A stretch of 64,000 nucleotides of DNA from Sphaerisporangium rufum (GTDB lineage: Bacteria; Actinomycetota; Actinomycetes; Streptosporangiales; Streptosporangiaceae), in the NCBI RefSeq assembly GCF_016863395.1, contig NZ_BOOU01000087.1, forward strand, positions 1-64,000, given 5' to 3'. Positions 1 through 64,000 of this stretch are shown in pieces; position 1 is the first letter of the stretch; every line of letters starts with the position of its first letter. The position numbers and the translations under genes are program-made. The notes beneath the pieces are model-generated. The model made no database searches. It worked only from the letters and a program-made list of their open reading frames with translations, and had not been told where the DNA came from.

Positions 1-2
1 AT

Positions 3-263
3 GTGGAAGCGTTGATCGCCTTCGCCCGCTCGCGCCGGGGCGTGGAGTTCTACGTGGAGCCGGAGACGTTCGCCACCGACACCACCGCGGTGGCCATCGC
101 CCACGACGGGGAATGGACCCGCCGCCGGGTCGGCTCGCCGGCCGTCATCATCAAGGTCGCCCGCAAGCTGGCCCTGCCGGTCTATGACGTGCAGCTGACC
201 GGCTACCCCGGCCGGATGCGCGCCTACAACGAGCGGCGCCGCAACGAGCCCTCCCCCGACTGA
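3..263 (+). CDS. conserved hypothetical protein, possibly 5'-truncated by the window edge
   Basis: The frame is open from the first complete codon, so the GTG at 3 may be the true start or an internal codon. The 86-residue product is basic, has no membrane segment or signal peptide, and ends in an Arg/Asn/Pro-rich tail. It reads like a small actinobacterial cytoplasmic protein; a segment near the middle (EWTRRRVGSP) looks conserved, but I cannot assign a function. It converges on the DUF4192 gene with only 13 bp between stops. Confidence 0.6.
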   Translation: MEALIAFARSRRGVEFYVEPETFATDTTAVAIAHDGEWTRRRVGSPAVIIKVARKLALPVYDVQLTGYPGRMRAYNERRRNEPSPD

Positions 264-276
264 GCCGCCGCCCCGC

Positions 277-1359
277 TCAGCCGGCGTGCACCGTCTGGTC
301 GTCCAGCAGCGGGAACAGCGGGTGCAGCCACTCCATGCGCGGCGGGCCCATGCCGGCGTCCAGCTCGGCAGGGCTGGGCATCCGTCGCCGCAACACCTCG
401 GGGCTGACCAACTGCCGCAGCCCTTCGGCCAGTAACAGCGCCATGGAGTAGCCCGGATCGGCGTCCAGCGCCCGCCGTACCGCGATGCCGGCCAGCGCGC
501 AGTCGCCGCGCCGCCAGGCGGCGGCACCCAGCAGTGAAGCGGCGGGCGCGACGAACGGGGGCTCCAATCGCCGGGTCAGGTCGGACCACAGGCCGATGTG
601 CGCCTCCTGGCTCTCGTCGGTCATCAATGTCCACGCCTCGTCCCGCACCCGGATCACCGCCAGGTCGAAGCCCAGCCGCGCCGCCTCGTCATCGGCCGGT
701 GGCCCGCCCTCGGCGAACGCCCGTAGCGACCGGCGGACCCGGGCCAGCCCTTCGCTGACGAAGACGCCGGGTGCCTCCGCCGGATCGGGGCATCGCAGCA
801 GCGCGCCGCGCACCAGCGCGGCGGCCTCGCGGGTGGCCGCGCGCATCCGTTCCCGCGCCGCGCCCCGCACCGGGGCGACCGCGTGCTCCAGGACCTCGCG
901 GCCGGGCAGCGCGACCAGGCCGTTCAGCGTGGCCCGCACCGCGACCGGTCCGGCCACCGGGTCGTACGGCCGCCCTTCCGCGGGGCAGCACTCGGGCCGG
1001 GTACAGACGTAGGACCAGTAGCGCGCGCCTTCGGCGCGCAACGCCTCGATCACCTCCACGCCGGCCGCGCGGAGCAGTCGGAGGGCCTCGTCGACCGCGG
1101 GGGTGACGAGCGCGCCCGTGCCGAACCCGGCGAGGATCGCGTGGCTGACCTCCTCGCGGCCCAGCAGCGGCACCAGCGGATCGTAGGCGTCCGGTGGCGC
1201 CGGTAGATCCCAGCGGGTGGTGAAGCGCAGCCGGCCGCGCGTTCCCCGCCCGGAGAACCCGATCAGCACCAGGCTGTCGGCGGGGTGGAAGCCCAGCAGG
1301 TAGGGGACGGCGCCCAGGATGTCGTCCGGGGAGGCCAGCAGGAGCGGTGAGGCGGTCAT
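277..1359 (-). CDS. DUF4192 domain-containing protein
   Basis: The N-terminus (MTASPLLLASPDDILGAVPY, then LLGFHPADSLVLIGF) is the hallmark opening of the actinobacterial DUF4192 family, about 360 residues long as here. The ATG at 1359 is chosen because the family alignment begins at this motif; the frame stays open about 30 codons further upstream, but that stretch is low-complexity. The family has no established biochemical role. No membrane helix or signal peptide is visible, so it is probably cytoplasmic. It is apparently monocistronic, with 158 bp to the EI24 gene on the same strand. Confidence 0.85.
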   Translation of the reverse strand: MTASPLLLASPDDILGAVPYLLGFHPADSLVLIGFSGRGTRGRLRFTTRWDLPAPPDAYDPLVPLLGREEVSHAILAGFGTGALVTPAVDEALRLLRAAGVEVIEALRAEGARYWSYVCTRPECCPAEGRPYDPVAGPVAVRATLNGLVALPGREVLEHAVAPVRGAARERMRAATREAAALVRGALLRCPDPAEAPGVFVSEGLARVRRSLRAFAEGGPPADDEAARLGFDLAVIRVRDEAWTLMTDESQEAHIGLWSDLTRRLEPPFVAPAASLLGAAAWRRGDCALAGIAVRRALDADPGYSMALLLAEGLRQLVSPEVLRRRMPSPAELDAGMGPPRMEWLHPLFPLLDDQTVHAG

Positions 1360-1518
1360 GGCGGCGACCTTCGCCGATCCGCGGACCCCGGCGCCGAGGC
1401 GAACGTCGTTCTGTGGACAACGGGCCGGCCGAGGTCCGGATCTGCGGCACATTTCCGCAGGTGACAGCGGCGCGGCGTGGCGCCTGTGGATAACCAGGGG
1501 GCGAAGTCGCCGTTCCGG

Positions 1519-2292
1519 TCAGCCGGGCGCCAGCCGGTGGCGGACCATGACGGTGGCGCCCGCCACCGCGGCCGGCATCGCGACGACCGCGCCGAACGGG
1601 ATCAGGAACACCAGGAAGGCCAGCACTCCGAACCCCAGCACCGGCCCCTTGTCCGCGCGCAGCAGCGCGAACCGCCGGCGGCGCGGCAGCCCGCGGCGCT
1701 CCATGGCCAGCGCGGTGAGCTCCACCGTCAGGAAGAACCCCGACACGGCGGCGCCTAGCACCGGGACGACCGTCTGGCCGACGACCGGGACGAATCCCAG
1801 CACGAACAGCGGCACGCTGAACATCAGCACGTAGCCCAAGGTGATCACACTGTCCCGCACCGACCGCGCGATCGACCGCCACAGCGGCACGTCCGGCTCC
1901 GGCGGCGCGCCGCCCAGGTCGTCTTCCACCCGCTCGGCCAGCTTCTCGTAGAACGGCCCGCCGATCGCCAGGGTCACCGCCGTGAAGGTCACCACGGCGA
2001 GCACCAGGCCGAGCGCGAAGGTGGCCAGGCCGAGCAGGAACCGCAGCGCGTCTCGGGCCCCCGGGCTCCAGCCGTCGGCGAACGGCGTGACCAGCGCCGC
2101 GATCCGCCCGGCGTAGGTGCCGAGCAGCACCAGCGCGATGATGTAGAGGACCAGCGCGACGAGCGCGGGGACCAGCCCGAACAGCCACTGCCGGGGATGG
2201 CGGGCGACCCAGCCGAGGCCTTCGAAGAAGTAGCGGACCCCCGACAGGACGCCGCCGGCGCCGCTCCGGGCCGATCGCCCCATGGCATTCAT
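1519..2292 (-). CDS. EI24 domain-containing integral membrane protein
   Basis: The product has four to six strongly hydrophobic segments and the EI24/CysZ-like layout: an N-terminal GVRYFFEGLGWVARHPRQW stretch before the first helix, a GGPFYEKLAERVE loop in the middle, and a short basic C-terminus. Members are annotated as EI24 or CysZ-type proteins; sulfate-transport activity is known only for true CysZ and should not be assumed here. A TAGCCT hexamer ends 7 bp before the ATG at 2292, so the mRNA may be leaderless; an in-frame ATG at 2283 is an alternative start. Confidence 0.8.
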   Translation of the reverse strand: MNAMGRSARSGAGGVLSGVRYFFEGLGWVARHPRQWLFGLVPALVALVLYIIALVLLGTYAGRIAALVTPFADGWSPGARDALRFLLGLATFALGLVLAVVTFTAVTLAIGGPFYEKLAERVEDDLGGAPPEPDVPLWRSIARSVRDSVITLGYVLMFSVPLFVLGFVPVVGQTVVPVLGAAVSGFFLTVELTALAMERRGLPRRRRFALLRADKGPVLGFGVLAFLVFLIPFGAVVAMPAAVAGATVMVRHRLAPG

Positions 2293-2331
2293 GCCCGGCA
2301 GGCTAGCGCCTCGCACCCGATCATCGCACGA

Positions 2332-2934
2332 TCACGCCAATGATCCCTGTTTCCACAGGCCCGGCACGGTATACCCGAGGTCGCCGAGCAGGCGGCGCAG
2401 CAGCGGCAGCGACAGGCCGAGCACGGTGCCGTGGTCGCCCTCGATGCCTTCCACGAACCAGCCGCCCATGCCGTCCAGAGTGAACGCGCCCGCCACCCGC
2501 AGCGGCTCGCCGCTGGCGACGTAGGCCGCGATCTCCTCCTCCGACGGGCGGCCGAAGCGCACGCCGGTGCCGGCCACCTCCGCCGCCTCGGCCCCGGTCG
2601 CCGCGTCGATCACGCAGTGCCCGGTGAGCAGCCGGCCGGACCGGCCGCGCATCGACCGCCAGCGGGCCACCGCCTCCTCGGCCGACGACGGCTTGCCGTA
2701 CGCCCGGCCGTCCAGCTCCAGCACCGAATCGCAGCCGATGACCAGGCCCTCGCGCACGCCCCGGGCGACGGCCGCGGCCTTGGCCCGGGCGAGCACCAGG
2801 GCCAGCTCGGCGGGGGACGCGGCGGTCACCGCCTCCTCGTCGACCCCGCTGACGATCACCGTCGGGTCGAGGCCGGCGCTGCGCAGCAGAGCCAGCCGGG
2901 CCGGAGAGGCGGAGGCAAGGACGATCTCGGTCAC
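2332..2934 (-). CDS. maf: Maf-family nucleoside triphosphate pyrophosphatase
   Basis: The protein opens with [21 protein letters not shown], the Maf signature containing the SxSPxR substrate loop, and keeps the [10 protein letters not shown] and KPSSAEEA motifs typical of the family. Maf proteins hydrolyse non-canonical or modified nucleoside triphosphates (dTTP/UTP and m5UTP types) to monophosphates, acting as house-cleaning enzymes. At about 200 residues it is full length. The GTG at 2934 has a strong Shine-Dalgarno sequence (GGAGGGG) immediately upstream, which decides the start. Confidence 0.92.
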
Positions 2935-3030
2935 CCCTCCGAGCCTAGGGGACCGGCGCGACCACCGCACCTCGCGCGCACCCCGTCGCCCGGCCGGGCC
3001 GGCGGGACACCGCCGGGGCCGGTCCCGGCG

Positions 3031-4131
3031 TCAGAGCGCGCGCAGGCCGGACATCAGCGTGTTGATGTCGGCCCAGCGCTTCTTCTGGGCGTCCGGGATG
3101 GTGATCAGCACCATGGCGGGCTTGGCGCGGCGGACGTCGACCAGCGCGACGGCCGCGGTGGCGACGTGCTTCTCGCCGCGCGCCTCGTAGTGCACCCGGT
3201 AACCGAGCAGCCAGCCGTCACGCTTGCCGGCCTTGAAGGGCTGGGACGCCGTCCAGGTGATGGTGGACCCGTCCGGATGGTGCTTCAGGCTCCACCGGGC
3301 GGCCAGGACGGCGGTGTCCCGCAGTTCCTCCTGCACCGCGATCGGCACCGGGCAGGTCGCCAGCAGGCCGCGGTGCCGGGCGCCCTTGACGGCCGGCAGC
3401 AGGCGGCGGGTGGCGAACGGAGCGGAGCTCACCAGCCGCCAGGACTTGGTGAACCGGGCGAACGAGACGCCCGACCGGGAGTCCTTCACCCGGCCCTTGG
3501 TCCGGCCGCCTTTGCCCGGATAGTTCGTGAGCCGCCCATCCTCCGGCAGGCCCGAGACGCGGGGGTCGGCGGCGACGGCGGCGAGCACACCCTGCCCGCC
3601 GCCGGGCAGCGGGGACGCGGTCGCCTGCGCCGGCACCGCCGGTGACCCGCCGGTCCGCACGGCGTCCGGCACGGCCGGGGTGGCGGCCGTGGGCCCCGGG
3701 GATCCGGGCGGCGTCGCGGCGGAGGTGGCCGTGATCCCGACGGACGGCGGGACGGCGCCGGACGCCGTCGCACCCGTCGGAACGACGGGCGCCGGGGAGG
3801 CGTCGCCGGTGCCGGCCGGCCCGGTGGCGGCGCCCGGCTCCGGCGGCGCGGCGGCCGGGGCCGATCCGCCGGACAGGCGATCGAAGCCGCCGGTCAGCGC
3901 GAACACGGTGCCGGCGGCGGCGACGATCAGCACCGACGCCGCCACGGCGATGACACGGTAGACGACGCGCATCGGCAGGTCGCCGAGCCGGGAGCGCCTG
4001 ACCGGCCGGGGTGATGCCGGACGCTCCGGGGCCGGGGCCGTGATCTTCGGTAGCGGGGCGGTCGCCGCCTCCGCCGTTACGTACGTCGGGACGGCTTTGG
4101 TCCCGTCCTTCCCACCTACCCCATTTGGCAC
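3031..4131 (-). CDS. membrane-anchored protein of unknown function
   Basis: The layout is a short cytoplasmic N-terminus rich in Pro/Arg, one transmembrane helix (VYRVIAVAASVLIVAAAGTV), a Pro/Ala/Gly/Thr-rich linker of about 110 residues, and a C-terminal domain of about 170 residues predicted outside the membrane. That domain contains a DWTGPTS-free, Trp-rich mixed-strand pattern that I do not recognise. It resembles an actinobacterial secreted-domain-on-a-stalk arrangement. The GTG at 4131 follows a TACGCT hexamer by 6 bp, suggesting a leaderless start; a TTG at 4149 is also in frame. No partner gene is evident. Confidence 0.7.
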   Translation of the reverse strand: MPNGVGGKDGTKAVPTYVTAEAATAPLPKITAPAPERPASPRPVRRSRLGDLPMRVVYRVIAVAASVLIVAAAGTVFALTGGFDRLSGGSAPAAAPPEPGAATGPAGTGDASPAPVVPTGATASGAVPPSVGITATSAATPPGSPGPTAATPAVPDAVRTGGSPAVPAQATASPLPGGGQGVLAAVAADPRVSGLPEDGRLTNYPGKGGRTKGRVKDSRSGVSFARFTKSWRLVSSAPFATRRLLPAVKGARHRGLLATCPVPIAVQEELRDTAVLAARWSLKHHPDGSTITWTASQPFKAGKRDGWLLGYRVHYEARGEKHVATAAVALVDVRRAKPAMVLITIPDAQKKRWADINTLMSGLRAL

Positions 4132-4247
4132 GTTGGGAGCGTACGGCAAATCATCTGGCCCCGTCCGCGCTCCCGATCACACTTCGGGAACGAGTCGGCA
4201 CCCGATGAAGCCTTTGCACCCGCTCTGACCTTTGCTTTCGCCTCGGG

Positions 4248-4964
4248 TCAACGGCCGGTGGACGGGTCGCGCAGCGGGCCGGAGCCGGCCGGCCGCAGGC
4301 CGCCCCGGTCCCGCAGCCAGGGCGCCTCGGCGACCACCGTGCGGGTGCCCGGCTCCACCTCGGTGAAGCCCGCGTCCCGGACCACCGGCAGCCCGCCCTC
4401 CAGCAGGTCCGGCCACCGCCGCGGGGTGGCCGTGCGCACGGCCAGCGGCAGTCCCGCCGCCCGCCACGCCGCCCGCCCGGCCGGGTCGGCCCCCCACCAG
4501 GCCAGTTGCGCCGCGTGGCCCGCCTGGGCCATGGCCTTGCCCGCGGACATCTCCAGCGCCGGGTTCAGCCAGAGCACCGGGGTGCCGGGTGGCGGCGGGG
4601 GCGGCTCGCCGGCGGCGGGCAGGTCGGTACCGGACACCTGCAACCGGGAGAGCTCCTTGGGCCAGCCGTCCAGCGGGATCGGCGGATGGACCCGCACCTG
4701 GGCCGAGCGCATCTCGACGGTGATCCCGGGCAGTTCCCCGACCCGGCGCCACTCGGCGCCCCTGGCCCGGCGCACGACCTTGCGGATGCGGCTCTCCTCC
4801 CAAGCGCGTACCTGCTCGGCCCACTCGCCGTTGGTCGACCGCTCGTCGGCCAGCAGGGTCAGCACGGCGCGCGCCGCGGCCTCCAGGGCGTCGGTGCGGT
4901 CCGGCGGCGCCGCCCGCTCGATCCGCACCACCAGCGGGAGCACTCTTTGGTCTGACTCGCTCAC
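4248..4964 (-). CDS. Pth2-type peptidyl-tRNA hydrolase
   Basis: The C-terminal half carries the PTH2 signature at residues 141-153 (AGKAMAQAGHAAQ), matching the G-K-x-x-A-Q-x-x-HA pattern of archaeal/eukaryotic-type peptidyl-tRNA hydrolases, followed by the conserved segment ending in the TEVEPGTRTVVA region. The activity would be release of peptides from prematurely dropped peptidyl-tRNA. The N-terminal ~110 residues are an extra actinobacterial extension. The GTG at 4964 is the first start after low-complexity sequence; the Shine-Dalgarno is weak. A separate Pth1 is likely elsewhere in the genome. Confidence 0.8.
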   Translation of the reverse strand: MSESDQRVLPLVVRIERAAPPDRTDALEAAARAVLTLLADERSTNGEWAEQVRAWEESRIRKVVRRARGAEWRRVGELPGITVEMRSAQVRVHPPIPLDGWPKELSRLQVSGTDLPAAGEPPPPPPGTPVLWLNPALEMSAGKAMAQAGHAAQLAWWGADPAGRAAWRAAGLPLAVRTATPRRWPDLLEGGLPVVRDAGFTEVEPGTRTVVAEAPWLRDRGGLRPAGSGPLRDPSTGR

Positions 4965-5034
4965 CTGCCAAGGATGCCAGCTCGCCGGCCGGCGCGCCGG
5001 TCGCCGCCCGCCGCGCCCGGGCCGCCCGCCGCGC

Positions 5035-6366
5035 TCAGGCAGGCCGGCCCGGTCCGGCGGCGACCGGCGCGGGCCGCGCAGCGTCCGGCCCGGCACCGCG
5101 GTGCCGGGCGACCAGCAGCGACATCACCGTGGCCAGACCGCACAGCAGGCCGGCTCCGTACCAGGCCGCGTCGTAGTGGCCCAGATGGTCACGGGTGACG
5201 CCGGCCGCGACCGCGGCGAACGCGGCGCCGACCTGGTGGGAGGCGAAGACCCAGCCGAACACCACCGCCCCGTCGGCCCCGTAGGCGGCCCGGCACAGCG
5301 CCACGGTGGGCGGCACGGTGGCCACCCAGTCCAGCCCGTAGAAGATGATGAAGATCAGCATGCTGGGTTCGGTGGTGGCGGAGAACAGCGACGGCAGCAC
5401 CAGCAGCGACAGGCCGCGCAGGCCGTAGTAGGCGGCGAGCAGGATCCGCGGGTCGACCCGGTCGCTGAGCCAGCCCGACAGCACGGTCCCGACGATGTCG
5501 AAGAGGCCGACCAGCGCCAGCAGGCCGGCGGCCGCCGTCTCGGCCATGCCGTGGTCGTGCGCGGCGGGGATGAAGTGGGTACCCACCAGGCCGTTGGTGC
5601 TGGCGCCGCAGATGGCGAAGCCACCGGCCAGGAACCAGAACGAGCGGGTGCGCGCCGCGCCGGTGAGCACGGTGAGGGCGCGCCGGGCCGCGCCGCCGGC
5701 CGGGCGGGCCGGTGCCGGCGCGGCGTCCGGTGCGGCGCCCAGGGCGGTGCGCCCGACGTCCTGCGGGCGGTCGTGGAGCAGGAACCAGACCAGCGGGACC
5801 ACGGCGAGGGCGGCGGCGGTCACCACCAGCGCCGCCGCCCGCCACCCGGTGCCCTCGGCGATCCAGGCCAGCAGCGGGAGGAACACCAGTTGCCCGGCCG
5901 CGCCGGCCGCGGTGAGCACCCCGGTGACCACGCCGCGGTGCCGGACGAACCAGCGCTCGGTCACCGTCGCGACGAAGACCAGCGCCATCGACCCGGTGCC
6001 CAGGCCGACGAGCACGCCCCAGCATGCGACGAGCTGCCAGCTCTCGGTCATGAAGACCGTGAGTCCGCTGCCGAGGGCCACCAGCAGCAGCGCGCCGGCC
6101 ACCACCCGGCGCATCCCCAGGCGGTCCATCAGCGCGGCGGCGAACGGCGCGGTCAGGCCGAACAGGACGAGGTTCACCGAGACGGCCAGCGAGATCGTCC
6201 CGCGGGTCCAGCCGAACTCCTCCTGAAGCGGGGTGATGAGCACCCCCGGGGTGGCGCGGAAGCCGGCCGCCCCGATGATCGCCACCCCAGCCACCCCGGC
6301 GACGATCCACGCCCGGTGCAACCCTCGCCGCGGTCCGCGATCAACAGTCGATGTCATGGCGACCAT
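5035..6366 (-). CDS. MFS transporter, OFA/monocarboxylate-like
   Basis: The product has about twelve hydrophobic segments and an MFS loop (LMDRLGMRRVVAG) between helices 2 and 3. A hydrophilic, Pro/Ala-rich central loop of about 30 residues divides two six-helix halves. The arrangement and the FRATPGVLITPLQEEFGW start resemble the oxalate/formate and monocarboxylate antiporter branch. Substrate is unknown. ATG codons at 6366 and 6357 are both plausible starts. It is divergent from the GlxA-type regulator 63 bp away, so that regulator may control it. Confidence 0.82.
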   Translation of the reverse strand: MVAMTSTVDRGPRRGLHRAWIVAGVAGVAIIGAAGFRATPGVLITPLQEEFGWTRGTISLAVSVNLVLFGLTAPFAAALMDRLGMRRVVAGALLLVALGSGLTVFMTESWQLVACWGVLVGLGTGSMALVFVATVTERWFVRHRGVVTGVLTAAGAAGQLVFLPLLAWIAEGTGWRAAALVVTAAALAVVPLVWFLLHDRPQDVGRTALGAAPDAAPAPARPAGGAARRALTVLTGAARTRSFWFLAGGFAICGASTNGLVGTHFIPAAHDHGMAETAAAGLLALVGLFDIVGTVLSGWLSDRVDPRILLAAYYGLRGLSLLVLPSLFSATTEPSMLIFIIFYGLDWVATVPPTVALCRAAYGADGAVVFGWVFASHQVGAAFAAVAAGVTRDHLGHYDAAWYGAGLLCGLATVMSLLVARHRGAGPDAARPAPVAAGPGRPA

Positions 6367-6395
6367 AATGCGCCGCCCGCTCCGCCGGAAACGAG

Positions 6396-6409
6396 TGGCT
6401 GGATAGCCA
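6396..6409. promoter_or_regulatory. short palindrome in the MFS/glxA divergent promoter region
   Basis: TGGCT-GGAT-AGCCA is an inverted repeat with perfect 5-bp arms, lying between two divergent starts and about 20 bp before the regulator's ATG. It could be the binding site of the adjacent AraC-type regulator, but a palindrome this short also arises by chance. Confidence 0.3.
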
Positions 6410-6429
6410 ATGTGTGAAAGGATCCGGCC

Positions 6430-7392
6430 ATGCCGCATCGTGTCGTGGTCCTGATGCTCGACGAGTTCGCCAGCCTGGATCTCGGCATCGCCGGCCAGGT
6501 GTTCCTCACCCCGGAGGACGCCGCGGGGCGGCCGCTCTACCAGGTGACCGCCTGCTCCCCCGGCGGGCGGCCGGTGCACGGCTCGGCGGGCTTCACCGCG
6601 GTCCCCGACCACGACCTGTCCGCGCTGCGCACCGCCGACACCGTCGTGGTGCCGGGCGTGCACGGCGGCCCGGCGGTCACCGACGGCACGCTCGAGCCCG
6701 GGGTGCGGGCGGCGCTGCGCCGGGCGGCCGGCGAGGCGCGGCTGGTCTCCATCTGCACGGGCGCGTTCGTGCTGGCCGCCGCCGGGCTGCTCGACGGGCG
6801 GCCGGCGACGACGCACTGGCGCTGGGCCCGCCGGTTCCGGTCGCTGTACCCTCGCGTCGAGCTGGACCCCGACGTGCTGTTCGTCGACGACGGTGACGTG
6901 CTGACCTCCGCCGGCGTCGCCGCGGGGATCGACCTGTGCATTCATGTGATCCGCCGGGACCACGGCAGCCGGGTGGCCAACCGCGCGGCCCGGCGCTGCG
7001 TCATGCCGCCCTGGCGGGAGGGCGGCCAGGCGCAGTACATCGAGCGGCCGCTGCCCGAGCCCGGCGACGCCGGCACCGCGCCGACCCGCGCCTGGATGCT
7101 GGAGCGGTTGCACGAGCCGCTCGACCTGGCCGCGCTGGCCGGGCACGCCCGGATGAGCGTGCGCACCTTCACCCGGCGGTTCCGGGAGGAGACCGGCCTG
7201 AGCCCGGCCCGATGGCTGAACCGGCAGCGGGTCGAGCATGCCCGGCACCTGCTGGAGACCACGGATCTGCCGGTGCCCCGGGTGGCCGAGCTTGCGGGGT
7301 TCGGCACCGCCGTCTCGCTGCGGCAGCATCTGCACGCGGCCGTCGGTGTCGCCCCGCTCACCTACCGCCAGACCTTCCGCGCCACCGGCTGA
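6430..7392 (+). CDS. GlxA-family transcriptional regulator (DJ-1/PfpI + AraC HTH)
   Basis: Residues 1 to about 190 form a DJ-1/PfpI-like domain with the conserved nucleophile-elbow region SICTGAFVLAAAGLLDG (Cys109), and residues from about 210 to the end form a two-HTH AraC domain (ARMSVRTFTRRFREETG, then LAGFGTAVSLRQHL). This two-domain architecture defines GlxA/ArgR/FtrA-like regulators that sense small molecules and activate nearby genes. A GAAAGGATC Shine-Dalgarno precedes the ATG. The divergent MFS transporter is its most likely target. Confidence 0.9.
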   Translation: MPHRVVVLMLDEFASLDLGIAGQVFLTPEDAAGRPLYQVTACSPGGRPVHGSAGFTAVPDHDLSALRTADTVVVPGVHGGPAVTDGTLEPGVRAALRRAAGEARLVSICTGAFVLAAAGLLDGRPATTHWRWARRFRSLYPRVELDPDVLFVDDGDVLTSAGVAAGIDLCIHVIRRDHGSRVANRAARRCVMPPWREGGQAQYIERPLPEPGDAGTAPTRAWMLERLHEPLDLAALAGHARMSVRTFTRRFREETGLSPARWLNRQRVEHARHLLETTDLPVPRVAELAGFGTAVSLRQHLHAAVGVAPLTYRQTFRATG

Positions 7393-7497
7393 CCACTGCT
7401 CCGGGGAGGCCGTCCCAAAAGATCGACGAACGCGGAGGGTCAGGCGGGCCCACGACCAGGACGGCGCCGGCACGAGCGGCCCGAGGCCGGCCGGCAC

Positions 7498-7535
7498 AAA
7501 AAAATCCGGCCCGCCGAAGAAACGGCGAAGCCGGA
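7498..7535 (-). terminator. intrinsic terminator of tRNA-Ala copy 1
   Basis: On the minus strand a GC-rich stem (CCGGCTTCGCCG paired with CGGCGGGCCGG around TTTCTT) is followed by a run of seven T residues. It lies 14 bp after the tRNA 3' end. A U-tract this clear is unusual in such a GC-rich genome. Confidence 0.88.
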
Positions 7536-7549
7536 GAACCACCGAACGG

Positions 7550-7622
7550 TGGAGCTATGGGGATTCGAACCCCAGACCTCCTCCATGCCATGGAGGCGCG
7601 CTACCAACTGCGCCATAGCCCC
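7550..7622 (-). tRNA. tRNA-Ala (anticodon GGC), copy 1
   Basis: A complete 73-nt cloverleaf reads on the minus strand: acceptor GGGGCTA/TAGCTCC with the G3-U70 alanine identity pair, D arm GCGC/GCGC, anticodon stem CCTCC/GGAGG with loop ATGGCAT giving anticodon GGC, T arm TGGGG-TTCGAAT-CCCCA, and discriminator A73. The 3' CCA is not encoded (ACCG follows). It decodes GCC/GCU, the dominant Ala codons here. Copy 3 is identical and copy 2 differs at one base. Confidence 0.97.
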
Positions 7623-7754
7623 GCGATCGCGCCCCCTGGAACCGCCGGTATCACCGAAAGGCGGGCCCCTGTTGCGCATGGCCAGTCTAGCCGACCGAGA
7701 CCGCGCCCCGGACCGTCACCGGCGCGGGCCCGCCAGGGCCGGGGCGGCCGGAGG

Positions 7755-8408
7755 CTAGAAGACGTTGCGGCGGCAGTTGAGAAAAAGCTGCATCTCCAGC
7801 GGCTCGGTCTCGCTGGCCGGCACGTACGCCAGATCCATCTGCTCGCGCACCCCGAACCCGGCCTCCTCCACGATGGCGCGCAGGGTCCCGCGGGCATAGC
7901 CGGTGGTGCGGACCGGGGTGCCCAGCACCGGGATGGGCATGCCGTCGACGTCCATCTCGACCATGCCGAGCGCCAGCCAGCCCCCCGGGATGAGCAGGTC
8001 GTGCAGCCGGAGCAGCGTCACCATCACCTCGTCGCGCCGCAGCATGGACAGCGAGAAGAAGGCGACGACGGCGTCGAACCGGCCGATGCCGTGCTGCAGT
8101 TCCGTCATGTCCAGCCGGCGCAGGTCCGCCTCGGGCACGTTCCGCTGGGCGAGTTCCAGCATGACCGGGGAGATGTCCACGCCGGTCACCACGCAGCCCG
8201 CGTCGACGAGCTGCCGCGCGGTCGGCAGGCCGGTCCCGCAGCCGACGTCCAGCACCCGGGAACCCGGCCGCAGCTTGCGCAGCACCCATTCGGTGGCGGC
8301 TATCTGCCCGCCCTTGTAGGGGAACGCCTCGTCGTACCGGTCGCCGATCCGGTCGAACGCGTCGGCCTGCGCGGCGCGGTGTGCCGCACGCGAGCCCCTC
8401 GCTGTCAT
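7755..8408 (-). CDS. class I SAM-dependent methyltransferase
   Basis: Motif I (VLDVGCGTG, residues 52-60) and the acidic end of strand 2 (VTGVDIS) are intact, followed by DAVVAFFSLSML and GGWLALGM, the pattern of Methyltransf_11/25 enzymes. The substrate is unknown. The ATG at 8408 follows a GGGTGGG Shine-Dalgarno; longer in-frame starts exist but would place promoter elements inside the gene. It is monocistronic. The upstream 270 bp is notably less GC-rich and carries a promoter framed by an inverted repeat. Confidence 0.85.
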   Translation of the reverse strand: MTARGSRAAHRAAQADAFDRIGDRYDEAFPYKGGQIAATEWVLRKLRPGSRVLDVGCGTGLPTARQLVDAGCVVTGVDISPVMLELAQRNVPEADLRRLDMTELQHGIGRFDAVVAFFSLSMLRRDEVMVTLLRLHDLLIPGGWLALGMVEMDVDGMPIPVLGTPVRTTGYARGTLRAIVEEAGFGVREQMDLAYVPASETEPLEMQLFLNCRRNVF

Positions 8409-8447
8409 TTCGCCCACCCAATGTTCCGCAGAAAACCCGACCCTCCT

Positions 8448-8477
8448 TAGATAGAGGTATATGACAGGTAAAGTCAA
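8448..8477 (-). promoter_or_regulatory. sigma-70-type promoter of the methyltransferase gene
   Basis: On the minus strand TTGACT and TATCTA are separated by 18 bp, about 40 bp upstream of the methyltransferase ATG. The arms of a perfect 9-bp inverted repeat (GACCCTCCT at 8439-8447, AGGAGGGTC at 8486-8494) flank the two hexamers, which is suggestive of an operator pair. Confidence 0.45.
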
Positions 8478-8676
8478 GTCTAGTCAGGAGGGTCATGACT
8501 CATAGTCGACAATTCATTTCTTCGGGATACGACCGATATTTAACCGCCGCCCGTCCCTCGCAGGTCCGCACGGTGCGGCCGGCCGGCGTGGCCCGGCCTT
8601 TTATCCCCGGGCCCGCCGGGCAGGGGTGATGTCACCCGCGTACGGCGGCGGGCGGCCGGAGGATGGAGAGGGGACG

Positions 8677-9198
8677 ATGGACCTCGAACGGTACGAGAAG
8701 ACCGGATTCAGTTACCCGCAGGTGGGGGCGACCCGGAACGGGGTGCTTCCGGCCGGCTACCGGCACCTGCGCCGCCGGCACGACCTCGGGCCGGGCGCCT
8801 CGTTCGAGCGGGCCGTCGAGGCGCTGATGACCTGGCGGGTCCAGCGGGCCGCCGGGCTGACGGTGACCGCGTCGGCGCCGCGGGCCGAGCCGGGCGCGAT
8901 CGTGGTGTCCCGGGCGGGGGTGGGCCGGCTGGCGCTGGAGATCCCGTGCCGGGTGGTGTGGACGCTCGATGAGGCGGACCGGCGGGGGTTCGCCTACGGT
9001 ACGCTGCCCGGCCATCCCGAGCGGGGCGAGGAATCGTTCGTGGTGGAGCGCGGGGACGACGGTTCGGTGGCCTTCATCGTGACCTCCTTCACCCGGCCGG
9101 GCCGCTGGTACACCAGACCGGCCTGGCCGCTGGCCGGCCTGGCCGCGCGGTTCGTCGTCGCGCGCTACGCCGCCGCCGCGCGCCGGCTGGCCCGCTGA
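8677..9198 (+). CDS. DUF1990 family protein
   Basis: The 173-residue product carries the family's opening (YPQVGATRNGVLPAGYRHL), the central AVEALMTWRVQRAAGL stretch and the C-terminal SFTRPGRWYTRPAWPL segment, all recognisable DUF1990 signatures. The family is small, cytoplasmic and of unknown biochemical role. The ATG at 8677 is preceded by a GGAGAGGGG Shine-Dalgarno. It is monocistronic between the methyltransferase and the expansin gene. Confidence 0.88.
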   Translation: MDLERYEKTGFSYPQVGATRNGVLPAGYRHLRRRHDLGPGASFERAVEALMTWRVQRAAGLTVTASAPRAEPGAIVVSRAGVGRLALEIPCRVVWTLDEADRRGFAYGTLPGHPERGEESFVVERGDDGSVAFIVTSFTRPGRWYTRPAWPLAGLAARFVVARYAAAARRLAR

Positions 9199-9384
9199 CG
9201 GCGCGGTACGGCCGCCTGCAATTTTCAGCCGCGCCGCACCGGCCGGGCCCGCTGACCTGGCGCCGCCGTCCCGCCCCGCGCACCGGCGTTGCCCGGCGCC
9301 GGTCGCCCGCCTAGGGTGTCCCCGCTTCGCACGGCACTCGGGCACCGGGCCCGCGCGACCGGGCGGCGGCGGAGAGGGGACGGC

Positions 9385-10761
9385 ATGAGGATCCTTCGTC
9401 GCACGCGCACGGCGGCCCCACCCGGCGAGGTCTCGGCCACCCGGCGCCGCCGGGGCGTGCTGCTCGCCGCGTTCGCCGCCGTACTGGTGGCGTTCCCGCT
9501 CGCCGCGCGGGCCGCCGCTCCGGTACCGTTCACCGGCAACGCGACCCATTTCACCGCCCTCGGCTCGCCGTACGGCGGGTGCGGGCTGCCGCAGTCCCAG
9601 CTCGACACTCAGAACTTCGTCGCGCTCAACGTCTACGACACCCCCGGCGACTACGGCTTCTACCCGCGCCCGATCCCGGACTCCATGAGCTCCAAGATCG
9701 GCGCGTGGGACAACGGCCGTAACTGCGGCCGGTGGGTGCAGGTGCTCATCTCCGACTTCTGCACCGGCACCAACGACGGGGCGCAGAGCCAGCCCTTCTG
9801 CCGGGGCGGCTCCTGGACGCCGGACGCCTACAACGGCGCCGAGCTGTACATGCAGGTGGCCGACAGCTGCGGCGACACCAACGCCTGGTGCCGGGACGAC
9901 CGCTACCACCTCGACCTGTCCACCGACTCGCTGAACAAGTTCGCCAAGAACGGCGTCCCGGTCGGCGACATGTACCCCTCGCACTGGAACAACCGCCACG
10001 TCAACTGGACGTACGTCACCGCCCCCGGGTACACCGGCGACATCAAGATCGGGTTCATGAAGGGCGCGCAGCGGTACTGGCCCACCATCGTCGTCGGACA
10101 CCTGCGCAACGGCATCCACGGCGTGGAATACTTCGCCGACGGCGCCTGGCAGGCGGCGAAGATGAACAGCGACATGGGGCAGTCGTTCATCCTGGCGCCG
10201 ACGGTGTCCGGCGGCACGGACTACCGCATCCGGGTGCGGGACGCCGCCGACACCTTGATCAACGACGGGCGGGTGTACGATTTCCGGCTGCCCGACGGCT
10301 GCGCCCCGTGCGGCGCGGACTACACCCCGGTCTCCTACACCACCGGCACCGGGCCGACCGCCACCCCGACGCCGACGATCACCCCGACTCCGGGCGGCAG
10401 CCCCACCCCGACGATCACCCCGACGCCCGGCACCAGCCCCACGCCGGCCGGTTCCTGCTCGGCGACCTACACCAGGCAGAGCGAGTGGTCCGGCGGGTTC
10501 ACCGGGCAGATCAAGGTCACCAACCGGGGCGGCGCGCTGAACGGCTGGACGCTGACCTTCACCCTGCCCGCCGGGGTGACCGTCGCGCAGGGCTGGAACG
10601 GCACCTGGACGCAGTCCGGGACCACGGTGACGGTGAAGAACGCCTCGTGGAACGGCTCGGTGCCCGCGGGCGGGACCATCGACCTCGGCTTCAACGGCTC
10701 CTCCACCGGGCCGTCGGCGGCGGCGTCCGGTTTCGCGCTGAACGGGGCCGCCTGCGCCTGA
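9385..10761 (+). CDS. secreted expansin-like protein with C-terminal CBM2
   Basis: The 458-residue product has a basic, then hydrophobic, signal peptide (about residues 1-44, ending AARAAA), an expansin-type double-psi barrel plus second domain (about 49-305) with many cysteines and the HLDLS motif at 175-179, a Thr/Pro linker built from TPTPTITPTPG repeats (321-356), and a family 2 carbohydrate-binding module (358-457) bounded by Cys with exposed Trp residues. Bacterial expansins loosen cellulose networks without hydrolysis; the CBM2 would target crystalline cellulose or chitin. The ATG at 9385 follows GGAGAGGGG. No glycoside hydrolase is next to it. Confidence 0.85.
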   Translation: MRILRRTRTAAPPGEVSATRRRRGVLLAAFAAVLVAFPLAARAAAPVPFTGNATHFTALGSPYGGCGLPQSQLDTQNFVALNVYDTPGDYGFYPRPIPDSMSSKIGAWDNGRNCGRWVQVLISDFCTGTNDGAQSQPFCRGGSWTPDAYNGAELYMQVADSCGDTNAWCRDDRYHLDLSTDSLNKFAKNGVPVGDMYPSHWNNRHVNWTYVTAPGYTGDIKIGFMKGAQRYWPTIVVGHLRNGIHGVEYFADGAWQAAKMNSDMGQSFILAPTVSGGTDYRIRVRDAADTLINDGRVYDFRLPDGCAPCGADYTPVSYTTGTGPTATPTPTITPTPGGSPTPTITPTPGTSPTPAGSCSATYTRQSEWSGGFTGQIKVTNRGGALNGWTLTFTLPAGVTVAQGWNGTWTQSGTTVTVKNASWNGSVPAGGTIDLGFNGSSTGPSAAASGFALNGAACA

Positions 10762-10790
10762 CCTGCGTGCCTTCGCCGCCGGCGTCCGGC

Positions 10791-11621
10791 TCAGCCGGCC
10801 GGCCGGTCTCCGGCGGCGAAGAAGATCGTGGCATAGTCGGTGAGCGGGCGGTAGCCGAGCGCCTGGTAGATGGCGTTGGACGTCGGGTTGGCCAGGTCGG
10901 TGAACAGCAGCACCGAGGTGGCACCGGCGTCCTTCGCCGCCCGGCTGACCGCGTGGGTGACCGCCGATCCGTAGCCGTGCTTGCGGTGCTCGGGCGGGGT
11001 GTAGACCGGGCCGACCCGCGACATCCCGGCGATCGGCGTGCTGAACGCGGCCATCGCCACCGGCCGCCCGGCGTCCTCCCACAGCACCAACTCGCCCGCG
11101 CCGATCCGGGCGCGGGTCTGCGGGTAGGGGTCGTCGGCGTTCTCCGGCTCGGCCTCCAGCAGGAAATCGCGCATCCAGCCGGCCGCCAGGTCCAGATCTC
11201 CCGGGCCGGCCCGACGGGCGGCGCCGGTCGCCGAGTGCGGGCGCAGCTCCGCCAGCCGGTACATGCGCATGGACATCCGGGACGCCTCGGTCCGGCCGGC
11301 GGCCGAAAGGTACGCCTCGGCCTGCGCCCGCGGCCCGCCCACGCCCGGCAACGGCAGGTCGCGCAGCGCCTCGGCCAGCGACGGCACGATGTCCAGCGGG
11401 ATGTCGGGCACCAGCAGCTGGTAGGGCGGGGTGTGCAGCACGACCCCGCGCACCGACTCCCCGTCGGCGTACCAGCCGGCCATCGCGCCGCCGCCCCACA
11501 GCCCGGACCGGCCGCGGGCCAGCACGGTGAGCGCGACCGTGTTGCGGGTCGGGTCGCCGCGCAGCCAGGCGTCGGCGGCCGGTGGGAGTTCGTCGAGTTC
11601 TGTGGTGAATGTCCAGGCCAT
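10791..11621 (-). CDS. GNAT family N-acetyltransferase
   Basis: The C-terminal half has the GNAT acetyl-CoA signature (VYTPPEHRKHGYGSAVTHAV, with the R/K-x-x-G-x-G loop) and the following NAIYQALGYRPLTDY motif. The N-terminal ~130 residues are a divergent second lobe, as in actinobacterial two-lobed GNAT proteins of about 275 residues. The substrate is unknown. It converges with the expansin gene with 29 bp between stops. Confidence 0.85.
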   Translation of the reverse strand: MAWTFTTELDELPPAADAWLRGDPTRNTVALTVLARGRSGLWGGGAMAGWYADGESVRGVVLHTPPYQLLVPDIPLDIVPSLAEALRDLPLPGVGGPRAQAEAYLSAAGRTEASRMSMRMYRLAELRPHSATGAARRAGPGDLDLAAGWMRDFLLEAEPENADDPYPQTRARIGAGELVLWEDAGRPVAMAAFSTPIAGMSRVGPVYTPPEHRKHGYGSAVTHAVSRAAKDAGATSVLLFTDLANPTSNAIYQALGYRPLTDYATIFFAAGDRPAG

Positions 11622-11700
11622 CCGCACAGTGTGCCAACCGGCCGGCGGCAGTGGCGAACCCATTTCCGCGGCACCGGCCGGCCGAAACCCGTCCGGCCGG

Positions 11701-12264
11701 CTAGAACTCGTCGGCGCCGGTGACCTGGGCGATGGTGAAGACGTGCCGGGTGGCCGCGCAGATCGTCTCCAGCACGTGGACCGGCGCACCGTCGCCGCCA
11801 TAGGCCGCCCGCACGATCTCGACGACCCACTCCCCCGGCTCCAGCCGCAGCGTGTCCGCCTCGGCGGCGGCCGGCGGGCGGGCGAGCAGTTCCTCCTCCG
11901 CGTGCCCGAACCGGTGGCCGAGCGCCGCGATGCCCGCCTGCAGGCTGGGCCGGACGAACCCGGGCTCGGCGAGCGGGGTGCCGCCGAACAGGTCGAGCCG
12001 GAAGAAGCTGGTGGCGATCCGCACCGGGACATCGTCGGCCAGCAGCAGCTTGCGCCGGGCGAGCACGTCCGCGCCCGGCGGGAGCCGCAGCGCGGCGGCC
12101 ACCCGCTCGCCGGCCGGCTCGGTGCCGACGTACAGCATGCGCCGGCCCGGGGTCACCCCCTGCTCGGCGGCCTCGGCGGCGAACAGCGAGGCCGCGGCCC
12201 GCACCCGCGGCGGCGTCGGCAGCGCACGCCGAACCACCACCCCGCGCGTCCCGCCCCCTCGCAT
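11701..12264 (-). CDS. UTRA domain protein lacking the GntR DNA-binding domain
   Basis: Nearly all of the 187 residues align by eye with the UTRA ligand-binding fold of HutC-type GntR regulators: an A-AALRLPPGADVLARRK start, a TSFFRLDLFGGTPL helix-loop, EADTLRLEPG and a C-terminal VHVLETICAATRHVFTI strand. GntR family members of this class normally have about 240 residues with a ~70-residue winged helix first; here there is none, nor is one encoded upstream. A GAGGAGG Shine-Dalgarno before the ATG at 12264 suggests a genuine gene rather than a truncated frame. Confidence 0.78.
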   Translation of the reverse strand: MRGGGTRGVVVRRALPTPPRVRAAASLFAAEAAEQGVTPGRRMLYVGTEPAGERVAAALRLPPGADVLARRKLLLADDVPVRIATSFFRLDLFGGTPLAEPGFVRPSLQAGIAALGHRFGHAEEELLARPPAAAEADTLRLEPGEWVVEIVRAAYGGDGAPVHVLETICAATRHVFTIAQVTGADEF

Positions 12265-12345
12265 CTCGGCCGGCCTCCTCCGCTCGCCTGTCGGTGCCTC
12301 GACCCTACCGGGCCCCCTGGGCCGGCGGAGTTCACCGTCAGGCGG

Positions 12346-13293
12346 TCAACGCTTCCGCGCGAGCGTGACGCCGTCCCGCACGGGCAGCATCACGCTGTCC
12401 AGCCGGTCATCTTGGGCGAGGGCCTCGTTGACCTCGCGAATCGCACGTTGGTCCGCCTCCTGGAAGGCCGGATCGAGCACGGTGCCGCCGAGGAACACGT
12501 TGTCGAGGACGAGGAGACCACCGGTGACGAGCCGCGGGATGATCTCCTCGCAGTAGGCCGGGTAGCCGGCCTTGTCCGCGTCGATGAAGGCGAAGTCGAA
12601 GGTCCGCTCCTCGGGCAGCGCCCTGAGGGTTTCGAGGGCCGGCCCGATCTGGAGGTCGATACGGTCCCGCACACCCGCCCGTTCCCAGAACGGCAGCGCC
12701 ATGCCGGTCCATTCGGTGCTCACGTCGCAGGCCAGCAGCCGGCCGTCGTCGGGCAGCGCGCGGGCGATGCAGAGCGAGGAGTAGCCGGTGAACACCCCGA
12801 TCTCGATGGCGCTGCGCGCGCCGGAGAGCCGGACCAGCATCTCCAGCAGCACTCCCCCGTCATGCGTCACCTGCATCCCGGCGGCCCGGCCGGTCGCCTC
12901 GCGCGTCATGGCCGCCAGTTCCGTGAGCAATCGGTCGGGCGGTGTGCAGTGTGCGAGCAGGTAGTCCTGGACGGCCGGAGTGACGGGTTCCAGGGCGTCT
13001 CCACTGGTCGGGCCGGTCCAGTCTAAGTGGACCTCCTGACCCGCCGCCGAGTGCGACAGGTGCCGCGTCACAAGATCGCGCACGCCGGTGAGCGAGTCCA
13101 GGTCCGGCGCGGCGGCGATCAGTACCAGCGTTCCCCAGCGCGGAACCAGGGAGCAGGTGCCGTGGCGTGAGATGATCGCCGCCCTGCCGTCGCCGCCGAG
13201 CCGAGCGGTCACCTCGTCGCCCAGGCTGTGGATGAGCTCGACCACCCGGTGAGCGGGGTGTTCGATAGTGACGTGCGCCGTCGACAGGGGCAT
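12346..13293 (-). CDS. DUF2218-O-methyltransferase fusion protein
   Basis: Residues 1 to about 92 match DUF2218 (STAHVTIEHPAHRVVELIHS, GTCSLVP, VTRHLSHSAAGQEVHLDW). Residues from about 105 to 315 are a class I, cation-dependent-type O-methyltransferase: EIGVFTGYSSL (164-174), acidic CD at 189-190, FIDADK (236-241) with the metal-binding Asp region, and LDN at 263-265. DUF2218 is usually a stand-alone small protein. The ATG at 13293 has a GGGCGGA Shine-Dalgarno; an ATG at 13317 lacks one. It is divergent from the ArsR-type regulator, its likely controller. Confidence 0.85.
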   Translation of the reverse strand: MPLSTAHVTIEHPAHRVVELIHSLGDEVTARLGGDGRAAIISRHGTCSLVPRWGTLVLIAAAPDLDSLTGVRDLVTRHLSHSAAGQEVHLDWTGPTSGDALEPVTPAVQDYLLAHCTPPDRLLTELAAMTREATGRAAGMQVTHDGGVLLEMLVRLSGARSAIEIGVFTGYSSLCIARALPDDGRLLACDVSTEWTGMALPFWERAGVRDRIDLQIGPALETLRALPEERTFDFAFIDADKAGYPAYCEEIIPRLVTGGLLVLDNVFLGGTVLDPAFQEADQRAIREVNEALAQDDRLDSVMLPVRDGVTLARKR

Positions 13294-13369
13294 GCGCGGT
13301 CCGCCCTTCGTAAGCATCTACGTTTTTATACGCTTTAGGCTAAGATCATTCTGGGGCCGGTCGAGCGGT

Positions 13370-13397
13370 TTGTCAAAAGTGTCGATGTTCATAGACA
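13370..13397 (+). promoter_or_regulatory. promoter of the ArsR-type regulator
   Basis: TTGTCA and TAGACA are spaced 16 bp apart, with TAGACA ending about 5 bp before the GTG start, which implies a leaderless transcript. The 24-bp palindrome at 13377-13400 covers the spacer and the -10 element. Confidence 0.55.
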
Positions 13398-13400
13398 CTT
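13377..13400. promoter_or_regulatory. 24-bp palindromic operator between the fusion gene and the ArsR-type regulator
   Basis: The arms AAGTGTC-G-ATG and CAT-A-GACACTT flank a TT centre; ten of eleven positions in each arm are complementary, the only mismatch being the G/A pair. It sits within the regulator's promoter and 84 bp from the divergent fusion gene. Size and position fit an autorepressing winged-helix dimer site. Confidence 0.65.
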
Positions 13401-13402
13401 AG

Positions 13403-13927
13403 GTGGTGGGAGACGAAGATCGCCCCCTGCTCCTGCGCTCGCCCGCGCAGTTCAAAGCACTCGGCCATCCGCTCAGGCACCGGATGGTGAATCTGCTGCG
13501 CCAGCGCCCCGCCACCCTGGGCGAGTTGACCGCGGCCCTCGGCTCGACCAAGGGCACCGTCGCCTACCACGTGCGCGTCCTGCGCGACGCCGGGCTCGTC
13601 CGGCTGGCGGGCACCCGGCAGGTGCGCGGCGGCACCGAACAACGCTTCGAGCTGGTCAGCAAGGGATTCCGGCTCGCCGAGGACGCCGGAGCGGGGTTCC
13701 TCCTCGACGCCGCCAAGGCCGAGATGTCACCCGCCCGAGCCGGCGATCCCGGCCATACCGTGCTACGCCATCTCTGGCTCACCACCGATGAAGCCCACGC
13801 GCTGGCCCAGCGATTGGACGCGCTGGCTCATGACCCGGACGGCACGGCGACTGAGGAAACGGAGGCGTACGGCCTGCTCGTCAGCCTCTACCGGGCCGAC
13901 ACCCCCCGGCTGCCTGTCGAGGGGTGA
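13403..13927 (+). CDS. ArsR-type winged helix-turn-helix transcriptional regulator
   Basis: Residues about 12-85 form a winged helix (FKALGHPLRHRMVNLL, then TLGELTAALGSTKGTVAYHV and a wing rich in Arg/Gly), the HTH_20-like form of ArsR. A C-terminal ~80-residue helical part would mediate dimer or ligand contacts; no metal-binding cysteine motif is visible, so a metal sensor role is unlikely. The start is GTG, 2 bp after the palindrome, with no room for a Shine-Dalgarno, so it is probably leaderless. The divergent DUF2218-methyltransferase is the likely partner gene. Confidence 0.85.
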   Translation: MVGDEDRPLLLRSPAQFKALGHPLRHRMVNLLRQRPATLGELTAALGSTKGTVAYHVRVLRDAGLVRLAGTRQVRGGTEQRFELVSKGFRLAEDAGAGFLLDAAKAEMSPARAGDPGHTVLRHLWLTTDEAHALAQRLDALAHDPDGTATEETEAYGLLVSLYRADTPRLPVEG

Positions 13928-13998
13928 CCACCCGCCTCCCTGCAGTCGGCCGCTTCGGGTCGCGACGCTACCGCCGGGTCGCTCGTCCCCGTGCCCGG

Positions 13999-14709
13999 TC
14001 AGAAGACGGTGGTGAGATCCTGCCGGGCGATGTCGGCGGGAGCGAGACCGTGCCGCTCCATGACGCCGGCACGCATGATCGCGACGGTGTCCGCCACGGC
14101 CAGCGCCTGGTGGACGTTCTGCTCGACCAGCACGATGGTCCGGTCGTCGCGGCGCAGCGACGCGACGGTGGAGAGCACCAGCTCCGCGAGCTTGGGCGAC
14201 AGCCCCACCGAGGGTTCGTCGAGGAGCAGCACCCGGGGATTCGCCAGGAACGCGCGGGCGATCGCGACCTGCTGCTGCTGTCCTCCGGACAGGGAACCGG
14301 CGCGCGTGTTCCACAGCTGGCCCAGCACGGGGAACAGCTCCCGGGCCTCGTCGAGCCTGGCCCGTTCCTCCTGGGCGGTGCCCCGTTTCAGCCGGCGCGT
14401 GTTCCACATTCCAAGCCTGATGTTCTCGGCCACGGTGAGGTCGGCGAAGATCCCGCGGCCCTGCGGGACCAGCACCACCCCGGCGCGAGCCACGTCCGAC
14501 GGAGTCCGGCGCGCGATGTCGACGCCGTCCAGAAGGACTCCCCCGCCGGAAGGGCGAAGCAGACCGGCGATGGCGCGCAGCAGGGTGGACTTTCCGGCGC
14601 CGTTGTGGCCGAGAACCAGCTCGATACGGCCTGGCTCGAAGCCGGCGCTCAGCGCGTCGATGACCACGCGGTGCCCGAGCCGCACGGTCAGAGAGTCGAT
14701 GGTGAGCAT
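13999..14709 (-). CDS. livF: branched-chain-amino-acid-type ABC transporter ATPase, LivF-like
   Basis: Walker A (GHNGAGKST, residues 34-42), the LSGGQQQQ signature and Walker B (VLLLDEPS) are intact, with the VPQGRGIFADLTVAENIRLG segment typical of the LivF subgroup. It energises an inner-membrane importer together with LivG, M, H and K encoded directly upstream. It is the last gene of the five-gene minus-strand operon, 6 bp after livG. HAAT-family importers take up branched-chain amino acids, amides, urea or aromatic acids; the sequence does not fix which. Confidence 0.9.
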   Translation of the reverse strand: MLTIDSLTVRLGHRVVIDALSAGFEPGRIELVLGHNGAGKSTLLRAIAGLLRPSGGGVLLDGVDIARRTPSDVARAGVVLVPQGRGIFADLTVAENIRLGMWNTRRLKRGTAQEERARLDEARELFPVLGQLWNTRAGSLSGGQQQQVAIARAFLANPRVLLLDEPSVGLSPKLAELVLSTVASLRRDDRTIVLVEQNVHQALAVADTVAIMRAGVMERHGLAPADIARQDLTTVF

Positions 14710-14715
14710 GTCTCC

Positions 14716-15432
14716 TCAGTCCCGCTCGCCGAAGTAGAGCGATCGCACCAGTTCGTTGGAGAAGACCTCGTGGGCGGTGCCGGTGACGAGTTCCCGGCCC
14801 CGGTCGAGGAACACCACGACGTCGGCGAGGTCCTTGACGAGCCGGAGGTTGTGTTCGATCAGCAAAATGATCAGTCCACGGTCCTTGGCCTCGGCGACGA
14901 CCTCGCAGAACAGTTCGTATTCGCGTGGCGCGAGTCCGGCGGCCTGTTCGTCGAGGAGCCAGGCCCGGCCGTTCATGGCGAGCATCCGCGCGATCGAGAC
15001 CGCCTTCTGCTGCCCGTAGCCGAGGTCCGCGGCGAGGCTGCGTCGTGCCGCCGACAGGCCCAGGCGGTCCAGGATCTCCGTCGCGCGGGCCCGCGACTCG
15101 CGCGAGCGGGTCAGAACCGACCGTTCGGCCGCGAACATGGTCTGCTCCTGCACGCTCACGCCGCCGAACAGCCGGAGTTCCTGGAAGGATCGGGCAACGC
15201 CGAGCCTGGCCACCTGCCGGGCCGACCGGCCGATCAACTCGGTGCCGTCCAGCCGGGCACTTCCGCGCTCGGGGGGGACGAGCCCCGAGATCACGTTGAA
15301 CAGCGTCGTCTTGCCGGCTCCGTTGGGCCCGATCAGCGCGGTGACGGCCCCCGGTTCCGCGGTCAGTGACACGTCGTCCAGCGCGACCAGCCCGCCGAAC
15401 GCGGCCCGGACACCGTTGATCTCAAGGCTCAT
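14716..15432 (-). CDS. livG: branched-chain-amino-acid-type ABC transporter ATPase, LivG-like
   Basis: Walker A (GPNGAGKTT), the LivG-type signature LGYGQQKAVSIARML and the switch His in LLIEHNL are present. The Walker B segment reads WLLDEQAAGL, with Gln where most homologues have Pro after the catalytic Glu; the Glu itself is kept. The start ATG overlaps the stop of the livM-like gene by 4 bp, indicating translational coupling. Confidence 0.9.
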   Translation of the reverse strand: MSLEINGVRAAFGGLVALDDVSLTAEPGAVTALIGPNGAGKTTLFNVISGLVPPERGSARLDGTELIGRSARQVARLGVARSFQELRLFGGVSVQEQTMFAAERSVLTRSRESRARATEILDRLGLSAARRSLAADLGYGQQKAVSIARMLAMNGRAWLLDEQAAGLAPREYELFCEVVAEAKDRGLIILLIEHNLRLVKDLADVVVFLDRGRELVTGTAHEVFSNELVRSLYFGERD

Positions 15433-16367
15433 GGCTTCACCACCGGACCGTGGGCCCGCCGCCATGGCCGCGCGCCGCCGGCCCGGGCGGCCCAGCGTTC
15501 CCGCAGCACGACAGCGGAGGGAATGTAACCGCGGACGCCCACCGCGGCGATGATGAGCGCGCCATAGATGAGTTGCTCGAGCGGCCCGACGGTCGTGGAG
15601 GGCAGGTCCAGCAGGCTGATGAGCGGGACGGCGGCCACGACGATGGCGCTGCCGACGACCGGGCCGAGGGACCAGCCGATGCCTCCGACGATCACGATCG
15701 CGGTGAGCTGGATCGATAGGGAGTAGTCGAAGGCGGCGGAATTGATGAACCCGATGTAGAAGGCGTAAAGAACGCCTCCGAGCGATGAGACGGCGGCACC
15801 GAGCACGATGGCGACGTACTTGCCCAAGGTGGGACTGCGCCCCAGGGTCTGGGTCGCCACCGGGTCCTCCCGGATCGCGAGGAAGAGCCGCCCGACCGAC
15901 CCGCGGCGCAGCACGGCGGTGAGCGCCACCACCAGCGCCGCCACGACCCAGATCAGCCGCGACTGGGTCTCCGGGGTGGACAGTTCGGTTCCCAGCAGTC
16001 GCGGGTAGGGGATGCCCGAGATCCCGTCGGTGCCCTTGGTCACCGAGTACCAGCCGGTGAACACGGTCGAGACCATGATCTGGAACGCGAGGGAGGCCAC
16101 CATGAAGTACTCGTCGCTGACCCGCAGGGAGGTCAGGGCCAGCACCATGGCCACGGCGACGGAGCATCCGGCGGCGGCCACCGCGCAGATGATGAGCGAC
16201 CCACCGACCTGCGGCCCGAGCAGCGCGGTCACGTAGGCGCCGATGCCGACGAACACCGCCTGGGCGGCCGAGAACACCCCGGCGTAGCCCAGGGTGATGT
16301 TGAGTCCCGCCGCGGCGATGGCGAAGATCCCGGTGAGTGTTCCCACCGTGGCCAAGTACTCAAGCAC
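15429..16367 (-). CDS. livM: branched-chain-amino-acid-type ABC permease, LivM-like
   Basis: The protein has about eight to nine membrane segments and the conserved GLNITLGYAGVFSAAQAVFVGIGAYV opening and GGIGWSLGPVVGSAIVV segment of BPD_transp_2 permeases, the LivM branch being slightly longer than LivH. It would form one half of the channel in the membrane. The GTG at 16367 is the first start ahead of the initial helix. Confidence 0.9.
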   Translation of the reverse strand: MLEYLATVGTLTGIFAIAAAGLNITLGYAGVFSAAQAVFVGIGAYVTALLGPQVGGSLIICAVAAAGCSVAVAMVLALTSLRVSDEYFMVASLAFQIMVSTVFTGWYSVTKGTDGISGIPYPRLLGTELSTPETQSRLIWVVAALVVALTAVLRRGSVGRLFLAIREDPVATQTLGRSPTLGKYVAIVLGAAVSSLGGVLYAFYIGFINSAAFDYSLSIQLTAIVIVGGIGWSLGPVVGSAIVVAAVPLISLLDLPSTTVGPLEQLIYGALIIAAVGVRGYIPSAVVLRERWAARAGGARPWRRAHGPVVKP

Positions 16368-16451
16368 GCGGCACCTCCACGCGGGAGTCGGATCGGGTGG
16401 TCTGCGGGTGGCGGCGCCGGCTCCCGGGGCGGCGAGGGGCGGGACGCGTGC

Positions 16452-17336
16452 TCATGCGCTTCTCGCCTCCGCCCGCCGTCGCAGGCCCAGCGTCCCAAGA
16501 CCGCGCGGGCTCACCAGGATCAGCAGTAGGAAGACCGCGAAGACCACGCCGTCCTGCCAGGTCGCCGGAAGCGCCCACACCGCGACCCCTTGGACGACGC
16601 CGAAGAGCAGCGCCGCGGCCGCGGCGCCGCGGATGCTTCCGAGCCCTCCGAGCACCACGGCGGAGAACGCGAACAGCAGCGGGGTGTCGCCCACCGTGGG
16701 GTAGGCCCCGAGGACGTAGGCCGCGAAGATGCCGGCCGGCACGGCGAGCAACCCGGCGATCATGAACGCGACCCGCTCGGCACGGCGACGCGGCATGCCC
16801 CACACATCTGACATGTCGCGGGAGCAGGCCACCGCCCGCATCAGCGATCCGGTCATGGTCCGGGCGAGGAACACCCGGGTCGCCGCGTAGCAGGCGGCCG
16901 CGACGGCGAACGCCAGAAGATTGATCTTGAGCAGATACAGATCACCGAAGTTGACCGTCGAGTTCAGGGAGGTCCGCGGGTGGACCGGCTCGGCGGAGAA
17001 GATCAGCGTCAGGGCGGCACCTCCGACTATCCACAGGCCGAACGACGCCAGGAAGAGCGGGAACAGGGTCGGCTGGCGTTTGGCGATGGGCCGGTACAAC
17101 AGCTCGTAGCCGGCCATCGTGAAGGTCAGGGACACGCCGGTGGTGACCAGCACCGCGAGCAGGATGTGGGTGGATTCCAGTGCCGCGAAGGTCAGCGCGC
17201 ACAGGCTCAGCGTCGACCCATGAGCGATGTGGAAGATGCCGGTGACGTTGAGGATGATCGACATCCCGATCGCGATGAGGACGTAGAGGCCGCCCAGGAG
17301 GAACCCGCCGATGGCCAGCTGAACCAGTTCGTGCAT
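16452..17336 (-). CDS. livH: branched-chain-amino-acid-type ABC permease, LivH-like
   Basis: The 294-residue product begins LVQLAIGGFLLGGLYVLIAI and carries VVLGGLGSIRGAAAAALLFG, the LivH-type permease signatures, in about eight hydrophobic segments. It pairs with the LivM-like subunit. The ATG at 17336 follows a GGAGCTCC Shine-Dalgarno. The frame stays open upstream into the binding-protein gene, but that part is a shadow of the other frame. Confidence 0.9.
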   Translation of the reverse strand: MHELVQLAIGGFLLGGLYVLIAIGMSIILNVTGIFHIAHGSTLSLCALTFAALESTHILLAVLVTTGVSLTFTMAGYELLYRPIAKRQPTLFPLFLASFGLWIVGGAALTLIFSAEPVHPRTSLNSTVNFGDLYLLKINLLAFAVAAACYAATRVFLARTMTGSLMRAVACSRDMSDVWGMPRRRAERVAFMIAGLLAVPAGIFAAYVLGAYPTVGDTPLLFAFSAVVLGGLGSIRGAAAAALLFGVVQGVAVWALPATWQDGVVFAVFLLLILVSPRGLGTLGLRRRAEARSA

Positions 17337-17377
17337 GAAGGAGCTCCAGTCTCCGCGGTGCCGGTCTTCGGGTTCGG

Positions 17378-18538
17378 CTATCCGTCCGCCGGGATGGTGG
17401 TGAGCGTGGTGACCTTGCCGTCCTTGATCTGGTTGATGGAGATGTCGGTCTTGAGGGTGTGGTCGGCCAGCAGTTCGAGAGAACCGCCGACCGCGTCGAT
17501 CCTCCCTTGCGCGCCGAACTTCTCGTTGAGGGCGGCCCCGGTGACGTCCTTGCCCTCCCGGACGAGTTCCTTGGCCGCGTGCGCCCACATCAGCACGCCG
17601 TTGCAGTAGTTGCCGGGGATGGCGGGCGCGCCCTCGCCGGCCGAGATGTTCATCTCCTTGAGGAAGAACTTCGTGATCTGGTCGGGCGAGTCGAAGTTCA
17701 TGGCCTGGAGGGTGAACAGCGTTCCGTCCGCTTCCGGCAGGTCGAGCACGGAGGGAAGTTCCCCGATCGGTGACGCGCCGACCACCTGAGCGTCCACGCC
17801 CGCGCTGCGCAACTGCTGGAGGAGCGCCGTCTGCGACTCCCCGGAGTACACCATGAAGATCACGTCGGGCGCCTGCGCCTTCACCTTGTCGACCTGCGCG
17901 GTGAACGAGGTCGCGTTGACGGCGACCGGCAGCGTCGCCAGCGCGCGTCCCTCGCCCGTCCAGCCCTTTTTCATGATCTCGACGGCCTCCTGGCCCAGCA
18001 GGTCGTTCTGGTAGACCAGGCTCGCCTTCTTGAACCGCGGATGCTTCTCCTTGATGTAGGGGATGCTGGCGCCGAGTTCCTGGCTGATGAACGGGATGTC
18101 GTTCCAGACCCAGTCCAGACCGGCCAGCGCGGGGCTGAGCGCGCCGCCGTTCAGCACCGGCACCTTGGCCCGCTCGGCGAGCGGAGCCAGCGCGGAGGTG
18201 ATGGAGCTGAACGCGCTGAACACCATCGAAGCGCGGTCGACGCTGGTCAGCTTGGTGAACGCGGCCGTGCCCTTCTCGGTCTCGCCCGCGGTGTCGACGT
18301 ACTTCACCGTGATCTTCTTAGGCAGTCCGTCGTTCTCGTTCACCCACTTCACGCAGGCTTCGATGCCCTGCCGGTAGGTCGCCGCGGTCGAGGCGCCGGC
18401 CCCGCTCAGCGGCAGGGCGGCGCCCAGGACGTAGCCACCGCCGGAGGAACCGGAGCCAGACGAGCCTCCGCACGCTGTGAGGCTTCCCACGACGACCACG
18501 GCGAGCGGCAGGAGCACCCGGGCGGCTTGCTTGTTCAT
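17378..18538 (-). CDS. livK: ABC transporter substrate-binding lipoprotein, LivK-like
   Basis: A lipoprotein signal peptide ends in the lipobox LTAC (Cys23), followed by a Gly/Ser linker and a type I periplasmic binding fold of the Peripla_BP_6 class (VLGAALPLSGAGASTAATYR, VPVLNGGALSPAL, VVGASPIGELP). It would be tethered outside the membrane and hand substrate to the LivHM channel. The ATG at 18538 is preferred to an upstream ATG because it directly precedes the basic n-region. It is the first gene of the importer operon, and the operator-bearing promoter region lies upstream. Confidence 0.9.
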   Translation of the reverse strand: MNKQAARVLLPLAVVVVGSLTACGGSSGSGSSGGGYVLGAALPLSGAGASTAATYRQGIEACVKWVNENDGLPKKITVKYVDTAGETEKGTAAFTKLTSVDRASMVFSAFSSITSALAPLAERAKVPVLNGGALSPALAGLDWVWNDIPFISQELGASIPYIKEKHPRFKKASLVYQNDLLGQEAVEIMKKGWTGEGRALATLPVAVNATSFTAQVDKVKAQAPDVIFMVYSGESQTALLQQLRSAGVDAQVVGASPIGELPSVLDLPEADGTLFTLQAMNFDSPDQITKFFLKEMNISAGEGAPAIPGNYCNGVLMWAHAAKELVREGKDVTGAALNEKFGAQGRIDAVGGSLELLADHTLKTDISINQIKDGKVTTLTTIPADG

Positions 18539-18696
18539 GTTCCGGTGAACCCTTCTCATCGCGCGCTGCCCGGAGTGGCACGACCGCCTTCGCGTCTCGC
18601 GCGGGCCCCGATGGCGCGCCCTTTCCCTTGCCTGGGGTCGTCGCCCGTGTCAGGACACGGCCGCGAGATCGACACGCGGCCGGTACGGGCTATTTA

Positions 18697-18712
18697 AAGC
18701 GAACGATTGCTT
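18697..18712. promoter_or_regulatory. TetR-type operator, site A (importer side)
   Basis: AAGCGAACGATTGCTT is an imperfect palindrome of the form AAGCRAWCGWTYGCTT, followed by TG. It lies directly downstream of the proposed importer promoter, where binding would block transcription. Confidence 0.7.
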
Positions 18713-18818
18713 TGTATGCTCATAACATGACGTAACTCACGTTCCATGTCAATGGGCCTCGGCCGTAACGCGCTCGCCGTCCCCGCGACCAGGCCACCGT
18801 CCGGGGCGGCCGGAAACC

Positions 18819-18834
18819 AAGCGAACGATTGCTT
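18819..18834. promoter_or_regulatory. TetR-type operator, site B (hydrolase side)
   Basis: This is identical to site A over 18 bp (AAGCGAACGATTGCTTTG), although the flanks differ. It overlaps the -35 hexamer proposed for the cyclase-amidohydrolase operon. Confidence 0.7.
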
Positions 18835-18933
18835 TGAGAGCATCGATGGGTTACGTTGCCGGTTCATGACCGGTGAGCCCGGGCGGGCGCCGACCCTGGT
18901 GCCGGCCGGCCGGACCAGTCGTCGGGAGGCGAG

Positions 18934-19944
18934 ATGCCGGAGGACAAGCAGGTTCCGACCTATGCCGAACTGCGCGCGCGCACGGACGCGCCCGCGGGTT
19001 CGGCGTGGGGGATATTCGGGGCCGACGATGAGGTGGGCACGCTGAACCACCTCACACCGCGGCAGGTCCGCGCGGCGGCCACCCTGGTCCGGACCGGCGA
19101 GGTCATCAACCTGAACCTGCCGCTGGAGACGTTCGATCCGCCGGTGAGCCCTTACCGCAAGAGCCTGCGGCACCACATGTACTCGAACTATCCCTACCAC
19201 CGCGACGAGTACCTCGACAGCTTCTACCCTCAGGCCAGCACCCAGATCGACGGCTTCCGCCACATCGGTCATCCCGAATTCGGCTTCTACAACGGCACAT
19301 CCCCCGACCGCTTCCAGCCGCATGATCCGGTGCTCGGCATCAACCGCTTCACCGAGCGAGGCATCGCCGGCCGCGGGGTCCTGATAGATGTCGACCGCTA
19401 CCGCCGGGCACAGGGCAGGCCCATCGACCACGCCGCCGGCGAGGCCATCGGGCTCGGCGACATCACCGGTGCCGCCGCCCGGCAACAGGTCGACCTCCTC
19501 CCGGGCGACATCCTCCTCATCCGGACCGGATGGATGCACCGCCACCTCAACGAGCTGTCCCCCGAACAGCGCGACGAAGAGAAGAAGGGCATGCGCCTGT
19601 CCGGTCTGCGGGCCGCCGAGGACACCGTCGCATGGTTGTGGGACCACCGGTTCGCGATGCTCGCGACCGACAATTTCAGTGTCGAGGCGTTCCCGCCGCC
19701 GGTGGACTCGCCGTTCCTGACCGACAAGGAACGCCGAGGAGAGGTGTCACACTTCTCCTACCGGGGCGCCATGCACAACGTGCTGATCGCGCTCCTGGGC
19801 CTCCCGCTGGGCGAACTGTGGAATCTGGACGACCTGGCGGCTCGTTGTGCCGCCGACGGGAACTGGGACTGCCTGATCGTGTCCACCCCGCTGAACCTGA
19901 CCGGAGGGACCGGGTCCCCCGCCAACGCCGTCGCCATCCGATGA
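18934..19944 (+). CDS. cyclase family protein (kynurenine formamidase-like metal hydrolase)
   Basis: The 336-residue product shows the cyclase/KynB fold signatures: WGIFGADDEVGTLNHLTP near the start, a QASTQIDGFRHIGH metal-site region, a GRGVLIDV strand, LPGDILLIRTGW, and MLATDNFSVEA. The canonical HxGTHxDxxxH motif appears as Q-x-S-T-Q-x-D-x-x-x-H, the form seen in the large actinobacterial cyclase subgroup. Likely a hydrolase acting on an amide, ester or lactone. The ATG at 18934 has a GGGAGG Shine-Dalgarno; it is cotranscribed with the downstream amidohydrolase. Confidence 0.85.
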   Translation: MPEDKQVPTYAELRARTDAPAGSAWGIFGADDEVGTLNHLTPRQVRAAATLVRTGEVINLNLPLETFDPPVSPYRKSLRHHMYSNYPYHRDEYLDSFYPQASTQIDGFRHIGHPEFGFYNGTSPDRFQPHDPVLGINRFTERGIAGRGVLIDVDRYRRAQGRPIDHAAGEAIGLGDITGAAARQQVDLLPGDILLIRTGWMHRHLNELSPEQRDEEKKGMRLSGLRAAEDTVAWLWDHRFAMLATDNFSVEAFPPPVDSPFLTDKERRGEVSHFSYRGAMHNVLIALLGLPLGELWNLDDLAARCAADGNWDCLIVSTPLNLTGGTGSPANAVAIR

Positions 19945-20037
19945 CGCGCCGCGGCGGCCCGGCCGCCCCATGCCGGAGCGGCGCGCCCCGGCCCCCCGCC
20001 CGAACCTGGAAGACCTGCCCGGCGAAGGACGACTTTC

Positions 20038-21252
20038 ATGAACATCCTCGATGACGCCCACGCCATGCAGGACGATCTCGCCGAGCTGAGGCGACGGCTG
20101 CACGCGGAACCCGAGACCGGGCTCCACCTGCCGCGAACCCAGGAGAAGGTCTTGTCCTGGCTGGACTCCGCCGGCCTGGAGATCTCGACCGGCGATGCCA
20201 CGACCTCGGTCGTCGGTGTGCTGCGCGGAACCGCGCGCGACGGCCGGGACCCGCGTGCGGTACTGCTGCGCGCGGACATGGACGCGCTGCCCATCCGGGA
20301 GCTGACCGGCCTGGCGTTCGCCGCCACCAACGGTGCGATGCACGCGTGCGGCCACGATCTGCACACGGCCTCCCTGGCGGGCGCGGCCCATTTGCTCGGC
20401 CGGCATCGGGATCGCCTCGCGGGTGATGTCGTGTTCATGTTCCAGCCCGGCGAGGAGGGCCACGACGGGGCCGGTGTCATGGTGGGCGAAGGCGTGCTGG
20501 ACGCGGCCGGCTACCGTGCGGAGGCCGCGTTCGCGTTCCACGTCTTCTCCGCTGGGCTGCCCGGCGGCCTGTTCAGCAGCCGCCCCGGTGCCATCATGTC
20601 GGCGGCGCACCGGCTCCGCGTCGGCGTCAAGGGTGCCGGCGGGCATGGATCCATGCCCCACCGGGCCAAGGACCCGGTGACGGCCCTGGCCGCGATGATC
20701 ACCGGGCTGCAGACCATGGTGACCCGCCGGTTCGACGTCTTCGATCCGGTGGTGGTGAGCGTGGGCCGGATCGCCGCCGGGACGGCGCACAACGTCATCC
20801 CCGAAGTCGCCGAGTTCGACGCCACCGTGCGCACCTTCTCCGACCGCACCGCCGACGTCATCCGGTCCCGCGTGGAGGAGACGCTGGCGGGCGTCGCGTC
20901 GGCCCACGGCGTGGAGGTGGAGGTCCGGCTCGAACAGGAGGCCCTGCTCACGGCCAACTCCGCGTCCGAGGTCCGGTTCGCCGCCGAGGTCGCGCAGGCC
21001 GTGCTGGGAGACGGCGGGTACCGGCCGATGGCGCATCCGCTGGCGGCGTCGGAGGACTTCTCGCGGGTATTGGCGCATGTGCCGGGCGCCTTCATCGCCC
21101 TGGGGGCCACCCTGCCGGGCCTCGATCCCGGTACGGCGCCGAACAACCACAGCCCTTACGCCGACTTCGATTCCCGGGTGCTCTCCAGCGCGGCGGCCAT
21201 GTACGCGGAACTCGCCATCCGCCGGCTGGCCGCTCCGGCTCCCCGGCCCTGA
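20038..21252 (+). CDS. M20 family amidohydrolase (M20D, amide-conjugate hydrolase type)
   Basis: The metal-binding motifs of M20D enzymes are all present: RADMDALPI, MHACGHDLHT, QPGEEGHDGA and a C-terminal NNHSPYADFD. A dimerisation (lid) domain sits in the middle (GAGGHGSMPHRAKDP). Relatives remove acyl groups from amino acids, including N-acetyl, hippurate and indole-acetyl conjugates; the exact substrate is not readable. It lies 93 bp after the cyclase gene and probably shares its transcript. A hairpin follows its stop. Confidence 0.9.
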   Translation: MNILDDAHAMQDDLAELRRRLHAEPETGLHLPRTQEKVLSWLDSAGLEISTGDATTSVVGVLRGTARDGRDPRAVLLRADMDALPIRELTGLAFAATNGAMHACGHDLHTASLAGAAHLLGRHRDRLAGDVVFMFQPGEEGHDGAGVMVGEGVLDAAGYRAEAAFAFHVFSAGLPGGLFSSRPGAIMSAAHRLRVGVKGAGGHGSMPHRAKDPVTALAAMITGLQTMVTRRFDVFDPVVVSVGRIAAGTAHNVIPEVAEFDATVRTFSDRTADVIRSRVEETLAGVASAHGVEVEVRLEQEALLTANSASEVRFAAEVAQAVLGDGGYRPMAHPLAASEDFSRVLAHVPGAFIALGATLPGLDPGTAPNNHSPYADFDSRVLSSAAAMYAELAIRRLAAPAPRP

Positions 21253-21274
21253 TCCGGCCGGCCCGGGTCCGGGT

Positions 21275-21302
21275 CGCCCGGCGGCCGCGGGACCGCCGGG
21301 CG
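21275..21302. terminator. bidirectional hairpin between the amidohydrolase and CoA-ligase genes
   Basis: CGCCCGGCGG and CCGCCGGGCG form a perfect 10-bp stem around an 8-nt loop between two converging genes. No U-tract follows on either strand, as is common in high-GC actinobacteria. Confidence 0.5.
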
Positions 21303-21393
21303 GGCGGGCCGGGGCGGTGCGGCCCGCCACGATCGCCGGTGCGCGCCGCCGGCGATCTGGTGGTGCGCGGACCTCCTCGCCGGCCGGCGGCCG

Positions 21394-22917
21394 TCACGGA
21401 GTGGAACCGGTGCGCTCGGCGGCGAGCGCCGACCGCCGGAGCTTGCCGGCCTCGTCGCGGGGGATCCGATCGGCGATCTCGTAGCTCCTCGGCAGCTTGT
21501 ACGCCGCGAGTTGGTCCTTCATGAACTCGGCCAGCGCCTCCACCGTCGGCCGGGATCGGCCGGCGAGCTGCACGATGGCATGGACGGTGTGCCCCCATTC
21601 GGGGTCGGGCAGCCCGATGACGGCGGCGTCGACCACCTGCGGATGTTCCAGCAGCGCTCCTTCCACCTCGGCCGGGAAGACGTTCGCACCACCGGAGATG
21701 ATGAGGTCCACTCGGCGGTCGGCGATGTAGAGATGGCCCTCCTCGTCGACGTGGCCGAAGTCACCGACGGTGATGAACCCGTCTTCGGTCATGGGTGCCG
21801 GCGCGCTGCCGCGGTACTCGTAGGTCGGACCGGCATGGTGCGGTCGCATGTAGATCATGCCCACCTCGCCGGTGGGTGCCTCACGCTGCGAATCGTCCAG
21901 GATGCGCAGATCGCAACCGAGCGGCCTGCCCACACTGCCCGGGTGGGCGAGCCATTCCTCGCCTCGGATGCCGGCGGCACCGATGGCCTCGGTGGCGCCG
22001 TACAGCTCGGCGACCCGGTCCGGGCCCAGCAGGTCCATCCACTGTCTCTTGAGCCAGGGCGGGCAGGACGCGGCACCGTGGAACAAGGTCTCGACGCTGG
22101 ACCAATCGCGGTCCGCCACGCCGGCCAGGCGCATGAGCCGCAGCATCATCGTGGGGACCGCGAACATGAACTCGACCCGGTACTTCTCGACACAGTCGAC
22201 GGCGCCCTGCGGGGTGAACCTCTCCAGGATCACCAGGTGGTGGCCGAAGAACAGGCCCCAGTACGCCCAGCCGAACGGCGCGTTGTGGTACAACGGTCCG
22301 CAGACCAGCTGGACCTGATGGGGCCGCAGCCGCAGGAGTTCGGCCAGGGGCTGCAGGCAGTGCCCTTCAGCGGTGCCGGCGACGGCACCGGGGTTGCCCC
22401 ACGGGAGCGGATCGACGATGAGCTTGGGCGTGCCGGTCGAACCGCCCGAGCACACGGCCTTGCCGGGCCGGGCGTCGGCGAGCCGCCAATCCTCCCGGCG
22501 CATCCGCGGGATCTGGTCGGGAGTGAGGGACAGAAACCCGGGCACGTGGTCGAGTGAGACGATCACGGTGGGTTTCGCCAGGGCGAGGATCTGGTCGCAT
22601 TCCCGGGCCGGCATGTCGTAGCGAAGTGGGATCACGCAGGCGCCGAGCTTCCAGGTGGCCACCGTGACCAGCACGTGCTCGATCGAGTTCCGCAGCTTGA
22701 CCAGGACCACGCTGCGGGCACCGACGCCGCGGGCCGCCAGGCCCGCGGCGAAGGCGTCGCTCCGCGCGTCCAGTTCCGCCCAGGTCAGCCGAGTGGTCGA
22801 GGCGTCCGGATGGTGGACCAAGGTGACGGCGGCATCGTCCGGCCGATCTCGCGCCACCCGGCGGATCTGCTCGCCGTAGGAGATGTAGTGGTCGAACGCG
22901 AGTCGCTGCTGGGTCAT
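21394..22917 (-). CDS. class I adenylate-forming acyl-CoA ligase
   Basis: The 507-residue product has an AMP-binding domain: a P-loop variant VCSGGSTGTPKLIVDP, ELYGATEAIG as motif A5, and VGDFGHVDEEGHLYIADRRVDLIISGG covering A7/A8, then a C-terminal subdomain ending in RDEAGKLRRSAL with the catalytic Lys. It activates a carboxylic acid to an acyl-CoA via acyl-AMP in the cytoplasm. The ATG at 22917 follows a GAGG Shine-Dalgarno. It is divergent from tetR, with a copy of the operator (site C) between them, so it should belong to the same regulon. Substrate unknown. Confidence 0.9.
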   Translation of the reverse strand: MTQQRLAFDHYISYGEQIRRVARDRPDDAAVTLVHHPDASTTRLTWAELDARSDAFAAGLAARGVGARSVVLVKLRNSIEHVLVTVATWKLGACVIPLRYDMPARECDQILALAKPTVIVSLDHVPGFLSLTPDQIPRMRREDWRLADARPGKAVCSGGSTGTPKLIVDPLPWGNPGAVAGTAEGHCLQPLAELLRLRPHQVQLVCGPLYHNAPFGWAYWGLFFGHHLVILERFTPQGAVDCVEKYRVEFMFAVPTMMLRLMRLAGVADRDWSSVETLFHGAASCPPWLKRQWMDLLGPDRVAELYGATEAIGAAGIRGEEWLAHPGSVGRPLGCDLRILDDSQREAPTGEVGMIYMRPHHAGPTYEYRGSAPAPMTEDGFITVGDFGHVDEEGHLYIADRRVDLIISGGANVFPAEVEGALLEHPQVVDAAVIGLPDPEWGHTVHAIVQLAGRSRPTVEALAEFMKDQLAAYKLPRSYEIADRIPRDEAGKLRRSALAAERTGSTP

Positions 22918-22936
22918 TGCACACATCCCTCGGGGA

Positions 22937-22952
22937 TAGCGATCGCTTGCTT
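22937..22952. promoter_or_regulatory. TetR-type operator, site C (ligase/tetR)
   Basis: TAGCGATCGCTTGCTT matches 14 of 16 positions of the palindrome AAGCRAWCGWTYGCTT and is followed by TG, like the other copies. It lies 24 bp before the tetR ATG, covering the -35/spacer region of a TACGAT -10 box, and 20 bp from the ligase start on the other strand. Confidence 0.6.
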
Positions 22953-22975
22953 TGAACACTGATACGATGATTTCC

Positions 22976-23560
22976 ATGCCGCGATCCACCCGTGTCCAGG
23001 AGATCGTCGCCGCGGCGACGAAGCTGTTCAACGAGCGCGGATTCCAGGGGACGTCCGTCCGGGCCATCGCCGAGGCGGCGGGCATGCAGTCGGGCGGGCT
23101 CTACTCGCATTTCTCCTCTAAGGAGGCGCTGCTGCACCATATCGTGGTCGAAACCCATAAGGTGCAGCGCACCGCCCTGGAGAAGGCCGCGATGGGCGAC
23201 CTCGAACCGGAGGCGAAGTTCCGTGCCGCCTTCCTGGCGCATGTGGCGTCGAACTTCGAAGTGGGACCCGCCTCGGCTCCGCGTCTGTTCCTGACCGAGT
23301 GGCAGCACCTGACCGGCCCCGAACTGGACGATGTGCTCAGGTATCGCCGGGAGTACGAGGAACTCTGGGACAGGATCATCGGCGAGGCGATCGAGGCGGG
23401 GGTGTTCCGCGCGGGCACCGACCTGCACATCGCTCGCCTCGTGGTGCTGTCGGTCGCCAACTGGTCGGTCATGTGGTTCAAGCCCGAGGGTCGCCAGTCG
23501 ATCGACGAGGTGTTCGGCAGGGTCGCCGACGAGATGCTCAACGGGCTGCTGGCCCGCTGA
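22976..23560 (+). CDS. TetR/AcrR family transcriptional regulator, probable regulon repressor
   Basis: The 194-residue product has the classical N-terminal HTH (about residues 8-55: RVQEIVAAATKLFNERGF, TSVRAIAEAAGMQSGGLYSH, FSSKEALL) and a helical ligand-binding C-terminus containing EWQHLTGPELDDVLRYRREYE. This C-terminal type is common in regulators of acyl-CoA and steroid or aromatic catabolism that sense acyl-CoA thioesters. A TACGAT box 7 bp before the ATG at 22976 suggests a leaderless start; ATG 22967 is an alternative. It likely represses itself, the ligase, both flanking operons and the importer through sites A-D. Confidence 0.88.
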   Translation: MPRSTRVQEIVAAATKLFNERGFQGTSVRAIAEAAGMQSGGLYSHFSSKEALLHHIVVETHKVQRTALEKAAMGDLEPEAKFRAAFLAHVASNFEVGPASAPRLFLTEWQHLTGPELDDVLRYRREYEELWDRIIGEAIEAGVFRAGTDLHIARLVVLSVANWSVMWFKPEGRQSIDEVFGRVADEMLNGLLAR

Positions 23561-23593
23561 GCCGCCTGCGGCATCTCGCGTCCCATCGCCGGC

Positions 23594-24763
23594 TCAGAAG
23601 TGCTCGAAGAGCCACGGCGTCGGACCGGCGAACAACGCGTCGAGCCGTTCCACCACCTCCGGGGAGACCGCCTGTAGCCGCCCCAGCGCCTGGGCCTCCC
23701 GGCCGGTCGACCGGCCGGTGAAGATCGACGCGAAGCTCGACGCGTCCATGGTGACGTGCGGCGCCACGGTGACCTCCTCGGTGTGAGCGCGCCCTCCCCG
23801 CACCGCCAGCCGCAGGGTCCGGGCGATGCCGGCATCGTTGATCCCGAGCACCACCGACAGGTCCAGGGCGGTACTGTAGCCGCGCGCCGAGAGCGCGGCC
23901 GGCAGGTCGAGGATCTTGGTCATCCACGGGCGTGCCCAGTCGACGAGGACGGGGTCGTCGAAGAAGCCCGCCATCCCGTCCGAGGGGCTGCCGATCCACG
24001 AGATCTCCTCCCCCGGAGAACCGGCCCGCGCCAGGGCGTGCAACAGCGCGTGGGCCGCGGAGACGGTGGACCAGACGATCTCCCGGGCGCGCACCCGGTG
24101 GAGGTACGCGGGCTCGCCGGGCCGCGGCGCCTCCACCTGGTCCCACAGCGCGTAGCCGGTCGGCTCGCCGTCGCGCTCCGCGACGATGGCGAACGTCTCG
24201 CCCGACCGGACCCGCGGCAGGATGTGGGAGTGCCACCACTGCCGGTCCCGGTGGATCGGTCCGTTGCCGCGCCGGGCGAACCCGTCGTAGATCTCCGCGA
24301 GCCGGTCGACGTCGCCGGGCTGGAACCAGCGGATGTCGTCTCTCTCGGCGCCGAGGCGCAGGGACCGCGAGGCGGCGTGGAATCGGAATCGGTGGCCGGC
24401 GACCTCGTAACCCGCCCGCCGGTACGGCGCCATGGCCGAGGGCGTCAACGTGGAGATCGCCGCACCACCGTCCGCGTGCCGGCGCAGGACGGGGCCGAGC
24501 AGTTCGGCCATGACCCCGCCGCCGCGACGCGGGAGGTCGACCATGACCGAGGAGATGGCGACGCAGGGAACGGAACGGCCGCCCACCCACTGGGCGACGC
24601 GTCGGGCGAGCAGGGCGGCGACCCGCGTGCCGTCGTGCTCGAGCACATGACCGTGCCGTGACCACAGCTCGACATCGAGCGGCGCGGTGAAGCTCTGCCG
24701 CCGGAGCCCCCGCACGAACATCTCGTCGTCGGCGCGGAACGGCCGCGCCCGCGCGCTAGCCAT
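23594..24763 (-). CDS. Eis-like GNAT N-acetyltransferase
   Basis: Three regions match the Eis family: an N-terminal GNAT lobe with ISSVMVDLPRRGGGVMAEL (acetyl-CoA motif), a second GNAT lobe with LDLSVVLGINDAG, and a C-terminal SCP2-like domain ending in the free-carboxylate signature TPWLFEHF that contributes the catalytic carboxylate in Eis. Eis enzymes acetylate amines on small molecules or proteins. It is the last gene of the thiolase operon, overlapping the SDR stop by 8 bp; a GTG at 24781 is an alternative start. Its presence suggests an amine-bearing intermediate, which is inference. Confidence 0.85.
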   Translation of the reverse strand: MASARARPFRADDEMFVRGLRRQSFTAPLDVELWSRHGHVLEHDGTRVAALLARRVAQWVGGRSVPCVAISSVMVDLPRRGGGVMAELLGPVLRRHADGGAAISTLTPSAMAPYRRAGYEVAGHRFRFHAASRSLRLGAERDDIRWFQPGDVDRLAEIYDGFARRGNGPIHRDRQWWHSHILPRVRSGETFAIVAERDGEPTGYALWDQVEAPRPGEPAYLHRVRAREIVWSTVSAAHALLHALARAGSPGEEISWIGSPSDGMAGFFDDPVLVDWARPWMTKILDLPAALSARGYSTALDLSVVLGINDAGIARTLRLAVRGGRAHTEEVTVAPHVTMDASSFASIFTGRSTGREAQALGRLQAVSPEVVERLDALFAGPTPWLFEHF

Positions 24764-25685
24764 CGGCCGGTGCCCGGTCACCGAGCGTCTCCAGGAATTC
24801 CAGAGCGTTCGGCCAGCGATGGAACCCCGAGCCGAGCTGCCGCTCCAGCTCCTCCAACGTCCAGCGACCGCTGGTCCTGAACAGGCCGATGACGGCCGGC
24901 GGGGCGAAGAGACGCACCTCGTTGCCCGCCACGTGGAACACCTGCCCGGTGGCCTGGCAGGTCGGGGATGCGAGCCAGCCGACCAGGGGCGAGACGTTGG
25001 CGGGGTCCCAGAAGTCGAACCCGGGGCCGGCCGCCGGGAGGGGCGGCCCGCCGGGGGACGCCATGGTCTCCAGGACCGTCTCGGTGTGCGCCGAGGGGGC
25101 GATCACGTTGGACCGCACACCGATCTTCTCGCCTTCCAGGGCCAGAGTCGCGGACAGGGCGACGATTCCGAGCTTGGCGGAGGCGTAGTTCCCTTGCCCG
25201 AAGTTCGTCATGAGACCGGACAAGGAACTGGTGTGCACGATCACCCCTCCGAACGGCCCGCCGTTCCCCTTGGCCTGCTCCCGCCAATGGGCCATGGCGT
25301 GGACGGCAGGGGCGGCATGGCCTTTGAGGTCGACGCGCAGCACGTCGTCCCACTCTCTCTCGCTCATGCGGGCGAGCGTCCGGTCCCGCACGATCCCGGC
25401 GTTGTTCACCAGGATGTCGAGCCGGCCGAACGTGTCGCGGCATGTCTCCACCATCCGGCGCGCGTCACTCCAGCTGGAGACGTCGCCGTGGTCGCTCACC
25501 GCACGGCCCCCGGAGGCGACGATCTCCTCGACGACGCCGTCGGCGAGCCGGCCACCGTCGCGGCGCCGGCCGATGTCGTTGACGAGCACGTCGGCCCCCA
25601 GTTCCGCCAGGTGCAGAGCGTGGCTGCGGCCCAGGCCCCGGCCGGCCCCCGTGACGATCGCCGCCAGGCCGGACAGCGGGGTCAT
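24756..25685 (-). CDS. SDR family oxidoreductase
   Basis: The Rossmann motif VTGAGRGLGRS is at residues 11-21, followed by NNAG and the catalytic triad region HTSSLSGLMTNFGQGNYASAKL, containing Ser, Tyr and Lys with YxxxK spacing. The long C-terminus resembles the 3-hydroxyacyl-CoA/17-beta-HSD4-like SDR branch often found in steroid and acyl-CoA degradation clusters. It would oxidise a hydroxyl to a ketone, producing the substrate for C-C cleavage. The start ATG at 25685 overlaps the stop of the DUF35 gene by 4 bp. Confidence 0.9.
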   Translation of the reverse strand: MTPLSGLAAIVTGAGRGLGRSHALHLAELGADVLVNDIGRRRDGGRLADGVVEEIVASGGRAVSDHGDVSSWSDARRMVETCRDTFGRLDILVNNAGIVRDRTLARMSEREWDDVLRVDLKGHAAPAVHAMAHWREQAKGNGGPFGGVIVHTSSLSGLMTNFGQGNYASAKLGIVALSATLALEGEKIGVRSNVIAPSAHTETVLETMASPGGPPLPAAGPGFDFWDPANVSPLVGWLASPTCQATGQVFHVAGNEVRLFAPPAVIGLFRTSGRWTLEELERQLGSGFHRWPNALEFLETLGDRAPADG

Positions 25686-26152
25686 GACGCGGCCTCGCCG
25701 GCCGCGGTGCCGGTCCGGCCGGCGGATCCGGCGGCGGGTCGACGGCCTACCGGACCGTCCGCGCCCTCGCCGGAGACATGGTCGAAGTACAGGATGGGCC
25801 GCTCGGTGCCGTCCGGCCGCCACCGGGCGACCACCCGGTCGCCGATGACCGTCCCCGCCGGAAGCCGGCCGAGCAGCCGCGGGCCCACCTCGAGTTCGAC
25901 GAGCCCGGAGGTGTACGGGGGAGGCAGCTCTTCGTGCACCGGCAGCAGGACCTGGACGCATGAGTACACCGTGCCGACACCGGAGCACTCCGCCCAGGCC
26001 GGCTTCGGCGAGTCGCAGGCCATGCAGAACGGCCGGGGGTAGAGCTGGTGGTGCCCGCAGGCGGCGCAGCACTGCACGATCAGCCTGCCGTCACGAGCCG
26101 CGGCCCAGAACTCGGTGGTGGTGGGATCATGGAGATCGGCGGGCTCAGTCAT
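25682..26152 (-). CDS. Zn-ribbon/OB-fold protein (DUF35 family)
   Basis: The 156-residue product has four Zn-ribbon cysteines in the arrangement C29-x2-C32 and C43-x2-C46, followed by an OB-fold (GVGTVYSCVQV, PYTSGLVELEVGPRLLGRLP). DUF35 proteins form complexes with thiolase-like enzymes, for example ChsH2 with the Ltp2 aldolase in steroid side-chain degradation. Its start overlaps the thiolase stop by 8 bp, a strong sign of subunit coupling. The last ~40 residues are low-complexity. Confidence 0.9.
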   Translation of the reverse strand: MTEPADLHDPTTTEFWAAARDGRLIVQCCAACGHHQLYPRPFCMACDSPKPAWAECSGVGTVYSCVQVLLPVHEELPPPYTSGLVELEVGPRLLGRLPAGTVIGDRVVARWRPDGTERPILYFDHVSGEGADGPVGRRPAAGSAGRTGTAAGEAAS

Positions 26153-27329
26153 CGGTGAGCACCACCGTCGAGCTGTAGGAGAGCAGACCGCCGATGCCGT
26201 TGACCAGCGCGGTCCTCGGCTTCGGGGCGACCTGCCGCTCGCCGGCATCGCCGCGCAGCTGGCGGACGGCCTCAATGAGCAGGAAGATCCCGAAGGCGCC
26301 GGGGTGGGTGTAGGACAAGCCACCTCCTGAGGTCATGGCCGGCAGCCTGCCGCCCGGTTTCATGTGACCTTGGGCGAACATCTCGCCGCCCATTCCCTTC
26401 TGGCAGAAACCCAGGTCCTCCAGCTGGAGGATCGGGGTGATGGTGAAGGCGTCGTAGGGCTGGAAGATGTCGACGTCCTCCGGGCCGATGCCGGCCATCT
26501 CGTAGGCCGCGCGGCCCGAGGCGACGGCGGCCGTCGTGGTCAGGTCACGGCGCTGGTGCGGATGCCAGTGGGTGTGGCTCTCGCCCCAGCCCCGGATGGC
26601 GACCGGCGGGCGCCCGGCCCGGCGGGCCCGGTCGGCGGTGGTGACGATGACGGCACCGCCACCGTCGGTGATCGGGCAGCAGTCGAGCTTCTTCAGCGGC
26701 CCGCAGACGCGGTCGGAGGCCATGACGTCCTGGACGGTCAGCGGGGCGCGACGCCAGGCCTTCGGATTCATCCGCGCCCACTCGCGGCCGGTGACGGTGA
26801 CCGAGGCGAGCTGCTCCTCGGAGGTCCCGTACTCGTACATGTGCCGGGCCGTGATGAGAGCGAAATGCCCGATCGGCAGCGGCAGCCCGGCCGGCACGTC
26901 GAACTGCGCGGCGATCGAGCCGGGGAGCGCGGGGGCCGTGGCGTGCTTGCGGGAACGTGATCGCAGGCTGCGCTGTCGGGAGGCGTAGACGAGCAGGGCG
27001 ACCTCGCACTGGCCGGCCGCGATGGCGGCCATGGCATGGCCGACGAATCCCTCCCATGACCCTCCACCAAGGTCGGAGGAGTCGGCATGACGGGGTTCGA
27101 CGCCGAGGTACTCACCCACCTGCACCGACCCCTCCTCCCCCATGTAGTTGACGAACAGCCCGTCGACGTCGGCACGGGTCAGGCCGGCCTCCTCCAGCGC
27201 CTCCATCGCGGCGAGCGCGGCCATGGAGGGCTCGGACTGGTCGGCGACGTGACCGAGAGGGCTCTCGGCCACCCCGGTGATGTAGAACTCCGGCACTTTG
27301 CTCGGTTCCCCCTCCGGGTGGCCGGTCAT
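26145..27329 (-). CDS. thiolase-like protein of the SCP-x/Ltp2 type, lacking the usual active-site Cys
   Basis: The thiolase fold is recognisable: FYITGVAESPLGHVADQSEPS, NYMGEEGSVQVGEYLG, then LKKLDCCPITDGGGAVIV, DIFQPYDAFTITPILQLEDLGF and the HPGAFG segment in GGLSYTHPGAFGIFLL. Where a thiolase has the nucleophilic Cys, this protein reads GGGSWEGFVGHAMAAIAAG, with no Cys. Cys-less partners of DUF35 proteins (Ltp2) are retro-aldolases. The ATG at 27329 lies downstream of the site D promoter. It opens the operon thiolase-DUF35-SDR-Eis. Confidence 0.85.
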   Translation of the reverse strand: MTGHPEGEPSKVPEFYITGVAESPLGHVADQSEPSMAALAAMEALEEAGLTRADVDGLFVNYMGEEGSVQVGEYLGVEPRHADSSDLGGGSWEGFVGHAMAAIAAGQCEVALLVYASRQRSLRSRSRKHATAPALPGSIAAQFDVPAGLPLPIGHFALITARHMYEYGTSEEQLASVTVTGREWARMNPKAWRRAPLTVQDVMASDRVCGPLKKLDCCPITDGGGAVIVTTADRARRAGRPPVAIRGWGESHTHWHPHQRRDLTTTAAVASGRAAYEMAGIGPEDVDIFQPYDAFTITPILQLEDLGFCQKGMGGEMFAQGHMKPGGRLPAMTSGGGLSYTHPGAFGIFLLIEAVRQLRGDAGERQVAPKPRTALVNGIGGLLSYSSTVVLTDD

Positions 27330-27368
27330 CGGCCCCACCGCGTGTCTGTGGCGTCCTCCGCCCAAGGA

Positions 27369-27384
27369 AAGTGAACGATCGCTT
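27369..27384. promoter_or_regulatory. TetR-type operator, site D (thiolase operon)
   Basis: AAGTGAACGATCGCTT matches 15 of 16 positions of the palindrome and is followed by TG. It starts 3 bp after the -10 box of the thiolase promoter and therefore covers the probable transcription start, the classic repression position. Confidence 0.75.
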
Positions 27385-27387
27385 TGT

Positions 27388-27416
27388 AATATTGCACGCG
27401 CGATGCGCGATGTCAA
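27388..27416 (-). promoter_or_regulatory. sigma-70-type promoter of the thiolase operon
   Basis: On the minus strand TTGACA and AATATT are separated by 17 bp, an almost ideal promoter. The operator site D immediately follows the -10. Confidence 0.75.
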
Positions 27417-27631
27417 CGGTCGTGCGGGCACCCTGCGGAACCAGGACATCTCCTGGCCGGTGACGGGCAGGCGTCCCACCGGACGCGCGCGGTCGCGCGG
27501 GGTCGCGCGGTACGGCGTTCCCCGCTCCGCACGACCGCGAGCCGGCTCTCACCCGAGGTCAGGCCGGGCGACCGGAACCGACTACCGCGCCAGGATCGTC
27601 CGTCCCGATGCAGTGCGGCCCGGTTCCGGAC

Positions 27632-27652
27632 GCGACGGCGGTCCGCCGTCGC
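27632..27652 (-). terminator. hairpin after the 2-oxoacid:ferredoxin oxidoreductase gene
   Basis: GCGACGGCGG and CCGCCGTCGC are perfectly complementary around a single base, placed 18 bp after the stop codon. There is no U-tract, so termination is likely but unproven. Confidence 0.5.
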
Positions 27653-27669
27653 CGGTCATCGAAGCCCGA

Positions 27670-30600
27670 TCAGCCCGGGCTCCACCGGCCGAGCAGTTCG
27701 GCCATCCTGGACCGGTACCGGTCCACGTTGCCGAGCTTGACGTCCTCGTAGCCGCGCACCATGTCCGGCAGTTCGGCCACCTCGACGGCCAGGGCGAGAT
27801 TCTCCACGGTCAGGTCGTGGGTGAGCCGGGCCACCACCTCGACGTACTCGTCGATCAGCGCACGCTCGACCCGCCGGACCCGAGCGCGGCCGAACGGGTC
27901 CAGCGGGGTGCCGCGCAGCCTTCTGGCCGCGTACAGGGCACGGAATCCGGGACGGAACCACCGGCCGAGAGCGATCTTGCGCTGGACCCCCATGGCGCGC
28001 AGGATCGGCGGGTGCAGCCGGTAGTGGACCCGGGCGCCCGCGCCGAAGATCGCGGCGAGCTCGGCGTCGAGCTCGGGACGCAGGGAGAGACGCGCCACCT
28101 CGTACTCGTCCTTGTAGGCCATGAGCTTGAACAGCTGCCGGGCGACCGCGTCGGTGAGCGCCTCGCCATCCGGCGTGACCTGCCGTTCGCTGTCCCGGAC
28201 GGCCAGGACGCGCCGGCGGTAGGCCTGGGCGTACCCGGCGTCCTGGTAGGCGGCCAGCTCCCCGGCGAAGTGGTCCACGAGCTCGTCGAGACCTTCCGGC
28301 GCCTTCGCCGCGACCTTCGAACGGCGGCCGGCCAGTGCCAGCACGGTTTCCGGGTCGGCGACGTACTGCCGCCCCCGGCGGAACGCCTGGATGTTGGTCT
28401 CGACGGCGACGCCGTTCAGCTCGATCGCCCGCTCGATGGCCGCCGCCGGCACCGGGAGCGCGCCGGTCTGGAAGCCGGCGCCGAGCAGCAGGACGTTGGC
28501 GTACTGATCATCGCCGAACAGGTCCAGGGCCAGGGCGCGCGCGTCGAACCGGTGCGTCGTGCCGCTCCGGGCCGCCACCTGGTCGGCCAGCGCGGCCGCG
28601 TCCGGGAAGGCCACGGACGGATCGCTGACCATCGCGCCGGTCGGGACCTGGGACGTCGAGAGCACCGAGACGGTCCGATCGGCCGCGGCGACCTCCAGGT
28701 TGGCCGGCTGGGCGGCGACCAGCAGATCGCAGCCCAGGTAGAGGTCGCACTCACCCGCCGCGATCTTGTTCGTGGTGCCGCGGGTCCGCCCCAGCAGGAC
28801 GTCCGAGACGACCGCGCCGCCCTTCTGCGCCAGACCGGTCTGGTCGAGCGATCGGGTACTGAAGCCGGCCAGGAGCCCGGCGGTGGCGAGCACCTGCGAC
28901 ACCGTGACGACGCCCGTGCCGCCGATCCCGGTCAGCCGGATCCGGGCCTCGGCCCCGCCGGGCCGGGCCGGCGGCGCGGGCAGGTCCCCTTCGGCGAGCC
29001 GCTCGGGCGGCGTCGTGGCCCGCTGGGTGCCGCCGGTGACCGTCATGAAGGCCGGGCAGTCCCCGTCCAGGCAGCTCAGGTCGGTGTTGCAGGAGGCCTG
29101 GTGGATGCGGGTCTTGCGGCCATAGCGGGTGGGAACGGGCTGGACGGAGAGGCAGTTGGACTTCCGGCCGCAGTCTCCGCAGCCTTCGCAGACGCGCTCG
29201 TTGATGAACACCCGTGTCTCGGCCGGGGCGTCCTTCCGGCGCTTACGCCGGCGGCGCTTCTCGGTGGCGCACTCCTGGTCGTGGATCAGGACCGTGACGC
29301 CGGGGGTGGCCGCCAGGACGCGCTGGGCCTCCTGGAGCCGGGACCGGTCCCACACCTCGACGTGGCGGGGCAACCTGACCCGCCGGTAGCGGGCGCGGTC
29401 CTCGGTGGTGATCAGGACCCGGCTCACGCCCTCGGCCAGCAGCAGGTCGACGATCCGCGGCACGTCCATGCCGCCGACCGCCCGCTGCCCGCCGGTCATG
29501 GCGACCGCGCCGTTGAAAAGGAGCTTGTAGGTGATGTTCACGCCGGCCGCCACCGCGGCCCGGATCGCCAGCGAGCCGGAGTGGGCGAAGGTGCCGTCCC
29601 CGAGATTCTGCACGTAGTGGTCGCGGTCCACGAACGGCGCCATGCCGACCCATTGCAGCCCTTCCCCGCCCATCTGCGCGAGGCCGGTGACCGTACCGAC
29701 CTGCGCTTCGTCCATGAGGAGGACCATCGCGTGGCAGCCGATGCCGCCGCCGACCAGGGCTCCCTCGACCGGCTTGGTGGAGGAGTTGTGCGGGCATCCG
29801 GAGCAGAAGTACGGCGCCCGGTTGACCAGCGGGAGCATCATCCGCGCGGGCGATCGCGGCCGGCCGGGTGCGGGGCCGCAGTCGACGGCGGCGGCCGAGA
29901 GCACCCGGTGCATCGGGCGGGTGATCGCGTCGGCGTCGAGGTCGCCGTACGCGGGCAGCAGCTCGCCGCCGTCGAGATCGTGCTTGCCGACGATCCTGGG
30001 CGCCCGATCGGCGCCGTAGAGCAGCTCCCGGAACGCGGTCTCCATGAAGGCCCGCTTCTCCTCGACCACGAGGATCACCTCGAGCCCGTCGGCGAACTCG
30101 GCGACGGTCCCGGCGTCCAGCGGGTAGGGCATGGCGACCTTGAGCAGCCGCACCGGGCTGGCGTCCAGCGCGTGCTCGCCCAGCCCGAACCGGTCCAGGA
30201 CCGAACGGACGTCGTGCCAGGTGCGGCCGGAGGCCACCACGCCGACCCGGTCCGAAGGCCCGCGCCCGACGATCCGGTTGAGCCGGTTGAGCCGCGCGTA
30301 CTCGCGGGCCAGCCGCAGCCGGGTGCCGACCAGCTCCCGCTCCAGGGGGCCGAGTGCGGGTTGCAGCAACCGCGCCGTGGGCCGATGGCCGCCGGCCCCG
30401 GGTGGAAGCTCGATCGCCGCCGGCTCGGCGGTGAGGTCGACCGTGGACGAGCCGTCCGCCACGGCGGTGACGATCTTGAGCGCGGTCCACAGCCCGGTGG
30501 CGCGCGCGAGCGCGATGGCGTGCCGCCCGTACCGCAGGATCTCGGAGCTGTCGCCGGGGTGCAGGAACGGGACCATCAGGTCCTGCAGCGCGAAGTCGGA

Positions 30601-31083
30601 CGCGCACGGCACGCTGGAGGACTTCGCGGCCGGATCGTCGCCGACGAGCAGGACCGCGCCGCCGCTCGGATGGCTGCCCATGAGGGTGCCGTGCCGGATG
30701 GCGTCGCTCGCGCGGTCCAGCCCCGGCGCCTTGCCGTACCAGATCCCCACCACGCCGTCTCTGGTCGCGCCGTCGAGGGTCGGCGCGAGCTGCGAGCCCT
30801 GCACGGCGGTGGCCGCCGCCTCCTCGTTGAGGCCGGGCACGAAGACCACGTCGTTCAGGTCGAGCAGGCTCTTCATCCGGCCGAGTTCGAGGTCGTACCC
30901 CGCCAGCGGGGATCCCTCGTAGCCGGTGATGAGCGTGCCGACGTCGAGGCCGGCGGCCAGGTCACGGCGATGCTGCTCGATCGGCAGCCGGGCCAGGGCC
31001 TGGATCCCGGTGAGCTGCACCCTTCCGGCCGTCGCGACGTATCTGTCCTCGGGCAAGACCGGCCGGTCCGCTTCGATGGTCAT
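27670..31083 (-). CDS. indolepyruvate ferredoxin oxidoreductase family protein (fused subunits)
   Basis: The 1137-residue protein joins the subunits of 2-oxoacid:ferredoxin oxidoreductases. The N-terminal half has the pyrimidine-binding TPP domain (GYEGSPLAGYD, GLNEEAAATAV). The TPP pyrophosphate motif NLGDGTFAHSGS is followed by NITYKLLFN. Next come iron-sulfur cysteines (CEGCGDCGRKSNC and a second group), and a gamma-type domain starts at GIGGTGVVTVSQVL. It oxidatively decarboxylates arylpyruvate-like 2-oxoacids to acyl-CoA. The ATG at 31083 has a GGAGG Shine-Dalgarno 5 bp upstream. It is divergent from the Lrp-type regulator and has no TetR site in its promoter. Confidence 0.9.
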   Translation of the reverse strand: MTIEADRPVLPEDRYVATAGRVQLTGIQALARLPIEQHRRDLAAGLDVGTLITGYEGSPLAGYDLELGRMKSLLDLNDVVFVPGLNEEAAATAVQGSQLAPTLDGATRDGVVGIWYGKAPGLDRASDAIRHGTLMGSHPSGGAVLLVGDDPAAKSSSVPCASDFALQDLMVPFLHPGDSSEILRYGRHAIALARATGLWTALKIVTAVADGSSTVDLTAEPAAIELPPGAGGHRPTARLLQPALGPLERELVGTRLRLAREYARLNRLNRIVGRGPSDRVGVVASGRTWHDVRSVLDRFGLGEHALDASPVRLLKVAMPYPLDAGTVAEFADGLEVILVVEEKRAFMETAFRELLYGADRAPRIVGKHDLDGGELLPAYGDLDADAITRPMHRVLSAAAVDCGPAPGRPRSPARMMLPLVNRAPYFCSGCPHNSSTKPVEGALVGGGIGCHAMVLLMDEAQVGTVTGLAQMGGEGLQWVGMAPFVDRDHYVQNLGDGTFAHSGSLAIRAAVAAGVNITYKLLFNGAVAMTGGQRAVGGMDVPRIVDLLLAEGVSRVLITTEDRARYRRVRLPRHVEVWDRSRLQEAQRVLAATPGVTVLIHDQECATEKRRRRKRRKDAPAETRVFINERVCEGCGDCGRKSNCLSVQPVPTRYGRKTRIHQASCNTDLSCLDGDCPAFMTVTGGTQRATTPPERLAEGDLPAPPARPGGAEARIRLTGIGGTGVVTVSQVLATAGLLAGFSTRSLDQTGLAQKGGAVVSDVLLGRTRGTTNKIAAGECDLYLGCDLLVAAQPANLEVAAADRTVSVLSTSQVPTGAMVSDPSVAFPDAAALADQVAARSGTTHRFDARALALDLFGDDQYANVLLLGAGFQTGALPVPAAAIERAIELNGVAVETNIQAFRRGRQYVADPETVLALAGRRSKVAAKAPEGLDELVDHFAGELAAYQDAGYAQAYRRRVLAVRDSERQVTPDGEALTDAVARQLFKLMAYKDEYEVARLSLRPELDAELAAIFGAGARVHYRLHPPILRAMGVQRKIALGRWFRPGFRALYAARRLRGTPLDPFGRARVRRVERALIDEYVEVVARLTHDLTVENLALAVEVAELPDMVRGYEDVKLGNVDRYRSRMAELLGRWSPG

Positions 31084-31166
31084 GGCACCTCCTGCCCGGC
31101 AACTGGCGCACGTATCAACGCACAATGTGAGCCAGAAACGCAAGAGAAGCACGCTAGGCTGAGCCA

Positions 31167-31769
31167 ATGGCCCAAGTCAGTCGACCGCCGCACGGATCCT
31201 CTGGGTCACCTGGCCCATCGTCCGCGGCGCCGCCGGCCACGCCTCGCCGCGCCCATTCACTCGACGAGCTCGACCTTTCGCTGCTCCGGCTGATCCTGGA
31301 CCGGCCCCGCGCCGGCGTGCGCGAGTACGCGCGGCTGCTGGGCATCGCCCGCGGCACTGCGCAGGCCCGCATCGACAAGATGGAACGGCTCGCGGTGATC
31401 ACCGGTTACGAGCCGACCATCTCCCCGCGGGGAATGGGCTACACCGACCTCGCCTACGTCCGGCTGAACCTGTCGCAGGGGGTCCTCGACGCGGTCACCG
31501 ACGGGCTCGCCGAGATCGCCGAGGTCATCGAGGTCGACTCCATCGCCGGTGACAGCGACCTGCTCTGCCAGGTGGTCTCCACCGGCCCGGAGAACCTCGA
31601 GGAGGTCATCCAGCGCATCCTCACCGTGCCCGGAGTGCTGCGCAGCCGCACCGAGCCGGTCCTGCGCCGGCGGGTGTCCCGCCGGGTGGGGCCGCTCATC
31701 GCCGCGCTGGAAGAGCGGCTGGCCGGCCGGCCCCGGCCCTCGCACCGAGGTGATCCCGCCGGCGGGTGA
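31167..31769 (+). CDS. Lrp/AsnC family transcriptional regulator
   Basis: After a ~30-residue Ser/Pro/Ala-rich tail comes an AsnC-type HTH (LDELDLSLLRLILDRPRAGV, then REYARLLGIARGTAQARIDKM) and a RAM-like alpha/beta domain (YVRLNLSQGVLDAVTDGL, VVSTGPENLEEVIQRILTVPGV). Such regulators sense amino or 2-oxo acids. It is divergent from the oxidoreductase gene with 83 bp between starts, so mutual regulation is likely. A TAGGCT hexamer ends 6 bp before the ATG, so it is probably leaderless. Confidence 0.85.
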   Translation: MAQVSRPPHGSSGSPGPSSAAPPATPRRAHSLDELDLSLLRLILDRPRAGVREYARLLGIARGTAQARIDKMERLAVITGYEPTISPRGMGYTDLAYVRLNLSQGVLDAVTDGLAEIAEVIEVDSIAGDSDLLCQVVSTGPENLEEVIQRILTVPGVLRSRTEPVLRRRVSRRVGPLIAALEERLAGRPRPSHRGDPAGG

Positions 31770-31822
31770 ACCCGGCCGTCCGGCCGCCGTTTAACTTCGC
31801 CGATATTCGGCACAATCTCGGA

Positions 31823-33019
31823 ATGAACGCCGGCGAAGCGCGATTAACGAGGCGATGGGCACGCCGTGCGGCCCTGGCCGGAGCCTGGCTGGCCTGCCTG
31901 ATCGCCCTGGGCGCCGCGGCGACGGCCCTGCTGCCGATGCCGAGCCTGGACCTGTGGGCCGTCGGAATGCTGGCGGTGGAGTTCAGCCTGGTCTTCGCCG
32001 TCCTGGCGGTGCTCGGCGCGGTACTGGCCGGCTACGCGCGCCGGGGAGCGGTGTGCGGCGCGACGGCCGCGGTGGTGGCCAACTCGCTGCTCGCCGTCAC
32101 CGCGCTGCTGCCGCCCGTCACGGCCTGGGCGACGGCCCGGGCGCAGGGTGCCCCGCTCACCTTGTCCGGCTACCTGGACGGGCTGTCCACTAGCGCCCCG
32201 CGCGGTCCGGACGCCACCGTCCGGTACGCCCGGGTGGACGGCACCGATTTGATGCTGGACGTCTGGCGCCCCCGGTCCACCGGCGCGGGCCCGCTGCCCG
32301 CGGTGGTCAACGTGCACGGCGGCGCGCAGGACACCGCGCAGAGTCCCTTCCCCCGCTGGGACGCCTGGCTGGCCGACACCGGCCACGTGGTCTTCGACAT
32401 CGACTACCGCTTCTTCCGGCCGCACGACTGGCGGACCACCCCCGGTGACGTGAAGTGCGCGCTGGGCTGGGTCGCCCGCAACGCCGGCCGCTACGGCGCC
32501 GACCCGGATCGGCTCGTGGTGATGGGGCAGTCGGCGGGCGGCTACCTCGCGCTGCTGGCCGCCTACACCAGGGCCGCCGAGCTGCCGCCGACCTGCCAGG
32601 CTCCCGAAGCGAAGGTGGCCGCCGTGATCGCCTGGTACGCCCCGTCCGACATGACCGCGCCGATCCCGGCCTCCTTCCGGCTGGCCGGGCCGGTGCGGCG
32701 CGAGCTGTCCGGGCAGATCTGGCCGCTGGCACCGGAGTCCGCCCGCCGGGCCTCCCCCGCCACCTACCTCCGGCCCGGACTGCCGCCGACGCTGCTCATC
32801 CAGGGCGGCCGCGACATCCTCCAGCCGTCGGCGGACACCCGGGACTTCGCCGCCCGGCTGGCCGGGGCGGGCGTGCGGGCCGAACTGGTGGAGATCCCCT
32901 ACGCAGACCACCAGTTCGACCTCAGCTGGGGCGGTTTCGGCAGCCAGATCGCCCGCCACGCGATCACCGCCTACCTGCGGCGGATCGCCGGGACGGCCGA
33001 GCGGGCCGCCGGCCCGTGA
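31823..33019 (+). CDS. alpha/beta hydrolase with N-terminal membrane domain
   Basis: Three transmembrane helices occupy about residues 15-100, followed by an alpha/beta hydrolase domain: oxyanion HGG at 165-167, nucleophile elbow GQSAGG (Ser237), GGRDILQPS carrying the acid, and YADHQFDLSW carrying the His. This is the BD-FAE/esterase-like branch; the catalytic domain probably faces outside. The ATG at 31823 is 7 bp after a CACAAT box (leaderless). A GTG at 31766, overlapping the regulator's stop, is an alternative start that would couple the two genes. Confidence 0.82.
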   Translation: MNAGEARLTRRWARRAALAGAWLACLIALGAAATALLPMPSLDLWAVGMLAVEFSLVFAVLAVLGAVLAGYARRGAVCGATAAVVANSLLAVTALLPPVTAWATARAQGAPLTLSGYLDGLSTSAPRGPDATVRYARVDGTDLMLDVWRPRSTGAGPLPAVVNVHGGAQDTAQSPFPRWDAWLADTGHVVFDIDYRFFRPHDWRTTPGDVKCALGWVARNAGRYGADPDRLVVMGQSAGGYLALLAAYTRAAELPPTCQAPEAKVAAVIAWYAPSDMTAPIPASFRLAGPVRRELSGQIWPLAPESARRASPATYLRPGLPPTLLIQGGRDILQPSADTRDFAARLAGAGVRAELVEIPYADHQFDLSWGGFGSQIARHAITAYLRRIAGTAERAAGP

Positions 33020-33065
33020 GCACCTGGGGTGACGTCCGGCCGGCCCGGGCCGATGCCGGAAACGA

Positions 33066-33114
33066 GAAGACCCCGGGCCGATCACATGATCGGCCGGGGT
33101 CTTCGCACGGTCTC
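33066..33114 (-). terminator. terminator of tRNA-Ala copy 2, possibly bidirectional
   Basis: A long near-perfect inverted repeat (GAAGACCCC...GGGGTCTTC with GGCCGATCA/TGATCGGCC inside) lies 13 bp after the tRNA 3' end. On the minus strand it is followed by TCGTTT. It could also stop transcription from the hydrolase gene, whose stop is 46 bp away. Confidence 0.75.
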
Positions 33115-33126
33115 TGGCGAGCCAGG

Positions 33127-33199
33127 TGGAGCTATGGGGATTCGAACCCCAGACCTCCTCCATGCCATGGAGGCGCGCTACCAACTGCGCTATAGCCCC
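33127..33199 (-). tRNA. tRNA-Ala (anticodon GGC), copy 2
   Basis: The 73-nt cloverleaf is identical to the other two copies except at position 9, where it has A instead of G. The G3-U70 pair and GGC anticodon are kept, and CCA is not encoded. Flanking sequences are unrelated to those of the other copies. Confidence 0.97.
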
Positions 33200-33278
33200 T
33201 TGCGACGCGCCGACAGTCTATAGGAACCCGACCACCGGGTGGGAACCGAAAACCGCGGGCGGCCCGGAGAAGGCGGTA

Positions 33279-33306
33279 TGTCACGCTGGGAGGGTCCCGA
33301 GCCGTC
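33279..33306 (+). promoter_or_regulatory. ECF41-type promoter of the sigma factor gene
   Basis: TGTCACG and CGTC are separated by 17 bp, close to the promoter pattern described for ECF41 sigma factors (TGTCACA in the -35 and CGTC in the -10 region). The CGTC ends 9 bp before the ATG, implying a very short or absent leader and autoregulation. Confidence 0.65.
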
Positions 33307-33315
33307 CGGAGTGGT

Positions 33316-34254
33316 ATGTCCGCTGAAATGTCGCGCGAAGAGTCCGTCGCGCTCTTCGAGGAACAGCGCCGGGTGCTCACCGCGGTCGCCTACCGCGTCC
33401 TGGGCAGCGTCGCCGACGCCGAGGACGTGGTGCAGGAGGCCTGGCTGCGGTGGTCGGCGGTGGACGCCGCCGCCGTGCGCGACCCGCGGGCGTTCCTGGT
33501 CCGGGTGACCACCCGGCTGGCCATCGACCGGCTGCGCAGCGTCAAGGCCCGGCGGGAGGCGTACGTCGGGCCATGGCTGCCCGAGCCGCTCGGCGGCGGA
33601 CCGGGCGTGGCCGACCACGCCGAGCTGGCCGGGTCGGTGGACCTGGCGCTGATGGTGGTGCTGGAGACGCTGACGCCGCTGGAGCGGGCGGTCTTCGTGC
33701 TGCGCGAGGCGTTCGGCATGTCGTACGCGGAGATCGGCGAGGTGGTCGGCCGCGGCGAGCAGGCGACCCGGCAGCTGGGCCACCGGGCCCGCGACCACGT
33801 GCGGGAGCGCCGGCCGCGCTTCGACGTCGACCGGCGGCGGCACCGGGAGGTCACCGAGCGGTTCCTCGGTGCCTGCGTGGAAGGCGACCTGGCCGCGCTG
33901 ATGGAGCTGCTCGCCCGCGACGTCACCCTGATCGGTGACGGCGGCGGCCGGGCCAAGGCGCCGCTGCGCGTGATCGAGAGCGCCGGCAAGGTGGCGCGCT
34001 TCCTGCTCGGCATCGCCTCGCCCGCGAACGCGCGGCGCTTCCTGGCCTCGGCCGGGCTGCCGGAGGACATCGAGCTGCGCGTGACGCTGTCGGAGGTCAA
34101 CGGAGCGCCGGCGGTGCTGGCCGCGGTGGGCGGCCGGCCGGCCATGATGATCACGCTGGACGTGACGGACGGCCTGGTGCGCACGGTCTACCTTCTGGTG
34201 AATCCGGACAAGATGTCACGGCTGGCGCTGCCCGATCCGTCCGAGAGCGCATGA
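33316..34254 (+). CDS. sigJ: ECF41-group RNA polymerase sigma factor (SigJ-like)
   Basis: Sigma region 2 (about residues 11-78, VADAEDVVQEAWLRW) and region 4 (about 110-165, LTPLERAVFVLREAFGMSYAEIG) are followed by a C-terminal SnoaL-like domain. The three ECF41 contact motifs are all visible: WLPEP at 87-91 in the linker, DGGGR at 208-212, and NPDK at 296-299. In ECF41 proteins the fused C-terminal domain replaces an anti-sigma factor. Its stop overlaps the start of an FAD oxidoreductase, a typical ECF41 partner class. It is the full family length. Confidence 0.93.
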   Translation: MSAEMSREESVALFEEQRRVLTAVAYRVLGSVADAEDVVQEAWLRWSAVDAAAVRDPRAFLVRVTTRLAIDRLRSVKARREAYVGPWLPEPLGGGPGVADHAELAGSVDLALMVVLETLTPLERAVFVLREAFGMSYAEIGEVVGRGEQATRQLGHRARDHVRERRPRFDVDRRRHREVTERFLGACVEGDLAALMELLARDVTLIGDGGGRAKAPLRVIESAGKVARFLLGIASPANARRFLASAGLPEDIELRVTLSEVNGAPAVLAAVGGRPAMMITLDVTDGLVRTVYLLVNPDKMSRLALPDPSESA

Positions 34255-35417
34255 CACGTACACAGTCCATCAGCGTCATCGGCGGCGGCCTGGCCGGGCT
34301 GACCGCCGCGATCGCCTGTGCCGAGGGCGGGGCCCGGGTCACGCTCTACGAGGCGCACCGCACCCTGGGCGGCCGGGCCCGCTCCACCTCCGGCCCGTAC
34401 ATCGCCAACGACGGCACGCACGCCGTCTACGCCGACGGCGAGCCGTTCCGCTGGCTGGCCGCCCGCGACCTCGTCCAGCCGTTCGCCCGGCCGAGCCTTC
34501 GGCAGCTGGCCGCGATGCGCTTCCGGCACCAGGGGCGGCTGGCCGCGCTGCCGCCCGCCCCCCTGGCGCGGTTCGTGCTGCGCCGGTCGCGCACCGCCCC
34601 GGTGGCGGAGGACTTCCGCTCGTGGGGCACCCGGGAGCTCGGCGCGGAGACGATGCGCGCGGTGTGCGGCCTGGCCGGCGTCCTCACCTACGAGGCCGAC
34701 CCGGGCCGGCTGTCGGCGGCCTTCGTGTGGGAGCGGGTGACCCGGGCCTTCGCCCCCAAGTACCCGGCCGCGCGCTACCCGCTGGGCGGCTGGGGAGCGA
34801 TGGTCGCCCGGATGGCCGGCCTGGCCCGGGAACTGGGCGTGGCCATCGAGACCGGCACCCGGGTCGACCGGCTGCCGGAGTCGCCGGTCATCGTCGCCAC
34901 CTCGCTGGACGCGGCCCGGCGGCTGCTCGACGAGCCGGCCCTGCGCTGGGAGAGCGGCCGGGCGGTGCTCCTCGACCTGGCCGTGCGATCCCGCGGCAAG
35001 GATCCGTTCCTGGTGTCGGACCTGGACGAGGGCGGGTTCGCCGAGGCCTACTCCATGCCCGACCCCTCGGCGGCCCCGGCCGGGGAGACCCTCTACCAGC
35101 TGGAACTGCCGTCGGGCGGGGAGGAGGACCGGCGGCGGGCGACCGCCCGCATCGAGCGGCTGGCCGACACGGCGATTCCCGGCTGGCGGGACCGGATGAC
35201 GTGGCGGCGGGACCAGACCGCCCAGGGGCGGACCGGGGCGCTGGACCTGCCCGGCCGCACCTGGCGCGATCGCCCGGCCATCGACCGCGGTGACGGGGTC
35301 TTCCTGGCCGGTGACATGGTCGCCGCACCCGGCCTGCTCGCCGAGGTGTCGATCAACAGCGCCCGGGCCGCGGCGCGGGCCGCGCTGGCCGCCGCCCGGA
35401 TCACGGCGGCCGCCTGA
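34251..35417 (+). CDS. FAD-dependent oxidoreductase (phytoene desaturase/amine oxidase-like)
   Basis: A dinucleotide-binding motif (ISVIGGGLAGLTAAIACAEG) is followed by YEAHRTLGGRARS, and a C-terminal FAD motif reads GVFLAGDMVAAPGLLAEVSI. The layout is that of the amino_oxidase/NAD_binding_8 family. The start overlaps the sigma factor stop by 4 bp. ECF41 factors are commonly coupled to genes for carboxymuconolactone decarboxylases, oxidoreductases or epimerases, so this enzyme is likely its main target. Substrate unknown. Confidence 0.88.
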   Translation: MTRTQSISVIGGGLAGLTAAIACAEGGARVTLYEAHRTLGGRARSTSGPYIANDGTHAVYADGEPFRWLAARDLVQPFARPSLRQLAAMRFRHQGRLAALPPAPLARFVLRRSRTAPVAEDFRSWGTRELGAETMRAVCGLAGVLTYEADPGRLSAAFVWERVTRAFAPKYPAARYPLGGWGAMVARMAGLARELGVAIETGTRVDRLPESPVIVATSLDAARRLLDEPALRWESGRAVLLDLAVRSRGKDPFLVSDLDEGGFAEAYSMPDPSAAPAGETLYQLELPSGGEEDRRRATARIERLADTAIPGWRDRMTWRRDQTAQGRTGALDLPGRTWRDRPAIDRGDGVFLAGDMVAAPGLLAEVSINSARAAARAALAAARITAAA

Positions 35418-35438
35418 CCGGCCGGCCGGCGGTGCGCG

Positions 35439-36668
35439 TCAGGCGAGCTCGTCCTCCAGGTACCGCTCGCCCGACGCGTACCAGCCGGTGAGCAGGTGCG
35501 CGGCCACCACGGCGAACAACAGGGCGAACGGAGCGTTCCATCCGCCGGTCCACGAGTACAGGACGCCCACCGCCAGCGGGCCGGCTCCGGCGATCAGGTA
35601 GCCGACGCTCTGCGCGAAGGCCGACAGGGCGCCGGTCCGCTCGGCGGTGCGGGTGCGCAGCGGGAACAGCGTCAGGGCCAGCGGGAACGACCCCATGGCA
35701 ACGCCCACGACCATGACCCACACCATCAGGGTGGCGGCCGGCCCGGCGGCCATGCCGGCGAACCCGATGACGTAGAGGACCACGAAGCCCGCCACCAGCG
35801 GGCGCCCGCCGAACCGCGCGGTCAGCGCGGGCACCGCCAGCGCGACCGGGATGCCGAGCGCGGCGAAGACCGCCAGGGCGGTGCCCGCCTGGCCGGCGGT
35901 GTAGCCCCGGTCCTGCAACAACTGCGGCAGCCAGCCGAACATGACGTAAGCGAGGAGTGACTGGCTGCCGAAATAGCCGGCGACCGCCCAGGCGAGCCGG
36001 CTGCGCGCCAGCCCGCCCGGTCGTCCGGCGTCGGCTCGCCCGCTGTCCCGCTCCGGCTCACTGCGCAGAAGCGCAAGCCACGGAATGGCGGCCACAACGG
36101 CGAGTGCCGCCCACACCCCGAGGGCGACGTGCCAGTCGCCGTGCGCGGCCCGCTGGATGGGGACCGTGGCGGCGGCGGCGAGCATGGTGCCGACGGCCAG
36201 GGCCGTCGCGTAGATGGTCATCATCGGGCCGGTGCGGCGGGGGAAGTGGCGCTTGATCAGGGTGGGGATCAGCACGTTGCCGATCGCCCCGCCGGACAGC
36301 GCCACGACGCTCGCGGCCAGGAACAGGACGGTGGAGTCGAGCAGCACCCGGGCCAGCAGGCCGGCACCGAGCAGCACCAGCGAGCCGAACAGCAGCCGGT
36401 GCTCGCCCATCCGGCGGGCCAGCGCCGGCGTGACCGCGCCGAACACCGCGAAGGAGAGCACCGGCAAGGTGGTGAACAGGCCGGTGACCACACCGGACAT
36501 GCCCAGCGCACCGGTGATCTGGTCCAGCAGCGGCCCCACGCTGGTGACCGCCGTGCGCAGGTTCAGCGCGGCGAGCACGATGCCGAGCACGACCAGCCAG
36601 GCGAGCGAGCCGGGACGGCCGGCCCGGGTGTCCGCGGCGGTGTACCGGTCCGGGCTGAGCACGCTCAT
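35439..36668 (-). CDS. CynX/NimT family MFS transporter
   Basis: The product has about twelve membrane segments and the CynX-type features LNLRTAVTSVGPLLDQI after helix 1, LARRMGEHRLLFGS in the helix 2-3 loop, and GWLPQLLQDRGYTAG in the middle. The family includes cyanate and nitroimidazole-related transporters; substrate cannot be inferred. An AAGGAGG Shine-Dalgarno precedes the ATG. A 43-bp imperfect inverted repeat lies upstream (36691-36733). Confidence 0.85.
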   Translation of the reverse strand: MSVLSPDRYTAADTRAGRPGSLAWLVVLGIVLAALNLRTAVTSVGPLLDQITGALGMSGVVTGLFTTLPVLSFAVFGAVTPALARRMGEHRLLFGSLVLLGAGLLARVLLDSTVLFLAASVVALSGGAIGNVLIPTLIKRHFPRRTGPMMTIYATALAVGTMLAAAATVPIQRAAHGDWHVALGVWAALAVVAAIPWLALLRSEPERDSGRADAGRPGGLARSRLAWAVAGYFGSQSLLAYVMFGWLPQLLQDRGYTAGQAGTALAVFAALGIPVALAVPALTARFGGRPLVAGFVVLYVIGFAGMAAGPAATLMVWVMVVGVAMGSFPLALTLFPLRTRTAERTGALSAFAQSVGYLIAGAGPLAVGVLYSWTGGWNAPFALLFAVVAAHLLTGWYASGERYLEDELA

Positions 36669-36983
36669 GCGGGGGACGGCCTCCTTGATCTGTTACCGGT
36701 CAATTCGTAGGATGACTGGACCTTAGCGTAACAGAGTCTTTGCCCACCCCTTAACATCCGCGTACGTCTCCGCCATCCGTCCGGGACGTCCGGTGGCACG
36801 ACGGGCCGTCCCCGGGGCGCCAGGGACGCGCCGAACACCCCCCAAGGCCTCGGCGGATCACGCCGGCCCCGGGGCCGGAAAACAAGGAAGGGACAGGTCG
36901 CCCTGTCCCTTCATCGTCGCTTCAGCGTCCCTTAGGCGACGCCGACCCGTGCGCCTGGGCCGGCCGGCCCAGGCGTGCGCGGA
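36669..36983. promoter_or_regulatory. intergenic region upstream of the CynX-like transporter
   Basis: The 315-bp gap contains a candidate operator near the transporter (arms TGTTAC 36691-36696 and GTAACA 36728-36733), about 150 bp without recognisable features, and the terminator of the SRPBCC gene at the far side. I see no small gene. Confidence 0.45.
36887..36912 (-). terminator. intrinsic terminator after the SRPBCC gene
   Basis: GAAGGGACAGG and CCTGTCCCTTC form a perfect 11-bp stem with a 4-nt loop. On the minus strand it is followed by CTTGTTTTCC, a T-rich tail. Confidence 0.85.
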
Positions 36984-37736
36984 TCAGGCCAGGCGCTCGG
37001 GACGGTCCGGCGCGAGCGGCGGCTCCTCGTCCAGGCGCGGCGTGCCCACCGGGGACACCGGGCCGGTGCCCGGCGCGGGAAGCGCCGGCTCCGGCGGGAA
37101 GTCCCCGCCCACCTGGCTCGGCGGCGCGGTCCGGTCCAGCGGCGCCGCGGTCGCGGTGCCGGCCGGCGTGGCCGGCCCGGGGCCGGTGCCGGTCGCCACG
37201 CCGGGGCCGGCGGTGGTACCGGTGTGCGGCAGCACGGCCTCGTCCGGGGCGGTCCGGGTCGCGGCGCCGTGGCCGGCGTCGTCCGGGCTCGGCACCTCGC
37301 CGCGCCAGCCGCCGGTCTCGTGCCCCCGGGACTCGATGAACTTCTTGAACCGCTCCAGATCGCCGTGCACCCGGGTGCGGACCAGCTGGAGCTTGTCGCC
37401 CACGGTCTCGACCAGGCCCTCCGGCTCGAAGTCCATCTGCAGCATGACCCGCGTGGTGTCGTCGGTGATGCGGTGGAAGGTCACCACACCGGCCTGCCGC
37501 GGCCCTTCCACCGAGTTCCAGGCGACCCGCTCGTCGGGCCGCTGCTCGGTGACCTCGGCCTCGAACCGCCGGTGGACCCCGGCGACCTCGACGTCCCACA
37601 CCAGGCGCGTGTCGCTGATCTGCTTGATCGACTGCACGCCCTCCATGAACTCGGGGAAGCTCTCGAACTGCGTCCACTGGTCATAGGCGGTGCGGACCGG
37701 TACGGCCACGTCTACCGAATGCTCTATGGTGCTCAT
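36984..37736 (-). CDS. SRPBCC family protein with disordered C-terminal tail
   Basis: Residues 1 to about 145 form a START/Bet v1-like fold: IEHSVDVAVPVRTAYDQWTQ, FPEFMEGVQSIKQISDTRLVW, VAWNSVEGPRQAGVVTFHRI and a C-terminal helix VHGDLERFKKFIES. The family binds hydrophobic ligands; this subgroup (cyclase/dehydrase-like) is very common in actinobacteria. Residues from about 150 to 250 are Pro/Ala/Thr/Gly-rich and probably disordered. The ATG at 37736 follows GAGGGGG. It ends at a strong terminator. Confidence 0.85.
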   Translation of the reverse strand: MSTIEHSVDVAVPVRTAYDQWTQFESFPEFMEGVQSIKQISDTRLVWDVEVAGVHRRFEAEVTEQRPDERVAWNSVEGPRQAGVVTFHRITDDTTRVMLQMDFEPEGLVETVGDKLQLVRTRVHGDLERFKKFIESRGHETGGWRGEVPSPDDAGHGAATRTAPDEAVLPHTGTTAGPGVATGTGPGPATPAGTATAAPLDRTAPPSQVGGDFPPEPALPAPGTGPVSPVGTPRLDEEPPLAPDRPERLA

Positions 37737-37794
37737 CGTCGGCCCCCTCATCTCTTTTCGGCTACGCACACCGCCCTGCCCGCATCGAGCATGA

Positions 37795-38184
37795 CTATTC
37801 GGCCCGGCGCCGGCCGAAAATCCAGGCCAGCCCGATCAGCGGCAGCAGCAGGGGAACGAAGCCGTATCCGCTTCCGAACCCGGACCAGACCGTCGCGCGC
37901 GGGAACGCGGCCGGGTCGGCCAGACTCAGCGCGCCGACGACGAGCACCCCGGCCAGCTCCACCAGGCAGGCCGCCATCGCGGTCCGCCGGGCGTCGCGGG
38001 CGAGCGCGACGGTGAGCACCCCGTAGACCCCGGCGGCCACCGCGGACAGCAGGTAGGCGAGCGGGGCGTCGGCGAAGCGGGTGGCGATCTGCACCGCGGC
38101 CCGCGCGCCGGCCGCCAACGTGAACAGGCCGTAGACGGCCACCAGCAGGCGGCCGGGCCCGGTGTTCACCGGCGCCGGGCTCAC
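37795..38184 (-). CDS. small integral membrane protein
   Basis: The 129-residue product has four predicted membrane helices (LLVAVYGLFTLAAGARAAVQ, LAYLLSAVAAGVYGVLTVAL, VELAGVLVVGALSLA, YGFVPLLLPLIGLAWIFG) and a short basic C-terminus. Its GTG start overlaps the stop of the upstream gene by 4 bp, so the two probably form a pair. I do not recognise a characterised family; similar two-gene membrane pairs occur in other actinobacteria. Confidence 0.75.
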   Translation of the reverse strand: MSPAPVNTGPGRLLVAVYGLFTLAAGARAAVQIATRFADAPLAYLLSAVAAGVYGVLTVALARDARRTAMAACLVELAGVLVVGALSLADPAAFPRATVWSGFGSGYGFVPLLLPLIGLAWIFGRRRAE

Positions 38185-38543
38185 GGGGTGCCGTGCCAGA
38201 CCTGCAGCAGCCTGCCCACCATCACCGGGATGGCCAGGCAGGCGACGGCGGCCACCGCCGGGCCCCACCGGGTGCGCTCGCCGAGGGCCCAGAAGGCGGC
38301 GGCCGGGGGGAGCAGCACCATGCCGATCAGGTAGCCGACGAACGTCGCCGTCTCCGCCGGCCCTTGACCGCCGATCACCCGCGCGACGCCTACGCCGGCC
38401 TGGACCAGCAGTGCCAGTTCCAGCACGGCCAGGCCGATCAGCAGGACCATGCCCATCGGCCGGTTCCGGGCGGCCACGATCACGCACAGCGCGCCGAGCA
38501 CCAGCGAGCCGATGATGAGCGCGGTGGCCAGCGGGCCGATCAC
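38181..38543 (-). CDS. small integral membrane protein
   Basis: The 120-residue product also has four hydrophobic segments, with a GQGPAETATFVGYLIGMVLLP stretch resembling actinobacterial small hydrophobic membrane proteins. The GTG at 38543 is the only start immediately before the first helix. It is translationally coupled to the following membrane protein gene. No function can be assigned. Confidence 0.72.
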   Translation of the reverse strand: MIGPLATALIIGSLVLGALCVIVAARNRPMGMVLLIGLAVLELALLVQAGVGVARVIGGQGPAETATFVGYLIGMVLLPPAAAFWALGERTRWGPAVAAVACLAIPVMVGRLLQVWHGTP

Positions 38544-38629
38544 GGCGTGGCCGGGGACGTCGCGAGCATGCCGTAAGGCTATCGGCCGGGCGCCCCGCCC
38601 CCGCGCGAGGCGCCCTGGGCCCGGCCGGG

Positions 38630-39496
38630 TCAGGTGCAGGTGACCAGCACGACCGACACGACCGTGCAGCGCACCTGGCTCGAATCGTTGCCGCTGACCG
38701 GGTCGACGGGGTCGGAGGCGGTGCGGGTGGCGGTGAAGGTGTAGGGGACTCCGATGCTCAGCAGGCCCACCGCGACGGAGAACTTCCTGGTCACCGCGCC
38801 GCCGACCGCCACCGGGCCGGTGTGGCAGGTCACGGTGCCACCGCCGGTGGCACAGTCGGCGGAGGTCGCCGACAGCCCGCCGGGCAGCGGGGTGGTGACG
38901 GTCGCGTCCCGCAGCGCCGCCGGCCCGTTGTCGGTGACCCGCACCGTGAACTCGATCTTGGGTATCAGGAGGCCGAGCTTGGGCGCCGCGGTGAGCCGGA
39001 CCGCCGCGTCGGCCTGGCCGACGACGGTCAGCACCGGACCCGGCACCATCTCCGAGGCGTAGTTCGAGCCGCGCAGCTCGCCGCGGAAGGTCCGCTCCCC
39101 CGGTTCGGCGTCCGCCGCGATCGCCAGCGTGAAGGTGACGGTGGCCGACGCGCCGCCGGACAGCGACCCGACCGGCGCCTCGAATCCCGCCGGGCCGCCG
39201 GCGTCGGACACGGTGCCGCACGGGCCGGCCGCACCGGTGCACCCGGCGAGCGAGGCGTAGGAGGGCAGCCGCACCGGGTCGGTGTAGATCCGGGCGGCGG
39301 CGCCCAGGATGGTGAACCCGTTGACATTGGTGACCGTGGCGGTCACGGTGACCGATCCGCCCACGTCCACCTGCGGCGACGACAGCGAGATCGCCACCTC
39401 GGGCGGCGTGGCGGACGCGGGGGCGGACAGCAGGGGTGACACGACCATCGCGACGGCCGCGGCCACCGCGAGGAGGTGATGGCGAAGGGAGCGCAT
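38630..39496 (-). CDS. secreted protein with DUF11/CARDB-type repeats
   Basis: A signal peptide (basic start, AVAAAVAMVVSPLLSAPASA) is followed by two Ig-like beta domains of the DUF11/CARDB type, each with a VSVTVTATVTN-like strand pattern, and a C-terminal Cys pair. Such proteins are exported and often serve as cell-surface or adhesive modules. No sorting motif (LPxTG) is visible, so it may be released. It stands alone in the transcript. Confidence 0.78.
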   Translation of the reverse strand: MRSLRHHLLAVAAAVAMVVSPLLSAPASATPPEVAISLSSPQVDVGGSVTVTATVTNVNGFTILGAAARIYTDPVRLPSYASLAGCTGAAGPCGTVSDAGGPAGFEAPVGSLSGGASATVTFTLAIAADAEPGERTFRGELRGSNYASEMVPGPVLTVVGQADAAVRLTAAPKLGLLIPKIEFTVRVTDNGPAALRDATVTTPLPGGLSATSADCATGGGTVTCHTGPVAVGGAVTRKFSVAVGLLSIGVPYTFTATRTASDPVDPVSGNDSSQVRCTVVSVVLVTCT

Positions 39497-39575
39497 CGCT
39501 GCCTTTCGTCGTCGGAACCTGGACGCTCCGACTATCGCCCTCTTGTCAGGCTTTGGCAGCAGATTGCGGCTAATC

Positions 39576-39595
39576 GGTCACCATAGGTAGTGACC
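39576..39595. promoter_or_regulatory. palindrome between alditol oxidase and DUF11 genes
   Basis: GGTCAC and GTGACC are perfect 6-bp arms around 8 bp. It lies after the alditol oxidase stop and upstream of the DUF11 gene, so it could be an operator or a weak hairpin. Confidence 0.35.
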
Positions 39596-39615
39596 AGTTC
39601 CGGACACTCCCCGGC

Positions 39616-41153
<1,538 letters not shown>

Positions 41154-41242
41154 TGGTCACCGCTCAGGGTGCTCCCATCGCGGCGCTCGCAGAGCATATA
41201 GCGACAACCGGCCGTTCGCCTAATCGTGATCCGCCGGACCGG

Positions 41243-41896
41243 CTAGGCGGTGGGCGAGACCTCGGGACGATCGTCGCTGTGCACCGGCTCGGGCAGCGTG
41301 CCGGCGTTGTGCTCGACCAGCCGCCAGCCGGCGCGGCCCTCGTGCAGCACCGACCACGAGCAGTTGCCGAGGCCGCCGAGCGTCGTCCACAGCTCCTCGG
41401 GCAGCCCGAGCAGCCGGGAGATGCCCAGCCGGATCGCCGCGCCGTGCGAGGCGATCACCAGCAGCCCCCGGTGCTCCACCCGGGACACCCAGCGGCGGGT
41501 GGCGGCGGCGACCCGGTCGGCGACGTCGGTCACCTGCTCGCCACCGGGCGCCTCCCAGGCGGCGTACTCGGCGGGCCAGCCGGCGGCGATCTCCGCCCGG
41601 GTCAGGCCCTCCCATTCGCCGCCGCCGCGCTCGCGCAGGTCCTTGTCCACCACGACGTCCAGCCCGGCGATCGCGCCGAGCGCGGCGGCGGTGTCGTGCG
41701 CGCGGCGCAGGTGCGAGGAGACGATCAGCGACGGCCGCAGCGCGGCCAGCAGGGACGCGGCCCGGGCGGCCTGGGCCATGCCGGTCTCGTCCAGCGGGAT
41801 GTCGGTGTGCCCCTGGAACCGCTGTTCCACGTTCCAGAGCGTCTGCCCGTGGCGCCAGAACACCACCCGGCGCCCGCCGGGCGAGCCGTCACTCAC
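41243..41896 (-). CDS. gpgP: histidine phosphatase family protein (GpgP-like)
   Basis: The phosphatase motif FWRHGQTLWN near the start carries the catalytic His, and ASHGAAIRLG carries the second His; RERGGGEWEGLT lies between. In mycobacteria a homologue in the same position (after nadD-rsfS) is glucosyl-3-phosphoglycerate phosphatase, which makes glucosylglycerate. The position is the main argument for this identity; a cofactor-independent mutase-like phosphatase of other specificity remains possible. Its GTG start overlaps the rsfS stop by 8 bp. Confidence 0.8.
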   Translation of the reverse strand: MSDGSPGGRRVVFWRHGQTLWNVEQRFQGHTDIPLDETGMAQAARAASLLAALRPSLIVSSHLRRAHDTAAALGAIAGLDVVVDKDLRERGGGEWEGLTRAEIAAGWPAEYAAWEAPGGEQVTDVADRVAAATRRWVSRVEHRGLLVIASHGAAIRLGISRLLGLPEELWTTLGGLGNCSWSVLHEGRAGWRLVEHNAGTLPEPVHSDDRPEVSPTA

Positions 41897-42296
41897 CGCC
41901 CGCCCCGCGGCCGCGCTGGGCCTGCACCTGGGTCACGCTGTCCGGCAGCGGGAGGGCCGGGCAGTCCTTCCACAGCCGCTCCAGGGCGTAGAAGGTGCGG
42001 TCCTCCTCGTGCTGCACGTGGACCACGATGTCCAGGTAGTCGAGCAGCACCCACCGCCCCTCCCGCTCCCCCTCGCGGCGGACCGGCTTGGCGTGGGCGT
42101 CGATCCGCAGGCGCTCTTCGATCTCGTCGACGATGGCGCGGACCTGGCGGTCGTTGGTGGCGGAGCAGAGCAGGAACGCGTCGGTGATGACGAGCTGCTC
42201 GCTGACGTCGTAGGCGATGATGTCGTCCGCCAGCTTGTCGGCCGCGGCCTCGGCCGCGAGCCTGATGAGCTGGAGGGATCTGTCCGATGCTGTCAC
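41889..42296 (-). CDS. rsfS: ribosome silencing factor RsfS
   Basis: The 135-residue product has the RsfS/Iojap core: ADDIIAYDVSEQLVITDAF, CSATNDRQVRAIVDEIEE, the basic GRWVLLDYLDIVVHVQHEE and FYALERLWKD. It binds ribosomal protein uL14 on the large subunit and blocks subunit joining when nutrients are low. The start codon is a GTG at 42296; an AGGAGG lies 13 bp upstream, somewhat distant. It follows nadD, the usual order in actinobacteria. Confidence 0.93.
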   Translation of the reverse strand: MTASDRSLQLIRLAAEAAADKLADDIIAYDVSEQLVITDAFLLCSATNDRQVRAIVDEIEERLRIDAHAKPVRREGEREGRWVLLDYLDIVVHVQHEEDRTFYALERLWKDCPALPLPDSVTQVQAQRGRGAGGE

Positions 42297-42345
42297 GATA
42301 TGAGGTTTTCCTCCTGTGCGGGGCCGGGTCACGCGCTTCCCATTA

Positions 42346-42951
42346 TCAGGATGCCCGGTAAAGCCCCCTCTTGTTTATGTACTGCACTATCCCGTCCGGA
42401 ACGAGATACCAGATGGGCTCGCCGTCGGCCACCCGCTGGCGGCACTCCGAGGAGGAGATGGCCAGCGCCGGGATCTCCACCAGGCTGACCCTCCCCTCCG
42501 GCAGGCCCGGATCGTGCAGCACATGGCCGGGACGAGTACAGCCTACGAAATGCGCCATGGTGAAGAGCTCGGCCACGTCGCGCCAGGTGAGGATCTGCGC
42601 CAGCGCGTCCGCCCCGGTGATGAAGTACAGCCGCACCTCCGGGCCGTACAGCGCCGCGATCTCCCGCAGCGTGTCGATCGTGAACGTCGGCCCCGGCCGG
42701 TCGACGTCGATCCGGCTCACCGAGAACCGCGGGTTGGACGCGGTGGCGATCACCGTCATCAGATAGCGGTCCTCCGCCGCCGACACCGCCTTGTCCGACT
42801 TCTGCCAGGGGTGGCCGGTCGGTACGAACACCACCTCGTCCAGGTCGAAGTGGTGCGCGACCTCGCTGGCCGCCACCAGGTGGCCGTGGTGGATCGGGTC
42901 GAAGGTCCCGCCCATGACGCCGAGCCGCCGGATCGGGGCACCGTTCCTCAT
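42346..42951 (-). CDS. nadD: nicotinate-nucleotide adenylyltransferase
   Basis: [12 protein letters not shown] carries the nucleotidyltransferase H-x-G-H motif, FTIDTLREI and the ISSSECRQR motif complete the NadD pattern. It makes deamido-NAD from nicotinate mononucleotide and ATP. The ATG at 42951 is close to the first motif, as usual. It is divergent from the M48 peptidase gene. Confidence 0.95.
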
Positions 42952-43104
42952 GCGTGGGACACTAACGCGCCGCGCCGCGCCCGCCGCCGCGCACCCCCGG
43001 GCGGCGGCCGATCCGCCGTACGGGACGGCCCCGCGCTGGAACCGCGGCGAAACGACCCGCCGGCGGCCGCGCGCGGCCCTCTCCCCGGACGTAGCATGCC
43101 GACC

Positions 43105-44124
43105 ATGACCACCACCACCCCGGATCGCAACCGGGTCCAGCTGCCCGGCATCAGCTCACGGGCCTACGAACACCCGGCAGACCGCTCGGCCCTGGTCGCG
43201 ATGCGCTCCCTGTCGGGATTCGACGCGGTGCTCAAGCGCACGTCGGGCCTGTTCAGCGAGCGCCGGCTGCGGCTGATGTTCCTCGCCTCCTCCGTCCGTG
43301 CGAGCGAGACGCAGTTCCGCTCCCTGTACGACATGGGACGCGACAGCGCCTACCTGCTCGACCTCCACCGCATCCCGGAGGTCTACGTCCAGCAGGACCC
43401 GCGGCCGAACGCCATGGCGATCGGGTTCGACGACCCGTTCATCGTGATCAACACCGGCCTGCTCGACCTGATGGACGAGGAGGAACTGCGCTTCGTCGTC
43501 GGCCACGAGACCGCCCACATCCTGTCCGGCCACGCGGTCTACGGCACGATGCTGCAGATCCTCACCCGGCTCGCCACCCGGGTGGCGTGGATCCCGCTCG
43601 GCTACATCGGTTTGCGCGTGATCGTCACCGCGCTGGAGGAGTGGCACCGCAAGGCCGAGCTGTCCGCCGACCGCGGCGGCATGCTCTGCGGGCAGGACCC
43701 CGAGGCCGCCATGCGCGCGCTGATGAAGCTCGCCGGCGGGTCCCGCCTGCACGAGATGAACATCGAGGCCTTCCTCGACCAGGCCCGCGAGTACGACACC
43801 GCCGGTGACGTCCGCGACGGCCTGCTCAAGGTGCTCAACCTGCTCGGCAGCACCCACCCGTTCGCGGTGATCCGGGTCGCCGAGCTGGACCGCTGGCGGC
43901 GGGACGGCGAGTACCAGGCCATCCTCAACGGCCAGTACCCGCGCCGGGCCGACGACGCCGACGCCAAGATCTCCGAGGAGATCAAGGCGGCCGCCCGGTC
44001 CTACCGCGAGTCGTGGGCCCAGTCGCAGGACCCGTTCATCGGCGTGCTCCGCGACGTCGCCGAGGGCGCGGTCAACGCCGGCGAGCGCATCTTCAACCGC
44101 TTCGCCCGCCGCGACGGTAATTAG
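43105..44124 (+). CDS. M48 family metallopeptidase
   Basis: The zinc motif HETAH is at residues 134-138 and the third ligand Glu appears in [11 protein letters not shown] hydrophobic stretch ([21 protein letters not shown]) follows the zinc motif, suggesting membrane association. Relatives process membrane or quality-control substrates. ATG 43105 fits a leaderless start after a TAGCAT box; ATG 43096 is also in frame. It converges with the kinase gene; the stops are 8 bp apart. Confidence 0.85.
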
Positions 44125-44131
44125 GAGCCTT

Positions 44132-46096
44132 TCATAAGGCGTGCGGGAGGACCCAGCCGAAGACGCGGACGGCGGCGGCGCACAGTGCCACGAAGCCACC
44201 GAGCACCGACAGGGCCCGCAGCCCTTCCCTGCGCAGGTCGGGCACCCGGGCACCGACGCGTTCGATCTCCCGGCCGACGATACCGCCGCACACCACGCCG
44301 AACACCACGCCGGCCACGGTCATCGGCCCGGGCTGCGTCCACCACCCGGCGTCCATGTGCCCGCCGGCGGCCAGCCAGAACGCCGAGGCGGCGATGGCGC
44401 CGGCGGGTATGCCCGGCCACACCACCGCGCTGACCGCCGACCCCGCGAGCGCCACCGGGAACGACACCACCCGGAGCGCGCCCCGGACCCGGGAGGAGCG
44501 GCGGTTGCGCACCAGCCAGTGCCCGCTCCACCACGCCCGGGCCAGCACGCAGAACGCCGAGGTGATCGCCAGGGTGGCGACCGGCCAGATCACCGACGCC
44601 ACCACGCACGGCACGGCGACCATCGCCAGCACGATCAGCACGGCGCCGCCGGGCGGCGCGGCCGTCGCGTCCTTGCCGTCGGCGCCGGACCGGGCGGTCC
44701 GGCCGGCGGCGGCCCGGCGGGGCAGCGCGCCTTCGGCCCGGGTCCGGCTCCGTTCGCCGGCCGCGGCCGCCCGGGTGGCGACCCGCCGGCGCGGCGCGGG
44801 CGTGGCGTCCTCCTCGATGTCCGCCTTGCGACGCCCGCCCGCCACCCGCTCGGGGTCGGTGTCCGCCTTGCGACGCCCGCCCGCCACCCGCTCGGGGTCG
44901 GTGTCGGGCTTGCGCCGCCCACCGGTGGCGCGCTCGGCGTCGGGGTCGGCCCTGCGCCGGCCACCGGGCACCCGTTCCGGCTCGGCGGGCTCCGTCTTGC
45001 GCCGCGCGGCCGGGCCGCGCTCGCCGTCGGCCTCGGACCGGCGACGCGCGGCGGCGGCCTCCCCGTCCGCCTCCGCCCGGGCCCGCCGGGACGGCCCGGC
45101 GGGCTCACCGTCCGGCTCGGCCGCCTTGCGCCGGGACGGGCCCGCCTCTCCGGCGTCGTCGCGACCGCGGGCCTTGACCGGCTCGGCAGGCCGATCGTCG
45201 CCGGGCGCCTTCGCGGCGGCCTCCACGGCCCGTTCCCAGCCATCCGGCGGGGGCGGGCAGCCGGCCGCCCGGGCCAGCCGGGACAGCCGGTCCGACAGCA
45301 GCACCGCGGTCGGCCGCCGGTCGGGCTCGCGGTTGAGCGCCGCCCGGACCAGCGGCAGCAGCGAACCCGGCACCCCGGCCAGGTCGGCGCGGCCGTTCAG
45401 CACCGCGTACATCTGCGCCTCGACCGAACCCCGCCCGAACGTGGGCCGCCCGGTCGCCGCGAAGGCCACCGTGGCCGCCCAGGAGTGCACGTCGGCCGGC
45501 GTACCGACCGGCTCCTCGGCGAACACCTCGGGCGCCGAGTAGCCGGGCGTGCCGAGGAAGGTGCCGGTCATGGTCACCCGGGTGGCGTCGGCCACCTGCG
45601 CGATGCCGAAGTCGATCAGTACCGGGCCGTCCGGGCCGAGGACCACGTTGGCCGGCTTGACGTCCCGGTGCACCACCCCCGCCGCATGGATGATCGCGAT
45701 GGCGGTGGCCAGCCCGCGGGCCAGGTCGATCAACGCGGCGCCGGACAGCGGACCGCTCCGCCGGACGGCGTCCAGCAGGGTCTCGCCCTCGATGTGCTCC
45801 ATGACCAGGTAGGGACGGTCCCCGGACAGGTCGGCGTCCAGCACCCGCGCCACGTACGGGCTCTCCACCCGCCGCAGCGCCCGCACCTCGCGGTCCAGCC
45901 GCAGCCGCGCGTCGGGGTCGTCCCCGATCGGGTCGCGGAGCATCTTGACGGCGACCTGCACGCCGCGCCGGCCGACGGCGAGGTAGACATCTCCCATGCC
46001 GCCGCGGCCCAGGCGCTCCACCATGGTGTACGGGCCGACTCGCCCGAGCCCGCCCACTCGCCGTCCGCCCATAGGAAACGCCACCATAGCGGCCAT
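44132..46096 (-). CDS. membrane-linked Ser/Thr protein kinase with tandem-repeat linker
   Basis: An N-terminal Hanks-type kinase domain (about residues 20-275) has the Gly-rich loop GRGGMG, Lys51 in VAVKML, HRDVKPANVV (143-152), DFGIA (162-166) and APE (188-190). A highly charged Arg/Ala/Asp/Pro linker of about 200 residues includes four 14-residue repeats. Four to five hydrophobic segments close the protein, so the kinase domain would be cytoplasmic and membrane-tethered. No extracellular PASTA domain is present. Alternative ATGs at 46087 and 46072 exist. Confidence 0.88.
   Translation of the reverse strand: MAAMVAFPMGGRRVGGLGRVGPYTMVERLGRGGMGDVYLAVGRRGVQVAVKMLRDPIGDDPDARLRLDREVRALRRVESPYVARVLDADLSGDRPYLVMEHIEGETLLDAVRRSGPLSGAALIDLARGLATAIAIIHAAGVVHRDVKPANVVLGPDGPVLIDFGIAQVADATRVTMTGTFLGTPGYSAPEVFAEEPVGTPADVHSWAATVAFAATGRPTFGRGSVEAQMYAVLNGRADLAGVPGSLLPLVRAALNREPDRRPTAVLLSDRLSRLARAAGCPPPPDGWERAVEAAAKAPGDDRPAEPVKARGRDDAGEAGPSRRKAAEPDGEPAGPSRRARAEADGEAAAARRRSEADGERGPAARRKTEPAEPERVPGGRRRADPDAERATGGRRKPDTDPERVAGGRRKADTDPERVAGGRRKADIEEDATPAPRRRVATRAAAAGERSRTRAEGALPRRAAAGRTARSGADGKDATAAPPGGAVLIVLAMVAVPCVVASVIWPVATLAITSAFCVLARAWWSGHWLVRNRRSSRVRGALRVVSFPVALAGSAVSAVVWPGIPAGAIAASAFWLAAGGHMDAGWWTQPGPMTVAGVVFGVVCGGIVGREIERVGARVPDLRREGLRALSVLGGFVALCAAAVRVFGWVLPHAL
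44819..44986 (-). repeat. four 42-bp tandem repeats within the kinase gene
   Basis: The units at 44819-44860 and 44861-44902 are identical; 44903-44944 and 44945-44986 are degenerate. Each encodes the 14-residue pattern GGRRKADTDPERVA or a variant. The number of units is a multiple of three bases, so copy-number changes would keep the frame. Confidence 0.85.
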
Positions 46097-46184
46097 CGGA
46101 CGCCGGGCGGCGGCGGCGCGCCGAGTAAACCCCCATCAGATGGCTTCGACCATCACTTCCCGGACACCTCGGGCATGCGTCCGA

Positions 46185-46376
46185 TCACCCTGGATGATCA
46201 CCCGCCCGGATCCGCTCCGGGCCGTCCAGCAGGCTCTCCAGCGAGGCGCGCGGCCCGGCCGGCGGCCGGCCGGTGCGCCGCCAGTTCACCTGCCCCCGGC
46301 TCTCCATCCACAGCAGCAGCCGGTCGGCGCCGGCCAGCACGGCCACCGCGTATCCCACGGCGTAGACGATGCCCAT
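46185..46376 (-). CDS. small membrane-associated protein
   Basis: The 63-residue product begins with one hydrophobic helix (GIVYAVGYAVAVLAGADRLLL) and a basic, Arg-rich rest (VNWRRTGRPPAGPRASLESL). It lies between the kinase and proA. The length, single helix and amphipathic ending suggest a real small protein; the Shine-Dalgarno is weak. I do not recognise a function. Confidence 0.55.
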   Translation of the reverse strand: MGIVYAVGYAVAVLAGADRLLLWMESRGQVNWRRTGRPPAGPRASLESLLDGPERIRAGDHPG

Positions 46377-46447
46377 GGCCGAAAGTGAACCGTCCGGGCC
46401 GCCGTCACCGTAGGCGACACGCCGATCACAGTGCGAGATCGGCGTGG

Positions 46448-47755
46448 CTACCGGCCGGTCGGCGGGATGACGGTCCCGGTGGCGGTGCGCAGGTGGCCCT
46501 CCCCGGTGTAGATCCACTTGGTGGAGGTCAGCTCGGCCAGCCCCATCGGGCCCCGGGCGTGCAGCTTCTGGGTGGAGATGCCGATCTCCGCGCCGAACCC
46601 GAACTCGCCGCCGTCGGTGAAGCGGGTGGAGGCGTTGACCGCCACCGCCGCCGAATCGACCAGGGCGACGAACCGCCGGGCCGCCCGCTGCGAGCGGGTG
46701 ACGATCGACTCGGTGTGCGCCGAGCCGTACCGGCGGATGTGCGCGACCGCGTCCTCCAGCGAGTCGACCACGGCCGCGGCGATGTCGAGCGAGAGGTACT
46801 CCTTGCCGAAGTCCTCCTCGGTGGCCGGGACCACGGACTCCGCCGCCCCCGCCTCGGCGGCGTATCCGGCGACCCGGTCGTCGGCGTGCACCGTGACGCC
46901 CTCCTTGGCCAGCCGGGCCAGCGCCGCCGGCAGGAACTCGCCGGCCACGCCGGCGTGCACCAGCAGCGTCTCGGCCGCGTTGCACACCGACGGCCGCTGG
47001 ACCTTGGCGTTCACCAGGATCTCCAGCGCCAGGTCGAGGTCGGCGTCGGCGTCCACGTACACGTGGCAGTTGCCGACCCCGGTCTCGATCACCGGCACCA
47101 GGGCCCCCTCGACGACCGAGTTGATCAGCGAGGCGCCGCCGCGCGGGATCAGCACGTCGACCAGCCCGCGGGCCCGCATCAGGTGGGTGACGGACTCGCG
47201 GGTGACCCCCGGCACCAGCTGGACGGCGCCCGCGGGGACCTCGGTGCCGGCCAGCGCCTCCTGCATGATCGCCACCAGCACCGTGTTGGAGCCGTGCGCG
47301 CTGGAGGAGCCGCGCAGCAGCGCGGCGTTCCCGCTCTTGAGGCACAGCGCCGCCGCGTCGACGGTGACGTTCGGCCGGCCCTCGTAGATCATGCCGACCA
47401 CGCCGAGCGGCACCCGCACCTGCCGCAGCTCCAGGCCGTTGGGCAGGGTGCTCCCCCGGACGACCTCGCCCACCGGGTCGGGCAGGTCGGCCACCTGGCG
47501 CACCGCGTCCGCGATGGCCGCCACCCGCTTCTCGTCCAGCCGCAGCCGGTCGATCATCGCCTCGGCGGTGCCGGCCTCCCGGGCGGCGGCCACGTCGGCC
47601 GCGTTCCCCTCGACGATCTCGGCCGCCCGCCGGACGAGCGCGTCGGCGATGGCGCGCAGCGCGGCGTCCTTGGCCGCGCGGGGCAGCGGCGCCAGCTCGG
47701 TGGCCGCCGCCCGGGCGGCGTGGGCGACCTTCAGGAAGTCATCGGCCTCAGACAT
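46448..47755 (-). CDS. proA: glutamate-5-semialdehyde dehydrogenase
   Basis: The 435-residue enzyme has the aldehyde dehydrogenase fold with the catalytic Cys in [17 protein letters not shown] and [18 protein letters not shown]. It reduces glutamyl 5-phosphate with NADPH to the semialdehyde in proline synthesis. Its start overlaps the end of proB by 8 bp, giving a proB-proA operon. Confidence 0.96.
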
Positions 47756-48899
47756 GCCTCGCGCTCCTGCTCTCGATGCTGGGATCCAGTATGACGATGT
47801 CGTCGCGGTGAATCAGCTCGCGCTCGTACTCCGGCCCCAGGCTGCGGGCCAGCTCGCGGGTGGACCGGCCGAGCAGCCCCGGGATCTCCGCCGCGTCGAA
47901 GTTGACCAGCCCGCGGGCGACCGGGGTGCCGTGCGGGCTGTACAGGTCCACCGGGTCGCCGGCGGTGAAGTCGCCCTCGACCAGCGTGACGCCGGCCGGC
48001 AGCAGCGACTTGCGCCGCCGGACGACCGCCTCCACCGCGCCGGCGTCCAGGTGCAGCCGGCCGCGGCCGGTGGTGGCGTGCGCCAGCCACAGCAGCCGGG
48101 TGCCGGGATGCCGGCCGCCGGGGTGGAAGTAGGTGCCCACGTCCTGGCCGGCCAGCGCCTGCGCGGCGTGCGCGGCCGCGGTGAGCACCACCGGCACCCC
48201 GGCGCCGGTGGCGATGCGCGCGGCCTCCACCTTGGTGATCATGCCGCCGGTGCCCACCCGGCCGGACCGGCCGAGCTCGACGCCGGCCAGGTCCGCCGGA
48301 CCGTCCACCCGGGGGATGCGCCGGGCGCCCGGCTGCCGCGGGTCTCCGTCGTACAGGGCGTCGACGTCGGACAGCAGCACCAGCGCGTCGGCGTGGATGA
48401 GGTGCGCCACCAGGGCCGCCAGCCGGTCGTTGTCCCCGAAGCGGATCTCGTCGGTGGCGACGGTGTCGTTCTCGTTGACCACCGGGACGATGCCGAGCTC
48501 CAGCAGCCGGGCCAGAGTCCGCTGCGCGTTGCGGTGGTGGGCGCGGCGCATCATGTCGTCGGCGGTCAGCAGCACCTGCCCGACCCGCCGGCCGTACCGG
48601 GCGAACGAGGAGGTGTAGCGGGCGACCAGCACTCCCTGCCCCACCGAGGCGGCGGCCTGCTGGGTGGCCAGGTCACGGGGCCGGGCGGTGAGCCCGAGCG
48701 GCCCGAGCCCGGCGGCGATCGCGCCGGAGGACACCAGCACGATCTGCGTGCCGCCCGCACCGCGCGCGGCCAGCACGTCGACCAGGGCGTCGACCCGGTC
48801 GACGTCGATCATGCCCTGCGGCGTCGTCAGCGACGACGAACCGATCTTGACGACCAGGCGCCCGGCCGCGGCCACCGCCTGCCGTCCGGCGTTGTCCAC
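47748..48899 (-). CDS. proB: glutamate 5-kinase
   Basis: The amino acid kinase domain ([46 protein letters not shown]) is followed by a C-terminal PUA domain (about residues 280-365) ending in HRDDIVIL. It phosphorylates glutamate with ATP, the committed step of proline synthesis. The GTG at 48899 is near the family start. It is downstream of obg with 121 bp between, containing short direct repeats. Confidence 0.96.
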
Positions 48900-48944
48900 C
48901 TACGCACCCTCCCCTCGCCCCTGGCGGCCGCCGGGCGGCGGCCG

Positions 48945-49020
48945 CGGCACCACGCGGCACCACGCGGCACCGTGCGGCACCACGCGGCACCGCCCCGGTC
49001 CCGCGTGGCACTACGCGGTA
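48945..49020. repeat. 10-bp direct repeats between obg and proB
   Basis: The unit GCGGCACCAC recurs head to tail about four times and then degenerates (with CGTG, CGCC and CTACGCGGTACT variants). It occupies most of the gap between the obg stop and the proB start. Function unknown. Confidence 0.6.
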
Positions 49021-50370
49021 CTAACCCATCCGGTCGTCGGAGCCGCGCGGGCCCTGGGTGGCGACGGCGTCCAGCGTAGGACGCCAGTCGAACAGGTAAC
49101 CGCCCTCCATCGGGCCGATGACCACCTCGGCGCCGTCCCGGGCGCCCGCCTCGCTGAGGGCCTTCTCGATGCCGAGCCGGGCCAGACGGTCGGCCAGATA
49201 CCCGACGGCCTCGTCGTTGCTGAAATCGGTCTGCCTGATCCACCGCTCGGGCTTCGCCCCGGTGACCTGGAAGGTGTTCTCGCCCACCTTGCGGACGGCG
49301 AACTCCGCCTCGCCGTGCTGCCGCGGCCGGATCACCAGCCGGGTCGGCTCCTCGACCGGCCGGGCGGCCCGGGCGGCGGCGACCATCTCCGCCATGGCGA
49401 ACGACAGCTCGCGCAGCCCCTCGTGCGTCGCCGCCGAGATCGTGAAGACGGTGAGTCCCTTCTCCACCAGCATCGGGCGCACCATGTCGGCCAGGTCGCG
49501 CGCCTCCGGCACGTCGGCCTTGTTGAGCACGGCCAGCCGGGGCCGGTCGTGCAACGCGCCGTACGCGGCGAGCTCGCCCTCGATGACCTCGAAGTCGGTG
49601 ACCGGGTCCCGGCCCGGTTCGATCGTGGCGCAGTCGAGCACGTGGACGATCGTCGAGCACCGCTCCACGTGCCGCAGGAACTCGTGGCCGAGGCCGCGGC
49701 CCTCCGAGGCGCCCGGGATCAGGCCGGGCACGTCGGCCACGGTGAACACCGTGTCACCGGCGGTCACGACGCCGAGGTTCGGCACCAGGGTGGTGAACGG
49801 GTAGTCGGCGATCTTGGGCCGCGCGGCGCTGAGCGCGGCGATCAGCGAGGACTTGCCGGCGTTCGGGAAGCCGACCAGGGCGACGTCGGCGACGGTCTTC
49901 AGTTCCAGCACCACGTCGAGATCGTCACCGGGCTCGCCGAGCAGTGCGAACCCGGGGGCCTTGCGCTTGGTCGAGGCCAGCGCGGCGTTGCCCAGCCCGC
50001 CGGGACCGCCCTGCGCGACGACGTACCGGGTGCCGGCGCCGACCAGGTCGACCAGCACCTCACCGGTGCGGGCGTTCTTGACCACGGTGCCGTTCGGCAC
50101 CTTCAGCACCACGTCGTCGCCGGTGGCGCCGTCGCGGTTGGAGCCCATGCCCTGCTTGCCGTTGGCCGCCTTGCGGTGCGGCCGGTGGTGGTAGTCGAGC
50201 AGCGTGGCGGTGTTGGGGTCGACCTCCAGGATGACGTCGCCGCCGCGCCCGCCGTTGCCGCCGTCCGGCCCGCCGAGCGGCTTGAACTTCTCCCGGTGGA
50301 TCGACGCGCAGCCGTTGCCGCCGTCACCCGCCTTGATGTGCAGGACCACCTGGTCGACGAACTCGGCCAC
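49021..50370 (-). CDS. obg: Obg/CgtA GTPase
   Basis: The Gly-rich N-terminal Obg domain ([20 protein letters not shown]) is followed by the G domain with P-loop [19 protein letters not shown] and [10 protein letters not shown], and a C-terminal OCT domain (about residues 350-430) ending in [10 protein letters not shown]. Obg acts in ribosome assembly and growth control. The GTG at 50370 has a GAGAGGAA Shine-Dalgarno. A strong hairpin separates it from rpmA. Confidence 0.96.
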
Positions 50371-50451
50371 CGTTGCTTCCTCTCCCGGTCGCGGCCGCCC
50401 GGCCGCTCCCCCTGCCACCGCCGCGCGATCCGCGCCGTGGTGCCCCCTCAA

Positions 50452-50496
50452 CGTCGATGAGGCGGACCGACCGGTGGTCGATCCGCCTCATCGACG
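50452..50496 (-). terminator. intrinsic terminator between rpmA and obg
   Basis: Perfect 15-bp arms (CGTCGATGAGGCGGA and its complement) flank a 15-nt loop that can itself pair. It lies 57 bp after rpmA and 81 bp before obg. It would let the two genes be separated or attenuated. Confidence 0.85.
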
Positions 50497-50553
50497 AAAC
50501 GCATACGGCCTGCCCGCCACAAGGGTGGCGGCGGCCTGTTCCCGCCGGCGGAT

Positions 50554-50811
50554 CTACTCCGCGGCCGGGACGATGCTGACGGCGCGACGGCCGCGCTTGT
50601 TGCCGAACTGCACGTGGCCCGCGACGAGCGCGAACAGCGTGTCGTCACCGCCACGGCCGACGTTGTCACCCGGGTGGAAGTGGGTGCCGCGCTGACGGAC
50701 GATGATCTCGCCGGCGCTCACCAGCTGGCCACCGAACCGCTTGACACCGAGCCGCTGGGCGTTGGAGTCACGGCCGTTCCGGGTGGACGAGGCGCCCTTC
50801 TTGTGTGCCAT
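50554..50811 (-). CDS. rpmA: 50S ribosomal protein L27
   Basis: The 85-residue product begins [20 protein letters not shown] and contains [19 protein letters not shown], the L27 signatures. It is a component of the large subunit near the peptidyl-transferase centre. It follows rplU by 12 bp. Confidence 0.97.
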
Positions 50812-50823
50812 GGTCAGCTACCA

Positions 50824-51138
50824 CTACTTCCCGTGGTTGATGCCGGTGACCTTCACCTGGGTGTACCGCTGGCGGTGACCCTGGCGCTTCTTGTAACCGG
50901 TCTTGTTCTTGTACTTGAGGATGCGGATCTTGGGGCCCTTGGTCTCGCCGAGAATCTCGGCGGTCACCTCGAACTTGCCAAGCGAAGCAGCATCGCTGGT
51001 GACGTCGCCGTCGTTGACGACGAGCACCGGCGACAGCGACACCGTGGAGCCGACCTCACCGGCGACCTTGTCCACCTCGAGGACGTCACCGACGGAGACC
51101 TTCTGCTGCCTGCCGCCGCAACGAACGATCGCGTACAC
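50824..51138 (-). CDS. rplU: 50S ribosomal protein L21
   Basis: The 104-residue protein begins [14 protein letters not shown] and ends with [21 protein letters not shown], the L21 pattern. It is a component of the large subunit. The GTG at 51138 is preceded by AGAAGGG. A leader of about 125 nt with two hairpins precedes it. Confidence 0.97.
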
Positions 51139-51263
51139 CGCGGAACCCTTCTCTGGCTGATTGCTCTCGCTGAACGCCGCGCCTCTCGCATCCGGCTCCC
51201 GTCGTTGAACGACCGGCGAACCGGGGAGGCGCGCGAAGCCAGGCGCGCCGCCTGGCGCACCGG
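51139..51263 (-). promoter_or_regulatory. leader of the rplU transcript with two hairpins
   Basis: If transcription starts near 51263, the untranslated region is about 125 nt. It contains GTCGT-TGA-ACGAC (51201-51213) and GGCGCGC/GCGCGCC around 8 nt (51228-51249). Ribosomal protein leaders often bind their own product. No known L21 leader consensus was recognised. Confidence 0.4.
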
Positions 51264-51269
51264 TTGACC

Positions 51270-51299
51270 AGGATACCGGAAACCGGGGCCCTTGGTCGA
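51270..51299 (-). promoter_or_regulatory. probable rplU-rpmA promoter
   Basis: On the minus strand TCGACC and TATCCT are separated by 18 bp. The -10 matches the actinobacterial TAnnnT pattern. It lies just after the rne stop. Confidence 0.5.
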
Positions 51300-51325
51300 A
51301 CCGGGGCGGCGCGCCGGCCTTACGG

Positions 51326-54325
51326 CTACTCGACCGGCCCGGCCGGGCGGGTGGCCTTGCGCGACCGCCGCCGCGCCCGGCCGGCGGGCTGTTCGGCCTC
51401 CTCGCCACCGCCGGCCACCGCGCCGGTCACGCTGTCACGCGCGGCCTCCCCATTGGCGGCGACCGCCGGGGCGGCCTCCTTGGCCGGGCGGCCGGACTTC
51501 TCCAGCTTCTCGGCCACGGCCTTCTCCACCGCCATCTTGCCCTGGGTGCCGCGCGGCTCGGGCCGGCCCTCGACCGGTTCGGCCGAGACGATCAGCCCTC
51601 TGCCGTTGCAGCAGTCGCACGGCGTGGAGAACGCCTCCAGCAGCCCCTGCCCGACCCGCTTGCGGGTCATCTGCACCAGGCCGAGCGAGGTGACCTCGGC
51701 CACCTGGTGCTTGGTGCGGTCCCGGGCCAGGCACTCCAGCATGCGCCGCAGCACCAGGTCACGGTTGCTCTCCAGCACCATGTCGATGAAGTCGACGACG
51801 ATGATGCCACCGATGTCCCGCAGCCGCAGCTGCCGGACGATCTCCTCGGCCGCCTCCAGGTTGTTGCGGGTGACGGTCTCCTCGAGGTTGCCGCCCTGGC
51901 CGGTGAACTTGCCGGTGTTCACATCGACCACGGTCATCGCCTCGGTACGGTCGATCACCAGCGATCCGCCGCTCGGCAGCCAGACCTTGCGCTCCATGGC
52001 CTTGGCGATCTGCTCGTCGATGCGGTAGGCGGCGAAGACGTCGCCCTCCTCCCACCGGGTGAGGCGGTCGACCAGGTGCGGGGCGACGTAGCGGACGTAC
52101 TCGTCCACCGTGCCCCACACCTCGTCGCCGGCCACGACCAGCGAGGCGAAGTCCTCGTTGAACACGTCGCGCACGACCCGGATGGTCAGGTCGGGCTCGG
52201 AGTACAGCAGTTCCGGCGGGCCGGCCGACTTGGCCTTGCGCTGGATGTTCTCCCACTGGGCGGCCAGGCGGGCGACGTCGCGGCTGAGCTCCTCCTCCGA
52301 GGCCCCCTCGGCGGCGGTGCGCACGATCACGCCGGCGTTCTCCGGCATGACCTTCTTCAGGATGCTCTTCAGCCGGCTGCGCTCCTTGTCGGGCAGCTTG
52401 CGGCTGATGCCGGTCATCGAGCCGTCCGGCACGTAGACCAGATAGCGGCCCGGCAGGCTGATCTGGCTGGTCAGCCGGGCGCCCTTGTGGCCCATCGGAT
52501 CCTTGGTCACCTGGACCAGCACCGACTGGCCGGACTTGAGCGCCACCTCGATGCGCTTGGGCTGGCCCTCCAGCCCGGCGGTGTCGAAGTTCACCTCGCC
52601 GGCGTACAGCACGGCGTTACGGCCCTTGCCGATGTCGATGAAGGCGGCCTCCATCGAGGGCAGCACGTTCTGCACCTTGCCGAGGTACACGTTGCCCACG
52701 TAGGACTGGCCGGCCTCGCGGTCGACGTAGTGCTCGACGAGCACTCCGTCCTCCATCACCGCGATCTGGGTGCGGCCGGCCTGGCGGCGCACCACCATCA
52801 CGCGCTCGACCGACTCGCGGCGGGCCAGGAACTCCGACTCGGTGATCACGGGCGGCCGGCGGCGGCCCTGCTCGCGACCCTCGCGGCGCCGCTGCTTCTT
52901 GGCCTCCAGCCGGGTGGAGCCGCGGAAACCCTGCACCTGGTCCACCGAGGTGGTCCGGCCGGCCCGCGGCGCCCGGATCCGGGTCACGGTGTTCGGCGGC
53001 TCGTCGGCGGGCGTCTCGTCGGCGTCACCGCTGCGCCGGCGGCGCCGCCGGCGGCGGCGCGAGGAGCCGCTCTCCTCGGCCTCCTCCTCGCGGCCGGAGC
53101 CCTCCCGGTCGTCATCCCCGGCGGCCTCACCGGTGTCCTCGGACTCGCCGAACTCCCCCGGCTCCTCGGCATCGCCGGACTCGTCCAGCTCGCGGGCCTT
53201 TCCGCGCCCGCGGCCGCCCCGGCGGCGGCGCCGGCGGCGGCCGCCCTCGGTCTCGTCGTCCTCGTCGTAGCCGAGCGGCTCGGCGGTCTCCTCGGCCTCC
53301 CCGGCGTCCGTGCCGTCCGCGGCGTCGGTGGCGACCGGCTCGTCCACCGGTCCGGCGGGCCGGCGGGCCGGCGTCTCGGGCGCGGCCGGCGGCACGAAGA
53401 CCCGCGGCTCGGGCGCCTGGAAGATCGGCTGGAACACCGCGGCCGGCGCCTGGAAGGAGACCGGCGGCGCGGCGGCGGCCCGCGCTCGGGCACCGACCCC
53501 GAACGGGTCGGCGAACAGCGAGCCCTGCGGCGCGCCCTCCTCGATGATCTCCTCGCCGGCCGGCTCGTCGTCCAGAGCCTCCTCGGCGAGGGCGGCCGCG
53601 ATGGTCTCCTCGACCGGGACCGCCACGGCGGCGTCCTCGCCCGCCGGCGTGGAGCGTTCCGTGACATCCGGAGTGGCCCCGCCGGCCCCGGCCGGCGCCG
53701 TGGCGGCCGGCTGAGCCTGTTCGGCGGGCGGCGCCGGCTCGGCGGGCCGGGCGGATTCGGCGGATCCGGCGGATTCGGCGGGCTCGGCGGTCTTGCGGGT
53801 ACGCCGGCGGCGGACCGGCGCGGCCGGAGCCTCCACGGCGGCCGGCTCGGCGACCGGCTGGGCCGGGGCGGCGGGCTCGGCCGGCGTGCCGGACTCGGCC
53901 GGCGTCACGGGCGGGGCCGGGGCGGCGGGCTCGGCGGTCGCGGCCGGCTCCTCCGGCGGCGGAGCGGCCTTGCGGGTCGCGCGGCGCCGCGCCGGCGCCG
54001 GCTCGCCGTCCCGCGCGGTCGCGCGGCGGGAGCGGGTGGCCCGGGGCGCCTCGGCGGGCGGCGCCTCCGGCGCGGCCTGCTGCACGCCGTCCGGCGCCAC
54101 CTGCGCCGGGGGCTCGTGCGCGGTCTCGTCGCCGGTCTCCGAAGGGCCGGCCGGGGCCGGCGGCACCACGGTCGGGGCCGGCGGACCGGCGGTGACCTCG
54201 AGGTCCTCCGGCGGCGGGCCCGCCGGGCGGCTCGCCGCCCGGCGGCGGCGGACCGGCTTGGTCTCCTGTGCTGTCGCATCCCCGTCGAGGCCGGCGGCCC
54301 CGACGATGGGCTCGTTATCGAGCAT
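51326..54325 (-). CDS. rne: ribonuclease E/G
   Basis: The first ~480 residues are Pro/Ala/Arg/Glu-rich and probably disordered. They are followed by an S1 domain ([20 protein letters not shown]), the catalytic core with DFIDM containing a metal-binding Asp, and the Zn-link cysteines CDCCNGRG near the C-terminus. This is the actinobacterial form, with the low-complexity part in front. It cleaves single-stranded AU-rich RNA in mRNA decay and rRNA maturation. It is 999 residues long. A stable hairpin stands close before its ATG. Confidence 0.95.
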
Positions 54326-54342
54326 GCGGGCGTTCTCCCGTC

Positions 54343-54377
54343 AGCTCCCGGGCGCGTCACCGCGCCGCGCGGGAGCT
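54343..54377 (-). promoter_or_regulatory. hairpin in the region just upstream of rne
   Basis: AGCTCCCG and CGGGAGCT form an outer stem, and GGCGCG/CGCGCC a second inner stem, 17 bp before the rne ATG. It could be the terminator of the preceding gene or part of the rne leader. Confidence 0.45.
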
Positions 54378-54433
54378 CTCGTCTCTCGCTGTACGCCAGA
54401 CCGCCTCGCGGGGCCCGACGCCAAGTCTGTTCA

Positions 54434-55189
54434 TCAGTGGTCGCCGGCGTGCACAGCCGGCCCCGGCTCGCCGCCGCGAACGTCGCGGTCCAGGTCGAGC
54501 GGGTCGGCGGTCTCACCGGTGCGCGCGTCGAGCGGTCCCTGCGCCAGCCTGGTCACCGCGGGGGGTGACGGCGGCGCGAAACCTGCCACAAGACGCAGAC
54601 CCGTGAGCACGTCGTCGGGTCGCACGGCAGGCGTGACGTGCCGGACGACCATACGCAGTATCGCACATGGGTGATGCGGATCCCCGTCCGGAACCCCACC
54701 GGCCGTCAGGGTGACGACGGCCGTGCGGGCGTCGAAGCGGCGCGGGCCCTTCTTGGTCAGCCGCTCGACCTCCACGGTGCCGGCCGCCATGAACAGCGCC
54801 ACCGCGGCCTCGGCCTCCGCCGGGGAGGCCCCGGGCAGCCTGATCTGCCACACCGAGCACTCCAGCCGGTCGGCCAGGCCGCCGGATCGCGCCTCGACGA
54901 CGTCGACGACGTCCAGGCCGGGCGGGAGCGACGCGTCCAGCTCGGCGCGCAGTCGCTCGGGCTCGCAGGCGGACACGACACCGATCTCGAGGTACTCGGC
55001 CTCGCTGGCCACCCCGGTGGGGGCGGCTCCCGCATAGGAGATCTTGGGATGGGGGGTGAAACCCGCGCTGAACGCGACGGGGATGCCGGCTCTGCGCACC
55101 GCTCTCTCGATGGCGCGCGATATGTCGCGGTGGCTGGTGAACCGCAGGCGGCCGCGCTTGGCGTAGCGCACGCGGAGGCGCTGCACCAC
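54434..55189 (-). CDS. TIGR03936-type radical-SAM-associated protein (DUF2344)
   Basis: The start VQRLRVRYAKRGRLRFTSHR is the family opening, followed by SAGFTPHPKISYAGAAPTGV and a C-terminal DVLTGLRLVAGF. The 251-residue protein is usually encoded next to a B12-binding radical SAM enzyme, as here. The two probably act together in an as yet uncertain modification of RNA or of another substrate. It lies 169 bp after that gene and before rne. Confidence 0.9.
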   Translation of the reverse strand: MVQRLRVRYAKRGRLRFTSHRDISRAIERAVRRAGIPVAFSAGFTPHPKISYAGAAPTGVASEAEYLEIGVVSACEPERLRAELDASLPPGLDVVDVVEARSGGLADRLECSVWQIRLPGASPAEAEAAVALFMAAGTVEVERLTKKGPRRFDARTAVVTLTAGGVPDGDPHHPCAILRMVVRHVTPAVRPDDVLTGLRLVAGFAPPSPPAVTRLAQGPLDARTGETADPLDLDRDVRGGEPGPAVHAGDH

Positions 55190-55358
55190 GGGCGCGGGCG
55201 GTGGTCCATCAGGAACGGGGTTCTTCAGCTAAGTCATCCTTCCTCTGTCACCCGCCGGCCGCCGTCGCGGCGGCCGGCGCCGGCCGGTCGCCGGCGCGGA
55301 ACGTGGCCGCGCCTGTTCTGTCAACGGCCACCGGCGGTGTTTGCTTCCCTCCGGGGCG

Positions 55359-57281
55359 TCAGACGACCGTGAGCGGGAGGAGCTTACGGCCGGTGGGGCC
55401 GATCTGGATCTCGGTCCCCATGGTGGGACAGACGCCGCAGTCGTAGCAGGGAGTCCACCGGCAGTCCTCGACCTCGGCCCCCGAGACGGCGTCCTGCCAG
55501 TCCTGCCACAGCCACTCGCGGTCCAGCCCGGCGTCCAGGTGGTCCCAGGGCAGCACCTCGACCTCGTCGCGCTCCCGGACGGTGTACCAGTCGACGTCCA
55601 CCGGCTCCTCGGCCAGCGCGCGCTCGGCGCAGGACATCCACCGCTCGTAGGAGAAGTGCTCGCTCCAGCCGTCGAACCGGCCGCCGTCCGCCCACACCGC
55701 CCGGATGACCTTGCCGACCCGGCGGTCGCCGCGGGACAGCAGGCCCTCGATGATCGACGGTTTGCCGTCGTGGTAGCGGTAGCCGATCGCCCGGCCGAAC
55801 TCCTTGTCGCCGCGCAGCGCGTCCCGCAGCTTGCGCAGCCGGCCGTCGACCGTCTCGTGGTCGCACTGGGCGGCCCACTGGAACGGGGTGTGCGGCTTGG
55901 GCACGAACCCGCCGATGGAGACGGTGCACCTGATGTCGCGGGACCCGGTGATCTCGCGGCCGGCCTTGATGACCTTCTTGGCCAGGTCGGCGATGCCGAG
56001 CACGTCCTCGTCGGTCTCGGTGGGCAGGCCGCACATGAAGTACAGCTTCACCTGCCGCCAGCCCTGGGAGTAGGCGGCGGTGACGGTCCGGATGAGGTCC
56101 TCCTCGGTGACCATCTTGTTGATCACCTTGCGCATGCGCTCCGACCCGCCCTCGGGAGCGAACGTCAGCCCCGAGCGGCGGCCGTTGCGGGAGAACTCGT
56201 TGGCCAGATCGATGTTGAACGCGTCCACCCGGGTGGACGGCAGCGACAGGCTGGTGTTGGTGCCCTCGTAGCGGTCGGCCAGCCCCTTGGCCACCTCGGC
56301 GATCTCCGAGTGGTCGGCGCTGGACAGGGAGAGCAGGCCGACCTCGTTGAAGCCGGACTCCTTGACGCCGACCTCCACCATGTCGCCGATCGTGGTGATC
56401 GACCGCTCCCGCACCGGACGGGTGATCATCCCGGCCTGGCAGAACCGGCACCCGCGGGTGCAGCCGCGGAAGATCTCGACGCTGAACCGCTCGTGCACGG
56501 TCTCGGCCAGCGGCACCAGCGGCTTCTTCGGATAGGGCCACTCGTCCAGGTCCATGACGGTGTGCTTCTGCACCCGCCACGGCACGCCCGGCCGGTTCGG
56601 CGCCACCCGGCGGATCCGGCCGTCGGGGTGGTATTCGACGTCGTAGAACTTCGGGACGTACACCCCGCCGGTCGAGGCCAGGCGCATCAGCAGCTCGTCG
56701 CGCCCGCCCGGCCGTCCCTCGGCCTTCCACTCGCGGACGACCTCGGAGATCGCGATGGCGATCTGCTCGCCGTCGCCCAGCACCGCGGCGTCCAGGAACT
56801 CGGCGACCGGCTCGGGGTTGAACGCCGCGTGCCCGCCGGCCAGCACGATCGGGTCGTCCTCGCCGCGCTCGGCCGCCGCCAGCGGGATGCCGGCCAGATC
56901 GAGGGCGGTGAGCAGATTGGTGTAGCCGAGTTCGGTGGCGAACGAGACGCCCAGCACGTCGAACGCCCGCACCGGCCGGTGCGCGTCGACGGTGAACTGC
57001 GGCACGCCGTGCTCGCGCATCAACGCCTCGAGATCCGGCCAGACCGCGTAGGTGCGCTCGGCCAGCGTGCCGGGCAGCTCGTTGAGGATCTCGTAAAGGA
57101 TCTGCACGCCCTGGTTGGGCAGGCCCACCTCGTAGGCGTCCGGATACATCAGCGCCCAGCGGACCGCGGCCTCGTCCCAGTCCCTGACGGTCGAATTGAG
57201 CTCACCCCCCACGTACTGGATGGGCTTCTGCACCTTCGGCAGCAGCGCTTCCAGGCGAGGGAACAGCGACTCGACAGACAT
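55359..57281 (-). CDS. TIGR03960-type B12-binding radical SAM protein
   Basis: An N-terminal B12-binding-like domain (about residues 30-220) is followed by the radical SAM core, with the cluster motif CTRGCRFCQAG (CxxxCxxC). At 640 residues it is the length of the family. Downstream is the DUF2344 partner. Substrate unknown. It precedes rne and follows rodA, as in many actinobacteria. Confidence 0.93.
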   Translation of the reverse strand: MSVESLFPRLEALLPKVQKPIQYVGGELNSTVRDWDEAAVRWALMYPDAYEVGLPNQGVQILYEILNELPGTLAERTYAVWPDLEALMREHGVPQFTVDAHRPVRAFDVLGVSFATELGYTNLLTALDLAGIPLAAAERGEDDPIVLAGGHAAFNPEPVAEFLDAAVLGDGEQIAIAISEVVREWKAEGRPGGRDELLMRLASTGGVYVPKFYDVEYHPDGRIRRVAPNRPGVPWRVQKHTVMDLDEWPYPKKPLVPLAETVHERFSVEIFRGCTRGCRFCQAGMITRPVRERSITTIGDMVEVGVKESGFNEVGLLSLSSADHSEIAEVAKGLADRYEGTNTSLSLPSTRVDAFNIDLANEFSRNGRRSGLTFAPEGGSERMRKVINKMVTEEDLIRTVTAAYSQGWRQVKLYFMCGLPTETDEDVLGIADLAKKVIKAGREITGSRDIRCTVSIGGFVPKPHTPFQWAAQCDHETVDGRLRKLRDALRGDKEFGRAIGYRYHDGKPSIIEGLLSRGDRRVGKVIRAVWADGGRFDGWSEHFSYERWMSCAERALAEEPVDVDWYTVRERDEVEVLPWDHLDAGLDREWLWQDWQDAVSGAEVEDCRWTPCYDCGVCPTMGTEIQIGPTGRKLLPLTVV

Positions 57282-57353
57282 GTGAACAAGGGTAGTTCCT
57301 GCCCGCGAGGGCTCGCGCCAGCCGGCCGGCCGCCGCCCGGCCCGCCGGGCCGG

Positions 57354-58517
57354 TCAGAACGACCGGGTGCGGACGTGCAAGGCCTGCAGCACGCCGATCG
57401 CGATCATGTTGGCGAACGTGGCGGTGCCGCCGTAGGAGACGAACGGCAGCGGCACCCCGGTGATCGGCATGATGCCGATCGTCATGCCGATGTTGATGAA
57501 GACCTGGAAGGCGAACCAGCAGATGACGCCGCCGGCGACCAGCGCGCCGAACCGGTCCTCGCACTGCCGGGCGATCCGCAGCCCGCGCAGCAGCACCACG
57601 CCGAGCAGCGCCACCACGGTGATCGCGCCGAGGAATCCGAACTCCTCCCCCGCCACGGTGAAGATGAAGTCGGTGTGCTGCTCGGGCACGAACCGGCCGG
57701 TGGTCTGCCCGCCGTGGAACAACCCCTTGCCGAAGATCTCGCCCGAGCCGATGGCGATCAGTGACTGGGTGCTGTTGTACCCGGCGCCGCGGGGATCGTT
57801 GGCCGGGTCGAGGAAGGCGGTGAACCGGGCCACCTGGTAGGGCTTGAGCAGGCCCAGCAGCCACACCGCCGCGGCCCCGGCCAGGGCCAGCACGCCAAGT
57901 CCGGCCACGTAGCGCTTGCGCAGTCCAGCGAAGATCATGGCGGCGGCGGTGATCACGGCCAGCACCATGGTGGTGCCGAAGTCCGGCTGCAGCATGACCA
58001 GGCCCATCGCGATACCCGCCGCCGCCAGCCCCAGGACCAGGTCCAGCGGCCGGGGCCGGTCGGTGCCCGGCACCGGCTCGGCCAGCAGCGTGCCGAGCAT
58101 GAGGATCAGCGCCGGCTTGGCCAGCTCGGACGGCTGCACGGCGAACCCGCCGCCGAGCAGGATCCACGAGTGCGATCCGTTGATCGTCGACCCGAGCGGG
58201 GTGATCACCGCGAGCAGGCCGAGCAGCGAGACCCCGTACACCACCGGCGCGTAGGCACGCAGCGTCCGCGGGCCGGCCAGCGCGGTCACCCCGCACAGCA
58301 CCCAGCCGATCACCAGGTTGAGGACGTGCTTCTTGACCATGCCCGCCGGCGCGCCCGGCGTCCAGGTGCGGGTGGAGGACCACACCAGCAGGGTGCCGAC
58401 CACCGACAGGGCCAGCACGGCCACCAGCATGACACCGTCGGCGCGCCACACCATCGAACGCGTGCCGACGGCCCGCCGGACCATCGACCGGCGGCGCGGG
58501 CCGACCGCCTGGCTCAC
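57354..58517 (-). CDS. rodA: peptidoglycan glycosyltransferase RodA
   Basis: The SEDS fold is visible with about ten membrane helices. Conserved segments include WILLGGGFAVQPSELAKPAL, DFGTTMVLAVI, FVPEQHTDFIFTVAGEEFGF and PITGVPLPFVSYGGTA. It polymerises lipid II during elongation together with the class B PBP encoded just upstream. Its GTG start overlaps the PBP2 stop by 4 bp. Confidence 0.95.
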   Translation of the reverse strand: MSQAVGPRRRSMVRRAVGTRSMVWRADGVMLVAVLALSVVGTLLVWSSTRTWTPGAPAGMVKKHVLNLVIGWVLCGVTALAGPRTLRAYAPVVYGVSLLGLLAVITPLGSTINGSHSWILLGGGFAVQPSELAKPALILMLGTLLAEPVPGTDRPRPLDLVLGLAAAGIAMGLVMLQPDFGTTMVLAVITAAAMIFAGLRKRYVAGLGVLALAGAAAVWLLGLLKPYQVARFTAFLDPANDPRGAGYNSTQSLIAIGSGEIFGKGLFHGGQTTGRFVPEQHTDFIFTVAGEEFGFLGAITVVALLGVVLLRGLRIARQCEDRFGALVAGGVICWFAFQVFINIGMTIGIMPITGVPLPFVSYGGTATFANMIAIGVLQALHVRTRSF

Positions 58518-60562
58518 CGGACCACCGTCCCGTCCCTGCGGATCTTCGGCAGCCGCTCGACCGGCCGGCCGCCCGGCAGCGCGGCGGTGCCCTTGATCCC
58601 GTAGATGCCCTCGTAGATCTCGCGGGCGGCCGGCGCGGCCGCCATGGCGCCCTGGCCGCCCTGCGAGATCGTCACCACGACCACGAAGCGGGGGTCGCCG
58701 GCCGGGGCGAACGAGGCGAACCACGAGGTGTCCTCCTTGCCGTACACCTCCGCGGTACCGGTCTTGCCGCCGATCTTGACCACGTTCATCGGGAAGCCAC
58801 CGAACGCGCCGGCCGCGGTGCCGTCCGAGGTCACCTCGCTGAGCGCGGCCCGGATGTAGTCGCGGGTCTCCCGGTCGACCGGCAACCGTCCCACCACCGG
58901 CGCCTTGATCTCCTGAACCCGGGTGCCGTCCGGGCTGACCAGGGCCTTGGCGATCCGCGGGCTGCGCAGCCTGCCGTCGCCGACCAGCGCCGCGTAGGCG
59001 ACGGCGAGCTGCAGCGGCGTCACCAGCACATCACCCTGCCCGATGGACAGGTTGGCCGCCTCGGCGGCCTTCCACTCGAATCCCTCCACGCAGTTCTCGT
59101 GGGCCAGCCGCTTGAGGTAGCTCGCACGCCCCGGATTCGTCTTCTCCACCTCCGGGTAGCCGGTCCGGGCGCGGTGGCAGGCCAGGTCCTTGGTCGCCGC
59201 CCACATCTCCTTCTTCCAGCCCCGGCCCGGGACCCGGCCGGGCACCTCGCCGGGCAGGTCGATGCCGGTCCGGCGGCCGAAACCGAACGCCCGGGCGGTG
59301 GCCGTCATCGGCTCCTTGGGATGCCGGACCGGGGTCAGCCCGCCGTCCCGCCGCCACATCTCGTACGCCGCCCGGTAGAAGACCGTGTCGCACGACTTCA
59401 CCAGCGCCGTGTGCAGGTCGATGACGCCCATGCCGATGCCGTGGAAGTTGTGGAAGACGCCGCCCGCGACGTCGTAGGCGCCCGGGCAGTCGTACTTGCC
59501 GCGCAGCGGGTAGCCGTCGCGGATCATCGCCGACACCGAGGAGATCTTGAAGGTCGACCCCGGGGCGTACTGCCCGTGGGTGGCGCGGGAGACCAGCGGC
59601 AGGCCGGCCTTCTCCGACAGCAGCCGCCGGTAGTCCTTCTCGGCGATCCCGCCCGCCCAGATCGCCGGGTCGTAGGTGGGCATGCTGCCGAGCGCGATCA
59701 CCCCGCCGGTCTTCACGTCCAGCACCACGGCGGCGGCGCCGTCGGCCTTCGGCGCGTTCTTCATCGCGTGGGCGAGCGCCTGGTCCACCACCCGCTGCAC
59801 CCCCGCGTCCATGTTGGTGATCAGGATGGCGCCCGGTTCGGAGGCGGTCTGGCGCTCCACGCCGAGCACCTTGCCCATCCGGTCCACCTGGACCCGGCGC
59901 AGCCCCGGCGCCCCCCGCAGCGCCTCGTCGTAGACGTACTCCAGCCCGTCCCGGCCGACCAGGTCGACCCCGGAGAAGTTCGCCTTGAGCGTCGACCTCT
60001 TCTTCAGCTCCTCCTCGGTCACCGGCTGCAGGTAGCCCAGCGTCTGGGCCGCGCCGGAGCCCAGGGGATAGTCGCGGACGGCCTGCACCTCGGCCAGCAC
60101 GCCGGGGAAATCCTCCTGCCGCTCCAGGATCTGCAGCGCCTGGCGCGGGGTGACCCGGTCGTCGATGGGGATCGGCGAGTACAGCGACCCCGGCCAGCAG
60201 GGCCGGGTGACGCGGGGCCCGCACGGGCGGATGCGCTGGCGCAGCTCCCTGGCCGGCCGGCCGAGCACCGCGGCCAGCCGGCCGAGCACCCGGGCCCCGC
60301 CGTCGCGCATCCGCTCCAACTCGGCCCGGTCGACCGAGACCACCAGCGCCGTGCGGTTGCGCACCAGCGGCCGGCCCGCGGCGTCCAGGATCGGGCCGCG
60401 GACCGCCGGGACGATCACGTCCCGGGTACGGGTCTCGGTGGCCGCCACCGCGAACTCCGGGCCGCGCACCACCTGCACCTGCCACAGGCGCACGCCGAGC
60501 GCCGCCACCAGGCTCAGCACCACGAACTGCAGGACCACCAGCCTGGCCCTGACCCGGTTCAC
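58514..60562 (-). CDS. mrdA: penicillin-binding protein 2 (class B transpeptidase)
   Basis: A short cytoplasmic segment and one transmembrane helix (about 7-27) precede a dimerisation domain (about 50-240) and the transpeptidase domain. The domain has STFK with catalytic Ser336, the SCD segment in VKSCDTVF, and KTGTAE near the C-terminus. It cross-links peptidoglycan during elongation. The start overlaps the mreD end by 4 bp. The sequence CGPRVTRPCWPG is a small cysteine-bounded insertion. Confidence 0.95.
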   Translation of the reverse strand: MNRVRARLVVLQFVVLSLVAALGVRLWQVQVVRGPEFAVAATETRTRDVIVPAVRGPILDAAGRPLVRNRTALVVSVDRAELERMRDGGARVLGRLAAVLGRPARELRQRIRPCGPRVTRPCWPGSLYSPIPIDDRVTPRQALQILERQEDFPGVLAEVQAVRDYPLGSGAAQTLGYLQPVTEEELKKRSTLKANFSGVDLVGRDGLEYVYDEALRGAPGLRRVQVDRMGKVLGVERQTASEPGAILITNMDAGVQRVVDQALAHAMKNAPKADGAAAVVLDVKTGGVIALGSMPTYDPAIWAGGIAEKDYRRLLSEKAGLPLVSRATHGQYAPGSTFKISSVSAMIRDGYPLRGKYDCPGAYDVAGGVFHNFHGIGMGVIDLHTALVKSCDTVFYRAAYEMWRRDGGLTPVRHPKEPMTATARAFGFGRRTGIDLPGEVPGRVPGRGWKKEMWAATKDLACHRARTGYPEVEKTNPGRASYLKRLAHENCVEGFEWKAAEAANLSIGQGDVLVTPLQLAVAYAALVGDGRLRSPRIAKALVSPDGTRVQEIKAPVVGRLPVDRETRDYIRAALSEVTSDGTAAGAFGGFPMNVVKIGGKTGTAEVYGKEDTSWFASFAPAGDPRFVVVVTISQGGQGAMAAAPAAREIYEGIYGIKGTAALPGGRPVERLPKIRRDGTVVR

Positions 60563-61089
60563 ACCCGCCTCCGGGCCGGATAGGAACCGGTGGGCACGGC
60601 CGCGCGACGGGGGCGTTCACCGGAGAACCGGGACACCGCCCAGAAGGCCAGCGCCGCGACCACCAGGTTGTACATCACCAGCGAGGGCCACACCCGCAGC
60701 AGCGCCCCCCAGCCGGCCCGGGGATCGCCGATCAGCCCGCCCACCCCGGCCGCCAGCAGCGGGGCGGCCAGCACCGCGAGGATCACCGTCAGCGCCGACG
60801 AGCCGGGCGCCCGCTCCGCGGCCCGGCCGACCAGGAAGCCCACCACGCAGAACACCAGGGCGTACTGGCCCATCACGTGCGCGGCGGGCGGCAGCACGTC
60901 GGTGACCAGGCCCACCACGAAACCGGTGACACCGCCGGGCACCGCCCCCCGCGCCAGCGCGAACATCACGACCCCCATGAGGATCAGGTCCGGACCGCCC
61001 CCGCCCGGTAGCGGGAGACGGTTCACGATGGTGACCTGCACGATCATGATCAAGGCCCCGAGCAGTACCGCCGCCATCGCTCGGATCAC
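60559..61089 (-). CDS. mreD: rod shape-determining protein MreD
   Basis: The 176-residue product has five hydrophobic segments and the short MreD pattern with LPLPGGGGPDLILMGVVMFA and TGFVVGLVTDVLPPAAH. It would help localise the elongasome. The GTG at 61089 is followed by an in-frame ATG at residue 5. It lies between mreC and the PBP gene. Confidence 0.93.
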   Translation of the reverse strand: MIRAMAAVLLGALIMIVQVTIVNRLPLPGGGGPDLILMGVVMFALARGAVPGGVTGFVVGLVTDVLPPAAHVMGQYALVFCVVGFLVGRAAERAPGSSALTVILAVLAAPLLAAGVGGLIGDPRAGWGALLRVWPSLVMYNLVVAALAFWAVSRFSGERPRRAAVPTGSYPARRRV

Positions 61090-61126
61090 GCCCTCAAGTC
61101 CTCTCGCTCATGCCTCGCCGCCGTCC

Positions 61127-62188
61127 CTAGTCCCCCACCTGGCCCTCCGATCGGCCGCGCTCGGAGCGATCCGGTCCCGGTGGAGTGGGGGTGCCCGCCG
61201 GGGCAGGAGTGCCGTCGGGGGTGCCCGCCCGGGCGCTGGGCGCCGCGGACGGCGCCACTGGGGCCGGGCGAGGCGCCGGAGCCGGCGGCTTCGGCGCCGG
61301 GGCGGGCGGCCGGGCCGGCCGGGGCGGCAGCATCGCGTCCCGGGGATCCCGGCGCGGCGCGGCGACCACCACGCCCACCACGTCCAGCGCGGTGAAGTCG
61401 ACGAACGGCCGCGCGTAGGCCACCCGGGTCAGCTCGCCGGGAGTGGCCTCCACCCGTTCGATGGTGCCGACCGGCACCCCGGCCACGTACGGCCGGCCCT
61501 CCTGGGAGCCGAAGCTGACGATGCGCCGCCCCGCTGCCAGCGAGGCCGCCGAGTCCAGCACCCGGAACCGGATCAGCCGCCCTTCGGCCTCGGGACCGAG
61601 CCCGTTCACCACGCCGACCTCGTTGTTCCCCTCCAACCGCGCCCCCGCCGCGGAGGCCGGGTCGGTGAGCAGGACCACCGCGGACGTCATGGGGCCGGCG
61701 CGCACGACCCGGCCGACCAGGCCATCACCGTTCAGCACCGTCATCTCCGCCCGGACGCCGTCCGCGGAGCCAGCGTCGATCTCCACCGCGTCCTCGAACC
61801 CCGGCACGCCGCGCCGGGCGATGACCTGGGCCGCGACCACCCGGTACCCGCCGAGGCCGGACAGCCCGAGCATGCTCGACAGCTCCGCCGACCGGTGCCG
61901 GTCCAGCGTCGCGACGGCCAGGTCCCGGCGCAGCCGCGCGTTCTCCGCGCGCAGCCCGTCGATCCGCCGGCCCGCCTCCGGCGCACCACCGATCATGCGG
62001 GCGAAGTCGGCGACCGGACGGACCAGCTCGGTGCCGGCCCGCTCCGCGACGCCGAACAGGGACCCCGCGGCGCCGCGCACCGGGTCGAACAAGGAGTCAT
62101 GATGCCGCCGGTGGTCGATGGTGATCAGCACCAGGGACACGACCAGCAGCACCCCGAGGACGAACCGCGCGCGGCGGGTATCCCTCAT
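61127..62188 (-). CDS. mreC: rod shape-determining protein MreC
   Basis: One N-terminal membrane helix (about residues 8-25) is followed by a coiled coil (about 55-95) and the beta-barrel MreC domain (VVAAQVIARRG, LLTDPASAAGARLEGNN). The last ~80 residues are Pro/Ala-rich, an extension typical of actinobacteria. It connects MreB to the periplasmic elongation machinery. The ATG at 62188 is 22 bp after the mreB stop. Confidence 0.95.
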   Translation of the reverse strand: MRDTRRARFVLGVLLVVSLVLITIDHRRHHDSLFDPVRGAAGSLFGVAERAGTELVRPVADFARMIGGAPEAGRRIDGLRAENARLRRDLAVATLDRHRSAELSSMLGLSGLGGYRVVAAQVIARRGVPGFEDAVEIDAGSADGVRAEMTVLNGDGLVGRVVRAGPMTSAVVLLTDPASAAGARLEGNNEVGVVNGLGPEAEGRLIRFRVLDSAASLAAGRRIVSFGSQEGRPYVAGVPVGTIERVEATPGELTRVAYARPFVDFTALDVVGVVVAAPRRDPRDAMLPPRPARPPAPAPKPPAPAPRPAPVAPSAAPSARAGTPDGTPAPAGTPTPPGPDRSERGRSEGQVGD

Positions 62189-62210
62189 CGGTATCGGCCC
62201 CCCGGCCCCA

Positions 62211-63242
62211 TCAATGTCTCGGCTCGGGGACCAGCACCTGCTGCAGGGCCTCGAACTCCTCCACGCACTTGCCCGACCCCAGGGCCACCGAGTCGAGGGG
62301 GTTGTCCACCAGGTGGATGGGCATGCCGGTCTCCTCGCGCAGCCGGTCGTCCATGCCCTTGAGCAGGGCACCGCCCCCGGTCAGCGCCACTCCGCGGTCC
62401 ATCAGGTCACCCGACAGTTCGGGAGGACACTTGTCCAGGGTGGACTTCACCGCGTCCACGATGCACTTGAGCGGCTCCTCGGTGGCCTTGCGGATCTCGT
62501 CGGCGGACACCACGATCGTCTTGGGCAGGCCGGTGACCAGGTCGCGCCCCCGGATCTCGGCGTGGCAGTCGTCGTCGGAGGGGCCGGCGGACCCGATCGC
62601 GATCTTGATCTCTTCGGCGGTGCGCTCCCCCAGCATCAGGGAGTACTCCTTCTTGGCGAACGCGATGATGGCCTGGTCCAGCTCGTCACCGCCCACCCGG
62701 ATGGACTGGCTCGTCACGATGCCGCCCATCGAGATGATCGCCACCTCGGTCGTGCCGCCCCCGATGTCGACGACCATGTTCCCGGTCGGCTCGTGCACCG
62801 GCAGCCGGGCCCCGATCGCCGCCGCCATCGGCTCTTCGATGATGTAGACGCGGCGGGCCCCCGCCTGGTAGCCGGCCTCCTTCACCGCCCGTTGCTCCAC
62901 GCCGGTGATGCCGCTCGGCACGGCCACGATGATGCGGGGCTTGGCGAAGTGGCGGCGCTTGTGCACCCGCTGGATGAAATAGCGCAGCATGCGCTCGGTG
63001 ACGTCGAAGTCGGCGATGACGCCGTCCTTCAGCGGGCGGATGGCCACGATGTTGCCCGGCGTCCGGCCGATCATGCGCTTCGCCTCGATGCCCACCGCCA
63101 CGATCTTGCCGGTGGACGTGTTGATCGCCACCACCGATGGCTCGTTGAGCACGATGCCGCGTCCTCGCACGTAGACCAGCGTGTTGGCCGTGCCGAGGTC
63201 GACGGCCATGTCACGGCCGAGGAAAGCCAGCTTGCTACCCAT
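62211..63242 (-). CDS. mreB: rod shape-determining protein MreB
   Basis: The 343-residue actin homologue has the phosphate 1 motif [12 protein letters not shown], the phosphate 2 motif [14 protein letters not shown] and the adenosine motif [11 protein letters not shown]. It forms filaments that organise cell-wall growth or, in mycelial bacteria, sporulation septa and spore walls. It starts the mreBCD-pbp2-rodA series. Confidence 0.97.
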
Positions 63243-63377
63243 GGGGAAGGAGACCTTCCTTCAGGTCGTCGCGAGTGATTACGTTTCGCATTCGCATCGT
63301 AACGTGACGTACCCACGCGCGAGGGCAACGAGCCGTCCAGCTGGGAAAAAACTTGTCGCTCCGTCGCCGGAACGCAC

Positions 63378-63408
63378 GAAGGCCCCGGCGGCGCACACCG
63401 GGGCCTTC
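63378..63408 (-). terminator. hairpin after ndk
   Basis: GAAGGCCCCGG and CCGGGGCCTTC form a perfect 11-bp stem around a 9-nt loop, 47 bp downstream of the ndk stop. No long U-tract follows. Confidence 0.75.
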
Positions 63409-63455
63409 GCCCGCTCAGCCGGGGCGGCGCGACCGCGGACCGGTCGCGCGGAGTC

Positions 63456-63866
63456 TCAGAAGCGGTCGGGGAAGAACAGCTTCACCTCGCGGGCCGCCGA
63501 CTCCGGCGAGTCGGAGCCGTGCACGATGTTCTCGCCGATCTCCAGGGCGTGGTCGCCGCGGATGGTGCCCGGCGCCGACTTCACCGGGTCGGTGGCGCCG
63601 GCCAGCGCGCGGAACGCCTCGACGGCCCGCGGGCCCTCCAGGACCATGGCGACCAGCGGGCCACCGGTGATGAACTCGACGAGCTCGCCGAAGAACGGCT
63701 TTTCCGCGTGCTCCCCGTAGTGGGCCTTGGCGGTCTCGGCGTCGAGCGTGCGGAGGTCCATGGCCACGATCTTCAGGCCCTTGCGCTCCACGCGCGCGAC
63801 CACGTCACCGATGAGGCCACGGCGGACACCGTCGGGCTTGATCAGGACAAGCGTGCGCTCGGACAC
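63456..63866 (-). CDS. ndk: nucleoside diphosphate kinase
   Basis: The 136-residue enzyme opens [16 protein letters not shown] and has the active-site segment NIVHGSDS with the phosphorylated His. It balances nucleoside triphosphate pools. The GTG at 63866 has an AAGGAGA Shine-Dalgarno, and the frame is open further upstream without a start as good. The last 134 bases of the window hold no gene that I can support. Confidence 0.96.
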
Positions 63867-64000
63867 AGTATCTCCTTCATTGTGATCGTCGGCCGCCGCA
63901 CGGGACAGGCTCGACAAGAGGGGAAGCGTGTGCGCAGCTTACCGGCTCGCCACACCCCGCCCCTCCGCGCTCGGCCGCCCGGCCCGGGGCCGGCCGCCGT

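Follow-up and report, generated by a model that had tools for sequence, protein, structure and literature searches.

Four palindromes as proposed operators of a TetR regulator of apparent PaaR descent in a putative catabolic gene cluster of Sphaerisporangium rufum

Results

Four copies of one palindrome in Sphaerisporangium rufum are very probably the operators of a TetR-type regulator of apparent PaaR descent, encoded at 22976..23560 on the plus strand, which would keep five transcripts of a catabolic gene cluster repressed until a CoA thioester releases it. All positions refer to the window, which is the whole 64,000-base stretch of DNA that was analyzed.

The cluster probably breaks down an organic acid. 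Five genes on the minus strand encode an importer of the LIV type, namely a LivK-type substrate-binding protein (17378..18559, Peripla_BP_6), LivH-type (16452..17336, start inferred) and LivM-type (15429..16367) permeases, both with BPD_transp_2, and LivG-type (14716..15432, start inferred) and LivF-type (13999..14709) ATPases, both with ABC_tran. The plus strand carries a putative cyclase/hydrolase (18934..19944, PF04199), an M20 amidohydrolase (20038..21252, TIGR01891), and the regulator gene, whose product matches TetR_N (66.9 bits) and TetR_C_24 (82.3 bits) and has no NCBIfam family above cut-off. The remaining genes, all on the minus strand, were assigned by domain scan: an AMP-dependent acyl-CoA ligase (fadD, 21394..22917), an SCP2-type thiolase (26145..27329), a ChsH2-like zinc ribbon/OB-fold protein (DUF35; 25682..26152, start inferred), a short-chain dehydrogenase (SDR; 24756..25685, start inferred), and an Eis-like GNAT acetyltransferase with an SCP2_2 domain (23594..24781), which is the last gene of the putative thiolase operon. 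Between the frames for thiolase, DUF35, SDR, and GNAT there are overlaps of a few bases, as would suit a single operon. By sequence, the best solved relative of the ligase is a bile acid-CoA ligase, and the thiolase has a distant match to benzoylsuccinyl-CoA thiolase. A ring-bearing carboxylic acid as substrate would suit the ligase, the thiolase/ChsH2-like pair, and a PaaR-lineage regulator. Upstream of the thiolase operon lies a gene for a fused indolepyruvate ferredoxin oxidoreductase family protein (27670-31083), before which the window scan found no palindrome.

A window search recovered the palindromes as they had originally been predicted, with exact copies of one 18-mer at 18697 and 18819, a variant with 3 mismatches at 22937, and another with 2 at 27369, and comparison with the reading frames places them in the same three intergenic regions. 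Symmetry extends over a 16-bp core, AAGYRANCGNTYGCTT, which has CG at its center in all copies, and TG follows the core in 4 of 4. The prediction that the window holds no other copy also stands, as the 64,000 bases contain no further match to the 18-mer at ≤3 mismatches; 100 dinucleotide shuffles of the window contain none at all. The four matrix scores lie between 27.6 and 32.0, although the same sites helped to build the matrix. Distances to genes depend on assumed starts. Palindrome A (18697..18712, score 32.0) is the proposed operator of the minus-strand livKHMGF importer operon and lies about 140 bp before livK, and palindrome B (18819..18834, score 28.6), proposed for the plus-strand cyclase-M20 operon, is some 100 bp upstream of the cyclase gene. 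Palindrome C (22937..22952, score 27.6) would be shared by the divergent fadD and tetR genes, 19 bp from fadD (22917) and 23 bp from tetR (22976). Palindrome D (27369..27384, score 30.9), the proposed operator directly behind the thiolase operon's -10 box, is some 40 bp upstream of the thiolase gene.

Few of the searched genomes appear to carry this regulator. At E≤1e-25 it was absent from the other 10 of 11 searched genomes of the genus, and at 1e-30, in a search in which few candidates were scored per genome, it was absent from 393 of 394 genomes of the class, the lone match being the window's own genome. The cluster looks rare and patchy. A scan of the genome collection for close relatives returned one TetR relative, in Actinomadura madurae, 69% identical over 194 residues. 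A literature search, with most subscription journals outside its scope, found no published report of the window regulator among the papers listed; its searches with the palindrome sequence strings returned no TetR-operator paper by title among the matches listed, and those on Actinomadura TetR operator palindromes gave none concerning this regulator.

The A. madurae orthologs follow the same order as in the window, with identities of 85% (thiolase), 76% (ligase), 74% (cyclase), 71% (SDR), 68% (GNAT), and 64% (DUF35). There was no M20 or Liv match in the 20.6-kb A. madurae stretch (L022), where a gene for an MFS carrier lies ahead of the cyclase gene. The MFS gene (L022:888-2258) and the LIV-type ABC genes of the window (13999-18559) encode unrelated importers, each with a palindrome upstream. 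Conservation of the sites in the orthologous cluster, which the original prediction had put forward as a check, is seen at three matching start regions: L022:843 before the MFS-cyclase genes (counterpart of site B), L022:9963 between ligase and tetR (site C), and L022:14313 before the thiolase (site D). A matrix built from these three sites alone ranks the window sites 1-4 of the 64 kb, with scores from 26.8 to 22.9; the next place scores 11.4 and the best of 100 shuffles 17.0. In the opposite direction, the window matrix gives 28.4, 25.8, and 11.8 in the A. madurae cluster, where the best of 200 shuffles reaches 18.4, and the A. madurae counterpart of site C is therefore identified by position and not by score. 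The window shuffles and this cross-prediction rule out chance palindromes.

In the 7.80-Mb S. rufum genome, only two places besides the four match at ≤1 mismatch, C1:117023 and C55:35365, both intergenic by reading frames. Their scores of 17.7 and 17.3 do not reach 18.6, the highest score in 40 shuffled windows (2.56 Mb). At ≤2 mismatches genome-wide, the pattern totals (31/32) are close to those of the reversed control (31/26). The sites are thus nearly restricted to the cluster in their own genome, and the genome-wide scatter at unrelated genes that had been named as an argument against the prediction was looked for there and not found. The palindrome at C1:117023 (L004:1501) has one mismatch, is located 23 bp upstream of a frame of 142 aa, and is possibly due to chance; the frame has no Pfam match, and by eye and position only its product looks like ATP synthase protein I. 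The one at C55:35365 (L005:1501) has one mismatch and an overlapping second register, and lies upstream of a gene for an SBP_bac_3 solute-binding protein.

The A. madurae genome holds seven distinct places at ≤1 mismatch, two in the cluster and five elsewhere, an excess over the reversed control. Three of the five off-cluster places lie inside reading frames, and we take them as chance: C9:266010 (L050:9011, score 24.2) in a frame of 156 aa with HTH_67, just under cut-off, as its best Pfam match, C19:106930 (14.6) within an aldehyde dehydrogenase frame at its 5' end, and C24:70660 (8.8) in a long frame. The other two are candidate sites: C6:57739 (17.1), immediately upstream of a SnoaL-like gene, and C18:192871 (15.8), between frames or at the edge of one. 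A regulon reaching beyond the cluster, with the two further S. rufum places or those on A. madurae C9, C6, and C18 as true sites, would draw on the intergenic position of the former, the solute-binding protein gene behind one of them, the A. madurae excess, the high score on C9, and the positions on C6 and C18. We consider it rather unlikely, given that the S. rufum scores stay below the shuffled best and that A. madurae C9, C19, and C24 are inside frames, the last with a score of 8.8.

On the minus strand, a promoter-like TTGACA-17-AATATT (27388..27416) matches at 10/12 positions, has TG before its -10, and ends directly at site D, in agreement with the near-ideal -10 box that had been predicted there. 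A site behind such a near-consensus box would be in a typical repressor position. The promoter scan found no recognizable sigma-70 promoter around A/B or C, and the predicted overlap of site B with a -35 is not supported since nothing promoter-like was seen around A/B. The distance of A and B from the start codons and the lack of a clear core promoter around them could also fit a regulator that activates some transcripts, for example via site A or B, and represses others. Such a dual role seems quite improbable in view of site D directly after its -10 box and of Thermus PaaR and KstR2, which are published repressors.

The motif appears to follow the tetR gene and not the enzymes. Other genomes of the family also contain thiolase-DUF35 modules, in most cases together with a related SDR and in several with a ligase that is 47-49% identical. 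Nine such loci from the same taxonomic order (L041-L049) encode thiolases of 58-66% identity and no copy of this TetR, and none of the nine has a site scoring above 10.3, ruling out a motif that belongs to the enzymes. Conversely, a locus from another family of the order (L029) encodes a TetR 36% identical to that of the window, and its best site (19.5) is upstream of a LIV importer operon whose first gene is Peripla_BP_6. Here the related palindrome before the importer (L029:3162) is joined by a weaker one (L029:8737; score 8.6, chance level) at a luciferase-like monooxygenase frame. The repeat lists of L029 mostly hold coding repeats, and its inverted list includes the palindrome (I5). Since the motif follows tetR, control by the local TetR is the best-supported reading; the motif occurs at three start regions in A. 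madurae, at L029, and upstream of 17 of 30 testable homologous tetR genes, A. madurae included, in favor of the single TetR-type regulator originally proposed for the four palindromes. It is very improbable that the palindromes belong to a wider TetR encoded elsewhere with the local TetR among its targets, even with 47 TetR matches in the genome (E≤0.001) and similar half-sites in the case of KstR2, because the motif tracks the local ortholog and its homologs, is almost confined to the cluster, and is missing upstream of the best own-genome paralog, which is just 29% identical.

The ancestry of the local TetR was traced in distant homologs. A three-sequence profile gave matches in 46 of 396 phylum genomes at 1e-33; 29 loci of the 48 non-own matches were examined, together with the A. 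madurae and L029 loci. As palindromes resembling CCAAACnAnCGnTnGTTTGG precede many of the tetR genes, a relaxed pattern, AARCRANCGNTYGYTT, was chosen post hoc, and its occurrences at ≤2 mismatches were counted in the 300 bp upstream of tetR. L080 lacks upstream DNA, leaving 30 of the 31 homologs testable, of which 17, A. madurae included, carry the relaxed palindrome in a sample with many members from one family. None of 14 paralogous TetRs of S. rufum has it upstream, and 100 Markov resamplings of the upstream regions gave a mean of 0.23 and a maximum of 2 matches. In 16 of the 17, the half-sites are AAC instead of AGC. The paaA gene adjoins tetR in 20 of the 29 examined phylum homologs, including all 16 with an AAC-type site, and the PaaA_PaaC domain was confirmed at L054, L059, and L064.

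Among structure chains, KstR2 matches the window TetR less well (5.4e-14) than PfmR does (8.1e-22). In the tree, which has 13 paralog controls, leaves out L073 and L017, and contains neither Thermus PaaR nor KstR2, the window TetR groups with A. madurae and the paaA-linked L055 with support of 98/90, and this trio is nested in a group of 24 rows supported at 98/93. Thermus PfmR falls outside the group of the window TetR and its PaaR-type relatives, and 17 of the 42 inner branches are weak.

Discussion

Because its homologs adjoin paaA and carry the palindrome, and because the operator of Thermus thermophilus PaaR (TTHA0973) is AACnAACGTTnGTT (PMC6651687), the window regulator looks like a PaaR-lineage TetR that may serve another CoA-thioester pathway, a relationship that the original prediction did not include. 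Both are TetR repressors, predicted in the case of the window, that head their own catabolic operon, and the spacing and core of the operators are the same, with AGC half-sites in the window where PaaR has AAC. In contrast to PaaR systems, no PaaA/PaaC domain was found among the 10 scanned window cluster proteins. The paaA/paaC-type genes of S. rufum (PaaA_PaaC matches) are on contig C50, where the genome pattern search gave no palindrome at ≤2 mismatches.

Other characterized systems are less similar. The KstR2 operator of mycobacteria and rhodococci is AnCAAGnnCTTGnT, from which each of the four window sites departs by eye on at least one side, and in which the central CG is free, whereas it is invariant in the seven sites here. 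The KstR2 regulon, as a further difference, serves cholesterol degradation, and no KstR2-named model appears in the NCBIfam list for the window TetR. PfmR of T. thermophilus (TTHB023) has a different half-site, of the ACCGAC type. Mycobacterial BkaR, as is predicted for the window TetR, is autoregulated and has palindromes in a shared intergenic region (PMC3920632), but its operator, GTTA(N)T(N4)A(N)TAAC, does not resemble the window palindromes.

The sites, their near-confinement to the cluster in S. rufum, their conservation beside the ortholog, the placement in the tree, and the common operator plan are computational results, from which we infer TetR binding, repression, operon limits, and ligand class as follows. 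Without substrate, a TetR dimer would occupy each 16-bp site, over or next to a promoter, repressing livKHMGF via A, cyclase-M20 via B, fadD and, divergently, tetR itself via C, and thiolase-DUF35-SDR-GNAT via D. Once imported, the substrate acid would be turned into its CoA thioester by the cluster, and this thioester or an early product would bind the C-terminal domain of TetR, thus releasing the repressor. Phenylacetyl-CoA is reportedly the effector of PaaR (Sakamoto 2011). The regulator would have descended from PaaR-type phenylacetate regulators, with AGC in the half-site where PaaR has AAC.

More tentatively, and with somewhat less than even confidence, we suggest that an unrelated CoA-thioester pathway recruited a repressor of the PaaR lineage, whose half-site changed from AAC to AGC in step with two recognition-helix residues, residue 39 going from R/K to S and residue 44 from A to S. 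All 16 homologs with AAC-type sites at ≤2 mismatches have A44, with R (12), K (3), or A (1) at position 39, and the three AGC-type systems (window, A. madurae, and L029) all have S39 and S44, counts in which kinship is still contained. L069 has S44 and G39, yet its site is AAC-like at 3 mismatches, which counts against residue 44 as the cause. If true, the shift in specificity would be a natural switch open to residue-by-residue testing.

The proposed control follows the usual TetR scheme in a new context, and its modestly novel point is a PaaR-lineage regulator with a shifted half-site in a different pathway. For a catabolic cluster that had been uncharacterized, the analysis proposes a regulon, names its operators, and predicts the class of inducer. 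Between the two genera, the importer has been exchanged (ABC versus MFS) and a proposed operator before it kept, and the regulator itself seems to have switched pathways while its operator changed only slightly. Together, the importer exchange and the regulator move would make useful cases for the rewiring of bacterial catabolic circuits.
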